Assembly (NCBI GenBank): GCA_003168335.1
Contig: PMSM01000003.1
Coordinates: forward strand, 186,001 to 250,000
Source of the DNA: Blastocatellia bacterium
GTDB taxonomy: Bacteria; Acidobacteriota; Blastocatellia; Pyrinomonadales; Pyrinomonadaceae
Length of the DNA: 64,000 nt
Direction: 5' to 3'
The stretch's first letter is position 1. Every line of letters starts with the position of its first letter. The notes under the pieces are model-generated. The model made no database searches, had not been told where the DNA came from, and worked only from the letters and a program-made list of their open reading frames with translations. Shown here one piece after another: positions 1 through 64,000 of the stretch. Position numbers and translations under genes: made by a program.

Positions 1-1
1 A

Positions 2-703
2 ATAATGGTTTTCAAGCAAACGGGTAGGTTGCCGGAAAGTAAGTCTCGTCTATATGAGGTTTTCATTGACCTCTTGTCAGGTGGTTGGGACGTGGCCAAG
101 GGAATCCTTCGGGGCTCAAAATATGGGCAGAAAATTAAGGTCATCATCCTTGGTTCGCTGGCAGGGAAGCTACACATGCTCCGCAGGAGAGAGTTTAACG
201 ATGACGATATCAGGAATGCAATCGAGTCTTCACTTCTTGGATTGAACCTAACAGACTGGGAACTCCTGCGCGATGAACTCATAGGAGACGGTCTTATTGG
301 CCAGAGCGGCGGGACACTCTACTTTTCACATCTATCCTTTCAAGAGTTTTTGGCTGCCAAGGTCTTCATGGGAAATCCACGTCCCACTTTGAGCCAACAC
401 GCCCTGGACCTTTATCTTTTTGGTGACGATTGGTGGAAAGAAGTCCTAAAGTTCTACATTAGCCTTTCATCAAATCCAAACGTGGTCACTATGTGGCTAA
501 CGGACCAACTAGGAAGAGTCACAAAACGAAAATTCGAGAAAATATCCGTGGCGAACATATTGGAGCTCTTAGGTAGTATTGTCGAATCGTTTCCGACTTT
601 CCCCTTGGAAGAGTTGGCTGGATCAATGGGCGAAATAGTTGATAAAGAGAAGACTTTGTACTTTTTGAGGGATGTCCGGCGACAAATATTTGAAACCGAA
701 TAG
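2..703 (+). CDS. NACHT/STAND-type NTPase, C-terminal part (5' truncated by window)
   Basis: The reading frame is open from the first bases, so only the last ~233 residues are visible; the ATG at 5 is probably internal. The segment is helical and holds FSHLSFQEFLAA (around residues 106-117), the motif that typically ends the NACHT-associated helical region of bacterial STAND NTPases. The P-loop, Walker B and sensor regions must lie upstream. Bacterial NACHT proteins include antiphage immune sensors, so a defence role is plausible, but the effector domain cannot be seen. No gene follows closely on the same strand until the short ORFs near 1 kb. The family call rests on one motif and the general composition. 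Confidence 0.6.
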   Translation: MMVFKQTGRLPESKSRLYEVFIDLLSGGWDVAKGILRGSKYGQKIKVIILGSLAGKLHMLRRREFNDDDIRNAIESSLLGLNLTDWELLRDELIGDGLIGQSGGTLYFSHLSFQEFLAAKVFMGNPRPTLSQHALDLYLFGDDWWKEVLKFYISLSSNPNVVTMWLTDQLGRVTKRKFEKISVANILELLGSIVESFPTFPLEELAGSMGEIVDKEKTLYFLRDVRRQIFETE

Positions 704-827
704 CAGTTGCATCTAAGGGAGCTCTATCTTAGATTGGTACTTGTTTCTAGGAAGGGTTACAACACTATGCGTGCGTTTCCGTTCAAATCTCCTTCGACTC
801 GCGGCGTGATTTCGCTATGATGGCCAC

Positions 828-1014
828 ATGAAAACCGGGCCTGCATTGCCAGCGCCCGAAAGCGATGGAACGCCGTTTTGAGGAGTTTGAGCGCCTGTTC
901 TGAGCCGTCGTTTCCGTTTCCAAGTCAGGCGTTGAGAAAAGAAGAAGCGAAGGAACGGCTGGAGAATTGGCGACAACGCGCGAAACGGAGAGGCGCGCCA
1001 AGAAGATGTCCTAA
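828..1014 (+). pseudogene. decayed small basic protein gene (multiple frameshifts)
   Basis: An ATG at 828 opens MKTGPALPAPESDGTPF and then hits TGA. The next frame continues EEFERLF, another TGA, then AVVSVSK, and the third frame carries QALRKEEAKERLENWRQRAK. Joined, these read like one ~65-residue protein of a common small family: an N-terminus ending in 'GTPF', a middle ending in 'VVSVSK', and a charged helical C-terminus. Each switch is explained by a single-base change. I infer a decayed gene or one damaged by sequencing errors. No function is known to me. Confidence 0.33.
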
Positions 1015-1038
1015 CCTTAACCCACAAAGGAGACAGCG

Positions 1039-1134
1039 ATGGCTACCAAGAAGAAGGCCGCAAAGAAGGCTACAAAGAAAAAAGGTGGAAAGTCTGGCTG
1101 GGGCGGGGCAAAAAAGTCAGCGAAGAAAAGATAG
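1039..1134 (+). CDS. 31-residue lysine/alanine-rich basic peptide
   Basis: ATG at 1039 is preceded by a good ribosome-binding site (AAAGGAGA, 1026-1033). The product has 31 residues, starts MATKKKAAKKATKKKGGKSG, continues with GW-GG and AKKSAKKR, and has no acidic residue. The K/A composition resembles histone H1-like tails or nucleic-acid-binding peptides. It ends 37 bases before the membrane-protein gene at 1172, probably in the same transcript. It could be a DNA/RNA-binding peptide, a membrane-active peptide, or a leader. The strong SD and near-perfect KKA repeats argue against chance. Confidence 0.55.
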   Translation: MATKKKAAKKATKKKGGKSGWGGAKKSAKKR

Positions 1135-1171
1135 TGGTGCGCGGCTAACCAAATGTTTCGGAGGTTCACGC

Positions 1172-1582
1172 ATGAAAGTGCCACTAACAGCGATTTACGA
1201 GCGCCTTGACTTTGCGTCAGATCGCTTATCAACGCAGATTCGAACATTGACGCTCGGGGTTCTTGCTTTGGTATGGCTCTTTCTTTCTGGGGGTAAGGAC
1301 GTACCCGCTCTAAAGCTCAGAGCGGGTCACAAGCAACTCCTTGTGCTTGCGGGGCTATGCGTATTGACCTTCTTGATAGATGCTGTTCAGTATTGGGCAT
1401 CCTACCTGTCCTCAAACGCGGTAAGACGAGAGGCAGAGAGTCAAGATCAGACAGAAGCCGAGTACGACGAAGCCAGCTTTATGCGCCGATTGCAGCAGGG
1501 CAGTTTTTGGGCTAAGCAGATAACCGCAGTCCTCGCGACTGCGTGGCTATTGGTGATTCTCATTCTGAGCATCGCAGGATAG
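1172..1582 (+). CDS. small two-helix membrane protein, unknown function
   Basis: I start this 136-residue protein at the ATG at 1172, which follows an SD (CGGAGG at 1159-1164), rather than at 878, because the upstream part of that frame is arginine-rich junk overlapping the lysine-rich ORF. Visible parts are a short amphipathic start, hydrophobic stretches at about residues 25-40 (TLTLGVLALVWLFLSG) and 52-72 (LLVLAGLCVLTFLIDAV), a polar acidic segment, and a C-terminal hydrophobic helix (ITAVLATAWLLVILILSIAG). That gives three likely membrane segments with the C-terminus at the membrane. I do not recognise the family. It follows the 31-residue basic peptide and may act with it. Confidence 0.6.
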   Translation: MKVPLTAIYERLDFASDRLSTQIRTLTLGVLALVWLFLSGGKDVPALKLRAGHKQLLVLAGLCVLTFLIDAVQYWASYLSSNAVRREAESQDQTEAEYDEASFMRRLQQGSFWAKQITAVLATAWLLVILILSIAG

Positions 1583-1978
1583 AGTCGCGCATCAGCATTA
1601 ACGGCCATCGTGAAAGCAGGATGCTGCCGACGCCACAGCCTGCTGGAGAAGGCCGGATCTCTGAGTTGGCACCGATCGGCAAAGCCGAGCTCAAGTTCAT
1701 CGACACCCCGAAACGACTCACAAGGACGACATCAGGGCAGTGGTGTTGCTAGCCTCTTCCGGAGGATAGGGCCGTAGGCTCTCTCTACAATTCTTGGTCT
1801 GGGCCGATTACAGGTATGCGTTCCGTTGTAATGATGTTTGCTCACTCGAGTGAGTTCCTCTGTTCAACCGCACTTACACAACGAATACCGCTTGACTAAA
1901 TGTCACTAGAAAGCATAACTGCGGCGATCAAACTGGCTCCCCTTCAAAGAACGCTCGCCACTGGGGGCCAGGAGGTCA
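1583..1978. other. gene-poor gap
   Basis: I see no convincing gene here. An open frame runs on to 1754, but it starts inside the previous gene and has no ribosome-binding site or recognisable motif. No strong hairpin or repeat was noticed. The gap separates convergent genes. Confidence 0.4.
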
Positions 1979-2953
1979 TTAGTTTTCATCGACCTCTTTG
2001 CTTTGATCAAATATCTTCTTGGCGTTCTCAATCTCCCATGAACGTACTACCGCCTCCCTAAAATCAGAAGACGAAACTCGTCGCATGAAGGGAAGATCGT
2101 TTTCAATGTCGAGCTTGCGGCTCTTACCGGTTTTGAAATCCTGAGCAAAGTACTCTTCAAACAAGTACCAGGACCATTCGTCAAACAATTTCGATGCGCT
2201 TTCTTTGTTCTTGTTGGCGTACGCTGAATAAAACTCCGCAATACTAGGTTCGGCTCGTTTGAGCTTCTCAATCCTCTCTTTAACTTCACTTCTTATGAAG
2301 TCATCAGTTGGATCAAGACGCAAGGCTTCTACCAAAAACAAGAAGCTTTGCCGGCTTAACCCACTTTGCTTTTCCAGTCGTTGGCTACGTTCGAGGTAAT
2401 CCCTTGCATATTTCAGCCGCGCTTCCAATCGGTCGATTCGTTGTTGGACAAGATAGTTATTTCGCGGATCGTTGGGAAAGAGCCTTAGGATTTGACGGTA
2501 ATAAAGAATTGCCTTGTCTGGTTGATCCTCGCGCTCCTTTGCCAAACCGGTTTGAATTAGCTCGTCGCGGTAGGAACGGTATAATAGATGTCTGTAAAAC
2601 GTGACCCGCGTGGTTGCTGCCCACCCGACATGCACGACTGTTCCGAGTGCCATAAGAACAGTAAAACCCATCGTGACAAATCCGAGGAGTACAGCTGCGA
2701 CCTTTTGGTTGTCCGAAAAAGTCCTGAATTGCGGGCGTCTTAGCCAGAGGCTTGAAAGGAGATTTCTAAGTGGCTTAGCTGTGTAAAATAGTACGCCCAT
2801 AACCAAGAGAACGATGACTTCGTATCGCAATTGCCGTAAAAGAAAGAGGCCAAAATCCAATCTAAGGTTATCCACTCGGTCCGGTGACAACGCTCCCAGC
2901 ATCGCGAGAACGCTACCCACAACCGCTGCAATAAGTCCAATCTTCTGCTTCAT
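1979..2953 (-). CDS. membrane protein with TPR-like soluble domain, last gene of Clp-N operon
   Basis: Start at 2953 (MKQKIGLIAAVVG): its ATG overlaps the TGA of the upstream gene in an ATGA junction, a sign of translational coupling. The protein has 324 residues. Three hydrophobic segments come first (about residues 4-24, 43-58 and 84-108), then a cytosolic or exposed part with 'AILYYRQILRLFPNDPRNNYLVQQRIDRLEARL', cut here as AILYYRQILRLFPNDPRN, which looks like a TPR-type helical pair, and more charged helices. No catalytic motif is visible. It is probably a membrane scaffold partner of the Clp-N-domain protein encoded just upstream. Function unknown. Confidence 0.65.
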   Translation of the reverse strand: MKQKIGLIAAVVGSVLAMLGALSPDRVDNLRLDFGLFLLRQLRYEVIVLLVMGVLFYTAKPLRNLLSSLWLRRPQFRTFSDNQKVAAVLLGFVTMGFTVLMALGTVVHVGWAATTRVTFYRHLLYRSYRDELIQTGLAKEREDQPDKAILYYRQILRLFPNDPRNNYLVQQRIDRLEARLKYARDYLERSQRLEKQSGLSRQSFLFLVEALRLDPTDDFIRSEVKERIEKLKRAEPSIAEFYSAYANKNKESASKLFDEWSWYLFEEYFAQDFKTGKSRKLDIENDLPFMRRVSSSDFREAVVRSWEIENAKKIFDQSKEVDEN

Positions 2954-4470
2954 GAATTCAGTCTCTCTAACTCGTCGATATAACGAGCAACATCGCCCTT
3001 GAAAATGGAATTCACTAAAGTCGCTTGTATGGCTCGCAACTCGCTTATTGCATTTTTGGCGTTGACCATAATGGCAACTCGACTTGCCCCGCCGGCTTGG
3101 ATTTTTAGAAGCGCTCTCTGTGACCAAAAGATGCATCTCGCTTGCATTAAGAATGAAAGATCCTTAAGCATTGGGTTGCCAGCGGCGATGGAAGTACTCT
3201 TGAATTCTTCTTGGGCTCTTCCGAAGTTACCATCACGAAACTCGTAGACGCCTAACCAGTAACGCTTATATGGTTCGGTTTCATCACCCGTCCTTAGGTT
3301 TTCGACCTTGTCTCTGAGTGACTTGTCGAAGTTGTTATGCACAATTTCGTCGAGAACTTTGATAGTCGGTACGTTCTCGTAAACAAATTCGGGTTTCCAA
3401 AACAGTGCCTCATATAGAAAAACAATATTAACTTCGCCCCGAACAATTTCGTCTGGTGAAGAATGAATATCCAGGAGGCCTACTCGCTTAGCGGCTTCGT
3501 GAGATAACCATTTTGCTCTTGCAAACTGCCCGTTCTCCAGACAGGCTCGCGTAGGCTCAACATAAAAGTCATCAATATAGCCGAGATAGTATCGCTTCGA
3601 GGTTAATCTCACAGGACTATCAAAAGCCGATCCCTTAAGCCACGTTTCCAACGTGCTGTATTCATCGTCAAGGCGTCCCTCAAACTGCAATTGTTGTAGG
3701 AAGAAGAAAAGCGATGAGTAGTTTTTCGAGGCAATCGTTTCCTGGCCTCTAAACTGTTTTTGTCTTAATGAAAGCACCGTGTTCGATGAAGATTTGTCGG
3801 TGAAGTTGAAATCGCGGTTCTCGGCAGCTCGCTGGCTGGCATCCAGCAACGGATCCAATCGTTGTCCGCTTACCTTGGGTGATGAAAAGGAAGGATTAAG
3901 AGCCGCACGATTTATGGTGCGAAACCTATTGCCTAACCAACGAGCCATGCCGCATTGACCCATGAAAATTAGCCCGATCAACGCCAGGCAAACGAGATAG
4001 CCACTAAACCCAACTCTGGCCGGTGGAGCGACAGGCGGCAACACTCGGAGTTTTGAATCAGATAATTGTGCATTCGTTTCGGAGACGGCATAAAGCGAGA
4101 ACAGGCCCATCTCGGAAATTACCTTCAACAAATCAACGGCTTCAATCCTTTCTCGTTTGTCGCTCTTAGCCTGTTCCATTGATCGTTTCAACAAGTCCGT
4201 CACATCCGGTCCAATCTTAATCTCGTTGCCAGCGAGTCTGAGACCTTTCTCTAAACGCGTTTCAAGGGAAGCGGTCACCACGGACGGATCATAATTAAGG
4301 TCGCTCAGAGCAGCATGGAATAGGTAGGACTCGTCCTTAGCGAGAGCCTTAATAACGTGATCGACGGATACGTAATATTGACCCCTTGAACGTGATTCCT
4401 CGAATGCGGTATTCAATACCCGCATACAACTTTCGTCGCAGTGACGTTCGTAAGAGTTGAGGTCGCTCAT
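2950..4470 (-). CDS. Clp N-terminal repeat domain protein anchored in the membrane
   Basis: I chose the ATG at 4470 (MSDLNSYERHCDESC), 16 bases after the previous stop, over the longer frame. The 506-residue product opens with a helical domain of about 130 residues resembling the ClpA/ClpB/ClpC N-terminal repeat (for example VLNTAFEESRSRGQYYVSVD, then VIKALAKDES), which in Clp ATPases binds substrates and adaptors. No AAA+ module follows. A single membrane helix lies near residues 155-178 (GFSGYLVCLALIGLIFMGQC), and then comes a ~320-residue helical region with TPR-like composition (YWLGVYEFRDGNFGRAQEEF). It may be a membrane receptor using a Clp-type peptide-binding domain. Its stop overlaps the next gene. 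Confidence 0.65.
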   Translation of the reverse strand: MSDLNSYERHCDESCMRVLNTAFEESRSRGQYYVSVDHVIKALAKDESYLFHAALSDLNYDPSVVTASLETRLEKGLRLAGNEIKIGPDVTDLLKRSMEQAKSDKRERIEAVDLLKVISEMGLFSLYAVSETNAQLSDSKLRVLPPVAPPARVGFSGYLVCLALIGLIFMGQCGMARWLGNRFRTINRAALNPSFSSPKVSGQRLDPLLDASQRAAENRDFNFTDKSSSNTVLSLRQKQFRGQETIASKNYSSLFFFLQQLQFEGRLDDEYSTLETWLKGSAFDSPVRLTSKRYYLGYIDDFYVEPTRACLENGQFARAKWLSHEAAKRVGLLDIHSSPDEIVRGEVNIVFLYEALFWKPEFVYENVPTIKVLDEIVHNNFDKSLRDKVENLRTGDETEPYKRYWLGVYEFRDGNFGRAQEEFKSTSIAAGNPMLKDLSFLMQARCIFWSQRALLKIQAGGASRVAIMVNAKNAISELRAIQATLVNSIFKGDVARYIDELERLNS

Positions 4471-4486
4471 TATTAATCGTAGTGTT

Positions 4487-4726
4487 TCAGTGGTAGGGAA
4501 AACTGACGCCTGCGAAGTCACAACCTGACGATAGGGCGCTACTTGAAAACGCAAGTCTTATCTTTCGTACCTCAATCGTCTTAAGCCACTGAAATATAAA
4601 TAGAAAGTTCAGAATGGAGCCCAACCAACTACTCTTGGTAAGAGCTTGATATTCGGCAATGTGAAGTCCGAGCGATTTTGACTGGCCATCTTCCGAAGTT
4701 GGGATTGAACTGTCTTCCTTGCTCAT
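4487..4726 (-). CDS. short protein with 'HIAEYQALT' motif, possibly truncated membrane protein
   Basis: Start at 4726 has a good SD (GAGGGG, 8 bases upstream). The 79-residue product contains LGLHIAEYQALT followed by a hydrophobic stretch (WLGSILNFLFIFQWLK). From memory, small bacterial membrane proteins carry a similar 'AEYQALTTR' segment followed by two membrane helices. Here the C-terminal third (RLAFSSSALSSGCDF) looks unlike a second helix, so a frameshift or truncation is possible. It is the first intact gene of the minus-strand operon that continues with the Clp-N protein. Confidence 0.45.
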   Translation of the reverse strand: MSKEDSSIPTSEDGQSKSLGLHIAEYQALTKSSWLGSILNFLFIFQWLKTIEVRKIRLAFSSSALSSGCDFAGVSFPYH

Positions 4727-4757
4727 AGTGAGTCCCCTCGTGTCGAGCTTAAACCGA

Positions 4758-4949
4758 TTACCATTCTGGCTGGATTTGGCGAGTTGCAAGGCCGCAGGCT
4801 CGTGAGAATTCAGCCTCTGTTGCAGGCGGAAAATACTTCAACAGATCGGTAAAGTCAACTTTTTCCTCATCCACTAATCCGGGCTCGCGCAGGAAGGCAG
4901 GTAATATATAATGCCCTCGTTTACGGAAGCGCCTGAGGAATTTCGCGAA
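4758..4949 (-). pseudogene. C-terminal fragment of an unknown gene
   Basis: A minus-strand frame between stops encodes ~63 residues with strongly protein-like content, including GHYILPAFLREPGLVDEEKV, DFTDLLKYFPPATEAEFSRA and a terminal RQIQPEW. There is no ATG and no suitable start near the upstream TAA, so the 5' part seems lost. It lies 32 bases upstream of the 4726 start in the same orientation, so it was probably once the first gene of this operon. I do not recognise the family. Confidence 0.4.
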
Positions 4950-5080
4950 TTATGAAAATTGTGCGGGGAATCGGCTAATAACTGTGAGAATCAGATTCGA
5001 TTATCTCTGATAGAATCTTTGTATCTTATTGCGGATTCGTTCTCGCAATTTCAATAATTATGAGAACCTAGAGAAGAAGA

Positions 5081-5135
5081 AAGAAGATGTCGGTTCCCAA
5101 AGTTAGTGAAATCCGAACCATGGTTGTCGAAATTC
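5081..5135 (+). repeat. IS-end-like repeat, copy A
   Basis: About 54 bases match 11838-11892 at roughly 90% identity in the same orientation. Both copies begin with AAGAAGA, then TGTCGGTTCCCA, and carry two TTAGTGAAATC-like units about 21 bases apart (TTAGTGAAATCC and TTGTCGAAATTC here). A TG tip followed by repeated internal units resembles the ends of IS21-family elements, which is an inference from memory. No transposase gene lies next to either copy. Confidence 0.5.
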
Positions 5136-5532
5136 CTTCTCCATTCAAGTGCAATGCATAGTGCTGGGACTTTGGTGCAAGAAATACCTTCGACGCCCCC
5201 TGTTCGCCCCGGATTGATCATCGTGAAGTAAGGAGTTCGCCTGTCGGGAGGTGCCGTACACCGCCGGTTAGTAGGCGAGGGCTATAGAGTCGGAATTGCC
5301 TCCGTGTACGTCTACCTTCGTAGAATCAGTACACACGTTTCCAAATGAACGCTTGCACCTATGACACCTCAGTTACCGAACCACGACGGGTCTAAAGGAC
5401 GGTGACAATTGACAACTCTCAGGCGAAGAAGCAATGGCGAGATGGCCCACGCTAACGCAATTTATAGGAGATTTATATCGACCGTTCCATAACACAACTT
5501 CAGAGAATTGTTTACTCCACAAACGGGGACTT

Positions 5533-5553
5533 ATGCTGCATACTTTGCAGCAT
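5533..5553 (+). promoter_or_regulatory. palindrome upstream of the Ntn-hydrolase gene
   Basis: ATGCTGC, 7 bases, then GCAGCAT form a perfect 7-bp inverted repeat 58 bases before the start at 5611. A weak TTGTTT/TATGCT pair spaced by 18 bases (5507-5536) overlaps its left arm and could be the promoter. The palindrome could be an operator or an RNA hairpin; the sequence alone does not decide. Confidence 0.3.
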
Positions 5554-5610
5554 GAGCCGCGTCCCCGAAGGCAACCCCCTGGATCTGCGTGGCTAGAAAG
5601 AGGGCATCGT

Positions 5611-6573
5611 ATGACTCTGATTGCTGCTTTCCGATGTGAGGCTGACGGATCACCTGCAGTAGTTATTTGTGCTGATAGCCAAGAAACTTACGGCAACTAC
5701 AAAGTGACCGTTGACAAAATAAAACCGCGAGATGCAGGTAACTTTGACTTAGTTGTGGGTGGTTCTGGAAACATTGGCGCTCTTATTGACGGCCTCGCCA
5801 ATGCCATAGAGCGCAACATCTCTCATTGGGAATCTGGTTTCACAGAAGAGGCAGGACGCCAACAGATCGAACGTGTCTTGTTGGCTTATCACGCTAAGCA
5901 GGTGTCTCTTTACCCAGCGAAGGACGATGAAAAGGAACTTCGGTTTCTCGTGTGCATCCGCGATAAGGCAACTTCACAAATCCATTTATGGAAAACTGAC
6001 GGAACTACGGCTGAAACAGTATCCGATTATGCGTTACTTGGATGGCAAGAGCCTGCGTATGACCACGAAGTTAAGTGGCTTTATAGAAAAGGATTTTGGG
6101 TAGCTCAAGCGGTTCTACTAGGGGTTCGCCTATTCACAATTTCACGAAACAGTCTTTATATTGGTGGGCCAACACAAGTGATTGTGGTTCGTGACAATGG
6201 GATGCACCTCCAGAATCCCAAAAATGTAGAATTACTGGAAGAGAGAGCTGAATCATTTAGTCATGCCCTAGCACGAGTTGTGCTCGCATGTCCTGATGGC
6301 AGTATTCACCAAGGCGAGTTCAAAGCACTTTTCGCGGTATTCGAGGACGAAGTATTCAAACTCCGAGACTATTATCTTAACAAGACGGCGTCACTTCTAA
6401 TTAATCGCGCACTGGGTGATCCGCGGGATCTTACGGATGCTTATTCGCCGCTTCCGCCGCACACAATTGTCGCGCGAAAACCTGATGGAAGAGTCTTAGT
6501 ATTTAGCGGCGAGCCGGGAGACATTCTTATCGAACACATTTCAACAGAGGACGCAGAAAACGACTCGGAATGA
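5611..6573 (+). CDS. proteasome-like Ntn hydrolase
   Basis: I start at the ATG at 5611, 7 bases after AAAGAGGG; the upstream frame lacks protein-like content. Removing Met exposes Thr1 (TLIAAFRCEADG), the position of the catalytic nucleophile in proteasome-type N-terminal-nucleophile hydrolases. An Asp in VVICADSQET (about residue 21) and a Lys in TVDKIK (about 35) match the Asp17/Lys33 pair, and NFDLVVGGSGNIGALID resembles the following core strand and helix. At 320 residues it is longer than HslV (~175) or proteasome beta subunits, with an unassigned C-terminal part. It stands alone, divergent from the Clp-N operon, with no HslU, Mpa or Anbu partner visible. Its target is unknown. Confidence 0.65.
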   Translation: MTLIAAFRCEADGSPAVVICADSQETYGNYKVTVDKIKPRDAGNFDLVVGGSGNIGALIDGLANAIERNISHWESGFTEEAGRQQIERVLLAYHAKQVSLYPAKDDEKELRFLVCIRDKATSQIHLWKTDGTTAETVSDYALLGWQEPAYDHEVKWLYRKGFWVAQAVLLGVRLFTISRNSLYIGGPTQVIVVRDNGMHLQNPKNVELLEERAESFSHALARVVLACPDGSIHQGEFKALFAVFEDEVFKLRDYYLNKTASLLINRALGDPRDLTDAYSPLPPHTIVARKPDGRVLVFSGEPGDILIEHISTEDAENDSE

Positions 6574-6842
6574 ATTACGTCGTGCTTTCAGAAAAGAGCA
6601 TCGCAAAGCCAATTCCGAAAGCTTTAGAGCCCAATGGGACCTAAGAGATCTCTCCGCATCAGTTGCATGCCTATAGATGCTGTGCCACCCGACCGCGTTG
6701 CTAAGAGCTCTTTGATACCGTCTAGCATCCCGTTCAACAATGTAGGGTACGTTCTTAAGATACTGAGGCTCGCGATTTTTCATTGCGATGTAACCGACCC
6801 CATCCTGTCATAATTGTCAGCTACCCTGACCTTCTGCCATTT
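6574..6842. other. intergenic, probably part of decayed insertion sequence
   Basis: No gene is visible. Because a transposase tail reading leftwards ends at 6843, part of this stretch may be the end of the same element. Confidence 0.3.
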
Positions 6843-6959
6843 TCAATACCAGCCTAAAGTAGAAACATTTGGGTCTTGGAGGTTCCCTTCGAGCACCTGG
6901 TTCGGGGTCAGACCGCGCAACGCGTTGTGTGGTCCTAGATTGTTGAGGGTTACAAATCG
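6843..6959 (-). mobile_element. C-terminal remnant of a DDE transposase (integrase-core type)
   Basis: A short minus-strand frame reads RFVTLNNLGPHNALRGLTPN, then QVLEGNLQDPNVSTLGWY and stop. This fits the tail of integrase-core transposases such as IS3 or IS481 relatives (YNxxRPHxALxGxTP), with GPH replacing RPH. It is open for only 38 codons; the codon before it is the TAG that also ends the neighbouring membrane protein in the same frame. The rest of the transposase is missing, so this is a breakpoint scar. Confidence 0.55.
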
Positions 6960-7394
6960 CTAGAGTGCCTTCGCCAGAATATTAACTACGGTTTTCAGGG
7001 TTTCACCGTCCGTATTGATTGCCAGTATCATCAATAACTCAGTGTTGCTCTTCACTCGCCAGAGATTTGTCATTACCGTGATCAGGCCAGCGGCCGATAC
7101 TCCAAACGCGGAGAGAGCGATCTTAACCACAGCGGCATTCTGGAGATTGACGATCACTAAGCCGACCGAAACGACAAAGAGCAGGACAACCATCGCGGCG
7201 CAGACCACAAAATAACGATTGTTATCCTGCTTAACCCGCTGTAAATCTTTGCGAAGCGTTTTGCGATTGATGTCCTGTCCACGGGCCGCGACATGTCGCT
7301 GCGCATCCGACAGCGTTTCATCAGCGCCGAGTTGTACCGAAATAGCGTGGGCGCCGTCAGAGTATTGTTGCAAGAGGCTCTTAAGGGATGTCAT
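6960..7394 (-). CDS. two-helix membrane protein, third gene of lipoprotein operon
   Basis: The 144-residue protein has a polar N-terminal half (residues 1-58, partly coiled: AARGQDINRKTLRKDLQRVK), two adjacent hydrophobic helices (about 62-83, VVCAAMVVLLFVVSVGLVIV, and 88-108, VVKIALSAFGVSAAGLITVM), and a short soluble tail. It starts 9 bases after the stop of the upstream gene. The two-helix hairpin after a helical domain resembles membrane-anchoring modules of conflict systems, but I cannot assign a family. Its stop lies exactly at the join to a transposase remnant, so the native C-terminus may have been altered. Confidence 0.6.
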   Translation of the reverse strand: MTSLKSLLQQYSDGAHAISVQLGADETLSDAQRHVAARGQDINRKTLRKDLQRVKQDNNRYFVVCAAMVVLLFVVSVGLVIVNLQNAAVVKIALSAFGVSAAGLITVMTNLWRVKSNTELLMILAINTDGETLKTVVNILAKAL

Positions 7395-7403
7395 TTGTTT
7401 GTC

Positions 7404-8348
7404 TCAAAACTCCGTAACTGCAATTTTGGTCAAAGCATCTACAAAGGACATGGGTTTGCGGGCGAGTATTCGCAATGTCAGCACATACAATCCCAAACGT
7501 ACGTGTAGTTGGGATGGGTATCGGTTCACGGCGATAAAGCATGCTGAACGAAAGTTCTTGATTGCTTCGCCCAGAATTACAGAGTTACAGATCGTTAGAT
7601 CCAGTAGTCCGGAAAAATCCAAAGGAATGGTCTCTATCACTTCGGGTATGGTTTTCATTCCATCCGCGAATTGCACCGCGGGCGCTGGCCTGAGGTGTCC
7701 TGGAAACGACAATTCAAGCGCAGCTCGAGTGAGACGATTCAAAGGTTTCGTTGACAAGAGATCGATGTCGCACCTTGAGTCTTCGCTCTCATCGTCCGCC
7801 GGCGAGTGGTAGAGCCGATGCGCGTCTGTGATTATTATGTTCAAATCGCTAGCGAGTTGCTCATTTGGCATGTTTAGCATCGGCGCATCGAACAATCCCG
7901 CGTCCAGCTTCGTTAACTCGCCATGAAGCGCCCGCTCTATAAGAGTTCGCCGCAGCGAAATGGTTTGCAACATGCTGGGAGCATTGCTCAAATCCTCGGG
8001 TCGAATCCTGACAAAGCGCCAGTGTGTAACCATCGTCACCACCGTGAACTTAAATAGGAGCCGGCCGAGGTCAGACAGTTGTGCGTTGCGCACGACGGTG
8101 ACTCCTAAATTCTCAGCGACGCCACAAATTCGCCGAACGGCGCGAGCCACGGGCGCATAGACAATCTCCCAGTAATAGTCGTCCGACGCTCCCCGTTCGA
8201 AACTTGTGAACTTCACATGTTTTGCGAAGCTGCCGTTAAACTCGGAGTTCAGATCGTTCAGGAAATCTTCGCGCGTGAGCGGAACCGCGATCGCGAGAGC
8301 ACAGTCGATCGGACTAACCTTAAATCCACTCTGAAACGAACGATCCAA
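7404..8348 (-). CDS. hypothetical protein, second gene of lipoprotein operon
   Basis: I prefer the TTG at 8348, preceded by AGGAAGGA with 8-base spacing, over the ATG at 8393, which has no SD and a 73-base overlap with the upstream gene; the TTG leaves a 29-base overlap. The product is ~314 residues of mixed alpha/beta character. There is no signal peptide, no membrane helix and no motif I recognise; segments such as YYWEIVYAPVARAVRRICGV and LGLYVLTLRILARKPMSFVD suggest a folded globular protein. It lies between a large lipoprotein and a two-helix membrane protein, so it may be the cytosolic part of an envelope-spanning system. Confidence 0.55.
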   Translation of the reverse strand: MDRSFQSGFKVSPIDCALAIAVPLTREDFLNDLNSEFNGSFAKHVKFTSFERGASDDYYWEIVYAPVARAVRRICGVAENLGVTVVRNAQLSDLGRLLFKFTVVTMVTHWRFVRIRPEDLSNAPSMLQTISLRRTLIERALHGELTKLDAGLFDAPMLNMPNEQLASDLNIIITDAHRLYHSPADDESEDSRCDIDLLSTKPLNRLTRAALELSFPGHLRPAPAVQFADGMKTIPEVIETIPLDFSGLLDLTICNSVILGEAIKNFRSACFIAVNRYPSQLHVRLGLYVLTLRILARKPMSFVDALTKIAVTEF

Positions 8349-11292
8349 TAGAGGGGTCCTTCCTAACGAAATGAAGGTCGCGCCGCTCGGCATTGAACTG
8401 TTGACGTATCAGTTTTATGTCAATTCCGGTTTCGCGGCTGATTCGCTTTATTTCCAGATTGATCGCGCGATTGAAAGTCAGCATGTCGAAGGTATCTCCC
8501 AGCTGGCGGATTACCTTCGTTATTGCCTCTTTGACAAGCTCTTTTATGCCCGAAATGATTTCACGAGGCGTTCCTTTTTCGAAGATGAGTTCAATCTTTG
8601 TCTTCCCGACCTCGGTGGCGTCCTGCGCCGGCACTTCGACCAGGAGAGTAGCTCGCTGTTCACCGGTCGGCAGTACCTCTATGTCGAAATCGCGAACGCT
8701 AGCTTTGGTGAAGTCAAATTTCTTGAAGCGCAACTCCTGAGGCGACGTGTCTGAAATCAAAGCCCCAATTTCTTTAGGAATCCTTTCATCGGCGGCGCGG
8801 ACCTCGCAACTCTTGACGAAAGCAGCCCCTTCGTCAGGATTAAATCCCCGCAAGTCCAGCTGCAGCGGTCCGTTCGAAGCGGATTTACGCATGAGTTGTA
8901 CGACCACATCAGTTGCGTCTTCCATCGTGTGGGCTTCTATCAAGCCGTTACTCTCATCAACGAAAAGGCGGATGGCACCGTCACTGTTGCGGGAAATAAT
9001 TATGGACCCTGAGATCAACGCACGGCTCTCTCTAATCGTCGCAATCTCAGCCTCGCTCAGTGACGATGCGGAGCGAAAACGGCCCCACCCAGGCGGCCGT
9101 AGGGTTTCCGTGCCGAACATCCTCTCCGACGCACCAGGGCTTCCGCCAAAGCGGCTCCCAGTCGGTAGGTTCAGGCCGACACTGCGACTTCGTGGTGTAA
9201 TCTCGCCAGCAGAAGCAAGAATTTTCTGTAAGTCAGAAGAGATCGCTTCTGCCGTTTCACCCTCAGAAAGCCCCGCTGTTCGGACCAGTTCGCTGACTCG
9301 TCCGGCATCTCTCGGATTAACCAGAATAGTTCCGTCTTCAGTGACGATGGGGCGGCCGATAACCGCCTCTTCGCTGACAGAAAAGTTAGTCACTTTCGCA
9401 TAGAGATTGTGACCGCCGATGGCGATTCCCATCTTGTTGCCAATGACATTTTTTGACACGACGACCACCGGCGTGTGGATCCAGCCATCAGCGTTACTTG
9501 CAATCTCGTCCGCATACCGGCCTGGGAACTTTTTGATGCCCGCTAACTGACTCAAGGTGACGTTCTTTATCCAACGCTGCTCTTCAGAATCATCCGGTAT
9601 ACCCAACGCATTTAGATTGAACGCAGGTGCAATGCGAGGTTCGTCCGGTTCAGGGTGATCGAGTGCCGTTCGGATTCCTTTTCGCAATTCGTCTTGGGGA
9701 AGGCCAGCAAGTTGTCGCCCTACTAGCGGCAGGAGTTTTCGAACAAGGGACTCTTTTTCTGCTGACGAGGCGTTTTCAACTTCGTCGGTCATTTCCCCAG
9801 TCAGCTTGGCTAAGACCGTATCAGGTTGGTTGTTGGACGTTACATTCAATGATGACTTTGCTACATCAAAAGCACTAAAGATGTGATACAGCGCATCGTA
9901 TTGGACGACGCGAGTGAGATTCGGATCGTTAAGAGAAGCAAAGTAGTTGTACGCCTGTTCTTCAGCGCTCTTAACGGTGTCCGAACGTTGGTCACCGGCC
10001 CCTTCTGGGATATAGCTGACCGGCAAAGCACCTGACCGGTGAAGGGCAAAGACATCATATTCACCCATCTTGACTTTGTAGCCCACGCCCTTTGTATTCC
10101 AGTTGTAAGTCAATTCGTCCGTGTCGAGCCTTTCCATCAATGATGGATTTTGGAAAGGCCACTTACCTGGCTTCGGGTAATGAAAGTTTTCGTACTCCGT
10201 GTCTCCGCCATTGGACCAGCCCTTTAGAATTTGGTCAGTAATGTTCAGCAAACTGCCGTATTCGGTATCAACCAGCTCAGGACTTAGAAGGATCGGTGCC
10301 CAGTCCTTGTTTCCGTCAAGGCGCCCCGCGAAGAGATGTCGGCGTTCATAGCTTTGTTCCAGCTGGCCCTTTTGTCCTTTTTGGACGGCCGCCAGCAGCG
10401 AAATAGTTTCAGCGCGAAGCGGCGGTAGCAAATCGACGGGAACTACGCGCTCGCGACCAAGTATCAAAATGCCGGATGGTTTCGAGACGGCCCCAACAAT
10501 CAGGTCGGAATCGAGTGCGAATTCACGAATCTCTGCGCGGCACGTTTGGATGTCCTTCCCTTTTGGTATCCACCACCCAACCATGCCGGGAGTATTGGTG
10601 AAGAAGACGGACGAATCCGGCCGAGCAAATAAATCTGTCATGGAGATCGTCGGACCCCCTTCGATCGGAATAAAGGTTTCTCCCAGATCGACAGTCCAGT
10701 TCTTAAGTTCAGCTGCCGTAACTTTCAAATCCAGGCCAGCGATCTCTTCCCGCCTGGAAACCGTTGGTAGCGGAAGAACATAAGATTTGTAAGATGTCGC
10801 AAAAAGAATTTGATTTAGAGAGCTGATAGCCGAAGCGATCGCATCGTCAGAGCCTTTAACGGCTAGCACCAGATCCCGTGTCCAACCATCATGTCCAACC
10901 GGCCTTTGCTGCACACGGTGATTCAACAGGATATCTTTGGTAGGGACTAAAAAATCACCCAGCGCAACGGAAGGAGGCGGCTCGGAAATAACCAAAGTAC
11001 GGCTTTGATCACGGGCATTTGATGCCGACAACGCCAATACTTGGCTATGATAAGGATATGCACTCCGGAATCCTTGCCACAGACTATCGGATGGAGTCTG
11101 TGCCGGCAGATCTCGCGCCACCAGTTCGCGAATCAGCGCTTCACGCGCAGCAGCTTTTTCGGCAGCGAGCCGGTCGCGTTCTTGGGCAAGTTTCTTCTCG
11201 TCGAGGTGAACGGCTTGATGTTTGGCACAGCTCGTTAAGCAAGGGGCAAATACTAATAAGAGCAATACCTTTACAGAAAGTGAGTGTTTCAT
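8320..11292 (-). CDS. large lipoprotein of unknown function
   Basis: The 990-residue protein starts with a lipoprotein signal (VKVLLLLVFAPCLTSCAK), with LTSC as lipobox and Cys22 as the likely lipidated residue. The start follows an SD (ATAGGAG). A short coiled-coil stretch follows (KKLAQERDRLAAEKAAAREA), then long mixed regions, and a helical C-terminus (IISGIKELVKEAITKVIRQL). No catalytic motif or known domain was found. Aromatic-rich middle segments (YENFHYPKPGKWPFQNP) suggest an extracytoplasmic fold. It heads an operon with the overlapping 7404-8348 gene and the membrane protein at 6960. Lower GC than the right part of the window fits foreign origin. Confidence 0.6.
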   Translation of the reverse strand: MKHSLSVKVLLLLVFAPCLTSCAKHQAVHLDEKKLAQERDRLAAEKAAAREALIRELVARDLPAQTPSDSLWQGFRSAYPYHSQVLALSASNARDQSRTLVISEPPPSVALGDFLVPTKDILLNHRVQQRPVGHDGWTRDLVLAVKGSDDAIASAISSLNQILFATSYKSYVLPLPTVSRREEIAGLDLKVTAAELKNWTVDLGETFIPIEGGPTISMTDLFARPDSSVFFTNTPGMVGWWIPKGKDIQTCRAEIREFALDSDLIVGAVSKPSGILILGRERVVPVDLLPPLRAETISLLAAVQKGQKGQLEQSYERRHLFAGRLDGNKDWAPILLSPELVDTEYGSLLNITDQILKGWSNGGDTEYENFHYPKPGKWPFQNPSLMERLDTDELTYNWNTKGVGYKVKMGEYDVFALHRSGALPVSYIPEGAGDQRSDTVKSAEEQAYNYFASLNDPNLTRVVQYDALYHIFSAFDVAKSSLNVTSNNQPDTVLAKLTGEMTDEVENASSAEKESLVRKLLPLVGRQLAGLPQDELRKGIRTALDHPEPDEPRIAPAFNLNALGIPDDSEEQRWIKNVTLSQLAGIKKFPGRYADEIASNADGWIHTPVVVVSKNVIGNKMGIAIGGHNLYAKVTNFSVSEEAVIGRPIVTEDGTILVNPRDAGRVSELVRTAGLSEGETAEAISSDLQKILASAGEITPRSRSVGLNLPTGSRFGGSPGASERMFGTETLRPPGWGRFRSASSLSEAEIATIRESRALISGSIIISRNSDGAIRLFVDESNGLIEAHTMEDATDVVVQLMRKSASNGPLQLDLRGFNPDEGAAFVKSCEVRAADERIPKEIGALISDTSPQELRFKKFDFTKASVRDFDIEVLPTGEQRATLLVEVPAQDATEVGKTKIELIFEKGTPREIISGIKELVKEAITKVIRQLGDTFDMLTFNRAINLEIKRISRETGIDIKLIRQQFNAERRDLHFVRKDPSIGSFVSEWI

Positions 11293-11983
11293 TGTGGGAC
11301 TCCTATCTGACAGGGTTGTGGTTTCGTAACGAGTTAATTGACGGGAAGATTATGCTTGCATATGGCTGCTGTCAATGTTTTTTGGAGGTTACTTTGACTG
11401 TGAAAGAGCTATTAGCATGTGTTTTTGCCACCACGACGGTTGTATCTTGAGCTAAGCCATGAAAGTCTAATCCGGAGTTCGCTTCACAGTGTTCTTCCTA
11501 TGAGCAAAGCCGAGGGCTGAGCAACCTAGATAGGTCTCGGCCAGACTCAATCGTTCCACGTAACTTCGACGGTGAAGAATCCTATTCAAAAAGCTCGCCA
11601 GCCGTCAGGTTTTTATCGCTACGGCAAAATAGAATGGCTACGGGGAGCGCGCAGCATTCAGATAGGGCCGGACTTCACGCTTCAGTGGAAGATGCATCGG
11701 GTTCTCTATGGACTTGCCTAACGACGGTCTTGGCTAGATGATGTTTCGCGAATCAGACGAAGCGTGCGATGCGAGCTACGAAGGACGCGGCGGCAAGTAT
11801 CAGGGCTAACGGAATTGACGTATTCGCGTTTATGAAGAAGAAGACTGTCGGTTCCCATAGTTAATGAAATCCGCACCATGGTTAGTGAAATCTCTCGCTG
11901 AGACTGCCGTGGTAATCAACCGTAGCATTTGTGTTACGTCATCTATGTTCGTCGACTCCCAAGTCAGTTTGGAGAATTAATCA
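11293..11983. other. long gap with IS-end-like repeat
   Basis: Apart from the repeat at 11838-11892 I see no clear feature. A plus-strand frame 11572-11721 (start GTG) has protein-like stretches (GFYRYGKIEWLRGA) but no ribosome-binding site; it may be a gene fragment. Confidence 0.35.
11838..11892 (+). repeat. IS-end-like repeat, copy B
   Basis: Second copy of the repeat at 5081-5135, about 90% identical and in the same orientation, beginning TGTCGGTTCCCA after AAGAAGAC. Its two internal units, TTAATGAAATCC and TTAGTGAAATCT, are better preserved than in copy A. The copies bracket 6.7 kb containing the Ntn hydrolase and the lipoprotein operon. Confidence 0.5.
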
Positions 11984-13039
11984 TTATTGAGGACAGACGG
12001 CCGCTTTTTTCGCAGCCTCACAACATTGCTGCGAAGAGCTAATCTGGTCCAATAATGAACAACTCTCGCATGTAAACTGACAGCTATTGGTAGCGCAGTC
12101 CCATACACACGAACAGACGCACGAACTGGAGCTAGACGCCGTATTTGGAGTTGGAGTCTGACGGCCCGGACTTGGTGCCTTTGAGCTAGCCATTGCTGGA
12201 CTGTCCGCTCCGCCCGGTTTTTGTGAATTTTCGTTTCGAGTACGAATAAGTTGCACAAATTCAGAGGGTGGGAGTTCATTGATTCGCCTTAATAGATCGG
12301 CACTCATAATTGATACCGGTGTCCTAACAGCTATCCAACTATCAATGCTTGGGGGGCTATACTTAAAATTAAAGTTGGTTGTATCGTCAAATCCGAAACC
12401 ATCTTCGTAACTGATAGTTCCAGCGACGTACAAAGAGCCCTTCACGCCGTCCCGAATTGCGGAGATTTCTTGAGCGTCGAATTTTCGCATCAAAACCGGA
12501 ACTCGCATCTTCAAGGTTCCGGGGAATAGTTTGACTTCGCCTGCGTCGAAATCCACGTCCGGAAAAGGCTCCAGTTTCCTGTTAGACCAGTTTGCCAAAT
12601 AAGCGCTGCCTTGCACTCTTATTCTAGTCGCGGGAACTTTGCCCAAGTTTTCAAGCGTCAATAGAATTTGGCCGCGAGCCAAGTCAGCCGTGACACTTGC
12701 GACGCCAACGTAGGCTCTGTCGCTAATTCGCAGGGTTCGCTCCATAATTTGCACCTGTTCATGCATTACCTCACGTTGGCGATTCATGACACGGCGTTGC
12801 TGCTCATAGATTATGGCTTGGGCAGCGATTACAATGAGGGCCATGCCGCTCACGAGTACGGTCAGAAGTGGCAGCCGACCTTGCCATTTTATCTTCCGTT
12901 GCAACTCGCGCTGAGTCCGTGCGAGGAAACTGCTCGGTCTAAAGTCGCTCTCATCTATGAATGGCGACTCTTTCTCCTGCTCCGAAAGACGCGCTTTATC
13001 ATTGTCAAGAGTGGGTTTTTCACTGGTTTTTTCGCTCAT
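11984..13039 (-). CDS. single-pass membrane protein with cysteine-rich C-terminal tail
   Basis: The 351-residue protein has an acidic soluble N-terminus, a membrane helix at about residues 56-77 (LPLLTVLVSGMALIVIAAQA), a short coiled coil (QQRRVMNRQREVMHEQVQIM), a beta-rich domain (residues ~108-235), a Pro/Ser-rich linker, and a last ~50 residues with ten cysteines (SSCVCSCVWDCATNSC, CESC, QQCC and AAVCPQ). With the N-terminus inside, the tail would be outside, where disulfides or a metal cluster could form. Proteins of this general layout occur in many bacteria, but I know no family with this tail. It stands alone between gaps. Confidence 0.6.
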   Translation of the reverse strand: MSEKTSEKPTLDNDKARLSEQEKESPFIDESDFRPSSFLARTQRELQRKIKWQGRLPLLTVLVSGMALIVIAAQAIIYEQQRRVMNRQREVMHEQVQIMERTLRISDRAYVGVASVTADLARGQILLTLENLGKVPATRIRVQGSAYLANWSNRKLEPFPDVDFDAGEVKLFPGTLKMRVPVLMRKFDAQEISAIRDGVKGSLYVAGTISYEDGFGFDDTTNFNFKYSPPSIDSWIAVRTPVSIMSADLLRRINELPPSEFVQLIRTRNENSQKPGGADSPAMASSKAPSPGRQTPTPNTASSSSSCVCSCVWDCATNSCQFTCESCSLLDQISSSQQCCEAAKKAAVCPQ

Positions 13040-13240
13040 GGTGTAAGGTCATGATCCGTCAGCGACACGACCATTGTATGAGCGCGGCTCGTGTGTGTCC
13101 AACGATGCTGGGTGTTAGAGTAGCTGGCGCGAAGGGATTGACCCACACGCAAGCCTCCTGGATGCAACACCCGCAGGTGACGGTTACAGCAACCTGCCGC
13201 CAACTCCCGCAATTAGCCTCATGCGCATCTGTACGAAAAG

Positions 13241-13685
13241 ATGGCACAACATAATAGGAGGGGCCAGGCATTTGAGGATTTTTATCGAATCGTATTTCAA
13301 GCGCCGCAGTTGGACTGTAAAGAGAGCCGTTGGCCACGTCCCAGCCTACGATATGTGCATCACCAAGGGACCGGCCTCCATTTACGTAGAGTGCAAGTAT
13401 GATTTAATGAGTGACCGAACAGGGAATTACGCCCTTGAGAAAGCTTCGCTCGAACATACCCAGAACCAGGTCTTGATATTCGGGACGACGGCTGAATGTT
13501 ATGCGCTTCCGATGGAAACCGCCCGAAGATTTTTCAACCGACTATCCCAAAAAGCAGACCGGCGATTTTCCCAAACAACTATTCAGCACTCGTTCCCAAG
13601 ATTGTCTTTGAGTCATCTAATCTCCAACGACTCTGAAAATCCGCCCGCTCACAAAGTTAAAAAAGGATGCCTGGAAGGTATTTAG
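13241..13685 (+). pseudogene. PD-(D/E)XK nuclease-like gene, frameshifted in a T5 run
   Basis: The ATG at 13241 opens MAQHNRRGQAFEDF. After the T5 run at 13279-13283 the sensible continuation is in the other frame: ESYFKRRSWTVKRAVGHVPA, then YDMCITKGPASIYVECKYD. Removing one T joins them into a smooth ~147-residue protein. Asp in AYD and the E-x-K in VECKYD fit the PD-(D/E)XK nuclease core found in restriction-like and recombination nucleases; NQVLIFGTTAE follows. The longer frame beginning at 13221 has an N-terminus without protein character. The gene is either broken or affected by a one-base error. Confidence 0.5.
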
Positions 13686-13748
13686 TATTTGGGTACGAAA
13701 GAGTAAATGCAGACTGGCGGGGATATGTTCAAAATGCGTAAGTAGCTT

Positions 13749-13770
13749 GGTGACAAACTTGTGACAAGAA
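13749..13770 (-). repeat. direct repeat pair, possible integrase arm site
   Basis: On the minus strand TTGTCACAAGT is followed at once by TTGTCACC, two TTGTCAC units with an 11-bp period. The pair lies 116 bases left of the tRNA-Arg fragment. Its geometry matches the pair at 15827-15847 left of the tRNA-Ala fragment. Short direct repeats near the end of a tRNA-integrated element are typical tyrosine-integrase arm-binding sites; assigning them so is an inference. Confidence 0.4.
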
Positions 13771-13885
13771 CACAGACAAACTGGAAGTAATAGGCGGTAA
13801 CAGATAGACTCGCTGGCGGCTGCAACCCGTAACAAATGTTAATAAACCGTACTACCCATAACCTGCTGGAGTGTCTGTGAACGCA

Positions 13886-13930
13886 CTACGAATCCGGGGC
13901 TCGCACGTTCGAGTCTTGCCGGGTGCACCA
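13886..13930 (+). pseudogene. 3' fragment of tRNA-Arg(ACG), attachment-site scar
   Basis: From the anticodon loop CTACGAA (13886-13892, anticodon ACG) the sequence follows a tRNA to its end: 3' anticodon stem TCCGG, variable GGCTC, T-stem GCACG, loop TTCGAGT, CTTGC (one mismatch), acceptor strand CGGGTGC, discriminator A, and CCA. CGGGTGCACCA is the usual tRNA-Arg end. No matching 5' half (GCACCCG) lies upstream, so this is not a functional gene. Such fragments are left at the far junction when an element integrates at the 3' end of a tRNA gene. Confidence 0.6.
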
Positions 13931-14447
13931 TTCGTCCTAAGGAAATGGCTGATGAGACGCGAGTTACGGCCGAGGCGATCCCGTTCTTAAATCTCTATCT
14001 TACCCGCCCACTTTATGAGCATACTCTATGACACTCTATTAAGACGGAGCGCAGCCGAGCGCGCGAGATCGAATCAATAGAAGACGGGCGTTAGATAATG
14101 CCGATTTTGTTGGAGACCCAACCGCGATGACGCGATGCTCTACCACAGCGGTGGAGCGGCTGCTCGACAACATCAATCACAATTATCAGATGACCGTCCG
14201 CTTCGGTGCGATTCTCACGCCAGGAGCCCCCACCGGGTCTGTGAGATTCGTGCATCCCCGGAAATCTGGGCAGGTGTCCCCTACTTCGTGCGCCGCATAG
14301 AGTTTAACGAGTAGTGTTTCCATTCGTGTTGCGAACGCGCAACAAGGGCGAATCAGAGGTATCATGCCAGCGGTTCGACTCGCATTCGTGAAGTGCAAGA
14401 GCTGTAGATTTGTACCACGACCTGGGGTTGGCGTCGCCTAAGACAAT

Positions 14448-15692
14448 ATGTGCGCTAAGTGGAATTCAGATTACGATGTCGGGCTACTGATAACCGGCCT
14501 TGAAACACTCAGAGTAACCGACACGGCTGGGCAAGCGGCCTTTTCTGGTTATGAATCCGAGGACTATATGAGTGTTCTTCAATCGGCCGTCAGGTTCTCA
14601 GCAAGGCTTCCTGAAACCGAGAGGAGGCGAATAGTCAGAACCGCAGTTTTTGCAGCATTGCGATCTGGAACTCTTACGTCTAAAAGAGTGATCGCTGAGA
14701 TATCGAAACAGGAGAAGGGTTTTCTCGGGTTGCAGCTTAAGCGCTTCGTCTTGGCGACGAGTCTCTCGATCAGCTATTTCAACTCAATCGGCTCTAGGCA
14801 GACGCATAATGCGAGAATCACTTTCAGTCTTTCCCTACCAAAGGCATTTGATCGCTCATCTCTGTTAAAGCGAGCACTCCGTCAAGGGATAACGGAGCTT
14901 CCTCGGGACTACACTCAGGTGAGAATCTCGTTGAGGGGACGATCAGAGTTTGAGGCAGCAGATCTCGCTTTGGACGCTTTCGATCTGATTCGTGGTACCT
15001 GGAACCTTGCCCTCAACCATACTCTCATCGGTCGCATATCGAGCGGAAGATTGCACAGCCGACTGGAACCTGTAAATCAGCTTCTGCCGGGACCGATACA
15101 TACTTTGCACGAGCCGAACGGGAAACCGGCCACTGATACTTTTTGGTATGAGCCAAGCGTTCTGCCGGGGCCTTTCAAGGCCATCGACATTCAAAGTAAG
15201 TGGAAGCGAATTCAAAGACTCGAAGGTGGAATCCGCAAGAAACTGGCGAGTTCATCCTACCGGGCTGACATCGAAGATGGTATTCGCGCGTACACGAGGG
15301 CGCTAGATGCTACCGACTTTAATGCAGCATTTCTGAATCTCTGGCGGTTGCTTGAGAGACTTACACATTCTTTATCCGATCCGTACAAAGTGGCGAGAAA
15401 GCGCGCTCTCTTTCTGATGAATGGGCGGGACCGAGATTTTCATGACCAAGTTCTGAAACACTTGACGGACTATCGAAATCGCGCCGTGCATGCAGGCGAG
15501 GAAACAGACGAGATTGAGACGTTGGTATTCCAACTCAAATTTTATGTTGAGCGGTTGTTATTCTTCCATATTTACAATAACTTTCCTGGTATGAGGGAAG
15601 CTGCGGGCTTTCTAGATCTCCCGACGGTTACCGGCGATTTGAGAAAGAAAATTAAGATGATGGAAAAGGCAATACGCTTCCACAAAGCGTAG
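14448..15692 (+). CDS. Apea-like HEPN domain protein
   Basis: The 414-residue protein has an uncharacterised N-terminal two thirds and a C-terminal helical domain (about residues 285-390) with FLNLWRLLERLTHSLSD and DYRNRAVHAGEETDEIETLV. The R-N-R-A-V-H stretch (about 344-349) is the R-x4-6-H motif of HEPN RNases, in the form seen in Apea-like HEPN proteins, which often occur in defence or stress modules. No nucleotidyltransferase (MNT) partner is next to it. It sits alone between the tRNA-Arg and tRNA-Ala scars, so it may be cargo of a small integrated element. RNase activity is unproven. Confidence 0.6.
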   Translation: MCAKWNSDYDVGLLITGLETLRVTDTAGQAAFSGYESEDYMSVLQSAVRFSARLPETERRRIVRTAVFAALRSGTLTSKRVIAEISKQEKGFLGLQLKRFVLATSLSISYFNSIGSRQTHNARITFSLSLPKAFDRSSLLKRALRQGITELPRDYTQVRISLRGRSEFEAADLALDAFDLIRGTWNLALNHTLIGRISSGRLHSRLEPVNQLLPGPIHTLHEPNGKPATDTFWYEPSVLPGPFKAIDIQSKWKRIQRLEGGIRKKLASSSYRADIEDGIRAYTRALDATDFNAAFLNLWRLLERLTHSLSDPYKVARKRALFLMNGRDRDFHDQVLKHLTDYRNRAVHAGEETDEIETLVFQLKFYVERLLFFHIYNNFPGMREAAGFLDLPTVTGDLRKKIKMMEKAIRFHKA

Positions 15693-15826
15693 CGCCGATC
15701 CGGTCTGTTCTATATTCAGTGCAAAGAGTTTTTGAGTACGCCGGTGGACCAAATGTTAGAGGCTGGAGTTGTGGGACGCGCATACGCTAACGTGATGGAC
15801 TTTGATAAACCAATTTGCGTTTTATC

Positions 15827-15847
15827 TTGTGGCAGGTTTGTGGCAGG
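15827..15847 (+). repeat. direct repeat pair TTGTGGCAGG, possible integrase arm site
   Basis: Two exact TTGTGGCAGG units at 15827-15836 and 15838-15847 have an 11-bp period, 355 bases left of the tRNA-Ala fragment. TTTGTGGCA-type repeats are common near the ends of tyrosine-integrase elements (from memory). The period matches the pair at 13749-13770. Confidence 0.45.
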
Positions 15848-16202
15848 AATAGATAGCACCCGCCTGTAACTGAATGGAAGTAGATGTCAAAGGATGGGAA
15901 AATGCCTTGATTTTGCTCGTGGCTGCATCTCGATAAAAATCAATAGTTCGGCAATTTGAGTTGGCCCATTTCGGCAACCCGAAGTGGCCCACGCTAGACG
16001 GCGATTGTCTCGGTACTCTGGAACGCGGGGAAATTGTGACAGATGAGACGACAAGATTCGTTGGCGTGAGGTTGACGTGACTGTAGGGAAATGAGTGGGT
16101 ACGTATAGGAATCTATGGAGTGCGAACATCTTTCGGACGGCTGCTTCTGTTGAATTTAGCGTAACGTATGGGAACGTGTAGTAGTCAGTAGAACCGACTA
16201 AA

Positions 16203-16252
16203 TCGCGTTCGCAATGCGGAGGCCCGGGGTTCGAATCCCCGCTGCTCCACCA
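16203..16252 (+). pseudogene. 3' fragment of tRNA-Ala(CGC), probable island boundary (att site)
   Basis: Anticodon stem TCGCG/TGCGG with loop TTCGCAA (anticodon CGC), variable AGGCC, perfect T-arm CGGGG-TTCGAAT-CCCCG, acceptor strand CTGCTCC, discriminator A and CCA are all present. The T at position 70 fits the G3-U70 identity pair of tRNA-Ala. The expected 5' acceptor strand (GGGGCAG or GGAGCAG) is absent upstream, so the gene is truncated. The change from accessory to ordinary genes occurs exactly here, as expected for the distal junction of an element integrated in a tRNA-Ala gene lying left of the window. Confidence 0.65.
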
Positions 16253-16338
16253 ATAGGTTCACAATAAGCTCACGCTTGGGATTTGCCGACAGCAACTCGA
16301 GTATTTCCTCCTAGTTGTTTCCTCCCTTTACGATATCG

Positions 16339-17820
16339 CTACTGAATCAAGTTCGCTGACCCGCCATCGTCATCCGGTGGAATAGAGTCACTGGGGTCCT
16401 GTTGAAGCGAGTCAACCCAGTCCAGATCGAATTCATCATCCACCTGTGCGCCGCGCGCGATGCGTTGCTGCCTTTCTTCCCACCTGCGGTTGAACTCTTT
16501 GTCGAACTCCTCGCGACGGCGGTTTTCGGCTTTCCATTCCTCGCGCGTGAGAAAGTCTGAGAACGCAAAGTCGTTGTCCATGTGCGAGCCGTCCAGATGC
16601 CAAAAACCCGGACCCATAGTCGGATCGTTGGCCATCATCATGCATGTATAGCAGTCCTCGTCGATGATCATCTCGCGCTTGCTTAGCGCAAGAGGCAGAC
16701 GTCTTCGCTCGCTCTCGATAATGTTTGCCGGCGTCCTACCGCTGAAGTCCGGCTGTGGATTTTCCAGCCAGTTGGCTTTGATCTTTTCGAGCCGAGAGAG
16801 TTCTACATCGATTTGGTCGCGATCGTAGTCGGCGTCGCTGGGTCTTGGAATGGACATCTGCGGCGACGAGTCACCGCTACCAGAGCGCTGAAAAGTCAGC
16901 GCACTCCAAAGCAAATGCCGCACGAGGTCGTAGTAAACAACGCACTCGTGCGTGCCAAAGCCGGCGAACCGGTACGCAAAAGATTGCTCAGCCAGGCACG
17001 GTGGCCCCTCGCCTTGTAAACTCCACTGTAACGCGCGCGTGTGGAGGTCAAAATCGATGAACTCTTGCTTGGCGAGGAGGACGTCTCTGGGTGATTGCCC
17101 TCGCAGATCGTCACGCGTTGTCAGTAGCCAACGGGCGTGTATCGCTGAGATCTCGTTTGCAACCGCTTCCTCAATCGCCTCGTCTGCGCTGGCCGGCTGA
17201 TCCTCTGAATTAGCAGGTAGGGACTCGGCAACAGCTTCACAGGTGAGCGAGGGGTCTGAGTCACCGACTGGCTTTGGTGCGTTGTCAGCTGCGCCTCTGC
17301 GACAAACTGAAGTTTGTCGTACATTGGTGACGATAAACTCAAGCAACGCTCGTCCATACAGAACATTGCGAGCATCGAGTGGTAAGCAGGCTGTGCGTTC
17401 CTTTATGCGGCGTTGACGAGACACCTCATACTCAATAATAGAATTGAAAAACCCCCATTCTTTCGGTACGCGGTACAAGACTGAGACGTCGGTTGATTTT
17501 GTGCCATCGTGATAGAGCAATTGTCCTTCTGGTTGTGGCTGGGAATAGGAAGACTCGGCGGCCACGATTCGCGCCAACATGTCGATTACTACTACGCCTG
17601 CGTCCCAGGGCTCTGTATCAATCTCTGCACGAGATCGAAACGATTTGAAAACTTCGAATTGATCGTCCGGCCTCACGTAGCGTGCTAAAGCCGCTTCAAG
17701 CTCCGAGATGGTTTCAGGTTCAGCCGACAGTGCCGCGACGCAGGCATCAGCGATAGAACCGTGAACGGTGCCGACCAGAGTTTGCCCGGCGTCTACGAGG
17801 TTAAGCTTGACTTCGCTCAT
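16339..17820 (-). CDS. hypothetical protein with duplicated WL-xx-DLxGxxP segment
   Basis: The 493-residue soluble protein starts at an ATG with GGAGG ten bases upstream. Two related segments are visible, ARWLLTTRDDLRGQSPRDVL (about residues 234-253) and ANWLENPQPDFSGRTPANII (about 349-368), each of the form W-L-x-D-(L/F)-x-G-x-(S/T)-P. This resembles the C-terminal 'WL-P-L-G-TP' element of MbcA/ParS-type toxin-binding proteins, but no toxin gene is adjacent. The C-terminal 100 residues are very acidic and rich in Arg/Glu. A ~20-bp palindrome lies in the coding sequence (17300-17319). Function unknown. Confidence 0.55.
   Translation of the reverse strand: MSEVKLNLVDAGQTLVGTVHGSIADACVAALSAEPETISELEAALARYVRPDDQFEVFKSFRSRAEIDTEPWDAGVVVIDMLARIVAAESSYSQPQPEGQLLYHDGTKSTDVSVLYRVPKEWGFFNSIIEYEVSRQRRIKERTACLPLDARNVLYGRALLEFIVTNVRQTSVCRRGAADNAPKPVGDSDPSLTCEAVAESLPANSEDQPASADEAIEEAVANEISAIHARWLLTTRDDLRGQSPRDVLLAKQEFIDFDLHTRALQWSLQGEGPPCLAEQSFAYRFAGFGTHECVVYYDLVRHLLWSALTFQRSGSGDSSPQMSIPRPSDADYDRDQIDVELSRLEKIKANWLENPQPDFSGRTPANIIESERRRLPLALSKREMIIDEDCYTCMMMANDPTMGPGFWHLDGSHMDNDFAFSDFLTREEWKAENRRREEFDKEFNRRWEERQQRIARGAQVDDEFDLDWVDSLQQDPSDSIPPDDDGGSANLIQ
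17300..17319 (-). repeat. palindromic repeat inside coding sequence
   Basis: A 9-bp inverted repeat with a two-base spacer, CGACAAACT-GA-AGTTTGTCG, interrupts the hypothetical gene in frame (encoding RQTSVCR). It sits in a low-complexity linker (about residues 165-230) and looks like a small mobile palindrome absorbed by the gene. Confidence 0.45.
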
Positions 17821-18155
17821 TGGGATACGGCCTCCATGTTGGCGCTACATGTCGCGCGCCCCTGTTCAGCGCGCAAAGACGTTCGTGTCTCAAAAACAGG
17901 GGGCATAATGCTCGCGAATGCCAAGGCTTACAAGCTCATAAAACTTGCAAGGCCCGAGAGGGCAACCGCAAAGAGTATTACTAGCGTTGATAACGAATTA
18001 ATAGGTGAACGCGGTGGGAGAAACCGACGGCGGGTATTGGATGTTGGGTGTCGAAAAAGATTCGCGCTTTAAGCGAATAGCAGATTGGTTCGCGGCTGCG
18101 GCGCTCAGGCTCGGGACATCCGCGCTGCCGCCGCGGAGTTAGGTCCTACCCTGAT
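17821..18155. other. intergenic, nothing recognised
   Basis: No gene, hairpin or repeat of note was seen between the start of the hypothetical gene and the end of the discoidin-like gene. Confidence 0.35.
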
Positions 18156-18827
18156 TTACTTCTTCGCGACGACGTCGATTTCGCTATAGAACGTGTTGCC
18201 AAATTCATCCGCGGTTTCAGTCACAAAACAATCGAACAGCAGGTAGCGCAACTTGCCCAAACTTCCGCGCGCATCAGTAATGCTCACGCCAAACTGTCCG
18301 CCATCATTACCGTCTTTCGACCGGGTGTCGACAACCGTAATCAGCTTCCAGCCAACCGTGGCCAGATCTATATTGGTTTTAGGGGCGGGCCTGAAGTTCG
18401 GATCGGCGCCATCGCTGGCCCAGAGCCGGTACACCTGCGGCCCGCGAGTGTTCGGGTGCCATGAATAAGTATTGACCTGAGCAATATCGATCGCGCTGCC
18501 CAGATCCATTTGGAAGCGTCCACCGCCAGTGCCGGCGTTCCAAAAGAAGTTTGCCGCCGGCTGATCTTCTTCGGTGGGCAGCGCGCCGTCGGTGAGCGCA
18601 CTGAGGTCCGCGCCATTCCCATCAACCTCACCTTCAACCAGCAACAGGGTCGCTCTGGCAGCGGCGTCATCCTTTGCCGGCGAGGGCACGTTCTTGAACT
18701 TGAAAGCGCTGGTGGCCGTAGCGTTGGAGTTGTGATCGGATGCGACCTTTACCTGGGCGTGCGCTACGCACGCGAGGGTCAACAATGCCGGAATCATGAA
18801 TACAATCTGCCTCGTCTTGAGTGCCAC
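18156..18827 (-). CDS. secreted discoidin (F5/8 type C)-like protein
   Basis: I choose the GTG at 18827, preceded by GGAGG with a five-base spacer, over the ATG at 18839 that overlaps this SD. The product has a signal peptide (QIVFMIPALLTLACVAHA) and a mature part of ~195 residues. GRFQMDLGSAIDIAQVNTYS and VYRLWASDGADPNF fit the first strands of a discoidin/galactose-binding-like fold, which binds carbohydrates or proteins outside the cell. It is followed by an aldo/keto reductase on the opposite side of a short gap. Ligand unknown. Confidence 0.6.
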   Translation of the reverse strand: MALKTRQIVFMIPALLTLACVAHAQVKVASDHNSNATATSAFKFKNVPSPAKDDAAARATLLLVEGEVDGNGADLSALTDGALPTEEDQPAANFFWNAGTGGGRFQMDLGSAIDIAQVNTYSWHPNTRGPQVYRLWASDGADPNFRPAPKTNIDLATVGWKLITVVDTRSKDGNDGGQFGVSITDARGSLGKLRYLLFDCFVTETADEFGNTFYSEIDVVAKK

Positions 18828-18956
18828 CTGAACCTCCATCAGTTAACGGAACTCCATCTCCCGGGAGAGAGGTGGGGAGAGGGATTGAGAAATGAACGCA
18901 CTCCAACTACGACCCTCTTCCCCAGCCCTTCTCCCAGAGGGAGAAGGGAGCACAGA

Positions 18957-19931
18957 TCAGTTGCTCCATTTCGCCGGCAGCCGGTCCCAGCGATGCTCGG
19001 TCAATTCAGCCAGCAGGTCGTCAGAGAGCCGTCCGATGTCACTCATCGCGATATTGGAATCGACGTGCGAGAGCTTGCGCATGCCGGGGATGATCGTGCT
19101 GACCACTGGATGGCCGAGAATGAAGCGCAGAGCCATCTCAGGCATGCTGATTCCAGCCCGCTCCGCAATCGGTTTGAGAGTGTCGGCGCGCGCGACACTT
19201 GGAATTAGATTTTCAGCGACGAAGTAAGTGTTGCGGAAGTCGCCCTCCGGCCACCTGCTGTCTTTAGTGAGTGTGCCTGTCAAAGAGCCTTCGTCAAACG
19301 GCACGCGCGCGATTACGGCCACGTCCATCTCAACGCACGCCGGGAAAAGATCATCTTCCGGGTTTTGATCGAAGATGTTGTAGATCACCTGCACGGAATC
19401 AATCAGGCCGCTGCGCACGGTGCGCACACCATTCCAGGGCTCCCAGCGATTGATGCTAAGGCCGACAGCTTTGATTAATCCTTCGCTGCGAAGCTCGTCC
19501 ATCTTTTTCGCCCACCGATCATCTTCGACCCACGAATCCTCCCAGACGTGAAACTGGATCAAATCGAAGTTGTCCAGACCGGCGTTGTCCAGACTGCTGC
19601 GAACGTACTGGTCTATGTGTTCAGGAGGGAAGCAATCATCAAGAGAAGAACCGCGGCGGCTGGGCCACTGGAGATTCTTTGGCGGGATCTTGGTAGCGGT
19701 GTAAAGTCTTTTGTCTTTATTAGCGCGGATGATCTGGCCGAGCAGGCGCTCGCTTCGCCCCTCGCCGTAGGCCCAGGCCGTATCGAAAAAATTGCATCCC
19801 AAATCGACGGCGCGCTGAAGGGACTTGAGAGACTCTTGATCATCCGAGCCGGTCCAACCTCCCATGCCCCACATGCCATAGCCTATTTCGCTGACTTTCC
19901 AGTTTGTGCGTCCAAAGCGTCGATAGTTCAT
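18957..19931 (-). CDS. aldo/keto reductase
   Basis: Start at the ATG at 19931 (MNYRRFGRTNWKVSEIGYGM), the classical N-terminus of the family; the longer frame enters an intergenic repeat. The 324-residue product is a full-length AKR with a (beta/alpha)8 barrel. Asp in FFDTAWAYG, Tyr in the same motif, Lys in TATKI and His in IQFHVWE form the catalytic set. Near the C-terminus, LGHPVVSTIIPGMRKLSHVD is the usual cofactor-binding region. NADPH-dependent reduction of a carbonyl compound is expected; the substrate is unknown. Confidence 0.85.
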   Translation of the reverse strand: MNYRRFGRTNWKVSEIGYGMWGMGGWTGSDDQESLKSLQRAVDLGCNFFDTAWAYGEGRSERLLGQIIRANKDKRLYTATKIPPKNLQWPSRRGSSLDDCFPPEHIDQYVRSSLDNAGLDNFDLIQFHVWEDSWVEDDRWAKKMDELRSEGLIKAVGLSINRWEPWNGVRTVRSGLIDSVQVIYNIFDQNPEDDLFPACVEMDVAVIARVPFDEGSLTGTLTKDSRWPEGDFRNTYFVAENLIPSVARADTLKPIAERAGISMPEMALRFILGHPVVSTIIPGMRKLSHVDSNIAMSDIGRLSDDLLAELTEHRWDRLPAKWSN

Positions 19932-19964
19932 TGGTGACTCGCTTACTTCTGTTTCTTCGAGTAG

Positions 19965-20192
19965 AGGTAGTACCACCCGGCGGTGGTTGGCGGCTTCGCC
20001 GCAGCACATCGCGGAAAGCCTTTGGCTTTCCGGCAGAGCAAGTTATTTTCCCGTTGAGGCTTCGCCTCGATAGCGGACGAGCCATAGCCTCTCACATCTG
20101 GTGTGTTCAGCGGTAAGCCAGAGGCTTACCGCGATGTGCTGCGGCAAAGCCGCAAGGCTCAACCCACCCGCTCACGCGGGTGGTACTGACCT
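19965..20192. repeat. nested inverted-repeat element (MITE-like), copy 1
   Basis: Two arms (about 19965-20020 and 20122-20192) are inverted copies; the best 29 bases (19992-20020 vs 20122-20150) differ at only two positions and share GCCGCAGCACATCGCGG. Smaller palindromes lie inside: GGAAAGCCTTTGGCTTTCC and GAGGCTTCGCCTC. It fills the gap between the GH38 and reductase genes. The order of sub-palindromes is the same as at 51438-51596. It could fold as a long RNA hairpin or be a non-autonomous mobile element. Confidence 0.6.
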
Positions 20193-20218
20193 CATTAGGG
20201 CGATAAGCCCGGCTAACC

Positions 20219-23200
20219 CTAATTCCGTTCCAGCGTGTCATAGAGCGGCTGCACCGGTCTGATCACCGTCGGCTCATCCCCAACAGTGATCGCCAGAATG
20301 CGGATCCTTTCGTTATCAGGCAAGACCAGTGTGCGCGCGCCGGCCGGCAAGTCGATCACGTAAGCAAAAAGGTAAGAGTAAGCATAAGGCTCAGCGCTGC
20401 CATCCGCAGCGTTGCGATGCGAAGCAAACCACGCCACGTCGGCCCGCTTGATAAACCCCGGTCGCAAACCCAACATCTCTCCATAAACATTAGTGCGGGT
20501 TCGCGGAGGCGTGGCTCCGGCCGGAGGCGTAGGGGCGCCGGGTCGTGGCGCGATCTGCTCTTCGGTTACTTTCCAGATGCGGTCATCCCACTGTCCAATG
20601 AAGCCGGTCCAATCCTGGATCGTCAGCTCAAATGATTTTTCACCGGCGCGAAACGTGGCTTTCTGATCTCCGTTGGCCGCGGCCGCCAGCAGATAAACTC
20701 GATTGTACTTACCCGGCGGCAAAGTGATCGTCTGACCATGTGCTAAGACCGCCTTGGGCTTGCCAACATCAGCCGGCGCCAACTTGAAACGAATGCCGGC
20801 AAAACTTATTTCGCGCGGCAACATTTCTGCCGGCAGAGCTTTTCCCTGCGTAGCACCCTGATTGTTTGGGGCCCAATCAAAGCTGCCGTCGGCGGGCCGG
20901 TTGCGGCGCGAAGCAACCGACATTTCGTAATCCAAATTCACCGGTTGCGATTGCGTCACAGGCGCCTTCGTGTTCGGCGCAGCGAGTTTGAGGGCAAACG
21001 TTCGTGGTTGATAAGCGCCAAATGAAGTTACCAGCGCGCCACCTTCGATCTTTGCCGGGCCGACGGGCTGTTCCTGTCCATTGACTTCGCGGGCTGAGAC
21101 CGCAACGCTGGCAAAATTGAGACGAACATTCTCGATCGGCTTACCGTCCGTCTCAACCAAACGCACGATCACTTCATCGGTTAGTTCAGCTTTCTTCAGT
21201 GCCAGCACGCGCACTCGGTCGTTCTTAATTGTTAAGAGCGAGAAACTCTTGCCTAACGCGCCTGAATGTTTCGAGCTTTCAAAAGCAATTAGGGGTTGAT
21301 TCAAACGGTAAGCTTGCCAGTCAGTTCTTCCGGCGCGCCAATCATTGTCGTGGCCGGCAAGACCGAAAACGATGTCGTGTCGACCCAGATCCTGAGTTCC
21401 CTGATCGGCATAACCGCCACGAGTTCCCGGCGTGCGGATCAGAGTCAGCCGCAGCGTCTTGTCGTCGGGTTTATCCGATGCGTTCTTGCAATCGGTAAGT
21501 ATCGTCGCTCCGTACGAACCACTCTGGTCAGTCAAATCGATCCATTGATGAGAAGCGACTTCGAATTGTCTTTCTTCAGCGTTGGGTCTTTGCACTGTGC
21601 CAATGTCCCAGTTGTAAGTGGCCAGATTGTTCGCTGCGGAGAGTGGAAATGTAGCTTTCAGATTTGCCTCTTTGGTTTTCCAGTCAATCGCATTCCGGAA
21701 TTCAACGCGATTGCCGGCATCACCGGCCGACAGACTGATCGTCTGCACGAACTTTGAATCTTCGGTGTCGCGCGTGACTTCGATGGCCACCCGCGCCGGC
21801 CCGTTTTCAACGACGCGAATCTTGCTGACCCCGCCAACGAACGTGCGCGGCGCCCGCTGCTCGTCTTCGAAATCCATGTTCCATGCCGGCCACTGCCGTG
21901 GGTTATCGGTCGATATCGCCAGACGAATGGGAGCGGACAAGAGCTCGCGTTTGATCTTCTTATCGAAGATTCCGGATACATCTCCATTCCGATCGATCGT
22001 CACGCGATAACGATCGTTCTCAAGTGAAGAATCGCTGGCCTTCATCTCCGTGGAATTAGAAGTCGCCAGGTAGTCATCGTGCTCACGGCCAGGATCAAGG
22101 GCCTCGACGTTGTAGACGGCGAACCCAACCGAAGGGACGTTGGCCACGAAGATCACCTTGCCGTTGCTAAGTTGCGCTGGCACTGCTCTGCCATCTGGTC
22201 CAAACACACGCACGGCTTTCGGCGTACCGGCCGGGAAGGTAACCGCAGCTTCAACAATATCCTCGCGATTAATATTGAGCGGGTTGTAAACGACGATGGC
22301 GGTTCCTTTTGTGTTCGTGTCCAGACTCGACGCCACCCCGGTAGTCGCGCTGGTGAGCACCCCCGCAAATTGATTCAGCGCGATCACATCGTCGTTCCAC
22401 GCAAACTCGAACGCTTTCGGCGTCGCCGTGCCCGGAAGCAGATCGTGAAACTGTCCGCCCATTACCAGCGTCCACGCATTGTTTAGACGTTCAAGCGGAT
22501 AAGGACGAGCGCCGAGCCATTCAGCCGCGACCGAAGCCTTTTCCGCGGCGTCAGCCAACAACTCGTTCTTGCGTATCCAACGTTTTTGATAGGCCTGAGA
22601 AGTAAGCGACCCGGCTGAGTGATTTATCAGCTCGAGGTCGCCTTTATAGCGAGGCAATCGATCGGTGGCGCAGCAGTTCGCGATGTCCTGAAACATCTGA
22701 TCGGCTTTGGACCAGACAACTTTGATCGGGCCATCGCCAACCTGGACCAGCGGACCAGATGGCGTCGTGCTCTGGGGCCCGAACTGAAACAGCGGCGGCA
22801 GCGATGTCTTGCTCTTTGAAGTAATCGCTTCCATCAGACGGACCGAGCTTTCGTTTGGAGAGCCGCCTACGTCACCGGTGCCGACGTAATGATAGTCCGC
22901 AAAGATTCCTGTCAAATTGCCGTTCGTCTGAATTCGCTGTGTCCAGTCTTCCTGTCCTCTCGATCGGGCTTGATTCTGTTGTGCGCTCAAGGTTGGATCA
23001 GGGCCGGGAGGAGGTGGTGGAGTCTTGCTGATGTCGTACGTCACCTGGCTGCCATAACCGAGCGGATTCAAAGCGGCGATGATGGTCGTGCCATCCGGCC
23101 CTTCCCAGATTCCTACATTGAACGGAATGCCGACCGGAGTTTTTTCCGGCGAATCGGGCCCACCCACATGCGGCGCGGGCTGCCATCCGGACGAAAGCTT

Positions 23201-23899
23201 CTGCGTCGAAAAACCCTTGATGCCCGAATGCGCCAGGATGCTGGGCAGCGACGCGGGAAAACCGAAACAGTCGGGCAGCATGTATTCGTCGCTGGCCATT
23301 CCGAATTCTTTGCGAAACCAATTATTGCCGTAGAGGATTTGGCGAATGATCGATTCGGCGTTGGGAGAGTTGACGTCGCCTTCTTCCATTGAAGAGCCCG
23401 CGGGAAACCAGCGCCCGGCAGCTACGTACTGTTTCAGCCGCTCAAAGTCCGACGGGTAATACTCCTTCATAAGACGATACCGGTTCGCACCGGTGAAATT
23501 GAAAATGTAGTGTGGATATTTTTCGAAGAGCGCAAAGTTGTTGCGCATGGTCTTGGTGAGGTACTCAGAAATCACCTGCGGATACTCCCAGCGCCATTCG
23601 GTATCAAGATGAGCGTACCCGACGACATACAGAGTTGGTTCTTTCGCGAGGTTCGGGCTGGCCGCCTTGCCGGGTTGCTTCTTCGCTCCAGGTTTCGTTG
23701 CTTTCTGTCCGGACGTATTGTTGCGCGAGGCTGGTTGGGTTATGAACGGCTTTGGCGTGGTATCAGTCCGAGGGATCTGCGACATCGCGGAATGCGCGAA
23801 GCCGATCAGCATCAGCGACACGATGGCCATTACGGCGGTCGAGGCCGTAGCCCGACCGTAAGGGAGGTCTCGAATAGATGGAATCATTCGGATGTTCAT
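20219..23899 (-). CDS. secreted GH38-family alpha-mannosidase
   Basis: The 1226-residue protein has a hydrophobic leader (about residues 20-40) and a low-complexity linker before the catalytic domain. AHLDTEWRWEYP (residues 96-107) supplies the zinc ligands His97 and Asp99, and LPDCFGFPASLP holds Asp210, the expected nucleophile. The rest covers the GH38 middle helical and large C-terminal beta domains (for example RYRVTIDRNGDVSGIFDKK). It probably trims alpha-mannosides outside the cytoplasm. The first residues include LPYGRA, encoded by a copy of the GCCCGACCGTAAGGGAGG repeat, so the true start could be later. Upstream lies a divergent lectin-like gene. Confidence 0.8.
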   Translation of the reverse strand: MNIRMIPSIRDLPYGRATASTAVMAIVSLMLIGFAHSAMSQIPRTDTTPKPFITQPASRNNTSGQKATKPGAKKQPGKAASPNLAKEPTLYVVGYAHLDTEWRWEYPQVISEYLTKTMRNNFALFEKYPHYIFNFTGANRYRLMKEYYPSDFERLKQYVAAGRWFPAGSSMEEGDVNSPNAESIIRQILYGNNWFRKEFGMASDEYMLPDCFGFPASLPSILAHSGIKGFSTQKLSSGWQPAPHVGGPDSPEKTPVGIPFNVGIWEGPDGTTIIAALNPLGYGSQVTYDISKTPPPPPGPDPTLSAQQNQARSRGQEDWTQRIQTNGNLTGIFADYHYVGTGDVGGSPNESSVRLMEAITSKSKTSLPPLFQFGPQSTTPSGPLVQVGDGPIKVVWSKADQMFQDIANCCATDRLPRYKGDLELINHSAGSLTSQAYQKRWIRKNELLADAAEKASVAAEWLGARPYPLERLNNAWTLVMGGQFHDLLPGTATPKAFEFAWNDDVIALNQFAGVLTSATTGVASSLDTNTKGTAIVVYNPLNINREDIVEAAVTFPAGTPKAVRVFGPDGRAVPAQLSNGKVIFVANVPSVGFAVYNVEALDPGREHDDYLATSNSTEMKASDSSLENDRYRVTIDRNGDVSGIFDKKIKRELLSAPIRLAISTDNPRQWPAWNMDFEDEQRAPRTFVGGVSKIRVVENGPARVAIEVTRDTEDSKFVQTISLSAGDAGNRVEFRNAIDWKTKEANLKATFPLSAANNLATYNWDIGTVQRPNAEERQFEVASHQWIDLTDQSGSYGATILTDCKNASDKPDDKTLRLTLIRTPGTRGGYADQGTQDLGRHDIVFGLAGHDNDWRAGRTDWQAYRLNQPLIAFESSKHSGALGKSFSLLTIKNDRVRVLALKKAELTDEVIVRLVETDGKPIENVRLNFASVAVSAREVNGQEQPVGPAKIEGGALVTSFGAYQPRTFALKLAAPNTKAPVTQSQPVNLDYEMSVASRRNRPADGSFDWAPNNQGATQGKALPAEMLPREISFAGIRFKLAPADVGKPKAVLAHGQTITLPPGKYNRVYLLAAAANGDQKATFRAGEKSFELTIQDWTGFIGQWDDRIWKVTEEQIAPRPGAPTPPAGATPPRTRTNVYGEMLGLRPGFIKRADVAWFASHRNAADGSAEPYAYSYLFAYVIDLPAGARTLVLPDNERIRILAITVGDEPTVIRPVQPLYDTLERN

Positions 23900-24139
23900 G
23901 AGCGGCGCTACTTCTAAACGATCTCCGGCGAGAAAGCAATAGTTGATCGGGGAGAGCAGGAGTTCCAGCAGGGCCGGTGGGCCTCAATTTGCGCCCCGCG
24001 TGATGCTCGGATTGTGATAGACTTGCCGTCTGAAGAAATGGGTCAGAGTTGCAGCTCACATTACTCTCCTGAACGCGTCGCGCACACGTGCCCGCTAAGC
24101 AGTCAATCAAAGTCATCGCTTTCCCGGTTGGAGGTCGTC

Positions 24140-24907
24140 ATGAAAAAGCTTTTCTTTCGTTCCCTGCTAATGGTTGCCCTGTTTGTGGGCGCAAGCCTGA
24201 CAGTGTGGGCCGACACGATTCACCTTAAGAATGGCAGCGTCATCCACGGACAAATCGTCAGCTTCAAGAACGAACAGTTTACGATTGTGGTTGGCGGCGG
24301 GACCCGTGGACGCACCAGCCGCATCACCGTCTATATGGAAGACGTCGACTCGATTGAGTTTGACTCGGCCGGCAACGCGAACAATTCCACCGGCCCGAAC
24401 GACGACAACACGAGCAATAACACGAGTACTACTCAGCCTCCGTATCAACCGCCCGCAAACACACAGCCGTCAAATAATCAGCCGACCTACCCACCGCCGA
24501 CTTCAAATAATTCCGCGGCCCAGCCAACGTTCTTCCAAGTCAACGTGCGGGTGCGGGCGGACAACACGAGCAATGGCTGGACCAACACCGGACTCGTAGT
24601 GCGACGTGGCCAGCGGCTGCGCATCACTGCCTCGGGACGGGTGAGTCTGGGAAACAACCGCTCTACTACTGCTGACGGCTTGCCGAATATTCCCGACCGC
24701 GACAAGCTGATGCGTAACCAGCCGACCGGCGGCCTGATCGCAGTTATCGGAGACGACAACGACGACTTCATTTTCGTGGGACGCAGCCGGGACTTTGTGG
24801 CCCAGCGAGACGGGGTGCTGTTTCTGGGCGTGAATGAAGGTAACCTGAGCGACAATTCAGGCCTCTTTGAGGTGGTTATCGAGGCCGAAACCGCCAATCC
24901 GCGTTAA
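24140..24907 (+). CDS. secreted protein with LecA/PA-IL-like lectin domain
   Basis: Start at ATG 24140 (MKKLFFRSLLMVALF), just after GGAGG, with a clear signal peptide ending near VWADTI. The mature protein has a short beta region (LKNGSVIHGQIVSFKNEQF), a Pro/Asn/Thr-rich linker (about residues 75-135), and a C-terminal ~120-residue beta domain. VNVRVRADNTSNGWTNTGLV, RRGQRLRITASG and LPNIPDRDKLMRNQPTGGLI fit the jelly-roll seen in galactose-binding LecA-like domains. A role in carbohydrate binding at the surface is inferred. It is divergent from the GH38 gene. Confidence 0.6.
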   Translation: MKKLFFRSLLMVALFVGASLTVWADTIHLKNGSVIHGQIVSFKNEQFTIVVGGGTRGRTSRITVYMEDVDSIEFDSAGNANNSTGPNDDNTSNNTSTTQPPYQPPANTQPSNNQPTYPPPTSNNSAAQPTFFQVNVRVRADNTSNGWTNTGLVVRRGQRLRITASGRVSLGNNRSTTADGLPNIPDRDKLMRNQPTGGLIAVIGDDNDDFIFVGRSRDFVAQRDGVLFLGVNEGNLSDNSGLFEVVIEAETANPR

Positions 24908-24921
24908 ATGGCACAGAGATG

Positions 24922-25030
24922 TGGAGTGCGCTGACTTGTCAGCGCTTTGTCAGGCCGCGCCTTGTCGCGGCCATTGCACATCGAGCAGGCTCAAGGGAGA
25001 AAGCGGCGACAAATCGCCGCACTCCAAAGA
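24922..25030. repeat. imperfect inverted repeat element
   Basis: The left arm GGAGTGCGCTGACTTGTCAG and the right arm, read on the minus strand as GGAGTGCGGCGATTTGTCGC, are inverted and similar. A further small palindrome CCGCGCCTTGTCGCGG lies between. It fills the gap after the lectin-like gene and may also stop transcription. Confidence 0.45.
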
Positions 25031-25100
25031 GTCCGTGCCACCGGTAGGAAACTTACCCGAACGGCCTCGCATCAGAAATGACAGGCCGCCACCCAACAAC

Positions 25101-25130
25101 TTGACCGCGCTTCTGTGAGCGCCATATAGT
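25101..25130 (+). promoter_or_regulatory. candidate sigma-70-type promoter for VWFA gene
   Basis: TTGACC (25101-25106) and TATAGT (25125-25130) are spaced by 18 bases and lie 51 bases upstream of the start at 25182. Five of six -35 and five of six -10 positions match the consensus. Confidence 0.45.
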
Positions 25131-25181
25131 CGCTACTAGTTAATCGTTCGGCCTGCCTCAATTCGGAAAAGGAACGTCATT

Positions 25182-26456
25182 ATGAAAAGCATTTGTGTTT
25201 GCCGCCGACTCTTCGTCTTGATTGCCGGCGTCGCGCTCTCGTTCGGCGCCGTCCCGAGCGTTTCCGTTTTCGCGCAGTCCCGCCGTCAGCCGCCATCGTC
25301 TGATCAAAAGAAGAACACCCGCCCACCTGAGAGCGGCCAGCAAACTGGTGACCAGAAGCAGGAGCCGCTGCCGCCGGACCTGACGGGCAAACCACAAGAG
25401 GCCGAGAAGGTCAGCGTTACCACCAACGTCGTCAACGTTGACGCTGTTGTTTACAACAAAGCAACCGGCCAGCCGCAGCTCCGTCTGACCAAAGACAACT
25501 TTGCCATCTTTGTGGATGGAGTTAAGAAGGACATCACGAACTTTGCGACGCCGGAAGCTCCGATCACGATCACGCTGGTGGTCGAGTACAGCAAGCTGGG
25601 TCAGATCTTAGGTCTCTATGGAAACGGCGGCATGGAAGCCGGGCAGTTGGAAGTCATCCGGCCGACGGCGATGTTCCTTTCCCAGTTCATAACACCGCAG
25701 GATTATGTTTCGGTCATTGCCTATGACATGCGGCCCACGCCGCTGACCGACTTTACAAATGATCCCAGGCGGATTCAGGAAGTCATCAATCTGCTCCTGC
25801 ATAACACACCGGCATTCAGCGAAACAAATATGTTCGACGCGCTCAAGTTGACGTTGGTCGGCGGTCGCGCCGACTCGGTAGTGCTAGAGGAGTCAAAGGC
25901 ACGCACGTCAGATTATGCCGGAATGGTGGCCGTGCCTGGCGGTCGTCGCAAGGCTGTATTGCTGGTAGGTTCGGGACTGGATACGTTCAGCAAGATCAAT
26001 CACGATCAGGCGCGAAAGATTGTGCAGAATGCCGGCATTCCCATCTACATTGTGGGCACGGCTAACCTTTTCATCAAGAAGTACGGTGATCAGATGGATC
26101 CGGGCCGGGGCACGAACATCAGCGGCATTCCAATTGATCGGATGACGTTCCTGCAAGCAGATAACACGATGAAGACCTTCGCCAAAGAAAGCGGCGGGAG
26201 TTACTATCCGGTTACCTTTGAAGGCGAGTTGCCGACCGTGCTTGGCAATATTAATGCTTTGCTGCGGAGCCAGTACAGTCTGGGCTTCAAGCCTGACGAT
26301 GTTCATGACGGCAAGTCACACAAGATCGTCGTAAGGGTGGACGTCGATGGCGACGGACAATACGACGACAAGGCTTATGTCGTGAAGGCGCGCGAAGTTT
26401 ACAATGCGCCGAAACCGGACGCGGCCAGCAGCAAAGCAGGAGGCGGGAAGCAGTAG
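25182..26456 (+). CDS. VWFA-related Acidobacterial domain protein (secreted)
   Basis: The 424-residue protein starts MKSICVCRRLFVLIAGVALS with a signal peptide, then a Gln/Pro-rich linker. VTTNVVNVDAVVYNKATGQP and LTKDNFAIFVDGVKKDITNF form the conserved beta-sandwich entry of the 'VWFA-related Acidobacterial domain' family. A von Willebrand A-like region follows: ITITLVVEYSK, where the first MIDAS Asp is not preserved, then IPIYIVGTANLF and YSLGFKPDDVHDGKSHKIVV. It is exported; function unknown, but the family is expanded in Acidobacteriota. A terminator follows at 26562. Confidence 0.8.
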   Translation: MKSICVCRRLFVLIAGVALSFGAVPSVSVFAQSRRQPPSSDQKKNTRPPESGQQTGDQKQEPLPPDLTGKPQEAEKVSVTTNVVNVDAVVYNKATGQPQLRLTKDNFAIFVDGVKKDITNFATPEAPITITLVVEYSKLGQILGLYGNGGMEAGQLEVIRPTAMFLSQFITPQDYVSVIAYDMRPTPLTDFTNDPRRIQEVINLLLHNTPAFSETNMFDALKLTLVGGRADSVVLEESKARTSDYAGMVAVPGGRRKAVLLVGSGLDTFSKINHDQARKIVQNAGIPIYIVGTANLFIKKYGDQMDPGRGTNISGIPIDRMTFLQADNTMKTFAKESGGSYYPVTFEGELPTVLGNINALLRSQYSLGFKPDDVHDGKSHKIVVRVDVDGDGQYDDKAYVVKAREVYNAPKPDAASSKAGGGKQ

Positions 26457-26460
26457 AAAC

Positions 26461-26685
26461 CGGAAGGCAGTAGGCAGACGGGGCAGTAGCCCGACCCCGG
26501 GGTCCCCGACGGCGCAGCGCCGTTGGGGTGGGACGGTGAGGGAGGGCGCAACCTTAACAAGGCGGAGACTCGGATGAACGAGTCCTCCGCTTTTTTCATT
26601 TTGTATCTTCACGGTTGTGGAGCCTTCTCGAATTTCGCGCCGTCCCTCAACCTCGGGCTACTGCCCCGTGCTTACTGCCTTCTGT
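26461..26685. repeat. inverted repeat flanking a terminator
   Basis: The left arm (26461-26494, with GGAAGGCAGTAGGCAGACGG) is repeated inverted at about 26652-26685, where the minus strand reads GAAGGCAGTAAGCACGGGGC. Both arms continue with GCAGTAGCCCGA. The VWFA terminator lies between the arms. Confidence 0.4.
26562..26596 (+). terminator. rho-independent terminator after VWFA gene
   Basis: GCGGAGACTCG, a six-base loop, CGAGTCCTCCGC and then TTTTTT form a GC-rich stem with one bulge followed by six T residues, 105 bases after the stop. Confidence 0.7.
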
Positions 26686-26782
26686 GATTTGCTTGCCCTG
26701 GTACGGCGGGCGCGTGTAAAGTACGGTTCGTCTATCCCGCATTCTCCCCGTTTTGCCAAAACTAGTCGGAGGTCAGTAACTG

Positions 26783-29344
26783 ATGTCCAGCGAAAGCGCG
26801 CAGGAGTTCCCGGATCGGGTCGAATCAAAACCAGACAATCCATATCTGGAGAACTTTCGACCATACATCCCGGCTGATGTGCGGCTGCGCGAATTGACGG
26901 TGCTGCCGCTGATCATGGGCACGTTTCTCGGCATGGTTTTTGGCGCGTCTTCGCTCTACTTGGTCTTGAAGGTTGGCCTCACCGTCAGCGCTTCGATTCC
27001 AGTGGCCGTGATCTCGATTACCCTGTTTCGGCTGCTTTCGAAGTTTGGCCTTCGCGACGCAACGATCCTCGAGAACAACATCGTCCAGACGGCGGGTTCG
27101 GCCGGAGAGTCAATCGCCTTCGGCGTGGGCGTGACCATGCCGGCGATCATGATCCTGGGACTGGATCTTGAAATCACACGCGTGATGCTGGTGGCCATGC
27201 TCGGTGGTCTGCTGGGAATCCTGATGATGATTCCGCTGCGGCGCGCGCTCATCGTCGCCCAACATGGCTTCTTAAAATATCCCGAAGGCACGGCGTGCGC
27301 CGAGGTGTTGAAGGCCGGCGCTTCCGAGGAGTCGCGCAAAGCAGCAGCAAAAGGATCACCAGAGCACGCCGCCGCGGTCGATGAAGGAGAAGGCACGGGG
27401 GCCAAGACTATCTTTGCGGGTTTGGGCGTCGGATTTTTGTATCAAGTCCTGATGACCGGGTTCAAAGGCTGGAAGGACACGCCGGAAAAAATCTTCGGCG
27501 CACCCTTCAAGGCCGGTTCAATTTCAGCAGAGATTTCTCCGGCGCTGTTGGGTGTCGGTTACATCATCGGTCCGCGCATCGCTTCGATCATGTGCGCCGG
27601 AGGCGTTCTTGCTTACCTGGTCCTGATTCCCGCGATCAAGTTCTTTGGCTCGGGTATGACCACACCACTGGCGCCCGGAACTGTTCCCATTAGCGAGATG
27701 GGTCCGTCGCAAATCAGGGGCGCGTACGTGCTGTACATTGGCGCCGGTGCGGTGGCTGCGGGTGGAATTATCAGTCTGTTTCGATCGCTGCCGACGATCT
27801 GGCACGGACTGAAAGGTGGTCTGGCCGATCTCAGAGGCGGTCAGTCCGCTGCCGCCAACACGCCCCGAACTGATCAAGATCTGTCGATGAAGTTTGTGGT
27901 CTGCGGCATTATCGCTTTGGTCGGCATGATTATGGCGTTTCCACAGTTGGGATTGCAGGTCAATATTTTCGTTGCTTTCCTGGGCGCCGTGCTGATCGTC
28001 GCGTTCGGTTTTCTTTTCGTTACGGTCTCATCGCGTCTCACCGGAGAGATCGGCTCATCTTCAAATCCGATTTCGGGAATGACCGTGGCGACCTTATTGC
28101 TTACCTGCTTGATTTTCCTTTTGCTGGGGTGGACCGGGCCAAATTACTACATAACCGCGCTTTCAATCGGCGGCATAGTTTGTATCGCTTCTTCGAATGG
28201 CGGAACGACGTCACAGGATCTGAAAACCGGATTTCTTGTTGGTTCTACGCCAAAGTATCAGCAAATCGCCATTCTCATCGGGGCCTTTGCCTCCGCGCTG
28301 ATTCTTGGTCCGATTCTCCTCCTGCTCAATGATTCGGCCACGGTTTATGTGCCGCGTCTGAGTTTCGAACCGGCCACGAAAAGCGTAATGGTCGATGCAA
28401 CCAAAGCGAGTTCGTTACCGGCCTTCACCGATCAAATCAAGCCGTTGACGCCGGGGGATTATCGAATTCTGAAAAATGAAGCCGCCGCGCCGGCCGTAGC
28501 CGGACTGGATCCTGGAGAGTATCTGGTCGATGGGAACGGTAAGGTTGTTTACAAAGTCGCCGAGAATTTTCCGCCTACGCTGAAGGTTGATCCTGCGCAG
28601 GCTGGTCCGCCGGAAAAGCTCAAAGGACCGCAAGCCAATTCGGACCCGGGCCTTTACAAGCCCTGGCACAAGACGGATACCGAAGGTGGGCCTGCCGGTC
28701 GTTACCTGGTCAACGATTCTGGCGTGCCGGTCTATCTCGCCGATCCGGGCATCAACGGTATTCACAAAACCAGACCTGACGGATCGCAGGTAACCAAGTA
28801 TGACGCGCCCAAAGCGACCCTGATGTCTTACATCATTAAGGGCATCCTGAATCGACAGTTGCCCTGGGGTCTGGTGCTTTTGGGTGTCATGATCGCCATC
28901 GTGCTGGAGATGAGCGGCATCCCTTCGCTGGCATTCGCGGTCGGTGTTTATCTGCCGCTCTCGTCTTCCAGTCCGATCTTTATCGGCGGCATGATTCGCT
29001 GGCTGGTCGATAAATATTTGCGGAACAAACTGAAGCACAAGAAGCTTAGCGAGGATCAACTCGTGGCTGAGACTGACAAGAGTCCCGGCGTCTTGATGGC
29101 CTCTGGTTACATCGCCGGCGGTGCGCTGGCGGCGATCGTAATCGCGATCCTGCAGGGCGTGCCCAGGCAGGGACTGGCCGCCTTCAATAAGGCAGTTGAG
29201 GATTGGTCGACTATTCACAACCCGCTCTTCGGTGATCAGAATGGCGACTTGCTTTCGGTGATCCCGTTTCTCATTCTCATGCTGCTGCTGTACCTGGTAG
29301 GACGCGAAGTTATTCTTCGCTCGAAGAATTCGGGAACGGGTTAA
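26783..29344 (+). CDS. OPT family oligopeptide transporter
   Basis: The 853-residue membrane protein starts with a soluble stretch and YIPADVRLRELTVLPLIMGT, the usual OPT entry, followed by ~14 hydrophobic helices. Conserved family stretches include GTFLGMVFGASSLYLVLKVG, NNIVQTAGSAGESIAFGVG and LKYPEGTACAEVLKAG. OPT proteins import peptides or metal-chelates by proton symport. A soluble insertion of about 160 residues (about 520-680) lies between two late helices and holds two repeats of the type GxYLVDGNGKVVYKV / GRYLVNDSGVPVYLA; this insertion is unusual. Single-gene unit. Confidence 0.85.
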   Translation: MSSESAQEFPDRVESKPDNPYLENFRPYIPADVRLRELTVLPLIMGTFLGMVFGASSLYLVLKVGLTVSASIPVAVISITLFRLLSKFGLRDATILENNIVQTAGSAGESIAFGVGVTMPAIMILGLDLEITRVMLVAMLGGLLGILMMIPLRRALIVAQHGFLKYPEGTACAEVLKAGASEESRKAAAKGSPEHAAAVDEGEGTGAKTIFAGLGVGFLYQVLMTGFKGWKDTPEKIFGAPFKAGSISAEISPALLGVGYIIGPRIASIMCAGGVLAYLVLIPAIKFFGSGMTTPLAPGTVPISEMGPSQIRGAYVLYIGAGAVAAGGIISLFRSLPTIWHGLKGGLADLRGGQSAAANTPRTDQDLSMKFVVCGIIALVGMIMAFPQLGLQVNIFVAFLGAVLIVAFGFLFVTVSSRLTGEIGSSSNPISGMTVATLLLTCLIFLLLGWTGPNYYITALSIGGIVCIASSNGGTTSQDLKTGFLVGSTPKYQQIAILIGAFASALILGPILLLLNDSATVYVPRLSFEPATKSVMVDATKASSLPAFTDQIKPLTPGDYRILKNEAAAPAVAGLDPGEYLVDGNGKVVYKVAENFPPTLKVDPAQAGPPEKLKGPQANSDPGLYKPWHKTDTEGGPAGRYLVNDSGVPVYLADPGINGIHKTRPDGSQVTKYDAPKATLMSYIIKGILNRQLPWGLVLLGVMIAIVLEMSGIPSLAFAVGVYLPLSSSSPIFIGGMIRWLVDKYLRNKLKHKKLSEDQLVAETDKSPGVLMASGYIAGGALAAIVIAILQGVPRQGLAAFNKAVEDWSTIHNPLFGDQNGDLLSVIPFLILMLLLYLVGREVILRSKNSGTG

Positions 29345-29495
29345 GACAAACGTTTTCTCCTGATTTTGAATCTCAGTCCCATGAAGTTCGAGGCGCGCTT
29401 GCAATCGACCACGGAGCGCGCCTCAGTATTACCTCCCCTCAACCCAGAAGAGGCGAAGATGGTCGCTTGTCGTTATTCGAAGGATGGAGAGTTCC

Positions 29496-30290
29496 ATGTT
29501 TCATTTCAGGTTTCGTCGTAGCCACGCTTTCTTGTCGATTGGTGTGTTGGTCATAGCGCTGCTTGGCTGTGCGTCAGGCTTAGTCGCCCAGACGCAGCGC
29601 CCGCCTTCCGATGTCGTGCGCGAGTTTTACAAGGCCATGCACGATCATCGTTTCAAGGAGGCGTGGTCGCTGACGATTTATAAGCCGGCAGTAGACGGCC
29701 TGAACGCGGCAGAGATGGAGGATTTGCGCCCGGACTTTGAAGAAAAGGCCGCGGCGATTCCGGACCCGGTGGAAATCTCGGGCGAGCAGATTAGCGGCGA
29801 CATCGCCACGGTCTTCGTCAAGGTCCCCATCAACGAGAGCACGCCGCAGAACGTTTCCCAACCGGTGACCCTAATCAAATCAGGCGGCGCCTGGATCATC
29901 GGCGATGAAGCCAACCAGGCAATCGTCAAGAAAGCCGGCCGCAGGTTCTTCCTCGATGCGCTGATCACCCAACATCACAGCGACACCGAAGAATTACTGA
30001 AGCGCGTAATCGCAGTTCAGATTGTTTACGTTCAGCAGCACGATACATTTGGAGATCTGGCGGCGCTGATAAATGCCGGCCTGCTTCCCAAAGCCGCGGA
30101 AGATCCGAAGGAACTCGGTTACAACTTTCGCGTTACCGTCGGGAAGGATGGGAAGACTTATGTGGCCGGCGCCGAGCCCACGCGTTACGGTCACACGGGA
30201 AAGCTTTCTTATTGGATGGACCAAACGGGCACTATCAAAAGTGTCGACAATGGCGGCAAGCCAATGCCCGGAAGCCCCACGAAAAACTAA
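29496..30290 (+). CDS. lipoprotein with NTF2-like N-terminal domain
   Basis: I start at the second ATG (29496, MFHFRFRRSHAFLSIGV), with GGAG seven bases upstream, rather than 29484. The leader ends LLGCASG, a lipobox with Cys25. PSDVVREFYKAMHDHRFKEA and following residues look like the DUF4878/NTF2-like cone, often found in lipoproteins. The C-terminal third (YVQQHDTFGDLAALINAG, YNFRVTVGKDGKTYVAGAEP) resembles the exposed part of type IV pilin-like proteins. It probably sits at the cell envelope; role unknown. Confidence 0.55.
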   Translation: MFHFRFRRSHAFLSIGVLVIALLGCASGLVAQTQRPPSDVVREFYKAMHDHRFKEAWSLTIYKPAVDGLNAAEMEDLRPDFEEKAAAIPDPVEISGEQISGDIATVFVKVPINESTPQNVSQPVTLIKSGGAWIIGDEANQAIVKKAGRRFFLDALITQHHSDTEELLKRVIAVQIVYVQQHDTFGDLAALINAGLLPKAAEDPKELGYNFRVTVGKDGKTYVAGAEPTRYGHTGKLSYWMDQTGTIKSVDNGGKPMPGSPTKN

Positions 30291-30292
30291 GC

Positions 30293-30362
30293 AGCCACGG
30301 ATGGACACCGATCAGAACGGATCTGAAAACGATCCGTGTCTATCCGGGTAAATCTGTGGCTA
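30293..30362. terminator. long imperfect hairpin between convergent genes
   Basis: AGCCACGGATGGACAC on the left pairs with GTGTCTATCCGG and ATCTGTGGCT on the right, with an inner ACGGATC/GATCCGT stem. It fills the gap between convergent genes, with AAAATTATTT following on the right side, so it may stop transcription on both strands. Similar 'AGCCACGGATGGACAC' repeats occur widely as mobile palindromes. Confidence 0.45.
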
Positions 30363-30365
30363 AAA

Positions 30366-31040
30366 TTATTTGAATAACATCCAACCAAAGGCCTGCGGCA
30401 CGTGGAAGTTGGGTTGCGGTGTGCGCGTGGGTTGCCAGGCGAGATAGCCACGCGTGGGATCTGATCCGATGCACCGAAACAGATTGACCCGCCAGCGTTC
30501 ATTCCTTTGCGGCTGGTGAATCCAATGGTTCCAGGGAATGCGCATCCCGATCCAAATCAGTTCGAGGTCGTTTCCAGCTCCACCACGAGTGACGGTTCTA
30601 AGACCCGCGGCAGTCATGTGAGACTGAAACTCCCAGTCCGATTCGCGCTTCTCGGGCGTCCAGTGAATCGCCACATCCAGCCATTCACCGGTTGGCGCCG
30701 CTTCAAACTCCAGATAGCGCTCGACCACGGCCGCGTCGGGCGCGATGAAGATCTCGCACACGTCGCGATCCCAAAGGCCCATCGTCTTCTTCGCCGTTTG
30801 CGGGGTCGCGCTGACAACCAAAGGCTCGCCCTGATGGCAAACGTAGCGGATGTGTAGCGCCTTGCTCGACCACAGAATTCTGGCTTCGGCATGACGCGGG
30901 GCGGGCGCAGGATCACCCGACCAGTAACGTTCGATCTTTACCGGCTGCGCCTGATTCCAGGCAGCGCTCTGCAGATCGCCGGCGTTCAGATCCGACGCGG
31001 TGTGGCGTGCTTCTATGATTTGTTTCTCGTCGGAGATCAA
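30366..31040 (-). CDS. CBM9-like carbohydrate-binding protein
   Basis: The 224-residue protein starts in an ATGA overlap with the upstream ABC gene. [53 protein letters not shown] and [20 protein letters not shown] form the beta-sandwich pattern of CBM9-like (family-9-related) domains. No signal peptide is visible. It is the last gene of the ABC exporter operon; a binding role for a carbohydrate or glycan is inferred from the family. Confidence 0.7.
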
Positions 31041-32908
31041 CCCATTCCCTCACTGAAACCAAAACTGGGTCCGCGCGGCTTGTAAGTGATCTGTTCTTCT
31101 TCCTCTTCTTTGGTCTGCTCTATCCGCGTGGGATCTGAATACTGCAACTTGTAAAGCCTCCAATACAAGCCCTGCAGGCCGAGCAAGTCCTGATGCGAAC
31201 CCTGCTCGCGAATTTCGCCGTGGTGCAGCACGATGATTTTGTCGGCGCGTTGAATTGTCGACAAGCGATGCGCGACCACCAGCGACGTGCGATTACGCAT
31301 CACGCGATCGATGGCCAGCTGAATAAACTGTTCGGTTTCGGTGTCGATCGAGCTGGTCGCCTCATCCAGAATTAGCAGCGCCGGATCGAAGGCCAGCGCG
31401 CGGGCAAACGAAATCAACTGTTTCTGCCCGACTGAGAGTCCCGCGCCGCGCTCTTTCACTTCCGATTTGTAACTATGTGGCAGGCGCTGGATGAAATTGT
31501 TGGCGCACACTTCGGTGGCGGCCCAGCGAATACGCTCGTCGGAAATATCTTCGCGGCCCAGGCGGATGTTGCTTTCCACCGTGCCGGTGAAAAGAAAGAT
31601 GTCCTGTAAGACGACCGCAAAGTTTTGTCGCAGCGACTGCAGGTCCCAATCGCGAACGTCCACGCCGTCCAGCAGGATGCGACCTTTCTGCACGTCGTAG
31701 AAACGCATCAGCAGGTTGGTGATCGTGGTCTTGCCTGAGCCGGTGTGACCGACCAGCGCTACGGATTGTCCGGGCGAGACCGTGAAGGAAACATCTTTCA
31801 GGACCCAGTCATTGTCTTTATAAGCAAACCAGACGTTTTCGAATTCAATCCGGCCTTCGGCGCGGCCTTGTTTGAGAGGTTTCGCCGGGGTCGTGATCAA
31901 GATCGGCAGATCGAGCGCCTTGAAGATGCGATATGAAGCGACGACTGCGCCCTGCAGGACGTTGTACTTGTCTGAGAGATCTCGAATCGGTTGAAACAAA
32001 AAGCCGGAGAACTGGATGAACGCAGCCAATCCACCCAGGGTCAAGAAGTGCTGCCCCACGCGAAACCCGCCGTACCAGATGATCAGCGCGATGCCCACCG
32101 CACCGATGAAATCAACCAGCGGGAAAAAGACCGCGTAATAATAGATCGTGTCGAGGTTCGCTTTGCGATGCTCGTCATTAATCTTCGCAAACCGAGCTAC
32201 TGATTTCGCCTCGGCGTTGAAAATCTGCACGGTCTGCGCGCCGGAAAAATGTTCCTGCAGAAATGCGTAAATGCGGGCGATGCGAGTGCGCACCATGTCA
32301 TAGCCCTGACGCGCGCCTTTGCGAAACCAGTTAGTCGCGGCAAGAAGCATTGGCACTGTCAACAGCGTGATGAGCGTCAGACGCCAATCCTTGTAAGCCA
32401 TCACTGCGATGATGCCTACGATCATGACTAGATCGCCCAGCAAGTCGGTAACGCCCGAGGTCAACAATTCGTTTAGCGCGTCCACATCGGCGGTCAATCT
32501 AGCCATAATGCGGCCAATCGGATTGCGATCGTAATAAGCTACCTCCTGGTGCTGCAGCTTGTTATAGATCTCGCGTCGCAAATCAAACATGACGTACTGG
32601 CCGACGGTGTTCAGGAGCACGACCTGAAAGTACGAGAAAACGAATCGGACAAACTGGACGCCCAGAAAGACAAGGGCAAACAGAGTGATGCCCTGCGTCG
32701 TGCGCGGCAGGATGTACCAATCGATTGCGTACTGAGTGAACATAGGCTGGAGAATGCCCAGCAGATTTAGCAATAGCGTCAGCGCCAGCGCCGGAATCAG
32801 CAGCCGTATGTAAGGTTTAAGATAACGCAGCAAACGTCGCGCGACCTGGAAGTCGTACGTTTTGCCGATGGCTTCTTCTTCGTGGAACTGTTTGACTGCG
32901 GTGGACAT
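31037..32908 (-). CDS. ABC exporter, second subunit (permease-ATPase fusion)
   Basis: The 623-residue protein has an N-terminal six-helix exporter domain (about residues 30-330) and a C-terminal ATPase domain: Walker [10 protein letters not shown] (about 387-395), signature LSVGQKQ, Walker [13 protein letters not shown] and a switch His in [10 protein letters not shown]. With the gene at 33370 it probably forms a heterodimeric lipid or drug exporter of the MsbA/LmrCD type. The C-terminus has a Glu-rich stretch. It starts 7 bases after a small membrane-protein gene and its stop overlaps the CBM9-like gene. Confidence 0.9.
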
Positions 32909-32915
32909 TCGTTTT

Positions 32916-33350
32916 TCAGAGTTGCTGGTATGAAGAAGCGTTCACCAGGTTTTGCTTTTGCGGAAAATGCAGCAGCAGGCCCACACCTGCGATCAAGAAA
33001 GCGAAATAGTAATAGCGCGATCCGGTCAGGAAATGATTCAGCAGACCCAAGAGCGCTGAACTCTCACAGAGAGCGAATGACAAAACGTAAGCGCTCTGGA
33101 CTAAATCGAGCTGTTGCGTCCCGATTGATTTGGCCAGCGCCCGCTGCTTGAGCAGAAACGACAAGGCGACCGGCACCGCACCCAGGCTGTTGAGCAGCAC
33201 GGTTAGCTTTTGATTCTCTGCGGCCGCAATGGGCGTCAAGCGGCTTAAGACCAAGAACATCAACGCGGACATGCATATCGCAAACCAGAGGATCAGCAGC
33301 GTGCGATATCGCGCGTCAATGTCGGGTTGACCTGAGTCGGTCGTTTTCAT
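32916..33350 (-). CDS. small four-helix membrane protein in ABC operon
   Basis: I use the ATG at 33350; an in-frame TTG lies at 33356. The ~144-residue protein has four hydrophobic helices (for example [20 protein letters not shown] and [18 protein letters not shown]) and no motif I know. It lies between the two halves of a heterodimeric ABC exporter, 20 bases after the first and 7 before the second. It may be an accessory or assembly subunit. Confidence 0.7.
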
Positions 33351-33369
33351 ATTCAATCCGTGCTGAGCA

Positions 33370-35112
33370 TCAGGTAGCGGCTAGTTCCTCTTCCAGCAAC
33401 TGTCGCTCGTAAAGGTCCTTGTATTCGCCGGCGCGGGCCAGCAATTCTTCGTGCGTTCCGCGCTCGATGATGCGGCCGTCGTCGAGCACACAAATCATGT
33501 CGGCTTGTCGCACGGTCGAGATGCGGTGCGAAACGATAATGCTGGTGCGTTCGCGCATCACGCCGCGGAGCCGGGTCAGAATCTTTTCTTCGGTGAAAGT
33601 ATCGACCGACGACAGCGCATCGTCCAGAATCAGAATCCTGGGCTCGCGCAGGACGGCCCGGGCGATTGCGGTACGCTGTTTTTGACCGCCGGAAAGGGTA
33701 ATGCCCCGTTCACCGACGAGGGTGTCAAAGCCGTCGGGAAAATCGCGAACGTCATCGTCCAGTCCGGCGATCTCAGCCGCGCGCTCGATCGCTCCGCGCT
33801 TGGCCTCGTCCACGCCAAAGGCAATGTTGCGGTCGAGCGCGTTGCTGAAAAGAAATGTCTCCTGCGGCACATAACCGATCGCCGCGCGCAGTTGGGCCAG
33901 TGGATATTCAGCGACTGGAACGCCATCAACCAGGAGGCTGTGCGGCGCGGCTTCCAACACCCGCGGAATCAAATTCACGAGCGTCGATTTCCCACTGCCG
34001 GTGCGGCCAACGAAAGCAATTGTCTGGCCGGCTTCGATGATCAGGTCGATATCCTGCAGGACTGGTTCGCTGGTCGGGTGATAACGGAAGGTCAGATCGC
34101 GAAACTCGATGCGGCCGGCGATGGGAGGTTGCTCTTTGACGGCCGGTCCGTCGGCAATGGCCGGCTTAATCGTCATGATGGTCTGCATACGTTTCCAGCT
34201 GGCCGTGCCGCGTTGATAGAGATTCACGACATAGCCAATCGCGATCAGTGGCCAGATAAGCCGGAGCAGATACATATTGAATTCGAAGAACTGACCGACG
34301 CTGATCTCGCCGCGCACGGCCAAGGGCACGCCGGCCCAGATGATCAGCACGAATCCGATGCCAATCAGAAACGTCATCAGCGGCCTCATCATGGCGTCGA
34401 TGCGAACCAGGCTCAGATTTTTTTCCGCGTACTCCCAGTTCAGCCGATTGAAGGCGGCTATCTCTGCCCCTTCTTGCGCGTAGGCCCGCACGACGCGCAC
34501 GCCGGTAAAGTTCTCTTGCGCGCGCGCGGTGATCTGGGCAAAGAAATCCTGGATCTTCTCGAATCGCACATGCACCTGCTGGCCAAAAATTTTTACCGTC
34601 AGCGAAACCAGCGGCATGGTCACGAACAGAAGGAGCGTCAGTTTCCAGTTGATCTTGAACAGCAGCGGCACTAACACGAGCACTACGAACACGGTTTGCA
34701 GCCCGTACATGATCATCGGGCCGACCAGTTGCCTTACGGCGGCGAGATCATTAGTCGCGCGGGCCATCAGGTCGCCGGTGCGATGCTCGTGGAAAAACGA
34801 CTGCGGCTGATCAACCAGGTGGATGTAAAAATCCTGCCGCAGGTCGTATTCGATATGGCGCGAAATACGATTGATAATACTGCGTTGCAGGAAAAGAAAG
34901 AGGCCGCTCATCGCGCTCAGCCCGAGGACTTGCAGGGCGGCGATGGTCAACTTGGTCCAGTTAACCTCGGTCCAATTGGCATCAATGGCGCGGCCTACCA
35001 CCAGCGGAATGCTGACATTGAAGATGACGCCCGCCATGATGCAGGAAATGGCGATCGCTAGTGAGAACCGGTACGGCCGAAAATAACGGACTAATTTGCG
35101 CAGATCATTCAT
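33370..35112 (-). CDS. ABC exporter, first subunit (permease-ATPase fusion)
   Basis: The 580-residue protein starts [15 protein letters not shown], with six membrane helices and an ATPase domain: Walker [10 protein letters not shown] (about 366-374), signature [16 protein letters not shown], Walker [13 protein letters not shown] and switch His in IVSHRISTV. The Asp in place of the catalytic Glu after Walker B (LDDALS) indicates a degenerate ATP site, usual for one subunit of heterodimeric exporters; its partner at 31037 has LDEATS. It is the first gene of the four-gene operon ending at 30366. Confidence 0.9.
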
Positions 35113-35275
35113 GAAGCAGAGACGATCGGCTTCAGCCTTCTAATCACGCCTTCAAAGCATTGTGCCGACAACTCGGCCGCGAGTTTAGCAGGAATTCTTA
35201 AGAAGCTCTGAGTCAGGAATTCTAGGTGAGATTGATTAGACTAGCAAAGGGCGCAGATTTTCGTCCCTGCCGGCT

Positions 35276-36937
35276 TTACATGCTTGACTCGAGTGCTTCG
35301 GGTAATGAATCGCTGGAAGGATGGCCGAATTTCTGGTCGCTGCCGGCTTCGTCGAAGACGCAAACGCGATTTCGCCCGGCGCGTTTCGCACTGTAAAGCG
35401 CGGCGTCCGCGGCTATCACCAGGTCCGAGCGGGAAGATCCATGCGCTGGAAAAGTCGCGATGCCGATCGAGGCACTAAGATTTCCAAACCCCGGTATGTG
35501 AATCCCTTCGATGTGCGCGCGCAAACGCTCCGCCACGATCTGCGCGCCTTCTGAATAAGCCTGCGGCAGAATCAAAGCAAACTCGTCGCCGCCAAAGCGA
35601 GCGGCCGAATCGACTCCGCGTAGTTCCTGCCTGAAGCAAGCAGCCAACCGTCGCAGCGCGTCGTCGCCGGCATCGTGACCGGCCGAATCGTTCAACTGCT
35701 TGAATCGATCGAGGTCCAGCATCATCAGCGATAAAGGCTGGTGCTGCCTCCTGGCTACCTGCATCTCGCGATCGAACTGCATCTCGAAAGATCGGCGGTT
35801 ATAGCAACCGGTCAGCGCGTCGGTCAGCGCTTGCTGTTGAATTTGCGCGAACAAGCCGGCGTGATTCACAGCCACAGCCACCTGATTGGCGACCGTGCGC
35901 AATAAAAGAATTTCGTTTTCTCCCCAGACCCGGGCCGGCTCGGCGGCGGTCACCTGCAAGACGCCTATCAAACGCTCGTGGAAAATGAGCGGCACGGTTG
36001 CGTTGGGAAGATTTTCGTTGCCAGAGTCTGCTTCGTCATCAGCATCCTTAATAATGGTTTCGGGATGCTCAGCAAGACGCGAGCAATGCAGATCAAGATC
36101 GGCGATGATCTCGGCTTGTTTCGAAGCCATGTCCTCAGAACCGTCAGCGAAATAAAAATAATTCAACGCCTGCTCTGCTGTCTCTGCGTCGACACGCAAA
36201 GCACAGTTGCCGACATTTAACGCAGTCCCTACTTCATCGACTGTCTTCTGCAGGATGACTCCCAACTCCAGCGATTCGCGAATTGCGGTGGCAATTCTGT
36301 TGACCGCAATTTCGCGGCTGGCCTGCTCCTGCAGCAGGTGCGCGAGCTTCGTCGTGACGCTCACCGTCAGTTGCAGCGAGGTGGCCTTGGGCATTGAAGT
36401 GCGCACGGCTGTCCCAAATTCCGTTGCGTGATAAGGATGCTCGGCGCTTACGCGCGCCATCAGATACTCGAGCGCTGAGTAAACAATGTCGGGCTCAAAG
36501 GTCCAGAAAACTTCATCGCCGCCTAAGCGGCCTTGGTCCGCTCTGCCGCGCACGGTGGCTACCAAAGCAGAAAAGCGCGCATCCGCGATGACTACAAAAT
36601 GTTCGTTGACCTGAGTGTGTTTGGCCTGCGGCAGGATTACCGGGGCGGCCAGCGACCTGGCGCCCACGCCGGTGACGAGTTCGTTGAGCGGGTCAGCCTG
36701 GTCAACGAAAAAGAAAGCGCGGCGTCCTCCGCGAGCGAGGTCGCGCACGCGAGCTTTCTCGCGCGCGGGCCGCTTGGCGGAGAGTGGCAGACTCTCAATG
36801 ACCAGCGCGCCGAGATTATTTTCCAGCACCACATCCTCGAAGTAGCGATGCAACTGGAGAATCGTCGAATAGGCACACCGAACCGGCGTGAGCTGGCGCG
36901 GGTGCTGGGTCAGAAGTACATCGTAAAGTGAATGCAT
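35276..36937 (-). CDS. DICT-GAF-GGDEF diguanylate cyclase
   Basis: Start at ATG 36937 (MHSLYDVLLTQHPRQLTPV); the longer frame uses an upstream TTG. The N-terminal ~150 residues resemble a DICT sensory domain, which is associated with diguanylate cyclases and two-component proteins. A GAF-like domain follows (about 200-380, with IFHERLIGVLQVTAAEPARV), then a GGDEF domain of ~165 residues with the intact active site RFGGDEFALIL and ALTDALTGCYNRRSF. It should make c-di-GMP. No EAL domain or membrane helix is seen. Confidence 0.85.
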   Translation of the reverse strand: MHSLYDVLLTQHPRQLTPVRCAYSTILQLHRYFEDVVLENNLGALVIESLPLSAKRPAREKARVRDLARGGRRAFFFVDQADPLNELVTGVGARSLAAPVILPQAKHTQVNEHFVVIADARFSALVATVRGRADQGRLGGDEVFWTFEPDIVYSALEYLMARVSAEHPYHATEFGTAVRTSMPKATSLQLTVSVTTKLAHLLQEQASREIAVNRIATAIRESLELGVILQKTVDEVGTALNVGNCALRVDAETAEQALNYFYFADGSEDMASKQAEIIADLDLHCSRLAEHPETIIKDADDEADSGNENLPNATVPLIFHERLIGVLQVTAAEPARVWGENEILLLRTVANQVAVAVNHAGLFAQIQQQALTDALTGCYNRRSFEMQFDREMQVARRQHQPLSLMMLDLDRFKQLNDSAGHDAGDDALRRLAACFRQELRGVDSAARFGGDEFALILPQAYSEGAQIVAERLRAHIEGIHIPGFGNLSASIGIATFPAHGSSRSDLVIAADAALYSAKRAGRNRVCVFDEAGSDQKFGHPSSDSLPEALESSM

Positions 36938-37063
36938 TTGGAAGAGCCTGCCGGGCTGCAGAGGTGAAGACTTGTCGGGGAAACAAGCCAAGGCTATTTT
37001 TGCATTTCCCAACCGTGTTTGTCTATGAAATTTTTCGGCGACTATGTTGAGGTTTTGGCCGTT

Positions 37064-37486
37064 TTATTGGAGTTTTATGTAGCTTGTGACCGCAGATGCC
37101 ACCGGTACCTGCTGATCATTTGTGACTTCAACTGACAGGACGAAGAGACGCCGTCCGCCGCGGACGATTCGGGCCGTGGCGGTAAGGCGGCCGGCGCTCA
37201 TGGGGCGCAGATAATGAATGGTTAGATCGGTGGTGGTGACGCGTTCATTAAGTTCCAACTGAGTGAGGACCGCAAAGGCAGCGGCCGTATCGATCAGCGA
37301 GGCGACCGCGCCGCCGTGAACTACGCCCTGGTTCTGTCTCAGTTCGTCGCGAACTTCCAAATGAATGCTGACTTCGCCCCGGCTTATCTCGCCAAGTTCA
37401 AGACCGATTAACTTCGCGTAAGGAACTGAGGCAAAGGCTTCGCGCGCCCGCGCCACGCGGGCCGGATCCAAATCATTTTCGGTCAT
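37064..37486 (-). CDS. PaaI-type hotdog thioesterase
   Basis: The 140-residue protein shows the hotdog-fold signature QGVVHGGAVASLIDTAAAFA (about residues 54-73), with the catalytic-region His-Gly-Gly and Asp, and TTDLTIHYLRPMSAGRLTA. It likely cleaves an acyl-CoA thioester. Its ATG overlaps the YbjQ-like gene's stop in an ATGA junction, so it is the third gene of a coupled unit. The specific acyl substrate is not predictable. Confidence 0.8.
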   Translation of the reverse strand: MTENDLDPARVARAREAFASVPYAKLIGLELGEISRGEVSIHLEVRDELRQNQGVVHGGAVASLIDTAAAFAVLTQLELNERVTTTDLTIHYLRPMSAGRLTATARIVRGGRRLFVLSVEVTNDQQVPVASAVTSYIKLQ

Positions 37487-37890
37487 GATCGGTAACCAGC
37501 ATCGGTTGGCTCGACGATCACGGCGGTTCCGTAGGCAAGCACTTCAGTGACCCCGGTTGCAATTTCAGTCGTGTCATAGCGCACGCCGATGATCGCGTTG
37601 GCGCCAATCTCCGAAGCGTGCTGGATCAGGATCTCGAACGCGTCAGATCGCGTTTCTTCGCACATCTTTGTCCAAATCGTGATATTGCCGCCAACCAGTT
37701 GTTGGAACGTCGCGCCCAGCGTCGCAAACATGTTGCGCGAACGGACCACGATGCCGCGCACCACCCCGAGAGTTTGCATCACGCGAAAGTTCGGCAACTC
37801 AAATGCCGTGGTGGCCATTTGATGAGACACTGAATAGCGCCGCGGACTGACTTCGTACGGCGTGCGCTGGGCTACGGGATCGATATTCAT
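37483..37890 (-). CDS. YbjQ/UPF0145 (heavy-metal-binding-like) protein
   Basis: The 135-residue protein carries a ~24-residue extension before MATTAFELPNFRVMQTLGVV. GIVVRSRNMFATLGATFQQL, EILIQHASEIGANAIIGVRY and YGTAVIV are characteristic of the UPF0145/YbjQ family, a pentameric fold of unclear function. The start is supported by an ATGA overlap with the upstream alkyltransferase-like gene. Confidence 0.8.
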   Translation of the reverse strand: MNIDPVAQRTPYEVSPRRYSVSHQMATTAFELPNFRVMQTLGVVRGIVVRSRNMFATLGATFQQLVGGNITIWTKMCEETRSDAFEILIQHASEIGANAIIGVRYDTTEIATGVTEVLAYGTAVIVEPTDAGYRS

Positions 37891-38291
37891 GAGCGATCTC
37901 CTTTTTTTGGCTGACGTCGATACAACTCGGTGCGGGCTTTTGCGGTTTCCGTCTTTTCGATCTTCTTTGGAGCCGGATGCCAGATGAAAGTCTCCAGGTC
38001 ACAGCTACCGCCGGCCGTGAACTTTACATCTTCAGCTTCCAGCATGCGTTGTTGCTTGTCCGCCGGCAGCACCACGCGACCCGTCGAACAGCGACCTTGC
38101 GAGTTAATAACGCGATGCCACGGCGTCTTTCTCTCATCCGCGCCATGCATCACGAATCCAACCGTGCGCGGAGTGTAGCCCGCGCCGAGGATGTAGGCAA
38201 TCTGCCCATACGTCATCACCCGGCCGCGCGGAATCCGGCGCACGATTTTGTAAACTCGTTCGCGATATTGTCGGTCAGGCTTCTGCTTCAT
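37887..38291 (-). CDS. alkyltransferase-like protein (Atl-type, MGMT fold)
   Basis: The 134-residue protein has the MGMT DNA-binding fold (ERVYKIVRRIPRGRVMTYGQ, VGFVMHGADERKTPWHRVIN). At the active site PCHRV of true methyltransferases is PWHRV (Trp58), so the reactive cysteine is missing. Atl proteins of this kind bind alkylated guanine and hand it to nucleotide excision repair. A Lys/Arg-rich C-terminal extension follows residue ~110. It is the first gene of the coupled operon with YbjQ and the thioesterase. Confidence 0.85.
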   Translation of the reverse strand: MKQKPDRQYRERVYKIVRRIPRGRVMTYGQIAYILGAGYTPRTVGFVMHGADERKTPWHRVINSQGRCSTGRVVLPADKQQRMLEAEDVKFTAGGSCDLETFIWHPAPKKIEKTETAKARTELYRRQPKKGDRS

Positions 38292-38325
38292 TGTCGGTCA
38301 ATAGGTCCAATAGGTCGTATTGGTC

Positions 38326-38958
38326 CTATGCAGTTCTCAGAACCGCTCGCGCCGGAGCGCCGTCACCCGCCCCTTCGGCAATCTTCAAAGGCAGACAAAT
38401 CAATTCATAATCGCCGGCGGGCACGGCGCTTAGGTTGAGCCCTTCGACGATGACTACATTGTGCGAGAGCAAAGCCAGGTGCGTGCGATGATGGCCGGAG
38501 TGAAACTTTTCAATTGAGAGATAGTCGGTGCCCACCAGTTTCACTCCCAAGCCGACAAGTCTATCGGCCGCTGCGGGCGAAAGATGAGTAAAGTCTTTGC
38601 GAAAACCTTCGTTCCAGAAGTTTGAATTGCGCGTGTGAAACAACACGCGCTCGACTTGATCCAGATCGCATTTGGCCAGAAAATCCGGATCGATTTCCGC
38701 CACCTCGTCAGGCACGCGAATCACTCGGGCCGGTCCAATCAAGACATCAAGCGACAGCGCCTCGATTTTCCGGGCCCCTTCGATAAAATGCGCGGGGGCA
38801 TCGACGTGCGTACCGGTATGAGCGCCGAATTGCAGGAACGAAACATTCGCGGAATCGCCTTTTGCCAGCGCCGACCAGGCCTTAATCTCGATGCCCGGAT
38901 CGCCTTCGTAAACCGGCATCCCGGATCGGATGGGAACTGTGATGTCGTAAATCGCCAT
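38326..38958 (-). CDS. cyclase family protein (kynurenine formamidase-like)
   Basis: Start at ATG 38958 (MAIYDITVPIRSGMPVYEGD), the usual family N-terminus. The 210-residue product contains the metal-binding motif HTGTHVDAPAHF (about residues 47-58) and VGTDYLSIEKF. Members hydrolyse N-formylkynurenine or other cyclic amides; no tryptophan-degradation genes are adjacent, so the substrate is open. Confidence 0.85.
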   Translation of the reverse strand: MAIYDITVPIRSGMPVYEGDPGIEIKAWSALAKGDSANVSFLQFGAHTGTHVDAPAHFIEGARKIEALSLDVLIGPARVIRVPDEVAEIDPDFLAKCDLDQVERVLFHTRNSNFWNEGFRKDFTHLSPAAADRLVGLGVKLVGTDYLSIEKFHSGHHRTHLALLSHNVVIVEGLNLSAVPAGDYELICLPLKIAEGAGDGAPARAVLRTA

Positions 38959-39026
38959 CTTGTGTTTTGTCACTGTCGCCGACAAATATAGACGTAAAGC
39001 GACGAAGGGCAAAGTGGCCCGCGTTT

Positions 39027-39088
39027 AGAGTACCAACTTTCAGTTAGGTTCTTATCGTCGACAAAAGCCCGACTGAAGTTGGTACTCT
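39027..39088. repeat. inverted repeat upstream of mqnA
   Basis: AGAGTACCAACTTTCAGT is mirrored by ACTGAAGTTGGTACTCT 27 bases later. The 17-18-bp arms match apart from one inserted T. It separates divergent genes and belongs to the palindromic repeats typical of this chromosome. Confidence 0.5.
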
Positions 39089-39104
39089 GAACCTCGCGTC
39101 CTTT

Positions 39105-39133
39105 TTGCGATGCCTCAAGGGCTGCGTTAGGAT
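39105..39133 (+). promoter_or_regulatory. candidate promoter of mqnA
   Basis: TTGCGA and TAGGAT with a 17-base spacer lie just upstream; the SD TAGGAG (39136-39141) follows. The -10 is so close to the start (39146) that the transcript would have a very short leader. Confidence 0.3.
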
Positions 39134-39145
39134 TTAGGAGACCTT

Positions 39146-39967
39146 ATGAATGAAAGCCCCAATGCCCGTCTGCCGCGGATTGCCGCGTCAAGCTATCTCA
39201 ACACTGCTCCGCTGATTTGGAGCTTCCTCCACGGGCCAAAACAAAACGCGGTAAGACTGTTCACACATCAGGCGCCATCGCGTTGTGCTGAGATGCTGGC
39301 GAGCGGTGAAGTCGACGCCGCGTTGGTTCCGGTGATCGAGTATCAACGCGTTCCTGACATCGCTATCGTGCCGGACGTTTGTGTTGGCTCACACGCCGCG
39401 GTCCGCAGCGTCGTCATCGCGAGCAAACTTAACAACCTGAAGAAGGTAAAACGCGTAGCCCTCGACGATTCATCTCGGACTTCAGTTGCACTCGTCAAAA
39501 TCATCTTTCGCGAGTTCCTCGGCTTTGAGCCGCAGTGGCAAATCTCGCGGCCGGACCTCAGGTCTATGCTTGAGCACAACGACGCGGCCTTGATCATCGG
39601 CGACCCGGCGATGAAGATTCCTCCCGATCAGTTCCGCATCTTCGACCTGGCGACTTTGTGGCACGACTTCACCGGCTTTGGATTTGTGTTTGCGATGTGG
39701 ATGAGGCGCTGGGACAATGTCGAAGCAGTTCCCGCGGTTGATTTTGCCGGCGCGCGCGATGAGGGACTAGCGCATCTGGATGAGATTGCGGCCGGCTACG
39801 AGGACAAGCTCGCCTTGTCATTCGACGAGATCAAAGACTACCTGACCCGGAACATCGCGTTTCAGATGGATGACGGAATGAAGAAGGGCCTGGAGCTTTA
39901 TTTTGAGCTGGCGCACAAGCACAAATTGATTCAGACAAGCAGAGTGGTGGAGTTCACTCCGTCTTAA
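39146..39967 (+). CDS. mqnA: chorismate dehydratase MqnA (futalosine menaquinone pathway)
   Basis: The 273-residue protein matches MqnA in length and pattern. RIAASSYLNTAPLIWSFLHG at the N-terminus is the characteristic ligand-binding loop; ASGEVDAALVPVIEY, VALDDSSRTSVALVKII and ALIIGDPAM are conserved core elements of this periplasmic-binding-protein-like fold. It converts chorismate to 3-enolpyruvyl-benzoate, the first step of the futalosine route. mqnC, a later enzyme, lies at 61318 in the same window, but mqnB, mqnD and mqnE are not seen. SD TAGGAG precedes the ATG. Confidence 0.88.
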   Translation: MNESPNARLPRIAASSYLNTAPLIWSFLHGPKQNAVRLFTHQAPSRCAEMLASGEVDAALVPVIEYQRVPDIAIVPDVCVGSHAAVRSVVIASKLNNLKKVKRVALDDSSRTSVALVKIIFREFLGFEPQWQISRPDLRSMLEHNDAALIIGDPAMKIPPDQFRIFDLATLWHDFTGFGFVFAMWMRRWDNVEAVPAVDFAGARDEGLAHLDEIAAGYEDKLALSFDEIKDYLTRNIAFQMDDGMKKGLELYFELAHKHKLIQTSRVVEFTPS

Positions 39968-40157
39968 GGGACGGATACTGTTCCAGTTGCTCCGCAGTAT
40001 TCTCTTTCAGAGCTTCGCGAGAAATAGATTGAAGCTTCTTTACTATTTCAATTTTCTTCTCGAAGGGCAGATTGGCGAGTCGCCGCCTTCGCTCCTCTTT
40101 CGCTCGAAACAGATCCTCAACTGTCATCTTTGAAAGATCGAAATCGCGGTCGTTCAT
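39954..40157 (-). CDS. small charged helical protein, unknown function
   Basis: The second of two adjacent ATG codons (40157) has the better SD spacing (GGAG, 5 bases). The ~67-residue product (MNDRDFDLSKMTVEDLFRAK, then ERRRRLANLPFEKKIEIVKK) is all-helical, without cysteines. The shape resembles small antitoxin-type proteins, but no toxin gene is adjacent. Its end overlaps the mqnA 3' end by 14 bases. The SD and protein-like content support a real gene. Confidence 0.55.
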   Translation of the reverse strand: MNDRDFDLSKMTVEDLFRAKEERRRRLANLPFEKKIEIVKKLQSISREALKENTAEQLEQYPSLKTE

Positions 40158-40188
40158 CATCTCTCCCCAGATTCGTCGGAAGCCGATG

Positions 40189-41508
40189 CTACTTCGCCAT
40201 CAGCGCTTCGATCTCCTGCGCATCCTTGGGCACCTTATGCGTCAGCACGCGCGCGCCGTTCGCCGTCACCAGCACATCATCTTCGATGCGTACGCCGATG
40301 CCCAGATACTTTGCCGGCACGTCCTGGTTGAATCCTTCGGGAATGTTCTTTGTGTCCGGCGAGATGTAGAGCCCCGGCTCGATCGTCATGACCATGCCGA
40401 CCTCAGCCGCGCGCGATTCGCCGTTGAAGTAGTAGCGGCCCGCGTCGTGGACATCAATGCCGAGGTAATGGCCGAGGTTGTGCATGTAGAACTGCATGTA
40501 CTTCTTTTCTTCGATCAGTTTCTTTGGATCGCCCTTCAGCAGACCCAACCGGACCATTCCTGCCGTCAGCATTTCGACTGAGTGAGTTTTCAGATCCTCG
40601 AGCCGCACGCCGGGACGGACCATGTCGATGCAGGACATCTGCGTTTCCAGCACCAGGTCGTAAATGTCGCGTTGCGCCGCCGTGAACTTGCCGTTGATCG
40701 GAAACGTGCGGGTGATGTCTGAAGCGTAACCCTTATATTCAGCGCCCGCGTCAACCAGCAACAGATCGCCGTCGTGCAGCGTGTCCATGTTGGTTATGTA
40801 GTGCAGCACGGTCGCGTTCGCGCCCGAGCCGATGATCGATGTGTAGGACGGACCGGCAGAGCCCTCGCGCCGGAAGAAAGCCTCGAGCATCGCCTCCACT
40901 TCGTATTCTTTCATGCCCGGCCCCACGGCTTTCATTGCTTCGACGTGGGCCTCGGCGGCAATGTCGGCCGCGCGCTGCATGATCTCGACCTCGGCGTCGC
41001 TCTTGAGCACGCGCATCTCGTGAATGATCGTGGTCGGATCGATGATCTTCGCAGGTGGTTCGAGGGGCTTGCGATTCGTCTCGCGCATCAGCGAGAGTTG
41101 CCGGATAATCTTGCTGTCAAGCTCAGGGCTGCCGTTGCCGAACGCGTAGTAGAGACTCGCCGGCCCGTCGAGAATCTCGGCCAGCTTGGCATCGAAGTCG
41201 GCCACTGGAAACGATTCGTCGGCGCTGTAGTCGCGTACTGCGCCTTCGACGCCGGCGCGATAGCCATCCCAGATTTCGCGTTCGGGATCGCGCGGCCGCA
41301 CGAACAGCGTGAACTTCTTTTCGCTCGCCGGTGCGATGACGGCAATCGCGTCCGGCTCTTCGAAGCCAGTCAGATAAAAGAAGTCGGAGTTTTGGCGATA
41401 GCGATAGTTAGTGTCGTGCGAGCGCACGGCCTCGCCCGCGGCGGGAATGATAGCGACGGACTTTGGGTCCATGCGGCGCATGAATTCGGCAAGCTGCGGT
41501 TTAAGCAT
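40189..41508 (-). CDS. pepP: Xaa-Pro aminopeptidase (aminopeptidase P)
   Basis: The 439-residue protein starts after a strong SD (GAGGAG). The N-terminal domain (MLKPQLAEFMRRMDPKSVAI, DFFYLTGFEEPDAI) is the creatinase-like domain of aminopeptidase P. The catalytic 'pita-bread' domain carries the metal ligands: LLLVDAGAEYKGYASDITRT (two Asp), NLGHYLGIDVHD (His), TIEPGLY (Glu) and GIGVRIEDDVLV (Glu). It removes N-terminal residues before proline. A full-length, single-gene unit. Confidence 0.88.
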   Translation of the reverse strand: MLKPQLAEFMRRMDPKSVAIIPAAGEAVRSHDTNYRYRQNSDFFYLTGFEEPDAIAVIAPASEKKFTLFVRPRDPEREIWDGYRAGVEGAVRDYSADESFPVADFDAKLAEILDGPASLYYAFGNGSPELDSKIIRQLSLMRETNRKPLEPPAKIIDPTTIIHEMRVLKSDAEVEIMQRAADIAAEAHVEAMKAVGPGMKEYEVEAMLEAFFRREGSAGPSYTSIIGSGANATVLHYITNMDTLHDGDLLLVDAGAEYKGYASDITRTFPINGKFTAAQRDIYDLVLETQMSCIDMVRPGVRLEDLKTHSVEMLTAGMVRLGLLKGDPKKLIEEKKYMQFYMHNLGHYLGIDVHDAGRYYFNGESRAAEVGMVMTIEPGLYISPDTKNIPEGFNQDVPAKYLGIGVRIEDDVLVTANGARVLTHKVPKDAQEIEALMAK

Positions 41509-41596
41509 CGGCTCTCCTCGATGGTGGCAAAATTGGAAGTCGTATTGTAGCCGAGACTGAGTGCAGGCGGAAACGGCGAGCCGACAAAGAACGTTG

Positions 41597-41737
41597 CTTT
41601 GCGTTCCTTTGCGAAAGCCTTTGCGACCTTTGCGTTTGATGTTCTAACTTGAGGCAGTCTCATTTCTCTGGTGGCAGCTCTCGGAACTGGGATCTTAACG
41701 CAAAGGGACGCCAAGTGGCCCGCAAAGGAACGCAAAG
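41597..41737. repeat. perfect 17-bp inverted repeat ('CGCAAAG' family)
   Basis: CTTTGCGTTCCTTTGCG (41597-41613) and its exact reverse complement (41721-41737) flank ~107 bases. Further CGCAAAG units lie near each arm. It is a mobile-palindrome-type repeat in the gap between pepP and the aldehyde dehydrogenase. Confidence 0.55.
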
Positions 41738-41788
41738 ACATCAACAGTCGCCTTCCTTTGGTTCTAATTCTGCGCGATAATCGCCGCC

Positions 41789-43366
41789 ATGGCCCAAACC
41801 ATGCCAGTCAGGTCCTCCGGAGCAGAACTCGTCTCACGCAATCCGGCCACCGGTGAAGAGATTGGCCGCGCGCCACAGACGATGCCCGAAGAAGTCGCCC
41901 GCGCCGTCGGACGAGCCAGAGAAGCGCAACCCGAATGGTCCAAACGACGTTTCAGCGAACGCGGCCGCCTGATCATGAAGGCGCGAAAGATCATCTTGAA
42001 CGAGATGGAAGAGATTGCTCTGCTCATCTCGCGTGAAACCGGCAAGCCGGTGTCGGAAGCGTTCTCGATGGAGTTGGCGACGACGCTCGATCTGATGCAG
42101 TACTTCGCGCGCAAAGCTGCGAGCCTGCTAAGCCCGAGACGAATCAGTGTCGGCCAGTATGCTTTGATGGGCCGTTCGTCTTATGAAATTTACAAACCGC
42201 TTGGCGTCGTTGGCATTATCTCGCCCTGGAACTTTCCCTGGGCCACGCCGCTCGACGAGGTAGTAATGGCGCTCCTGGCCGGGAATACGGTCGTGCTGAA
42301 GCCCAGCGAACTGACGCCGCTGACCGGACTCAAGATCAAAGATGTTTTTGATCGCGCCGGCCTGGCTGATGGAGTCTTGGAGGTCGTCACCGGCGATGGC
42401 TCGACGGGTGCGGCCCTGGTGGGCGCCGGCGTCGATAAGATCATCTTCACTGGCAGCGTGGCGACCGGCAAGCGCGTAGCCGAAGCAGCGGCGAAATATC
42501 TGACGCCGGTGGTGCTGGAACTCGGCGGCAAAGATCCGATGATCGTTCTGGATGACGCAAACATTCCCAACGCAGCGCGAGGGGCCATCTGGGGCGCTTT
42601 CGCCAACTCGGGTCAATGTTGTGCGGCGGTAGAACGCTGCTATGTTCATGAAAGCATCGCCGAGCGATTCATTACCGAGGTCGTTACTGAGACGAAGCGT
42701 CTGCGGCAAAGCATCGGCACCGAACAGACTGCCGACGTGGGAGCGATGACCAGTGAGCGTCAGTTGCTCGCCGTTCAAAGGCACGTAGATGAGGCCATTG
42801 ATAAAGGCGCGACGGCACTTACGGGTGGCGACCGGGTTCCCGATTCGGCCGGGCCTTTCTTTGAGCCAACAGTCCTGGTCAACGTGAACCACGACATGGA
42901 CGTGATGCGCGATGAAACCTTCGGTCCAGTGCTTCCAATCATGACCTTCAAGACTGACGAAGAGGCCGTTCGACTTGCGAACGACAGCATATATGGTCTG
43001 ACCGCAAGTGTCTGGACCGGCAACATCGCGCGCGGCCGGCGCCTGGCTGAGCGCATCGATGCCGGCACCGTGATGATTAACGAAGTTCTCTACACCCATG
43101 GCATCGCGTCGACGCCCTGGGGCGGCGTTAAGCAAAGTGGCCTGGGTCACACCCATGGCCGCCGGGGATTGCTTGAACTCGTAAGCGCGCGGCATATACA
43201 TGTCAATCGCCTCTCTTTCCTGCCCGATCTCTGGTGGTTTGGATACACACCGGAGGCAGGCCGGTTATTTCGCGGCTTTGCGCGGCGATTTGCCTCGGGT
43301 TCGATCTTCCAAGCTATGCTGTTGCTGCCCCAAATGATTCGCCGCCTTACAGAACGCCGGCCTTGA
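41789..43366 (+). CDS. NAD(P)+-dependent aldehyde dehydrogenase
   Basis: The 525-residue protein has the complete ALDH fold: VISPWNFPW-type motif (GIISPWNFPWATPLDEVVMA), nucleotide-binding IFTGSVATGKRVAEAAAK, catalytic Glu in LELGGKDPMIV (about residue 244), catalytic Cys in NSGQCCAAVERC (about 276-277), and EEAVRLANDSIYGLTASVW. Terminal ~40 residues extend past the usual end and include a Trp-rich hydrophobic stretch. It oxidises an aldehyde to an acid. The substrate is not predictable. Confidence 0.9.
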   Translation: MAQTMPVRSSGAELVSRNPATGEEIGRAPQTMPEEVARAVGRAREAQPEWSKRRFSERGRLIMKARKIILNEMEEIALLISRETGKPVSEAFSMELATTLDLMQYFARKAASLLSPRRISVGQYALMGRSSYEIYKPLGVVGIISPWNFPWATPLDEVVMALLAGNTVVLKPSELTPLTGLKIKDVFDRAGLADGVLEVVTGDGSTGAALVGAGVDKIIFTGSVATGKRVAEAAAKYLTPVVLELGGKDPMIVLDDANIPNAARGAIWGAFANSGQCCAAVERCYVHESIAERFITEVVTETKRLRQSIGTEQTADVGAMTSERQLLAVQRHVDEAIDKGATALTGGDRVPDSAGPFFEPTVLVNVNHDMDVMRDETFGPVLPIMTFKTDEEAVRLANDSIYGLTASVWTGNIARGRRLAERIDAGTVMINEVLYTHGIASTPWGGVKQSGLGHTHGRRGLLELVSARHIHVNRLSFLPDLWWFGYTPEAGRLFRGFARRFASGSIFQAMLLLPQMIRRLTERRP

Positions 43367-43398
43367 TAAAATTTTTTCTTCCCTGGAAAAATCAGCGA

Positions 43399-43407
43399 TG
43401 CTATACT
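43399..43407 (+). promoter_or_regulatory. candidate extended -10 promoter element
   Basis: TGCTATACT matches an extended -10 (TG-N-TATACT) 80 bases upstream of the EXORDIUM-like gene. No good -35 is seen, which extended -10 promoters can tolerate. Confidence 0.35.
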
Positions 43408-43486
43408 GCCCGCCGCCCACTACACTGACTCGGCGCCCCTTCCGAGTTTGACTTCGACTTTCTTGATGTTACAGGGAGGACCTTCC

Positions 43487-44446
43487 ATGAAAAGATTCGT
43501 AGGCGTTCTAGTAGGAGTTTTTCTGCTGGCTTCCGTCTGTCTGCTCGGCGTGGTGTTTTCGCAAGGGCAATCGGAACTGGCCAACCCACAAAAGGTCAAG
43601 CATCGCATGCGCAATGACTCTGACGAAGACAAGAACAAAGATGAGCATCCGGGTGACGAGCAGTTGGGTGAGGCAGGTAGGGCTGCCAGGGCCCGGCCAG
43701 GAAGCAACGGCATCACCTATCATGGCGGGCCGGTGATCACCGGAACCACGAATGTGTATTACATCTGGTACGGCAACTGGAGCGGAAATACCGCCACGAC
43801 TATCCTGACCGATTTTGCCGGCGGCATTGGAGGCTCGCCCTATTTCAATATCAACACGACCTACTACAATTCAGCCAACACGCACGTCCTCAATGCTGTT
43901 GTTTTCCACGGAAGTACGGTCGATAACTACTCGCATGGCACTAGTCTCAGTGACAGTGCGATTCAAGCAGTCGTCAGCTCCGCAATCAGCAGCGGCGCGC
44001 TGCCAAAGGATACCAACGGCATTTACTTCGTGCTGACGTCAGCAGACGTGACCGCGAGCAGTGGTTTCTGCACTCAGTATTGTGGCTGGCACACCCATGG
44101 AACGATCTCTGGATCCGACATCAAGTATTCCTTTGTCGGTAATCCGGATCGTTGTCCGTCAGCGTGTGAAGCTCAAACGAAAGGACCGAACGGCAACGCC
44201 GGCGCGGATGGCATGGCTTCGATCGTTGCACATGAGTTGGAAGAAGCTGTGACGGATCCCGATCTGAACGCCTGGTATGATTCGCGTGGCGCAGAGAACG
44301 CCGACAAATGTGCCTGGACGTTCGGTACAACTACCACACTTCCCAGCGGCGCGGTTTACAACATGACTCTGGGCAGTCGCAACTATCTGATTCAGCGTAA
44401 TTGGGTCAATGCCTCGGGCGGCTTTTGCGCAAAGAGTTATCCATGA
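43487..44446 (+). CDS. secreted EXORDIUM-like (phosphate-induced protein 1 family) protein
   Basis: Start at ATG 43487 with a perfect SD (GGGAGGA). The 319-residue product has a signal peptide (residues 1-24), an acidic stretch (DSDEDKNKDEHPGDEQ), then a domain resembling plant EXORDIUM/PHI-1 proteins: ITYHGGPVITGTTNVYYIWY, GSPYFNINTTYYN, GIYFVLTSADVTASSGFC and CGWHTHGT. ASIVAHELEEAVTDPDLNAW contains His-Glu and an acidic set that resembles a zinc site. Four or more cysteines suggest disulfides. It is probably extracellular; the function in bacteria is unknown. Confidence 0.75.
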   Translation: MKRFVGVLVGVFLLASVCLLGVVFSQGQSELANPQKVKHRMRNDSDEDKNKDEHPGDEQLGEAGRAARARPGSNGITYHGGPVITGTTNVYYIWYGNWSGNTATTILTDFAGGIGGSPYFNINTTYYNSANTHVLNAVVFHGSTVDNYSHGTSLSDSAIQAVVSSAISSGALPKDTNGIYFVLTSADVTASSGFCTQYCGWHTHGTISGSDIKYSFVGNPDRCPSACEAQTKGPNGNAGADGMASIVAHELEEAVTDPDLNAWYDSRGAENADKCAWTFGTTTTLPSGAVYNMTLGSRNYLIQRNWVNASGGFCAKSYP

Positions 44447-44483
44447 GTCAGGTCTGAGTCTGAATTCGCCCGATCAAAAAAAG

Positions 44484-44513
44484 CCACCGGTAGACTTTCA
44501 GGTCTGCCGGTGG
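44484..44513. terminator. bidirectional terminator between convergent genes
   Basis: CCACCGGTAGAC, loop, and GTCTGCCGGTGG form a 12-bp stem with one G-T pair. AAAAAAAG precedes it, giving a seven-T run for minus-strand transcripts, and TCTTGTTTT follows for plus-strand ones. It ends the EXORDIUM-like gene and the sulfate-transporter operon. Confidence 0.75.
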
Positions 44514-44557
44514 TCTTGTTTTCACCATGGCGATTAAGCCTTGGGAGTTTGACGCGC

Positions 44558-45232
44558 TCACATGCGGAAGCGCCATTGCGTCCCGATGACGTTGAGGTCG
44601 CCGGGGCGAGTGCGCCCATCGTTCTGCCTCATCAGAAATACATCAAGAGTGAAATGTTTATTGAAGGCATGATAAGCGCCGACCATAAATCGGTTCCGTA
44701 CCCAAATGTGTTGACTCCAATCGTGGAAGACTTCGTCTGAGACGTGACCGGTGAACTTCGCTTTGCCGATCTTGAAAGGGTGTTCGACCTGCAGGCGGTT
44801 GCGATAGCGCCAGGCATCAACCTGGGGCGCGCGCCAGCGACGCTCAAACCAGTTGCGATCGATCAGCGTAAATTTCCTGACGGGCACGCGCAGGGTCGCC
44901 CCGAAAGTCAAACGGTCTTCCCGCTCCTGCCGGCCGTTCGGCGGCTTCGCTTCGCGATGAAAATATAGTTCGTTAAGCGTGACATACTTCCAGACTTTGT
45001 AATTGAAGCCAAAACCCCACCGGTCATCTACCGGCGTGGTCAGGTTGCCGCCGATCCGCACTGTTCCCTGAATAAGAAGATCGACTTTCTGGTTGAGTGG
45101 AACTGTGAACTGGACATCATTCCAACTCTCCGTATCAGCTTTTGGAACCTGGGTTTGTGTTTGCACCGACGCGGGGCTGGCGAAAGGAAGTATCGCAACG
45201 AGACTTAGGAAGATGAGCTTGAGGGGACTCAT
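44558..45232 (-). CDS. DUF2490-like outer-membrane beta-barrel protein
   Basis: The 224-residue protein has a signal peptide (MSPLKLIFLSLVAILPFASP) and an alternating strand pattern (WNDVQFTVPLNQKVDLLIQG, VTLNELYFHREA, FTLIDRNWFERRWRA, WRYRNRLQVEHPF) of a small porin-like barrel, ending with an aromatic C-terminus (QWRFRM). Its start overlaps the upstream ABC ATPase gene (ATGA), making it the last gene of the sulfate-type importer operon. An outer-membrane role in uptake is plausible but unproven. Confidence 0.7.
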   Translation of the reverse strand: MSPLKLIFLSLVAILPFASPASVQTQTQVPKADTESWNDVQFTVPLNQKVDLLIQGTVRIGGNLTTPVDDRWGFGFNYKVWKYVTLNELYFHREAKPPNGRQEREDRLTFGATLRVPVRKFTLIDRNWFERRWRAPQVDAWRYRNRLQVEHPFKIGKAKFTGHVSDEVFHDWSQHIWVRNRFMVGAYHAFNKHFTLDVFLMRQNDGRTRPGDLNVIGTQWRFRM

Positions 45233-46461
45233 CGCTGTCTGGCCAGGGTGTAGTTCGGCAGCACGCTGAAGGAAGTGAGACCGACGGCCACGCGATCGCC
45301 GGCTTTATACCTGGTCGCGTTTCCTTTCGGCTTAGGTCGGGTAACCATGATCGGAACGCCGGTCATTCTTTCGGGCGTGTTAATGGTCACTTGATAAAGC
45401 GGGGGCTCGTGCTCTGCTTGCCGGCGGTGCGTAAGATCGAGACGAACATTCAAGCGTTCATAGGAGCCGACAAAATTAACTTCCTCGATCACGCCGTTCG
45501 CCAGCCGGCGACATCCTTCGGGTAAATTCGCATCCTGGCTGACACAAATATCTTCCGGACGAAACACCAGCTTAACGGACTGTCCTTCGCGAAAGCGCGC
45601 CGTTTCTCTGGCGGCCGGCAAACGAGCGCTGCCAATCTCGACACAACCCTGGGTCACGACGCCCAGCAGCAGGTTCGCGGCGCCAAGAAATGTAGCTACG
45701 TATTCAGTGGCGGGCTGGTTGTAAACTTCGTCGGGTGTGCCGATCTGTTCCAGATGACCGTCGTTGAGTACGGCAATGCGATCGCCCAACTCTAATGCTT
45801 CTTCCTGATCATGCGTGATGAATACCGCCGGCACTTTGACCTGTTTCAAGAGCGAGCGAATTTCTCGGCGAAGCTTCACGCGCGTTTGCGCATCAAGCGC
45901 TCCAAAGGGTTCGTCGAACAGCAGCACCTGTGGTTTGTAAGCGAGCGTGCGCGCGATCGCCACCCGTTGTTGCTGGCCGCCGGAAAGCTGCCAGGGATAC
46001 TTCTTGCGGTGTTCTTCCAACTGCACCAGCTTCAGCAGACGGTTGACCGTTTCTCTTCTTTCTTTCCGAGGCAGCCGGCGAATCTTCAACCCATAGCCGA
46101 TGTTTTTCTCGACCGTCATGCGCGGAAACAGCGCGTAAGCCTGAAAGATCACGCCCACGCCACGCTCGCGCGCCGGCAGATCAGTTACGTCCTTGCCGTG
46201 CAGGATGACGCGGCCCTGATCCGGCTGTTCAAGGCCGGCGATGATGCGCAGGATGGTCGTCTTACCGCTGCCGGAAGCGCCGAGCAGAACCAGCGATTCT
46301 CCTTCCGCGACATCGAAGCTGATGTCTTCGAGTATGCGCGACTTCTTGAAGCGCTTGCTTACGCCTCGCACACTAGCGGCAACTCCCGTTCGCCGTTCGC
46401 GATCAGGGGCCCAGGACACATGGGGATCTCTGTCGGCAGCTAAGGCCATTTTTGCAATCAT
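45229..46461 (-). CDS. cysA: sulfate/molybdate-type ABC transporter ATP-binding protein
   Basis: The 410-residue protein has Walker A GASGSGKTT (about residues 58-66), signature LSGGQQQRVAIARTLAYKPQ, Walker B LLFDEPFGALDAQTR and His in FITHDQEEAL. The C-terminal TOBE-like region (VKLVFRPEDICVSQDANLP) is longer than that of short ATPases. The N-terminal 30 residues (RRTGVAASVRGVSKRF) are an extension. It is coupled by ATGA overlaps to the permease before it and the DUF2490 gene after it. A sulfate or thiosulfate substrate is inferred from the binding protein. Confidence 0.8.
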   Translation of the reverse strand: MIAKMALAADRDPHVSWAPDRERRTGVAASVRGVSKRFKKSRILEDISFDVAEGESLVLLGASGSGKTTILRIIAGLEQPDQGRVILHGKDVTDLPARERGVGVIFQAYALFPRMTVEKNIGYGLKIRRLPRKERRETVNRLLKLVQLEEHRKKYPWQLSGGQQQRVAIARTLAYKPQVLLFDEPFGALDAQTRVKLRREIRSLLKQVKVPAVFITHDQEEALELGDRIAVLNDGHLEQIGTPDEVYNQPATEYVATFLGAANLLLGVVTQGCVEIGSARLPAARETARFREGQSVKLVFRPEDICVSQDANLPEGCRRLANGVIEEVNFVGSYERLNVRLDLTHRRQAEHEPPLYQVTINTPERMTGVPIMVTRPKPKGNATRYKAGDRVAVGLTSFSVLPNYTLARQR

Positions 46462-47297
46462 GCTTCCTGGGTTTCAAATTCCAGCCAGTCGCGCGCAAAG
46501 AAGAGCACGCTGAAAATAACAAACGACAGCAGCGCCAGCACAATGGCGATTGCATTGGCGGCTTCGATCTGTCCTTCATTGAACTTGGCATAGATGTAAA
46601 GCGGCGCAGTCTGGGTCCTGCCGGCGAGGTTTCCGGAAACCAGAATGGTCGATCCAAACTCACCGACCGCGCGGGCGAACGTCAAAAGCGCGCCGGAGAC
46701 GATCGCCCCGCGCAAACTGGGCAGCGTGACGTGCCAGAAGGTTTGCAACCGCGTGGCGCCGATGGTGGCCGATGCTTCTTCCAGAGAACGGCTCATCGTA
46801 TCGAAGACCGGCTTGATTACGCCGAAGGCCAGCGGGAACGTAACAAAAATGTTCGCCAGAATGATCGCGTAAGGAGTGAACATCACCTGATGTCTTTCAG
46901 AAAAGAACTTGCCGATCATTCCGTACTTTCCCCAGAGCAAGAGCAGCGCAAACCCAGCGACGGCCGTGGGTATTGCCGTGGGCAGAGAGATCGTAACGAT
47001 GACGGCATTGCGTCCCCAAAAGTCGTAACGCGAAAGCACGTAGGCGGCGAACAGCCCGAAAGTAACGTTGAAGAGGGTCGCCCAAAAACTCGTGACTATG
47101 GAAAGCTTGAGCGCAAAGATCGCGTCGGGCGCAACCAGCGCGGACCAGAACGTGCCCAGCCCCTTGCTGGTTCCGAAAATAAAGATCGAGAGCAGCGGCA
47201 GCAGCACCAGCGGCAGCATGATGCCGAGCATGACACCAATACTGACAGGTCGTGCTACGTCGAAGCCGCTAACGTGCCTGATCGCCGAAATCTTCAT
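46458..47297 (-). CDS. ABC transporter permease, CysT/ModB type
   Basis: The 279-residue protein has six or so helices and the cytoplasmic EAA loop around DTMSRSLEEASATIGATRLQ, followed by TFARAVGEFGSTILVSGN, a motif of sulfate/molybdate permeases. SLPTAIPTAVAGFAL resembles CysT more than CysW. Sulfate importers normally need two different permeases; only one gene is here, so it may work as a homodimer or pair with a product encoded elsewhere. It starts 5 bases after the binding-protein gene. Confidence 0.8.
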   Translation of the reverse strand: MKISAIRHVSGFDVARPVSIGVMLGIMLPLVLLPLLSIFIFGTSKGLGTFWSALVAPDAIFALKLSIVTSFWATLFNVTFGLFAAYVLSRYDFWGRNAVIVTISLPTAIPTAVAGFALLLLWGKYGMIGKFFSERHQVMFTPYAIILANIFVTFPLAFGVIKPVFDTMSRSLEEASATIGATRLQTFWHVTLPSLRGAIVSGALLTFARAVGEFGSTILVSGNLAGRTQTAPLYIYAKFNEGQIEAANAIAIVLALLSFVIFSVLFFARDWLEFETQEA

Positions 47298-47302
47298 CGC
47301 CG

Positions 47303-48343
47303 CTACTTCCTCTTTTGCACCTGGTCTCGAAAAACGCCTTCGATCACTTCCGGATAAGCTTTGTCCCAGCCGCCGAAATAGTCCACCGTGAATGGATACT
47401 TGATGGTGGCGAGTTCCTTGTTTTCCTGGTTCAGGGCATCGCTGGTGCTGGAACGGAAATGGAATTTAACGAACGCGCGCTGCGCGTCTTCGCTCCACAA
47501 ATACTGCATGAAGGCATCGACAACCGGCCTCTCATTGGCCGAGACGTCGCGGTCAACGACCACGGCGGGATGCTCGCTCAGAATAGTTGCTTCGGGGATG
47601 ACGATCTCGGCATCGGCCTTCGGGTTTGATTCTCTCATCAGCAAGGCATCGAGTTCATAAGTGACCAGAGCGTCGCCATACCCGCTTTCGAATTGAGTGC
47701 GGGCTTCGCGCGCCGAGCCTGGTGTTGAGATGACGTTGCGCCAGACCGCTTGCAGCATTTGCAGAGCACGCGGGCGATCAGCTTCGCCGGACTGTCTTTC
47801 TGACTTCACGAGTTCCGATCCGTAGATCGCCAGGATGGACCACTGGGCGCCGCCGGAGTTGACGGGATCGGGATGGATCAGCCTGACGCCCGGTTTGGCC
47901 AGGTCTGAAAAGTCGTGAATGCCTTTCGGATTTCCCTTGCGCACCAGAATCACGAAGGGCGTTTTGTTGACTATTCCTCTCTGCGGCAGTGCGTGCCAGT
48001 CCGAGGTCACGAAACCCTTGTCTTTGAGCCGCTGCGCATCGCGCTCGATTGAAAGAATCGCGACCTGCGCTTTCACGCCCTGCAGAATCTGGTTGGTGAC
48101 GGTTTCCGATCCGGCGAATGAAGAGGTGAACCGGATGTCCAGGCCATGTTCTCTTTTTACTTTGGCTGCGAAAGCTGGATAGATCTCTTTCTCCAATGAC
48201 TCTTTCATGATTGAGAAGCCGTAGACAGTGATGTTAATGCCGCCTCTGCCTTCTGAGGGAGACTTTGGCAGGCAAGCACTTATAGCCAACAGTGCGAGGA
48301 TGGTCAACGCCAGAATTGCGGTCCTATTTCTTACAACCCACAT
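47303..48343 (-). CDS. sulfate-type ABC transporter substrate-binding lipoprotein
   Basis: The 346-residue protein starts with a lipoprotein signal (ILALTILALLAISACLPK; lipobox ISAC). GFSIMKESLEKEIYPAFAAK, FAGSETVTNQILQGVKAQVA and HPDPVNSGGAQWSILAIYGS match sulfate/thiosulfate-binding proteins, which contain a 'P-x-P-x-x-SGGA-W' binding loop. It is first in the operon with the permease, ATPase and DUF2490 gene. No SAM or other riboswitch was recognised upstream. Confidence 0.82.
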   Translation of the reverse strand: MWVVRNRTAILALTILALLAISACLPKSPSEGRGGINITVYGFSIMKESLEKEIYPAFAAKVKREHGLDIRFTSSFAGSETVTNQILQGVKAQVAILSIERDAQRLKDKGFVTSDWHALPQRGIVNKTPFVILVRKGNPKGIHDFSDLAKPGVRLIHPDPVNSGGAQWSILAIYGSELVKSERQSGEADRPRALQMLQAVWRNVISTPGSAREARTQFESGYGDALVTYELDALLMRESNPKADAEIVIPEATILSEHPAVVVDRDVSANERPVVDAFMQYLWSEDAQRAFVKFHFRSSTSDALNQENKELATIKYPFTVDYFGGWDKAYPEVIEGVFRDQVQKRK

Positions 48344-48481
48344 ATGTCACCTCGACAGCGCAGACAGTTTCACTCAAAGGCCCCCGGGGGAGGTGGATTC
48401 CTGATTAGCGTCCGACCAGACCGCGGACAACTCAAACGCCTATTCTGACCTTGCTTGATTTACAGTGGGCACAACTTTAGG

Positions 48482-49564
48482 ATGACTCACTGGCAATCTG
48501 CAAGAGGTTTGGGAGAGTTTTTCAGACCAGGGAGGCAATATTTGTTCGGAAGATGGATGCGCGCCCGCGAGATCGCGCATACAAAGCGAGACGACAATCG
48601 GCTGGTGCGCCCGTTTGCGTGGGGCGTGGAGTTCATCCGCGACCACCTGAACGGCGCCGATCCGCGGGCTATCTTTCGCGAACATACCGCGCAGGCGATG
48701 GCCCGCAGCGAGGGTTTCTACGCGCTGCCAGAGATCAACGATTGGCAACTGACGGGTGATGTCCTGACCTGGACCAGCGCCGTCAAAACGCCTTCACCGG
48801 AGAATAACCTTGCGCGGGCGCGGCTGTTTCCAGCTCGTCGTGAACGCAAGCGAAAGCCGCGGGCCGCTGTCGTGGTCTTGCCGCAGTGGAACGCTCAACC
48901 TGACAGCCACGTCGAGGCGTGTCGCATCTTCAACGGTCTCGGCATGACAGCGCTGCGCCTGACTTTGCCATATCACGAAGAGCGCCGGCCGCCGGATCTG
49001 GAACGCGCGGACCACCTGGTCGGCTCGAACATCGGTCGGACAATCCAATCGATGCGCCAGGCAGTTCTGGACACGCGCGCGGCCGTGCGTTGGTTGAAAG
49101 ATCAGGGTTTTGAACGCGTCGGTATTCTGGGTACCAGCATCGGCTCATGCATTGGGTTTCTCGCTTTCGCCCATGACTCGGCGATCGATGTCGGCGTTTT
49201 CAATCACGTGTCAGGCTATGTGGCCGATGTTGTTTGGCAGGGAATTTCGACGCAACACGTGCGCGCCGGGATCGAAACCGATTTGACGGTCGACGAGTTG
49301 CGCGAATTCTGGACGCCGATTAGTCCGGTGCCCTTCATTCAGCGTTTGCGCGACATGAAGCAGCGTCCGATGCGTTTCATCGCCGCCCGTTACGATCTCA
49401 CTTTTCCGCTCGAGCTTACCCGTCAGGTAATTGCCGAGGTCAAGGCGCATGGCATCGATCTCGATGTGGTGTGGCTGCCGTGCGGTCACTACACCACTGC
49501 CGAGATGCCCTGGAAAGCGATCGACGCGTGGAAGATCGCGACGTTCTTCCGGAAGCATTTGTGA
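48482..49564 (+). CDS. alpha/beta hydrolase
   Basis: I start at the ATG at 48482 (MTHWQSARGLGEFFRPGRQY); the in-frame TTG at 48455 is less likely. The ~360-residue protein has an N-terminal cap of ~120 residues and an alpha/beta-hydrolase core: AAVVVLPQWNAQPDSHVEAC, nucleophile elbow GILGTSIGSCIGF (Ser of G-T-S-I-G), late acidic FIAARYDLTFPLELTR and terminal LPCGHYTTAEMPWK with the catalytic His. It is likely an esterase or related enzyme; substrate unknown. An inverted repeat follows at 49585. Confidence 0.75.
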   Translation: MTHWQSARGLGEFFRPGRQYLFGRWMRAREIAHTKRDDNRLVRPFAWGVEFIRDHLNGADPRAIFREHTAQAMARSEGFYALPEINDWQLTGDVLTWTSAVKTPSPENNLARARLFPARRERKRKPRAAVVVLPQWNAQPDSHVEACRIFNGLGMTALRLTLPYHEERRPPDLERADHLVGSNIGRTIQSMRQAVLDTRAAVRWLKDQGFERVGILGTSIGSCIGFLAFAHDSAIDVGVFNHVSGYVADVVWQGISTQHVRAGIETDLTVDELREFWTPISPVPFIQRLRDMKQRPMRFIAARYDLTFPLELTRQVIAEVKAHGIDLDVVWLPCGHYTTAEMPWKAIDAWKIATFFRKHL

Positions 49565-49584
49565 TCTCCCCACCGCGAAGCGTG

Positions 49585-49650
49585 TCAGAAGCCCGACCGT
49601 AAGGGAGGGCGCTGTTCATTGGATGCCCTCCCTGACGGTCGGGCTTCTGA
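49585..49650. repeat. inverted repeat of the GAAGCCCGACCG family (possible terminator)
   Basis: Left arm 49585-49610 begins TCAGAAGCCCGACCGTAAGG. The right arm (49625-49650) is its reverse complement with a single mismatch. A 14-base loop separates them, giving a 25-bp-pair hairpin. Single copies of the same unit occur at 57872 and inside the start of the GH38 gene (23848), and a degenerate one near 62470, so it is a dispersed repeat. Confidence 0.6.
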
Positions 49651-49677
49651 CCCTATGAAACCGCGTTGCGGTTTGGA

Positions 49678-51396
49678 ATGACTGTGGCAACTAAAAATTG
49701 CACCCACCTGCTGGCTGACTTGGAAGAGCTAAAGCGACGCTTCGGTACGGTGCCGCGGCCGCTCGAGCAGAAGCTGCGCGCCCTGGGCCGTTGCAGATTT
49801 GATGACGCTGACGAGCTGGTCCGCTTTCACGAAGCCTTACTATTTCTCCACGCTTATTCGCCCAACGCGTCAGTCCGCAAACAAGTTGAATCGATCCTGA
49901 AAACGTTCGCGCAGCGAGTTTCCCATCTGCGCGAAGCGGACGCCGATCTTTCGGCACTCGACGATCCGGAGGTTTCCGGGATCGCCGGAACCAGCGTCAC
50001 CAGCAATTTCAGCTATGCGATCGTCTGCTGGCTGGCGGCGAAATATCCCGCACAGATTTCCATCGATTGGGATTGGTTTGATGAAGAAGAACGATTCGGC
50101 GCGACCATGCCGCGTTTTCTACCTCTGCTCGATGAAGACGCAATGGTTGAAGCGCACGTGCCTTGTCGCGACTGGTTGCGCGCCGCGAAAGGCCGCGCGA
50201 ACGAAGTCGTCTGGTTGATCGAGCGATTCAAGTCTCTGAAAATTTCAGACCAAGCAAAGGCCGAGTTGTATGACTCGCTCAAGATACATGTGCGCTGGCA
50301 ATTTGGCTGGCGCGCCGCGCGCACGCGAATGAAACTGCCCGGGCGGCGGATCTTCTTTCACGACACGCCGTTGATTCCGCGCCGGGAGATTTCGCTGGCG
50401 ACAGAACTCGCAGCGCCGCCGATTCCGGTTGAAAGACTGTCGCCCTTAGAAGGTGAGAAGATTCTGGATCTGGCGCGGGAAACTTCCGCGGTGAGGTACC
50501 GCGAGTTGCACGGGTTCACCTTCGGCGACTCGCGGCGCGTGCTCAAAGCAGATCTGGGACGCGGCACGGAGGCTTTCGTTATGGGTGTGCCGGCGGAGCA
50601 CAGGCTCCCACTGCGCGCTTATCACGCCGCTTTGATCTTCAAGAACGGCGTGCCGGTTGGCTATTACGAGGGACTGTCTATTTTTGAGCGGATGGAAAGC
50701 GGCTTCAATCTTTACTACACATTTCGCGAGGGTGAGACCGCCTGGCTTTACGCGCGCATCTTGCGTCTGATGCGCCAACTGTTGGGCACGAACGTTTTCT
50801 CGATCGATCCATATCAGGTGGGACACGAGAACGAGGAAGGGATCGAATCAGGGGCGTTCTGGTTTTATCGCAAGTTGGGCTTTCGTCCGGTGCGGCCGGA
50901 TTTGATGAAGTTAGCGCTGGCGGAAGAACGTAAGCTGTCGGCCGATCCGCGCCGACGCACTTCAGCAAGGACTCTGCGAAAACTCGCGGCGGGGCACATG
51001 TTATATGAACCGCCCGATACCAGTGCGGGCGAGCGCGCGAGCGACCGGGCGGGCAAATGGGATCGGTTTCAGATCCGGAATGTTGGACTTGCGGTGCAGC
51101 AGCGCATGGCCCGCGAGTTTGGCGGCGACGCACAAAAGATCCGCGCGCACTCGGTGGATTTCGTGGTGCGTACTTTGGGATTGCGATCGCAAAACTGGTC
51201 TGAAGCGGAGCGGTCCGCTCTTGAAAATCTGGCGCTCGTGCTCGCAATGATTCCCATCGACCGCTGGGAAATCCGCGAGCAGCAACTTGCCGCTCGGATT
51301 ATCCGAGCGAAAGCGGGCCGCGATGAAGCGCTTTATCTCAGGCTTATGCAAGAGCATTCGCCTTTGCGCGCAGAGATGATTCGGTTGGGATCTTGA
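49678..51396 (+). CDS. hypothetical protein with GNAT-like segment
   Basis: The ATG at 49678 is preferred over the in-frame TTG at 49666. The 572-residue protein is helical at the N-terminus. In the middle, HGFTFGDSRRVLKADLGRG, ALIFKNGVPVGYYEGLSIFE and AFWFYRKLGFRPVRPDLMKL suggest a GNAT-like acyltransferase core, especially the last motif (acceptor-site strand/loop). The C-terminal 110 residues are helical and charged. I do not recognise the full protein. It stands alone between two palindromic repeats. Confidence 0.6.
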   Translation: MTVATKNCTHLLADLEELKRRFGTVPRPLEQKLRALGRCRFDDADELVRFHEALLFLHAYSPNASVRKQVESILKTFAQRVSHLREADADLSALDDPEVSGIAGTSVTSNFSYAIVCWLAAKYPAQISIDWDWFDEEERFGATMPRFLPLLDEDAMVEAHVPCRDWLRAAKGRANEVVWLIERFKSLKISDQAKAELYDSLKIHVRWQFGWRAARTRMKLPGRRIFFHDTPLIPRREISLATELAAPPIPVERLSPLEGEKILDLARETSAVRYRELHGFTFGDSRRVLKADLGRGTEAFVMGVPAEHRLPLRAYHAALIFKNGVPVGYYEGLSIFERMESGFNLYYTFREGETAWLYARILRLMRQLLGTNVFSIDPYQVGHENEEGIESGAFWFYRKLGFRPVRPDLMKLALAEERKLSADPRRRTSARTLRKLAAGHMLYEPPDTSAGERASDRAGKWDRFQIRNVGLAVQQRMAREFGGDAQKIRAHSVDFVVRTLGLRSQNWSEAERSALENLALVLAMIPIDRWEIREQQLAARIIRAKAGRDEALYLRLMQEHSPLRAEMIRLGS

Positions 51397-51437
51397 TGGG
51401 TGGGAACTTGTCGGCCCGCAATACAGAACCTACCATC

Positions 51438-51596
51438 GCGGCTCTGCCGCCTGATGTGCGGAAAGGCTATGCCTTTCCGGAAGGCGTTTCTAAATTGTCC
51501 GAGGCTATGCCTCGGAATCAGAGGTGGAGCCTCAGAAGAACGAGTCAGCCCGGTCGGAAAGTCGAAGGCTTTCCGCACATCAGGCGGCAGAGCCGC
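51438..51596. repeat. nested inverted-repeat element (MITE-like), copy 2
   Basis: Two perfect 28-bp inverted arms (51438-51465 and 51569-51596, sharing GCGGCTCTGCCGCCTGATGT) enclose GGAAAGGCTATGCCTTTCC and GAGGCTATGCCTC palindromes. The order of motifs matches the element at 19965-20192, where the CACATC unit is inverted but the same sub-palindromes appear. It fills the gap between convergent genes. Confidence 0.65.
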
Positions 51597-51644
51597 TGAG
51601 TAGGCAGACTGCCAGTCTGTGGAAGCTGCTTGCGCTACCTGACG

Positions 51645-52439
51645 CTAGATAGGCGCGACGTCCAGCGCCCGAATATAGTCACGATACAGTTCGTTGTAAT
51701 GGCGCAGGGAAACCTCGAGCGCTTCCACCAGTTGATCAACATCGGAAGGATTGATGACGAGATTGACGTTGTGCAGGAAGGCCGCGTGCAGATCCATCGT
51801 GCGTACACCTGAAGTCAAATAAACAAAGAACAGCCGGCGCCGTTCGGACGGCCGCATCAAACGGACTTCGCGCGTGATGAACGCCACGCCCTGCTCGATC
51901 GGGTCGAAATTCGCGTCGAGAATGACGATGTCCATACGCTCTTCGCGCATCCGTCCCAATCCCTGGGGCATGTTCTCTGCGACGAAAACGTCGTAGTCCT
52001 GATCAGCCAGCGGCCGCGCAATGACTTCGCGATAAGCCGGACTGGCACAAACCAAAACTTTGCGGCGATCCCATGCCGGCCGGGTCCTGCCGCGGCCGAC
52101 GGTGGACACACCGTCGGACTGGCGCATGGCGTCAGCCAGAAGTTTCGCCAGGTCGTTCAGTCCCGGCAGTGCGCCGCCCTGGTTGACGGTAGCTGCGTCC
52201 AATGCTTCACGGGTCGGTCTGAACATCGGCGCGGTGGCCGGACGTTCAAAAGGCGTCCGAGTTAGAACCGGAGAGACGTCTGACGAAGTCTCCGCTTCGG
52301 GATGCGCAAGTTCAGCGGATGCCGGCTGGACGTTGACGCTGGTCTGGCACTTGGGACAGCGAACAGTAAACGGGCGCGATGGAGCCTTGGCTTCGTCCAG
52401 TTGCAAACGCGCTTCACATTTCGAGCAGATGAGAACCAT
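51645..52439 (-). CDS. zinc-ribbon plus pseudo-receiver protein
   Basis: The 264-residue protein opens with a zinc ribbon (CSKCEARLQLDE, VRCPKCQTSV; MJ0042-type CxxC pairs at residues 5/8 and 28/31). A ~70-residue linker follows, then a receiver-like domain (about 130-255): KVLVCASPAYREVIARPLAD, DIVILDANFDPIEQG with the phospho-acceptor Asp. The acidic pair after the first strand is replaced by ASPAY and the late Lys by NPSD, so phosphorylation is doubtful. It is next to pilT, 34 bases away on the same strand, suggesting a motility or surface-control link. Confidence 0.65.
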   Translation of the reverse strand: MVLICSKCEARLQLDEAKAPSRPFTVRCPKCQTSVNVQPASAELAHPEAETSSDVSPVLTRTPFERPATAPMFRPTREALDAATVNQGGALPGLNDLAKLLADAMRQSDGVSTVGRGRTRPAWDRRKVLVCASPAYREVIARPLADQDYDVFVAENMPQGLGRMREERMDIVILDANFDPIEQGVAFITREVRLMRPSERRRLFFVYLTSGVRTMDLHAAFLHNVNLVINPSDVDQLVEALEVSLRHYNELYRDYIRALDVAPI

Positions 52440-52473
52440 GGTTGTCTTTCACGTAACCTGGGCTGGCTTTGAG

Positions 52474-53655
52474 TTACTCATTAAGGCTGAACGCGAACGG
52501 CTGATGCGAAGACTGGTTCGCGACGGTTTCCGATTGGCTGCGGATGAAATCTTCTCCGGAAGTCAGACCCTTAAGCGAAAGCAGAAGGTTGTTCTGATTT
52601 GTCGCGAAGCCGATGCCGTCTTCAACCGTAATGACCTTGCTTTCAATCAAATCTTTGATGACGCTGTCAAAGTCCTGCATCCCGTCGAGCTTTCCGTCAC
52701 GCATCGCGTCGAGCAGTGACTTGCCCTCAGCCTCTCCGTTCTCAATGTATTCGCGGGTGCGCGGTGTCGATCCCAAAATCTCGACTGCCGCGATGCGGCC
52801 GCGAAAGTCAGCCCGCGGAATCAGACGCTGAGACAGAATGTAGCGAAAAGTTTGCGCCAGGCGCGTACGAATAACCGGTTCTTCATTCTTCGGGTACAGA
52901 CCGATGATGCGGTCAATCGTTTTTGAGGCGTCGATTGTGTGCAGGGTAGAGAGCACGAGGTGTCCGGTCTCAGCGGCTTCGAGCGCGATCTCGGTCGTTT
53001 CGTAGTCGCGCATTTCGCCGATCAGAATCACCTTGGGAGCCTGGCGCAGGGCTGCGCGCAGGGCCGAGGGAAAGTCCTTCGTATCGTGGCCAACCTCACG
53101 CTGATTTATGGTTGAGTTCTTATGCGTGTGCAGGTATTCAATCGGATCTTCGATCGCCACTACATGATAGTGCTTCGATTCGTTGATGACGTCGATGACT
53201 GCGGCCAGCGTCGAGCTCTTGCCCGACCCGGTAGGCCCCGTGATCAGGACCAGGCCGTTTCGCAGTTCGGCAATCTCCGCCAGTTGCGGCGGCAAACCCA
53301 AAGAACCAAGCGTCGGTATGTCCGTCGGAATGACGCGCATCACGATCGAATACACACCGCGTTGCTGAAAGATGTTGCAGCGAAAACGCGCGCGCGAAGG
53401 AAGTGAATAACTAAGGTCGGCAGTACCTGTCTGCACGAGCCGTTCCGCCGCCTCGGAATTCTCCTGCAGCAGCGTCATGGCAATGATTTCGGTTTGATAA
53501 GGAGTCAGCTTTTGCATGCCCAGCGGCTGGACGGGTGTCAGCTTTCCGTTGATCTCGACCTGAGGCAGTTGACCAACTGAAAAGTTGAGGTCGCTGATCT
53601 TGTCAGAGACCATTAGCATGCGTTCGATGACAGGTGGCAGATCGAAGAAGCTCAT
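52474..53655 (-). CDS. pilT: type IV pilus retraction ATPase PilT
   Basis: The 393-residue protein has the PilT/PilU two-domain layout. The PAS-like N-terminal domain is followed by Walker A GPTGSGKSST (residues 140-149), Asp box, Walker B LIGEMRDYETTEIALEAAET and the His box GHLVLSTLHT. AIRIxG is not obvious near the C-terminus, so PilT and PilU are not distinguished with certainty. It powers pilus retraction for twitching motility; no pilin or pilB genes are in the window. Confidence 0.85.
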   Translation of the reverse strand: MSFFDLPPVIERMLMVSDKISDLNFSVGQLPQVEINGKLTPVQPLGMQKLTPYQTEIIAMTLLQENSEAAERLVQTGTADLSYSLPSRARFRCNIFQQRGVYSIVMRVIPTDIPTLGSLGLPPQLAEIAELRNGLVLITGPTGSGKSSTLAAVIDVINESKHYHVVAIEDPIEYLHTHKNSTINQREVGHDTKDFPSALRAALRQAPKVILIGEMRDYETTEIALEAAETGHLVLSTLHTIDASKTIDRIIGLYPKNEEPVIRTRLAQTFRYILSQRLIPRADFRGRIAAVEILGSTPRTREYIENGEAEGKSLLDAMRDGKLDGMQDFDSVIKDLIESKVITVEDGIGFATNQNNLLLSLKGLTSGEDFIRSQSETVANQSSHQPFAFSLNE

Positions 53656-53787
53656 GCCAGGCGGCGCTCCATTCTGATAAGAGAGGATTCGAGTTTGGGT
53701 TAAGGTGAGGGTCCTGAGAGACCTGCCGCACGATTCACGGCAGAACCATTCTCGCTGATGGCACCGCTAAACGCAAGCAAAAAATGT

Positions 53788-54441
53788 TTAACCCGCGCTT
53801 GAATTGCTGTTCGGGGTCGAGGTCAGGGTTAGCATTTTGCTCATATTTTCCACGATCTTCGTCGGATCGGCTATCAACTCAGCGATCATGGCCACGGCGT
53901 CCGCCCCGGCTTTGAGCACCTCATGGACGTTTGCGAGCGTGATGCCCCCAATGGCTACCAAAGGCAGAGAGCCTTTGATGGTCCCAACTTCCCACAGCGC
54001 GACCAGGCCGGCGACCGGATCGGGATTCTCTTTAGTTAAGGTCGGGAAGACTGGGCCGAAGGCAAGGTAATCGACTGGCAACGCGGCCGCGAGTTTCGCT
54101 TGGGCGATATTGTGGGTCGAGAATCCGATGATGGCTTCGGTGCCGAGCAAGCGACGGGCGGCCCCGGCAGGAATATCTGTTTGCCCCAAATGGACGCCGT
54201 CGGCCTTAAGGGCGAGCGCAATATCGACACGATCGTTGATAATCAATCTGGCGTTATGGTCGCGCGCAACCTGGAGGGCAGCCGCGGCTTCGCGATAGAA
54301 CTCGCGCGGTGCGGCATGCTTGTCACGCAATTGAATCAGCGTCGCGCCGCCTTCGATTAGCCGCGCAACCTGCTCGGCATGCGACAGCCCCGAACGCTGA
54401 GTATCGGTAATCGGATATACTTTTGGCAGGTCCAGGCTCAC
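53788..54441 (-). CDS. thiE: thiamine-phosphate synthase ThiE
   Basis: The 217-residue protein starts with GTG (MSLDLPKVYPITDTQRSGLS). HAEQVARLIEGGATLIQLRD, INDRVDIALALKADGVHLGQ, FGPVFPTLTKENPDPVAG and PLVAIGGITLANVHEVLKAG match the ThiE TIM-barrel, including the phosphate-binding loops. It joins the thiazole and pyrimidine halves of thiamine. The 24 bases to the divergent small gene leave no room for a TPP riboswitch, and none is seen. Confidence 0.88.
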   Translation of the reverse strand: MSLDLPKVYPITDTQRSGLSHAEQVARLIEGGATLIQLRDKHAAPREFYREAAAALQVARDHNARLIINDRVDIALALKADGVHLGQTDIPAGAARRLLGTEAIIGFSTHNIAQAKLAAALPVDYLAFGPVFPTLTKENPDPVAGLVALWEVGTIKGSLPLVAIGGITLANVHEVLKAGADAVAMIAELIADPTKIVENMSKMLTLTSTPNSNSSAG

Positions 54442-54465
54442 GCGATTGGGCTATGATTGATCACA

Positions 54466-54639
54466 ATGCGCGATAAGCAAACCCCGAGTCTTGATGAAGA
54501 TGAGTCGTCGCCGGCCCGCGACGAAGAGTCTACGCACGAGACGAGCGAGACGCCCAGGAGTTATTACTACGACGATGCAACCGGCTATGAGATCTACAAA
54601 GAGGAAACAGATATCGATGAACAATCCGAAAGCACCTGA
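54466..54639 (+). CDS. small acidic protein with YYYDDATGYEIY motif
   Basis: ATG at 54466 gives a 57-residue protein rich in Asp, Glu, Ser and Thr, with SYYYDDATGYEIYKEETD near the C-terminus. I recall such 'YYYDD(A)TGYE' short proteins from related bacteria, but cannot name a family. It is divergent from thiE with 24 bases between the starts. It may be an intrinsically disordered protein. Confidence 0.55.
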   Translation: MRDKQTPSLDEDESSPARDEESTHETSETPRSYYYDDATGYEIYKEETDIDEQSEST

Positions 54640-54688
54640 CGAGGAAGGTCGTTAGACTTCCTGTTTTCCGATAAGCGCCTGCGGTTCC

Positions 54689-55516
54689 TTACAAGCTCTG
54701 CAAAAAATCCAGCACCAGAGGAACTGTTGCTTCCGGCATCTCTTCCTGCGGCACGTGCCCGCATTGATCGATCCATTTCAAAGTCGAATTCGGAATAGCT
54801 TGATCCAAAAGGTCGCCAACTATCGGGTTGATGATCTGGTCCTGCTTGCCCCAAATAATCAGCGTTGGCACGTTGATGTCTTTGTACTTGGCTACGAGTT
54901 CATCGCTGTTTGGTGGAATGATTTGCTTTCCAGTTTCCAGCAGCGCGTGTTTTCCGCCCGGCGATGCGATGGGCGCGGCGTAGGCTTCAATTTGCTCTGG
55001 GGTGATCTTTTTAGGGTCGTAGTAAGCCATCTTGAGAATGCTCTTGGCCATGCACCTGGCCGGCGTCAGATAAATTGCCGCCGCGCCGAGAATCGGGATC
55101 CCGAGCAGTTTCACGTAACCCGGAATGTATTCCTTGTAGGCTCCGGCATCGATCAGAACCAGCGAACGCAGTCGCCCGGGCTCTTTTTTAAGGAGCATGA
55201 TCGAGAGCAGCAACGAGAGCGCTCCGCCAAAAGAATTTCCAATCAACGTCAGGTTCTTCAGATCATGATCCAGGATGAACTTGTAAATCAGATCCGCGTG
55301 ATCCCTGGCTGAATAGCGAGAATCCGGCGGCTTGGGCGAACTCCCCGAGCCCCTCAAATCGATCAAAATGAGTTGGTAGTTCTTTGATAAAGGATCGACG
55401 AAGTTTCGCCACGAAAACAGGCTGGCGCCGAAACCGTGGATGCAGAGTACCGGATTACCCGCGCCGTACATTTGGTGATGCAGTTCGATGGGGGTTGATG
55501 GATTTGGGTCGCTCAT
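54689..55516 (-). CDS. alpha/beta hydrolase
   Basis: Start at ATG 55516 (MSDPNPSTPIELHHQMYGAG) with GGAGG 9 bases upstream; the longer frame has no protein character and overlaps the divergent VWFA gene. The 275-residue protein has PVLCIHGFGASLFSWRNFVD (oxyanion region), IDLRGSGSSPKPPDSRYSAR, nucleophile GNSFGGALSLLLS, Asp in LIIWGKQDQIINP and His in CGHVPQEE. It is a cytosolic hydrolase of the classical fold; substrate unknown. Confidence 0.85.
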   Translation of the reverse strand: MSDPNPSTPIELHHQMYGAGNPVLCIHGFGASLFSWRNFVDPLSKNYQLILIDLRGSGSSPKPPDSRYSARDHADLIYKFILDHDLKNLTLIGNSFGGALSLLLSIMLLKKEPGRLRSLVLIDAGAYKEYIPGYVKLLGIPILGAAAIYLTPARCMAKSILKMAYYDPKKITPEQIEAYAAPIASPGGKHALLETGKQIIPPNSDELVAKYKDINVPTLIIWGKQDQIINPIVGDLLDQAIPNSTLKWIDQCGHVPQEEMPEATVPLVLDFLQSL

Positions 55517-55704
55517 GCGGGCCGCCCTCCTTGTGGGAATTGTCGAGAATCGCGCAGAGGGTATCCGATCGCGACCGTGGGTGCCAAGGATTATCAGAGA
55601 AAAGGTGGTTGTGTTAATTGGGCCGGGTCGCGGGTGAAGCACGGGAGTGACTTCTTCCCGGGAAACTCGTAGACTTCCGGCAGTTCCCCCGGGAGGATAA
55701 ATCG

Positions 55705-57864
55705 ATGGACCGAAGAGTCTTGTGTTCTTCGCTGATCTTGTGTTCGCTCCTGGTTCCCATAGTCGGTCAGCAACCGCAGAAACCCCAGCAACCGCCGCCG
55801 CCGCCGCAGCAGTCTGCTTCAAAGCAGCAGAGCCCACCTCGCGACGATGACCAGGATGTGGTTCGAATCACCACGAATCTCGTGCAGGTGGACGTCGTGG
55901 TAACGAAAGACGGCAAGCAGGTCACCGACCTCAAGCCGGAGGACTTCGAATTATTCGAAGACGGACGCCCACAAAAGATCACGAACTTCTCGTACATTTC
56001 CAACGTTCCCGGCACCGCGTCGAGTAACGCACTGGCGCCATCAGCAAAAGATAAGGGCACTCCGATCGTCCCTACCCCGGTGCATCCGCATGACGTCAGA
56101 CGCACCGTCGCGTTCGTGGTTGACGATCTGGGAATGTCAAACGAGAGTGTCGCCCAGACGCGGCACCAATTGCGCAAGTTCGTCGACGAACAACTACAGC
56201 CGAATGATCTAGTCGCCATTATCCGCACCGGTGGCGAAGTGGGCGCGCTCCAGCAGTTCACTACGGACAAGCGACTGCTCCACAGCGCCATTGAACACCT
56301 CAAGTGGAATCATTGTAGCCGGACAGGCGTTAATGTTTTCAGACCCGCGACCTCGGGGCTGCTCGGCGCGCTCGACGGCGTTCCGTGCGGTGGCCAAGCG
56401 CTAGCGGGGACTATGCGGACCCTCCGGTTCGTCCTGCAAGGCATGCGCGAGCTACCCGGCCGCAAGTCGATGGTCCTTCTCTCGGACTACATACCGATTC
56501 AGGAGCAGGAGCCTGGCCCCACTCTCGGCGGGACCGCTAGTGCCTTCAATTCCACCATTAGTTATGCGGCGTTGTTGCAGCGAGTCGCTGAACTGGCGAT
56601 CCGTGGGTCCGTCGTGATTTACGCCGTCGACACGCGCGGACTGGCATATACAGGCCCCACTGCAGCGGACAAGTTCTCTGGAACAGCTCGGGAGATCACG
56701 AATCAGATCCAGGCAAGCCTTAGCAGTCGTTCGCAAAGCCTGCTGGCGGGCCGCGAGGGAAGTGACCTGATTGCCCGCCAGACAGGTGGATTTCTGGTTC
56801 GCAACTCCAATGATTTTGGGATCGAGCGGGTGATGGACGATCAGCGAGGCTACTATCTCATCGGCTACCGGCCCGGGGACCAGACCTTCAACCGCCGTTT
56901 TCATCACATCAAAGCGCGGGTCAAGCGCGGTGGGCTCACGCTCCGCACGCGAGACGGCTTTTACGGCGTCACTGAAGACGAAGCACGTCTGCCCCAGCTC
57001 GTGAGTCGCGATAAGATGAACCTTGCGCTGATGTCGCCCTTCGGCGGAAGTGACATCAACCTGCGGTTGACCACGTTCTTTGCCAACGAAGCGCCCGCGG
57101 GTTCTCTCCTGCGTTCGTTCCTCTATCTTGACGCGCGCGATCTCACCTTTATCGATAACCCCGACGGCACGCATGCGGCGACGTTGGCTTTGAGCAGCGT
57201 CGTGTTTGGCGACAATGGGAAAGTTCTGAGCCAGCAGGATCTAAGCGCCACTCTCCGGCTCAGTCAAAAATTTTACGAGCGGGCCCAGCGCGAAGGGATC
57301 GTCTATAGCTTCGACATGCCGGTCAAAAACTTCGGGGCCCTCCAATTCCGCGTCGCCGTTCGTGATCAAGCGTCTTCGCGCATCGGCGCTGCCGGGCAAT
57401 TCGTCGAGGTTCCCAACCTCCTCAAGGATCAGCTGGCGCTGTCGGGAATCGTCATCCATAACGATGATAAGTCGCAGTCACAGCCGTCATCGAATGGCCC
57501 GGCAAGGCCGGATGAGGGAGACACTACGGCTGGTCCGGCAGTGCGGCAGTTTCATCAGGGCGCTAATCTCATCGGTGTCTACGCCGTCTACAACGCTCTG
57601 CTCGACAAGACCACGCATCTACCCCGACTGACGACGCAGACTCGCATCTTTCGCGACGGTAAATCGATTTTCACCGGTGAAACGACGCCGCTCGACGTTG
57701 CTGGGCAAACAGATCTGCAACGCTTGATCGCCGGCTCCCGGCTCTACGTGGGCCCCGACTTGTCGCCTGGCGACTACGTGCTTCAGATCATAGTTGAAGA
57801 CCGCCTCGGCAAAGAAAAGTCCCGCCTGGCGACGCAGTGGATAGATTTTGAAGTAGTCAAATAG
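55705..57864 (+). CDS. VWFA-related Acidobacterial domain protein, long form
   Basis: The 719-residue protein starts after GGGAGG with a signal peptide (VLCSSLILCSLLVPIVG) and a Gln/Pro-rich linker. VRITTNLVQVDVVVTKDGKQ, LKPEDFELFEDGRPQKITNF and RRTVAFVVDDLGMSNESVAQ (VWA strand 1 with Asp-Asp) place it in the same family as the protein at 25182. GYYLIGYRPGDQTFNRRFHH and two further beta domains follow. It is exported and probably part of the expanded surface-protein set of this group. Confidence 0.85.
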   Translation: MDRRVLCSSLILCSLLVPIVGQQPQKPQQPPPPPQQSASKQQSPPRDDDQDVVRITTNLVQVDVVVTKDGKQVTDLKPEDFELFEDGRPQKITNFSYISNVPGTASSNALAPSAKDKGTPIVPTPVHPHDVRRTVAFVVDDLGMSNESVAQTRHQLRKFVDEQLQPNDLVAIIRTGGEVGALQQFTTDKRLLHSAIEHLKWNHCSRTGVNVFRPATSGLLGALDGVPCGGQALAGTMRTLRFVLQGMRELPGRKSMVLLSDYIPIQEQEPGPTLGGTASAFNSTISYAALLQRVAELAIRGSVVIYAVDTRGLAYTGPTAADKFSGTAREITNQIQASLSSRSQSLLAGREGSDLIARQTGGFLVRNSNDFGIERVMDDQRGYYLIGYRPGDQTFNRRFHHIKARVKRGGLTLRTRDGFYGVTEDEARLPQLVSRDKMNLALMSPFGGSDINLRLTTFFANEAPAGSLLRSFLYLDARDLTFIDNPDGTHAATLALSSVVFGDNGKVLSQQDLSATLRLSQKFYERAQREGIVYSFDMPVKNFGALQFRVAVRDQASSRIGAAGQFVEVPNLLKDQLALSGIVIHNDDKSQSQPSSNGPARPDEGDTTAGPAVRQFHQGANLIGVYAVYNALLDKTTHLPRLTTQTRIFRDGKSIFTGETTPLDVAGQTDLQRLIAGSRLYVGPDLSPGDYVLQIIVEDRLGKEKSRLATQWIDFEVVK

Positions 57865-57870
57865 ACTGGT

Positions 57871-57896
57871 GCAGAAGCCCGACCGTGAGGGAGGGC
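57871..57896 (+). repeat. single copy of the GAAGCCCGACCG repeat
   Basis: GCAGAAGCCCGACCGTGAGG followed by GAGGGC matches the arms of the hairpin at 49585-49650. It lies just after the long VWFA gene, without an inverted partner nearby. Confidence 0.4.
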
Positions 57897-57908
57897 GTCT
57901 CTTGAGCG

Positions 57909-58901
57909 TCACACATTATTCAAGATCGAGAGAGCATTCCCTTCAAATATCCTCTGCTTCTCGTCTTCCGGAATGTCCAGGCTTTCAATTGACGACACGG
58001 CGCGATCGATCGAGCCGAGCAGGTGTGGATAGTCGCTGCCCATGACCATGTGATCCGCGCCGATCATTTCGCGCACCATATTCAACATGTGCGGATTGAA
58101 ATTGACAGTGTCGTAATAGAGTCGTTTCAAATAGACGCTCGGCAGTTCATCGATCTGCGCGCGACATTCCGGAAAATCACGCCAGCCGTTGTCCATGCGC
58201 TCCATCAAGTAAGGCACCGCGCCGCCCAAATGCCCGACGATCCAGCGAATGTCGGGAAACTCGCGCAGCATTCCGTCAAAGCACATGCGCGCGACCGCGA
58301 GCGTAGTGTCGAACGTGAAACCGATGATTGGGCCCAGGACGTACTCGCGGAAAGGTTCAGTGTTCGCCGGCAGCATCGGGTGCAGCAGAATGCACAGCTT
58401 CAGGCGATTCGCTTCGGCAAAGAACGGACGATACTCGGGCGAGGTGAGCGGCTTGCCGCCGATGTTGCTCAACAAGATCACGCCATTCAGTTTCAATTCA
58501 TCGATCGCCCGATGCAGTTCGGCGAGCGCGGCGTCAGGAGCGTCCATCGGGATTGACGCGAAACCTTTGAATCGCGTCGGATGTTGCGCGATCAATTCAG
58601 CGTACGCGTCGTTCGTCATGCGCGCGATTTCGGGTTGATGGCGCGCGTCGGTAAAGAAAACGTTGGGCGTGGACAGTGAAATGACTTCCACGTCGATGCC
58701 CACGCGATCCATGTCTGCGAGGCGCAGGGCGACATTGGTCATCGGCGGCGTGACGCCAAAGAAGCGCGCTCCGCGATACTTGATGATCGTCTGGCCTGAT
58801 GGACTCTTGTCGAAAGAGAATTCGGAAGGAAGCTCGCGAATTCTGTCGAAGTAGACTTCCGGATAATAGTGCGTATGGAGATCGAGTTTGCGTCCAGTCA
58901 A
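57909..58901 (-). CDS. amidohydrolase (ACMSD-like)
   Basis: The 330-residue protein opens MTGRKLDLHTHYYPEVYFDR with the HxH metal motif. CILLHPMLPAN (His), IRWIVGHLGGAVPYLMERMD (His) and MVMGSDYPHLLGSI (Asp) complete the metal site of the ACMSD/amidohydrolase-2 family, which includes 2-amino-3-carboxymuconate-semialdehyde decarboxylase and related decarboxylases. The true substrate is not visible. It starts upstream of a gap and is converging with the VWFA gene. Confidence 0.82.
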   Translation of the reverse strand: MTGRKLDLHTHYYPEVYFDRIRELPSEFSFDKSPSGQTIIKYRGARFFGVTPPMTNVALRLADMDRVGIDVEVISLSTPNVFFTDARHQPEIARMTNDAYAELIAQHPTRFKGFASIPMDAPDAALAELHRAIDELKLNGVILLSNIGGKPLTSPEYRPFFAEANRLKLCILLHPMLPANTEPFREYVLGPIIGFTFDTTLAVARMCFDGMLREFPDIRWIVGHLGGAVPYLMERMDNGWRDFPECRAQIDELPSVYLKRLYYDTVNFNPHMLNMVREMIGADHMVMGSDYPHLLGSIDRAVSSIESLDIPEDEKQRIFEGNALSILNNV

Positions 58902-59094
58902 GGGATTTCTCCGAATGATTTTGGATTAAGCAGCGCGGGCATTATGTAAGGACTAAGCAGGACTGGCAAGTCTCAGCCTGTCCGAAACCCGCCGCGCGGG
59001 GGTTACGCTAAATGAGTGGTGGGGGCAAGCAGTGCATCACCATTGAGTTCGCCGCCAGTGGTAAAGTGCTGAGCAGCAGGATCAAGTAGCCGCT

Positions 59095-60852
59095 TCAATC
59101 AATTCTACCCTCCAAACTTATGATTCGTGCGCCCGGTGGCGGATTAATTGCTTCCCCTTTCAGGGCCGCGCTGGCAATCCCAAGGTTGGCCATCAGTCGC
59201 AACTCAGGCCGTTCGATCTGATCGGCGGCTGACCGCGCGCGATCAAAGTCCAGACGCGCCAGCATAGTAAGAGCCCGATTCAGATTGCCTACCAGGTTCC
59301 CCAACATATTGGAGCCCGACGTAATCCATTCGCCGTCTTTCAGGTAGTGGGCGTCGAATCCATCCAGCACCGTCGCCGCCGCGATCAGCGCATTGATTCT
59401 GATGATAAGCGGTTGCACGATGGCAAAACTCTGATCCGGATCCAGTGAAGCATAGCTTTGTGCCAGTGTTAACTGGGCTCCCATCTGACCGGGATCTGGC
59501 GGCGCCGAATCAGCCGCAGCCCTTGCTTCATTGAGCAGTTCCAAGGCGCCTTTCTTGTCGCCCTTGCTTGCCAGAACGGTGGCCAGCCGGACCAGCACTT
59601 GAACTCGCCGATCCACCTGCTTCATTCGACTGAGCACCTGCCGAACATCGGTGATCTTGTCCTGGCTGATCGCCATCTCCAGCGACTGATTGTCGACTTG
59701 GGCCAGCATCTGTTTACGCTGCACGGGATCAGAGATCAAATCCGTAATGATCTGCCGGGCGCGGGTGGCGTCACCACTCCCCAGAGCTTTCCACGCGGCT
59801 TGCGAGTAAATCTGAACCTGAAGTTCCGCGGAGTATCTGGGTGCCAGCGCGAGAATGTCTTCGACCGTTCCGTCCTGGGCGGCTCTGTTCAGCTCCTGAT
59901 ACATCCTCAAGCTGGGATCGAAACTCCGTTCCGCATTTTGCGACCATTGTCGCACCGCCGCGGTGCGAGCCGGGGCGTACTTTTCGATCTGCGGCATCAG
60001 CGACTGCAACTGGGTATAGACATTCTGGGCGACGTTGATGCTGATTTGGTCCGTGGGTGTGATGGTCAGGGCTGAGTTGATCAGCGTGCCGATCAAATCT
60101 TTATAAGTATCTTCATTAGCCTGGGGTGGTTGAAACCAGAGGAGATTCCAGGCGGGCTCCGCGAGTTCGTAATTTCCCTCCAGGTCTTCGCTCTTGATCT
60201 GGTCAACCATTTCTTTGTAGAGGCCTTGGGCCGATCGAGGATCTTTTCTTTGCAGTTCATTAAGCAGGCCGATCAGGCCGTACGAAACGCCGCGCGGCAG
60301 AGTGGCGCGGGCCAGTTCGAGACCGCGGGCGGGATTTTGTTTGGCTATCACCCCCGCCAGACGCAATTCCAGGTTGGTTTCCGTGTCGGCATACCACTTT
60401 GCGCGTGGATCGGTCGCAGCCCCCAAGCGGGACGCGCGGAGAAATGACAGGGCAGCATCAGGATCGTGTGCTGCCAGGCGAGTGACTATGTCCGATCGCT
60501 GCTGGCTAATCCACATGAGCTGCTGATAGACGTCCGCATCACTTAAGTCGATATTGGCGACGACGTTGATCAGGTCGTCGGACGCAGTCTTAAAAAGAGC
60601 GCGGGCGCGTTTTTCGTCATGGATCCAAAGCAGATCGGCAATCAGGCATTCGGCTCGAATTCGATTCGACGGCGCGTGCAGACTGGTGACTTGTTCAGAG
60701 ATCGTCTCCAGCAGGTCAAGGGCCTTCTTCTCAATAGCCGGCGTGGGTTTTTCATCTCGCGGAGGTGCGCCAACAAATTCCTGCGCCAGAGCAGGGCGGG
60801 AAAGAACCAGCAGGAGAAGCGACAGGACAACCAGAGCCAGCCGTCGAAACAT
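59095..60852 (-). CDS. secreted helical-repeat protein, unknown function
   Basis: Start at ATG 60852 (MFRRLALVVLSLLLLVLSRP), with GAAAGG upstream and a signal peptide ending near PALAQ. The 585-residue product is almost all helical, with regularly spaced helical pairs (RARALFKTASDDLINVVANI, DVRQVLSRMKQVDRRVQVLV, GALELLNEARAAADSAPPDP) that look like degenerate TPR-type repeats. There is no catalytic motif. It may be a periplasmic scaffold. Confidence 0.6.
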   Translation of the reverse strand: MFRRLALVVLSLLLLVLSRPALAQEFVGAPPRDEKPTPAIEKKALDLLETISEQVTSLHAPSNRIRAECLIADLLWIHDEKRARALFKTASDDLINVVANIDLSDADVYQQLMWISQQRSDIVTRLAAHDPDAALSFLRASRLGAATDPRAKWYADTETNLELRLAGVIAKQNPARGLELARATLPRGVSYGLIGLLNELQRKDPRSAQGLYKEMVDQIKSEDLEGNYELAEPAWNLLWFQPPQANEDTYKDLIGTLINSALTITPTDQISINVAQNVYTQLQSLMPQIEKYAPARTAAVRQWSQNAERSFDPSLRMYQELNRAAQDGTVEDILALAPRYSAELQVQIYSQAAWKALGSGDATRARQIITDLISDPVQRKQMLAQVDNQSLEMAISQDKITDVRQVLSRMKQVDRRVQVLVRLATVLASKGDKKGALELLNEARAAADSAPPDPGQMGAQLTLAQSYASLDPDQSFAIVQPLIIRINALIAAATVLDGFDAHYLKDGEWITSGSNMLGNLVGNLNRALTMLARLDFDRARSAADQIERPELRLMANLGIASAALKGEAINPPPGARIISLEGRID

Positions 60853-61317
60853 GGCAATTTCCTTTCTTGTGGGCGAGACCAAATGCTGACCAGGGACTGA
60901 GTTAGTTCACCATTGGAACGGATAAGCCACTATGGTCTTGCAGGGGCATTTGGTCGAAACGCATAGGGAGCGAGCCGGACCCATTCTAGATCAACCTGAG
61001 CAGTATCGCAGCACTCGATGGGTGTTTCGCTCGCGTGATTCGAATTGATTGGAGGCAGGAAGCGACCCGGGAGTTTGCCGCCATCCGAATTAGCGCTTCG
61101 GCTAGTTGGTCCGGGTAGTGTCCGAATCTGGATTTCGTGTTTCTTTCAACTTCGCCAGAGCGATCCACGAAAACACACGAAACCGCACAAACAAAGACCC
61201 ATTTACCGCTTCGTGTTGTTTCGTGGATCGTTTGCCTGGCAACCCGATCTCTCAAATTTGAACGCCACTAGTTCGTCGCGCTTTGAGTATTGCTGGCCAA
61301 ATTAATAGACTAGGGGC
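60853..61317. other. intergenic stretch with inverted repeats
   Basis: No gene is visible. GACCAAATGC (60888-60897) is mirrored by GCATTTGGTC about 40 bases later, in the leader region of the helical-repeat gene, and may be a regulatory site. A stronger inverted repeat lies at 61161-61230. Confidence 0.35.
61161..61230. repeat. inverted repeat of CGATCCACGAAA type
   Basis: CGATCCACGAAAACACACGA (61161-61180) is mirrored by the segment ending TTTCGTGGATCG at 61230. The 21-bp arms agree except at two positions. It is another dispersed palindrome family in this genome, here upstream of mqnC. Confidence 0.5.
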
Positions 61318-62442
61318 GTGAGCTCGAAAGACGTTCAAACGATTCTCGATAAGACTCTCGGCGGAGCGCGGCTGAATGCTGAAGCATGCACGGCGTTGCT
61401 CGAGTCATATGACGTGGCGCGCATCGGCTTGGCCGCTGACGAGATTCGGCAGCGACGCCACCCGGACAACATCGTCACCTACATCATCGATCGCAACATC
61501 AACTACACGAATGTCTGCAATGTGGTGTGCACGTTCTGCGCGTTCTATCGCCGGCCCGGCGCGCCCGATACTTACGTGCGGACAATCGACGAAATCTGCG
61601 CGAAGATTGACGAGACGATTGCGCTCGGCGGCACGGGCGTTCTGATGCAGGGCGGACTGCACCCGGACTTTGGCGTTGAATGGTACGAAGATCTGCTGCG
61701 CACCTTGAGCGCGAAGTACCCCGGTTTTCAGTTGCATTGCTTTTCGCCGCCCGAGATTCACAATCTCCACCTGATCTCCGGTCTGGATTACGAAACGATA
61801 ATGGGGCGTTTAAAGGAAGCAGGGCTGTACAGTTTGCCGGGTGGAGGCGCAGAGATTCTCGATGATGAAGTGCGCCAGCGCGTCGCCACGAAATGCACTA
61901 CTGATGAATGGTTGGCGGTGATGCGAGCCGTCCACAAGGTCGGTTTAAGATCGAGTGCCACGATGATGTTCGGCATCGGCGACCGCATTGAACATCGTGT
62001 GCGCCACTTGCAACGCATACGCGACTTGCAGGATGAAACCGGTGGCTTTACTGCATTCATTCCCTGGACGTTTCAACGCGAGAACACTGCACTCGGCCGA
62101 CGGATCAAGGACGAACCAACCGGGATCGACTACTTGAAAATGCTGTCAGTGTCGCGCTTATTTCTGGACAACATCGAGAACTTGCAATCGTCCTGGTTGA
62201 CGCAGGGATTAAGGTTGGGACAGGTGGCGTTGCGATTTGGGGCGAACGACATGGGCTCGATCATGATTGAAGAGAATGTGGTGTCAGCGGCGGGGGCGCA
62301 CAATCGCTCGGACGAGAAGGAGTTGCGCTATTTGATTAGCGAGGCGGGATTCATTCCCCAGCAGCGAGACATTCTCTATCGACACGTCAATCGACCGGAA
62401 GCGGTAACGCCCGCGCCAGTGGCCGTCGCCGCGTTAAGCTGA
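61318..62442 (+). CDS. mqnC: cyclic dehypoxanthinyl futalosine synthase MqnC
   Basis: The 374-residue radical SAM protein starts with GTG. DRNINYTNVCNVVCTFCAFY carries the CxxxCxxC cluster motif (Cys67, Cys71, Cys74). GGTGVLMQGGLHPDFGVEWY, HCFSPPEIHNLHLISGLDYE and SLPGGGAEILDDEVRQRVAT are typical of the MqnC/MqnE/CofH group; the N-x-N-Y-T-N-V-C-N start and the length favour MqnC. It forms the spiro ring of cyclic dehypoxanthinyl futalosine in menaquinone synthesis. mqnA lies at 39146. Confidence 0.85.
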   Translation: MSSKDVQTILDKTLGGARLNAEACTALLESYDVARIGLAADEIRQRRHPDNIVTYIIDRNINYTNVCNVVCTFCAFYRRPGAPDTYVRTIDEICAKIDETIALGGTGVLMQGGLHPDFGVEWYEDLLRTLSAKYPGFQLHCFSPPEIHNLHLISGLDYETIMGRLKEAGLYSLPGGGAEILDDEVRQRVATKCTTDEWLAVMRAVHKVGLRSSATMMFGIGDRIEHRVRHLQRIRDLQDETGGFTAFIPWTFQRENTALGRRIKDEPTGIDYLKMLSVSRLFLDNIENLQSSWLTQGLRLGQVALRFGANDMGSIMIEENVVSAAGAHNRSDEKELRYLISEAGFIPQQRDILYRHVNRPEAVTPAPVAVAALS

Positions 62443-62964
62443 TTTCGAATCTCGCTTTAGGTGCCGCTCTTTTAGCCCTCCCTGGGGGTTGGGCTTCTGC
62501 CTCGGCTGCTGACCATGTTCCGAAACCTCAACCATCAGCGGTTCAAACTTGGAAGCATTAACCAGCAGACCGGTTCCCTCGGCGGTGGGTCTCACTTTCG
62601 AAAGCAACACGCGGCTAATTCGTCGCGGAATAAGCAAGGGAGCGACCGTCACGACTGACTCTGCCAGCGCGACGATATCGCCGCCGCCGCGCCAGTGTTC
62701 GCGCACGATCCGGTCGTCGGTGCGATCGATCAATCGCAGGACCGTCAGCGAGATTAGAAACAGATCATCCACCTGTCCCACGAACGGAATCATGTCGGGA
62801 ATGAAATCGAACGGGATGATGAAGTAGATCAAGGCGGCGGCAAACAATGCACGCTCAGTTCGCGGCACGCGCGGGTCCACCATCAACTTAGCGCACAGAA
62901 TGATCATGTTGGGAAGAAACATGAGCAGGTTCTTCATCCGGCTTTTGAGTTCCAATTTAGACAT
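62434..62964 (-). CDS. DUF1232/YkvA-like membrane protein
   Basis: The 176-residue protein has a hydrophobic segment (residues ~12-28, LLMFLPNMIILCAKLMVD) and the conserved YkvA core ALIYFIIPFDFIPDMIPFVG followed by QVDDLFLIS. The family is usually 80-140 residues; here a ~60-residue C-terminal extension is rich in Gln, Lys and Arg. The last bases overlap the convergent mqnC end. Function unknown. Confidence 0.75.
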   Translation of the reverse strand: MSKLELKSRMKNLLMFLPNMIILCAKLMVDPRVPRTERALFAAALIYFIIPFDFIPDMIPFVGQVDDLFLISLTVLRLIDRTDDRIVREHWRGGGDIVALAESVVTVAPLLIPRRISRVLLSKVRPTAEGTGLLVNASKFEPLMVEVSEHGQQPRQKPNPQGGLKERHLKRDSKSA

Positions 62965-62968
62965 GGTC

Positions 62969-63184
62969 GTTAGTCAGTAGTTAGTTGTTAGTCGCTGGTT
63001 GCCTGTTCGATAACCTGATTCAGCACTGGTCCCAGAGTCTAGCCGACCGTTGCTTAGCCTAGCAAGCTTTCGGGCTGACGCATCTCGTGATAAATTTGCG
63101 GTCGATTACTGAAGGTCTGAACCGCCCGTACACGTCAATAAACCTGGGCCACTGACTACTGACCATTAACAACTGACTACTTAC
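62969..63184. repeat. inverted repeat of TAGTCAGTAG type before pta
   Basis: GTTAGTCAGTAGTTAGTTGT (62969-62988) is mirrored imperfectly by the segment 63151-63184 (ACTGACTACTGACCATTAAC). It fills the gap between the divergent DUF1232 and pta genes. Confidence 0.35.
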
Positions 63185-64000
63185 GTGAGCATTCTCGATC
63201 AAATTCGCCAACGCGCTGCTGCGAAACCGCAACACATCGTGCTGCCCGAGGGGGAAGATCCGCGTACGGTGGTGGCCGCCGCCACTGCTGCGCGCGAACG
63301 GCTCGCGCGCATAACCATTCTCGGCGATGAAGAGAAGGTCCGCGCCGCTGCCCGGCAGGCCGGGGCCGATCTCGGCGGGGTAGAACTAATCGATCCCGCG
63401 CTCTCCGGCGATCTCGAAAAAATGGTGGCGCTGCTTTACGAGGCGCGGCGCGCCAAGGGCATGACCATTGACGAGGCCCGCAACGCGCTGCGAGATCCGC
63501 TTTACTACGGCAACCTGCTGGTGCGAGCCGGTCGCGCCGACGGTTCAGTAGCGGGCGCGACGAACACCACTTCGCATACCGTGCGGGCCGCCCTTCATTG
63601 CATCGGCGTGCGCCCGGGCTTAAAACTGGTGTCCAGTTTTTTCCTGATGGCCCTGCGCGATCAAAGTCTCGGTCACAACGGCGCCATGATCTTCGCCGAT
63701 TGCGGTGTGGTGATCGAACCCAGCGCCGCCGACCTGGCCGAGATCGCCATCGCTTCGGCTGACTCTTGTCGGGCATTGCTCGGCGCAGAGCCGCGCGTCG
63801 CCATGCTCTCGTTTTCGACCAAAGGCAGTGCGCATCATCGTCTGGTTGATAAAGTAGTTGAAGCGACGCGCACCGTTCGCGCTCGCGCGCCGGAGATCGA
63901 GATTGACGGTGAGTTGCAAGGCGACGCCGCGCTCGTGCCCGCAATCGCCCAATCGAAAGCGCCCGGATCAAGCGTGGCCGGCCGGGCCAACGTTCTGATC
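63185..64000 (+). CDS. pta: phosphate acetyltransferase Pta (3' end beyond window)
   Basis: A plus-strand frame opens with GTG at 63185 and has no stop before the window end, giving 272 residues. [20 protein letters not shown] is the standard Pta/EutD N-terminus; [40 protein letters not shown] and [20 protein letters not shown] are conserved core motifs. Members are ~330 residues long, so about 60 are missing. It interconverts acetyl-CoA and acetyl phosphate. A frame on the other strand over this region is a shadow. Confidence 0.88.

Follow-up and report, generated by a model that had tools for sequence, protein, structure and literature searches.

A tRNA-Ala(CGC) 3' half in a soil acidobacterium is the displaced gene tail at the far end of 52.8 kb of probable mobile DNA

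Insertion of mobile DNA into a tRNA gene is well known. In the available text of the Islander study (PMC4383910), the integration site is centred on the anticodon for 2083 of 3919 islands, and the filters require an integrase gene. The islands at ssrA in Dehalococcoides, as far as the available text of PMC3146451 goes, lie in tandem at one RNA gene and are closed by repeats of its 3' end, and 15 of them have no integration module and were suggested to be cis-mobilizable. The insertion described here is of this familiar kind, and its ends are clear. The window, the whole stretch of 64,000 nucleotides that was analysed, corresponds to C7:186001-250000 (contig C7) of a 5.16-Mb genome, G000. With a probability of about 0.92, one composite element of ~52.8 kb was inserted by a tyrosine integrase into the anticodon loop of tRNA-Ala(CGC), and a tRNA fragment in the window is its attR.

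The fragment reads CGCGTTCGCAATGCGGAGGCCCGGGGTTCGAATCCCCGCTGCTCCACCA. It contains the anticodon loop TTCGCAA, a perfect T-stem (CGGGG/CCCCG), the acceptor strand with T70, and CCA, as a preliminary description had recognised in calling it a tRNA-Ala(CGC) 3' half without a 5' half, with a perfect T-arm and U70; the start base given there, 16203, already lies beyond the homology, and the half begins one base later. ARAGORN called no tRNA in the whole window. When 601 bp around the fragment were compared with the 5.16-Mb genome, one non-self match was obtained (92% over 52 bp, E 2.1e-14), which falls in a tRNA-Ala(CGC) at C7:149330-149406 that is complete according to ARAGORN. It is on the same strand as the fragment, 52,795 bp left of it, and as a query against its own genome it gave only one further match among those listed, 78% identical, on C9. 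In a pattern scan of 120 kb, both tRNA-Ala copies agreed with the half at all 45 of its fixed positions; the runner-up, a tRNA-Arg fragment, agreed at 27. Re-joining the flanks in silico produced a complete tRNA-Ala(cgc) by ARAGORN, and re-joining the element ends produced no tRNA. The preliminary description had predicted an element to the left of the fragment and an intact tRNA-Ala(CGC) past the left edge of the window, and had proposed an upstream search for a tyrosine integrase; 52.8 kb to the left, we found both the gene and an integrase adjoining it. Its estimate of at least 16 kb in one integrated region grew to 52.8 kb, and was refined in that the region is composite and holds a second tRNA fragment. 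The coordinates of these features are collected in Table 1.

Table 1. Features of the element and its right flank; positions are those of the window unless a contig is named.
Feature	Position	Strand	Remarks
Right part of element	1..16203	.	left part, with integrase and relaxase, outside the window
End of 819-aa NACHT-type ATPase gene	1..703	+	gene start at C7:184244
Right end of tRNA-Lys/Arg-type element	13750..13884	+	arm-like repeat at 13747-13768
tRNA-Arg(ACG) 3' half, remnant attachment site of other element type	13885..13930	+	43/46 identical to the half of the intact gene at C13:33.5 kb
414-aa ORF between both tRNA fragments	14448..15692	+	relatives in 2/80 genomes, own included
Right copy of 19-bp end repeat	16061..16079	+	18/19 identical to C7:149465-149483
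Displaced tRNA-Ala(CGC) 3' half, attR	16204..16252	+	partner intact gene outside the window
Right flank	16339..23899	-	host-like G+C; 493 aa, 227 aa, aldo/keto reductase, GH38 mannosidase
First genes conserved downstream of tRNA-Ala(CGC) in relatives	24140..26456	+	255 aa and 424 aa
Tyrosine integrase	C7:149413-150516 (L002 1556-2659)	-	PF00589, E 7.9e-31
MobA/VirD2-like relaxase (marginal)	C7:151204-153237		PF03432, 25.6 bits against a cut-off of 24.6

Repeats of 19 bp lie near both ends of the element, the left copy (TTGGCGTCAGGTTGACGTG) within the 3' end of the integrase frame and the right copy (TTGGCGTGAGGTTGACGTG) shortly before the fragment. They form the best local match between the region starting 60 bp past the tRNA and the region ending 60 bp before the fragment. 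The score of this match, 16.5, compares with a maximum of 12.5 in 152 mismatched left/right end pairs of other islands, and of 11.5 in 869 windows of the island studied here. Since none of the 152 mismatched pairs scored as high, the two element ends belong together. The repeat positions (+59 to +77 and -143 to -125) agree with those in G014 (+55/-144), in the first unit of G060 (+44/-151) and in G045 (+50/-145). Among 13 tRNA/fragment pairs given this test, those of G000, G014 and the first G060 unit outscored every one of the 152 null pairs, that of G045 was equalled by 2/152, and that of G077, a weak case, by 6/152; the remaining eight (G001, G005, G020, the second unit of G060, G090, G012, and the tRNA-Arg pairs of G000 and G049) were negative. 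Such a pattern of matched, similarly placed repeats is what integrase arm sites would show, and the 19-bp repeats are probably such sites.

Comparison of the two 3' halves bears on the history of the site. The fragment and the rebuilt half of the intact gene differ at 4/49 positions, two of which are a paired change in the T-stem, and neither equals GGTCAGGGGTTCGATCCCCCT, the 3' half common to six congeners. Over 29 bases with ≤3 mismatches, the type carried by the fragment was absent from the other 79 genomes; another source for this C:G-type half was sought with the same limits and discarded, the 29-base pattern having matched the window alone in 80 genomes. Over 80 bases, the intact tRNA-Ala(CGC) shows no difference from one in a genome of another genus (G066). 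Because each integration swaps the 3' half, the simplest reading is that there was more than one round of integration at tRNA-Ala(CGC), the alternative being change after integration as the source of the 4/49 differences.

The integrase gene ends 6 bases past the intact tRNA and points toward it. Rightward of the relaxase follow an SMC-type ATPase with a CTD3 partner, as in ABC-three-component systems, a 1592-aa helicase-nuclease, an ArdC-like gene, a 1923-aa RHS-repeat protein, and the NACHT ATPase that runs into the window. PADLOC matches in the element were to PDC-S37 (1858 bits), LmuB (the SMC-type ATPase, 105 bits) and PDC-S71 (498 bits). Several cargo genes are candidates for anti-phage defence (Lamassu/ABC-three-component-like, PDC-S37, and PDC-S71 with NACHT). 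A 379-aa gene (window 5434-6573) and a 329/990-aa gene pair (7404-8393 and 8320-11292) had no Pfam and no PADLOC match, and are candidates for new defence genes. For the 414-aa protein, a structure model from a two-row alignment was discarded (mean pLDDT 37.8).

Neither conjugation or mating-pore families nor phage structural or packaging families of Pfam were matched by the 28 island ORFs scanned, a set that comprised all predicted island ORFs except three (85, 647 and 68 aa) and was accompanied by a relative of the 647-aa one. The 647-aa ORF lies at C7:168604-170547, and its relative, with TPR and response-regulator domains, at 10771-12699 of L116 (G001:C175), directly past the Lys-type element end in that genome. 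Because a relaxase match is joined by no recognised conjugation family, the element is most likely an integrative and mobilizable element, or the remnant of one, that would transfer via helper machinery.

A second tRNA fragment, the tRNA-Arg(ACG) 3' half, stands at the end of another element type. At the intact tRNA-Arg(ACG) on C13, a 7.8-kb unit also closes with such a fragment. Window positions 13750-13932 matched G053:C235, G053:C145 and G093:C253 at 84, 80 and 79% over 183 bp, and shorter matches to this end were obtained in G053:C257 (84%, 153 bp) and G001:C175 (83%, 163 bp). At the matching ends of G053, G093 and G001, the tRNA half has the loop CTCTTAA, from which we read it as tRNA-Lys(CUU). 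The C13 unit and G049 have in common only the last part of this end, with the Arg half. Thus one type of element end is joined to two different tRNA halves. Two partial integrases, one next to the tRNA-Arg unit of G049 and the other next to a tRNA-Lys unit of G093, pair with 100/100 support over less than half of the alignment columns. No left arm of the Lys/Arg-type element was found in C7:90-270 kb, so the window holds a remnant of it; the island is composite, and the Lys/Arg-type unit is no longer whole.

To the right of the fragment the DNA has native composition, but is not ancestral at this place. Taken in 2.5-kb steps, the G+C content was 0.47-0.59 inside the island (0.47-0.51 over the final 25 kb leading up to the fragment), compared with 0.55-0.58 beyond its ends. 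A switch in gene content at 16.2 kb had been noted in the preliminary description; at this point there is a clear step in G+C (~0.50 to 0.56), but the first gene conserved at the site comes only at 24140. The four genes that precede it were absent downstream of the tRNA in the stretches of relatives searched, most of which were chosen for carrying the 424-aa gene; in these stretches the 424-aa gene was present in 15 relatives, and the 255-aa gene preceding it in 16. The one exception was G014:C12, which has a relative of the 493-aa gene at a distance from that genome's tRNA-Ala, and in G005 an aldo/keto reductase 66% identical to ours lies 12.6 kb away on the other side of the tRNA. Among 40 genomes, the only long DNA match to the 493-aa gene (window 16339-17820) was that in G014:C12, 53% identical as protein. 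Within the same ORF lies a dispersed repeat of ~55 bp (16859-16914), with six more matches in its own genome (C1, two in C7, two in C9, and C14) and others in relatives. The 424-aa gene is downstream on the contig and strand of the tRNA in G005, G012, G014, G015, G020, G040, G060, G066 and G073; in G049 it lies 168 kb downstream on the same strand, and in G017 it follows the 5' half of the tRNA. In G015, of another genus and with no fragment among the matches listed, the 255-aa gene lies ~0.6 kb downstream of a complete tRNA-Ala(CGC); the flank with the 493-aa gene is missing there. The flank order is not kept in G001, G065, G077 and G089, which have the 424-aa gene on the tRNA's contig in another arrangement. 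An AlaX-like gene (tRNA_SAD and DHHA1; L003 17936-19246) lies <1 kb before tRNA-Ala(CGC), as in at least 14/80 genomes; it is an editing-type gene adjoining its tRNA.

We searched 80 genomes of the family Pyrinomonadaceae with the intact tRNA, the 424-aa right-flank gene and the left-flank AlaX-like gene. Fragments matching from query position 28-33 to the 3' end, without a 5' half, were present in at least 23 of the 80 genomes, with the sequence inspected for 18 of the 23, and the reverse case, a 5' half without a 3' half, in at least two (G017 and G055). An intact gene and a fragment share a contig in at least nine genomes. Each of these nine has the fragment downstream of the gene and on its strand, 3.0 to 52.8 kb away; a fragment in G012 (40/47) is not counted among these pairs, and two of the bins (G007 and G046) may share a contig, because matches fall at identical coordinates in both (e.g., 7974-8047 and 18851-18898). 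One tRNA gene is thus a repeated landing site across the family, and in the literature searched we found no description of this tRNA-Ala(CGC) site. Two irregular cases were also seen. In L068 (G017:C290, 2987-3561), the native tRNA-Ala(CGC) is broken after ..GCGTTCG and followed by what we read as a small HNH-like ORF, with a divergent complete tRNA-Ala(CGC) past it at 3487-3561; this may be a very small replacement cassette that uses the same position in the anticodon. At G060:C13:40286-40365, a degenerate tRNA-Ala 5' half (85% over 79 bases) comes before the second fragment of G060.

An integrase profile built from G000, G060 and G006, in which our integrase is 40-41% identical to the other two rows, found 13 loci, seven of them in Pyrinomonadaceae or Acidobacteria. 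Among the best nine of the 13, an intact tRNA-Ala(CGC) adjoins five, its 3' fragment two and tRNA-Val(GAC) one, and one has neither; since L075 (G006:C252) and L076 (G060:C13) are rows of the query profile, the independent cases are three intact genes and two fragments. Locus L077 is that of G045. Among fourteen more distant integrase loci, tRNA-Met was the neighbour of four and tRNA-Ser of one, another tRNA lay within ~0.7 kb of a further four, and five showed none. L082, on a contig assigned to Verrucomicrobia, combines a Pyrinomonadaceae-like tRNA-Ala half with a piece of an integrase, by misbinning or transfer. A tree of 21 integrases placed eight rows in one group with 93/97 support, all but one of them of the tRNA-Ala type, and left the integrases of G000 and G077 outside it on an unresolved fork.

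Ten islands between tRNA and fragment were compared, these being the nine same-contig pairs and that of G012. An integrase follows the tRNA in three (G000, G060 and G077). Inside the other seven (G001, G005, G012, G014, G020, G045 and G090) nothing matched the integrase profile or PF00239, and PF00589 was absent from the islands of G001, G005, G014 and G020 in a whole-genome search and from those of G012 (3/3 ORFs), G045 (3/4) and G090 (2/2) in an ORF scan. Their cargo is varied: a DrmD-like helicase comes first in G001 and a BTAD regulator in G005, and there are Tc-toxin-like genes in G014, HD-CE/HSP90-like genes in G020, AAA/NYN in G090, NurA/HerA/methyltransferase in G012, and an acetyltransferase, a subtilase and GGDEF-EAL in G045. 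The 14 ends of these seven islands were compared with the left ends of integrase-bearing elements, with 200 windows of the same island as the null. Four ends did better than every one of the 200 windows (G001 right, G005 left, G014 left, G045 right), the G001 right end with 22/22 bases of L082, a reference that has a partial integrase frame only; G014 right was equalled once and G090 right seven times. The other eight of the 14 ends were negative, as were both ends of our own element and of G077. The shared ends fit mobilisation in trans, and plain loss of the integrase also fits. Tentatively, and with odds somewhat below even, the tRNA-Ala(CGC) locus might be a docking bay for integrase-less cassettes (among them the DrmD-like helicase, HD-CE/HSP90-like, HerA-NurA-methyltransferase and Tc-toxin-like ones), which retain no more than a tRNA 3' half and an integrase family's arm sites and are moved in trans, with a sister integrase group caught switching its target between tRNA-Lys(CUU) and tRNA-Arg(ACG). 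If so, the cassettes would be moved by the integrases of other elements at the same site.

For the element itself, we propose that a circular form would have brought its own tRNA 3' half, and that the tyrosine integrase would have inserted the circle with a crossover in the anticodon loop of the tRNA-Ala(CGC) gene, rebuilding a working tRNA at the left end and moving the resident 3' half to the right end. The integrase probably binds the matched 19-bp sites near both ends. Any mobility would use the transfer machinery of a helper. The last 2.3 kb of the element come after the right end of another element type, on which the tRNA-Arg(ACG) 3' half persists. Past the rebuilt tRNA stand a hairpin and a T-run, as in relatives, and the element may bring a terminator along with the tRNA half. 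Against this proposal, our integrase is not firmly within the tRNA-Ala clade of the tree, and the ends of the element are unlike any end of the other integrase-bearing relatives in the shared-end comparison. Further points against it are the marginal relaxase match, the position of the left end repeat within the integrase frame, and the 4/49 differences between the halves, which call for a previous replacement at the site or for later change. Before DLRH, our integrase and that of G077 carry Arg, and G060 and G006, the remaining rows of the profile, carry His. The activity of our integrase is thus uncertain.

A different history would be accretion, in which at least two elements are stacked at the tRNA: the one with the integrase would stop short of the fragment, and the DNA from there to the fragment would be a unit of its own or a passenger lacking an integrase. 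The Lys/Arg-type end 2.3 kb before the fragment points that way, as do relatives in which units are stacked, namely G060 with two fragments and G045, where a passenger and then a fragment precede a unit with an integrase. However, no further tRNA-Ala fragment was found between 149 and 202 kb, the 19-bp repeat ties the outermost ends directly, and the Lys/Arg-type unit, with no left arm in C7:90-270 kb, is no longer whole, so that accretion to the exclusion of a single outer element is improbable. An integrated phage or phage satellite, rather than an element linked to conjugation, would equally have a tyrosine integrase in a tRNA gene, which is common to both kinds; the relaxase match and the lack of any phage structural family of Pfam among the 28 ORFs argue against it and make it very improbable.

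Fragments of tRNA genes also occur without islands, and the half might in that case be a stray duplication or decay product with no element involved. The integrase adjoining the partner gene, the matched end repeats, the G+C step and the like arrangement in relatives all speak against this, and the integrase and end repeats rule it out for practical purposes, making it the least credible explanation. We therefore retain the single, composite element inserted into tRNA-Ala(CGC).

What lifts the case above routine is that both ends are proven, that a second fragment comes with a switched tRNA half, and that integrase-less relatives have matching end sites. In a soil phylum that has received little study, the ends of a large island are placed with single-base precision, and more islands should be findable downstream of tRNA-Ala(CGC) in this family. 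Those without an integrase would be missed by finders that require one, and the end sites they share allow a direct test of mobilisation in trans.

The comparison with known systems can be drawn as far as the available texts of the cited studies describe them. Like Islander tRNA-gene islands (PMC4383910), the element has a regenerated tRNA and a displaced fragment at its ends, an integrase inside and an anticodon-centred site, and nothing basic differs; because the filters described there test for an integrase, the integrase-less islands of relatives at tRNA-Ala(CGC) would be passed over. It resembles integrative and mobilizable elements (reviewed in PMC5704250) in combining an integrase and a relaxase with no recognised transfer machinery, and differs in that its relaxase match is marginal, that much of its cargo is candidate defence, and that it is known from sequence. 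With the defence hotspots in P2-like phages and P4-like satellites of E. coli (PMC9122126) it shares variable anti-phage cargo in mobile elements, but here no phage gene family was matched and a relaxase is present. Dehalococcoides (PMC3146451) likewise has islands that lie in tandem or lack an integrase at a single RNA gene, but there a serine recombinase acts at the tmRNA gene, in contrast to the tyrosine integrase and the tRNA-Ala anticodon loop found here.
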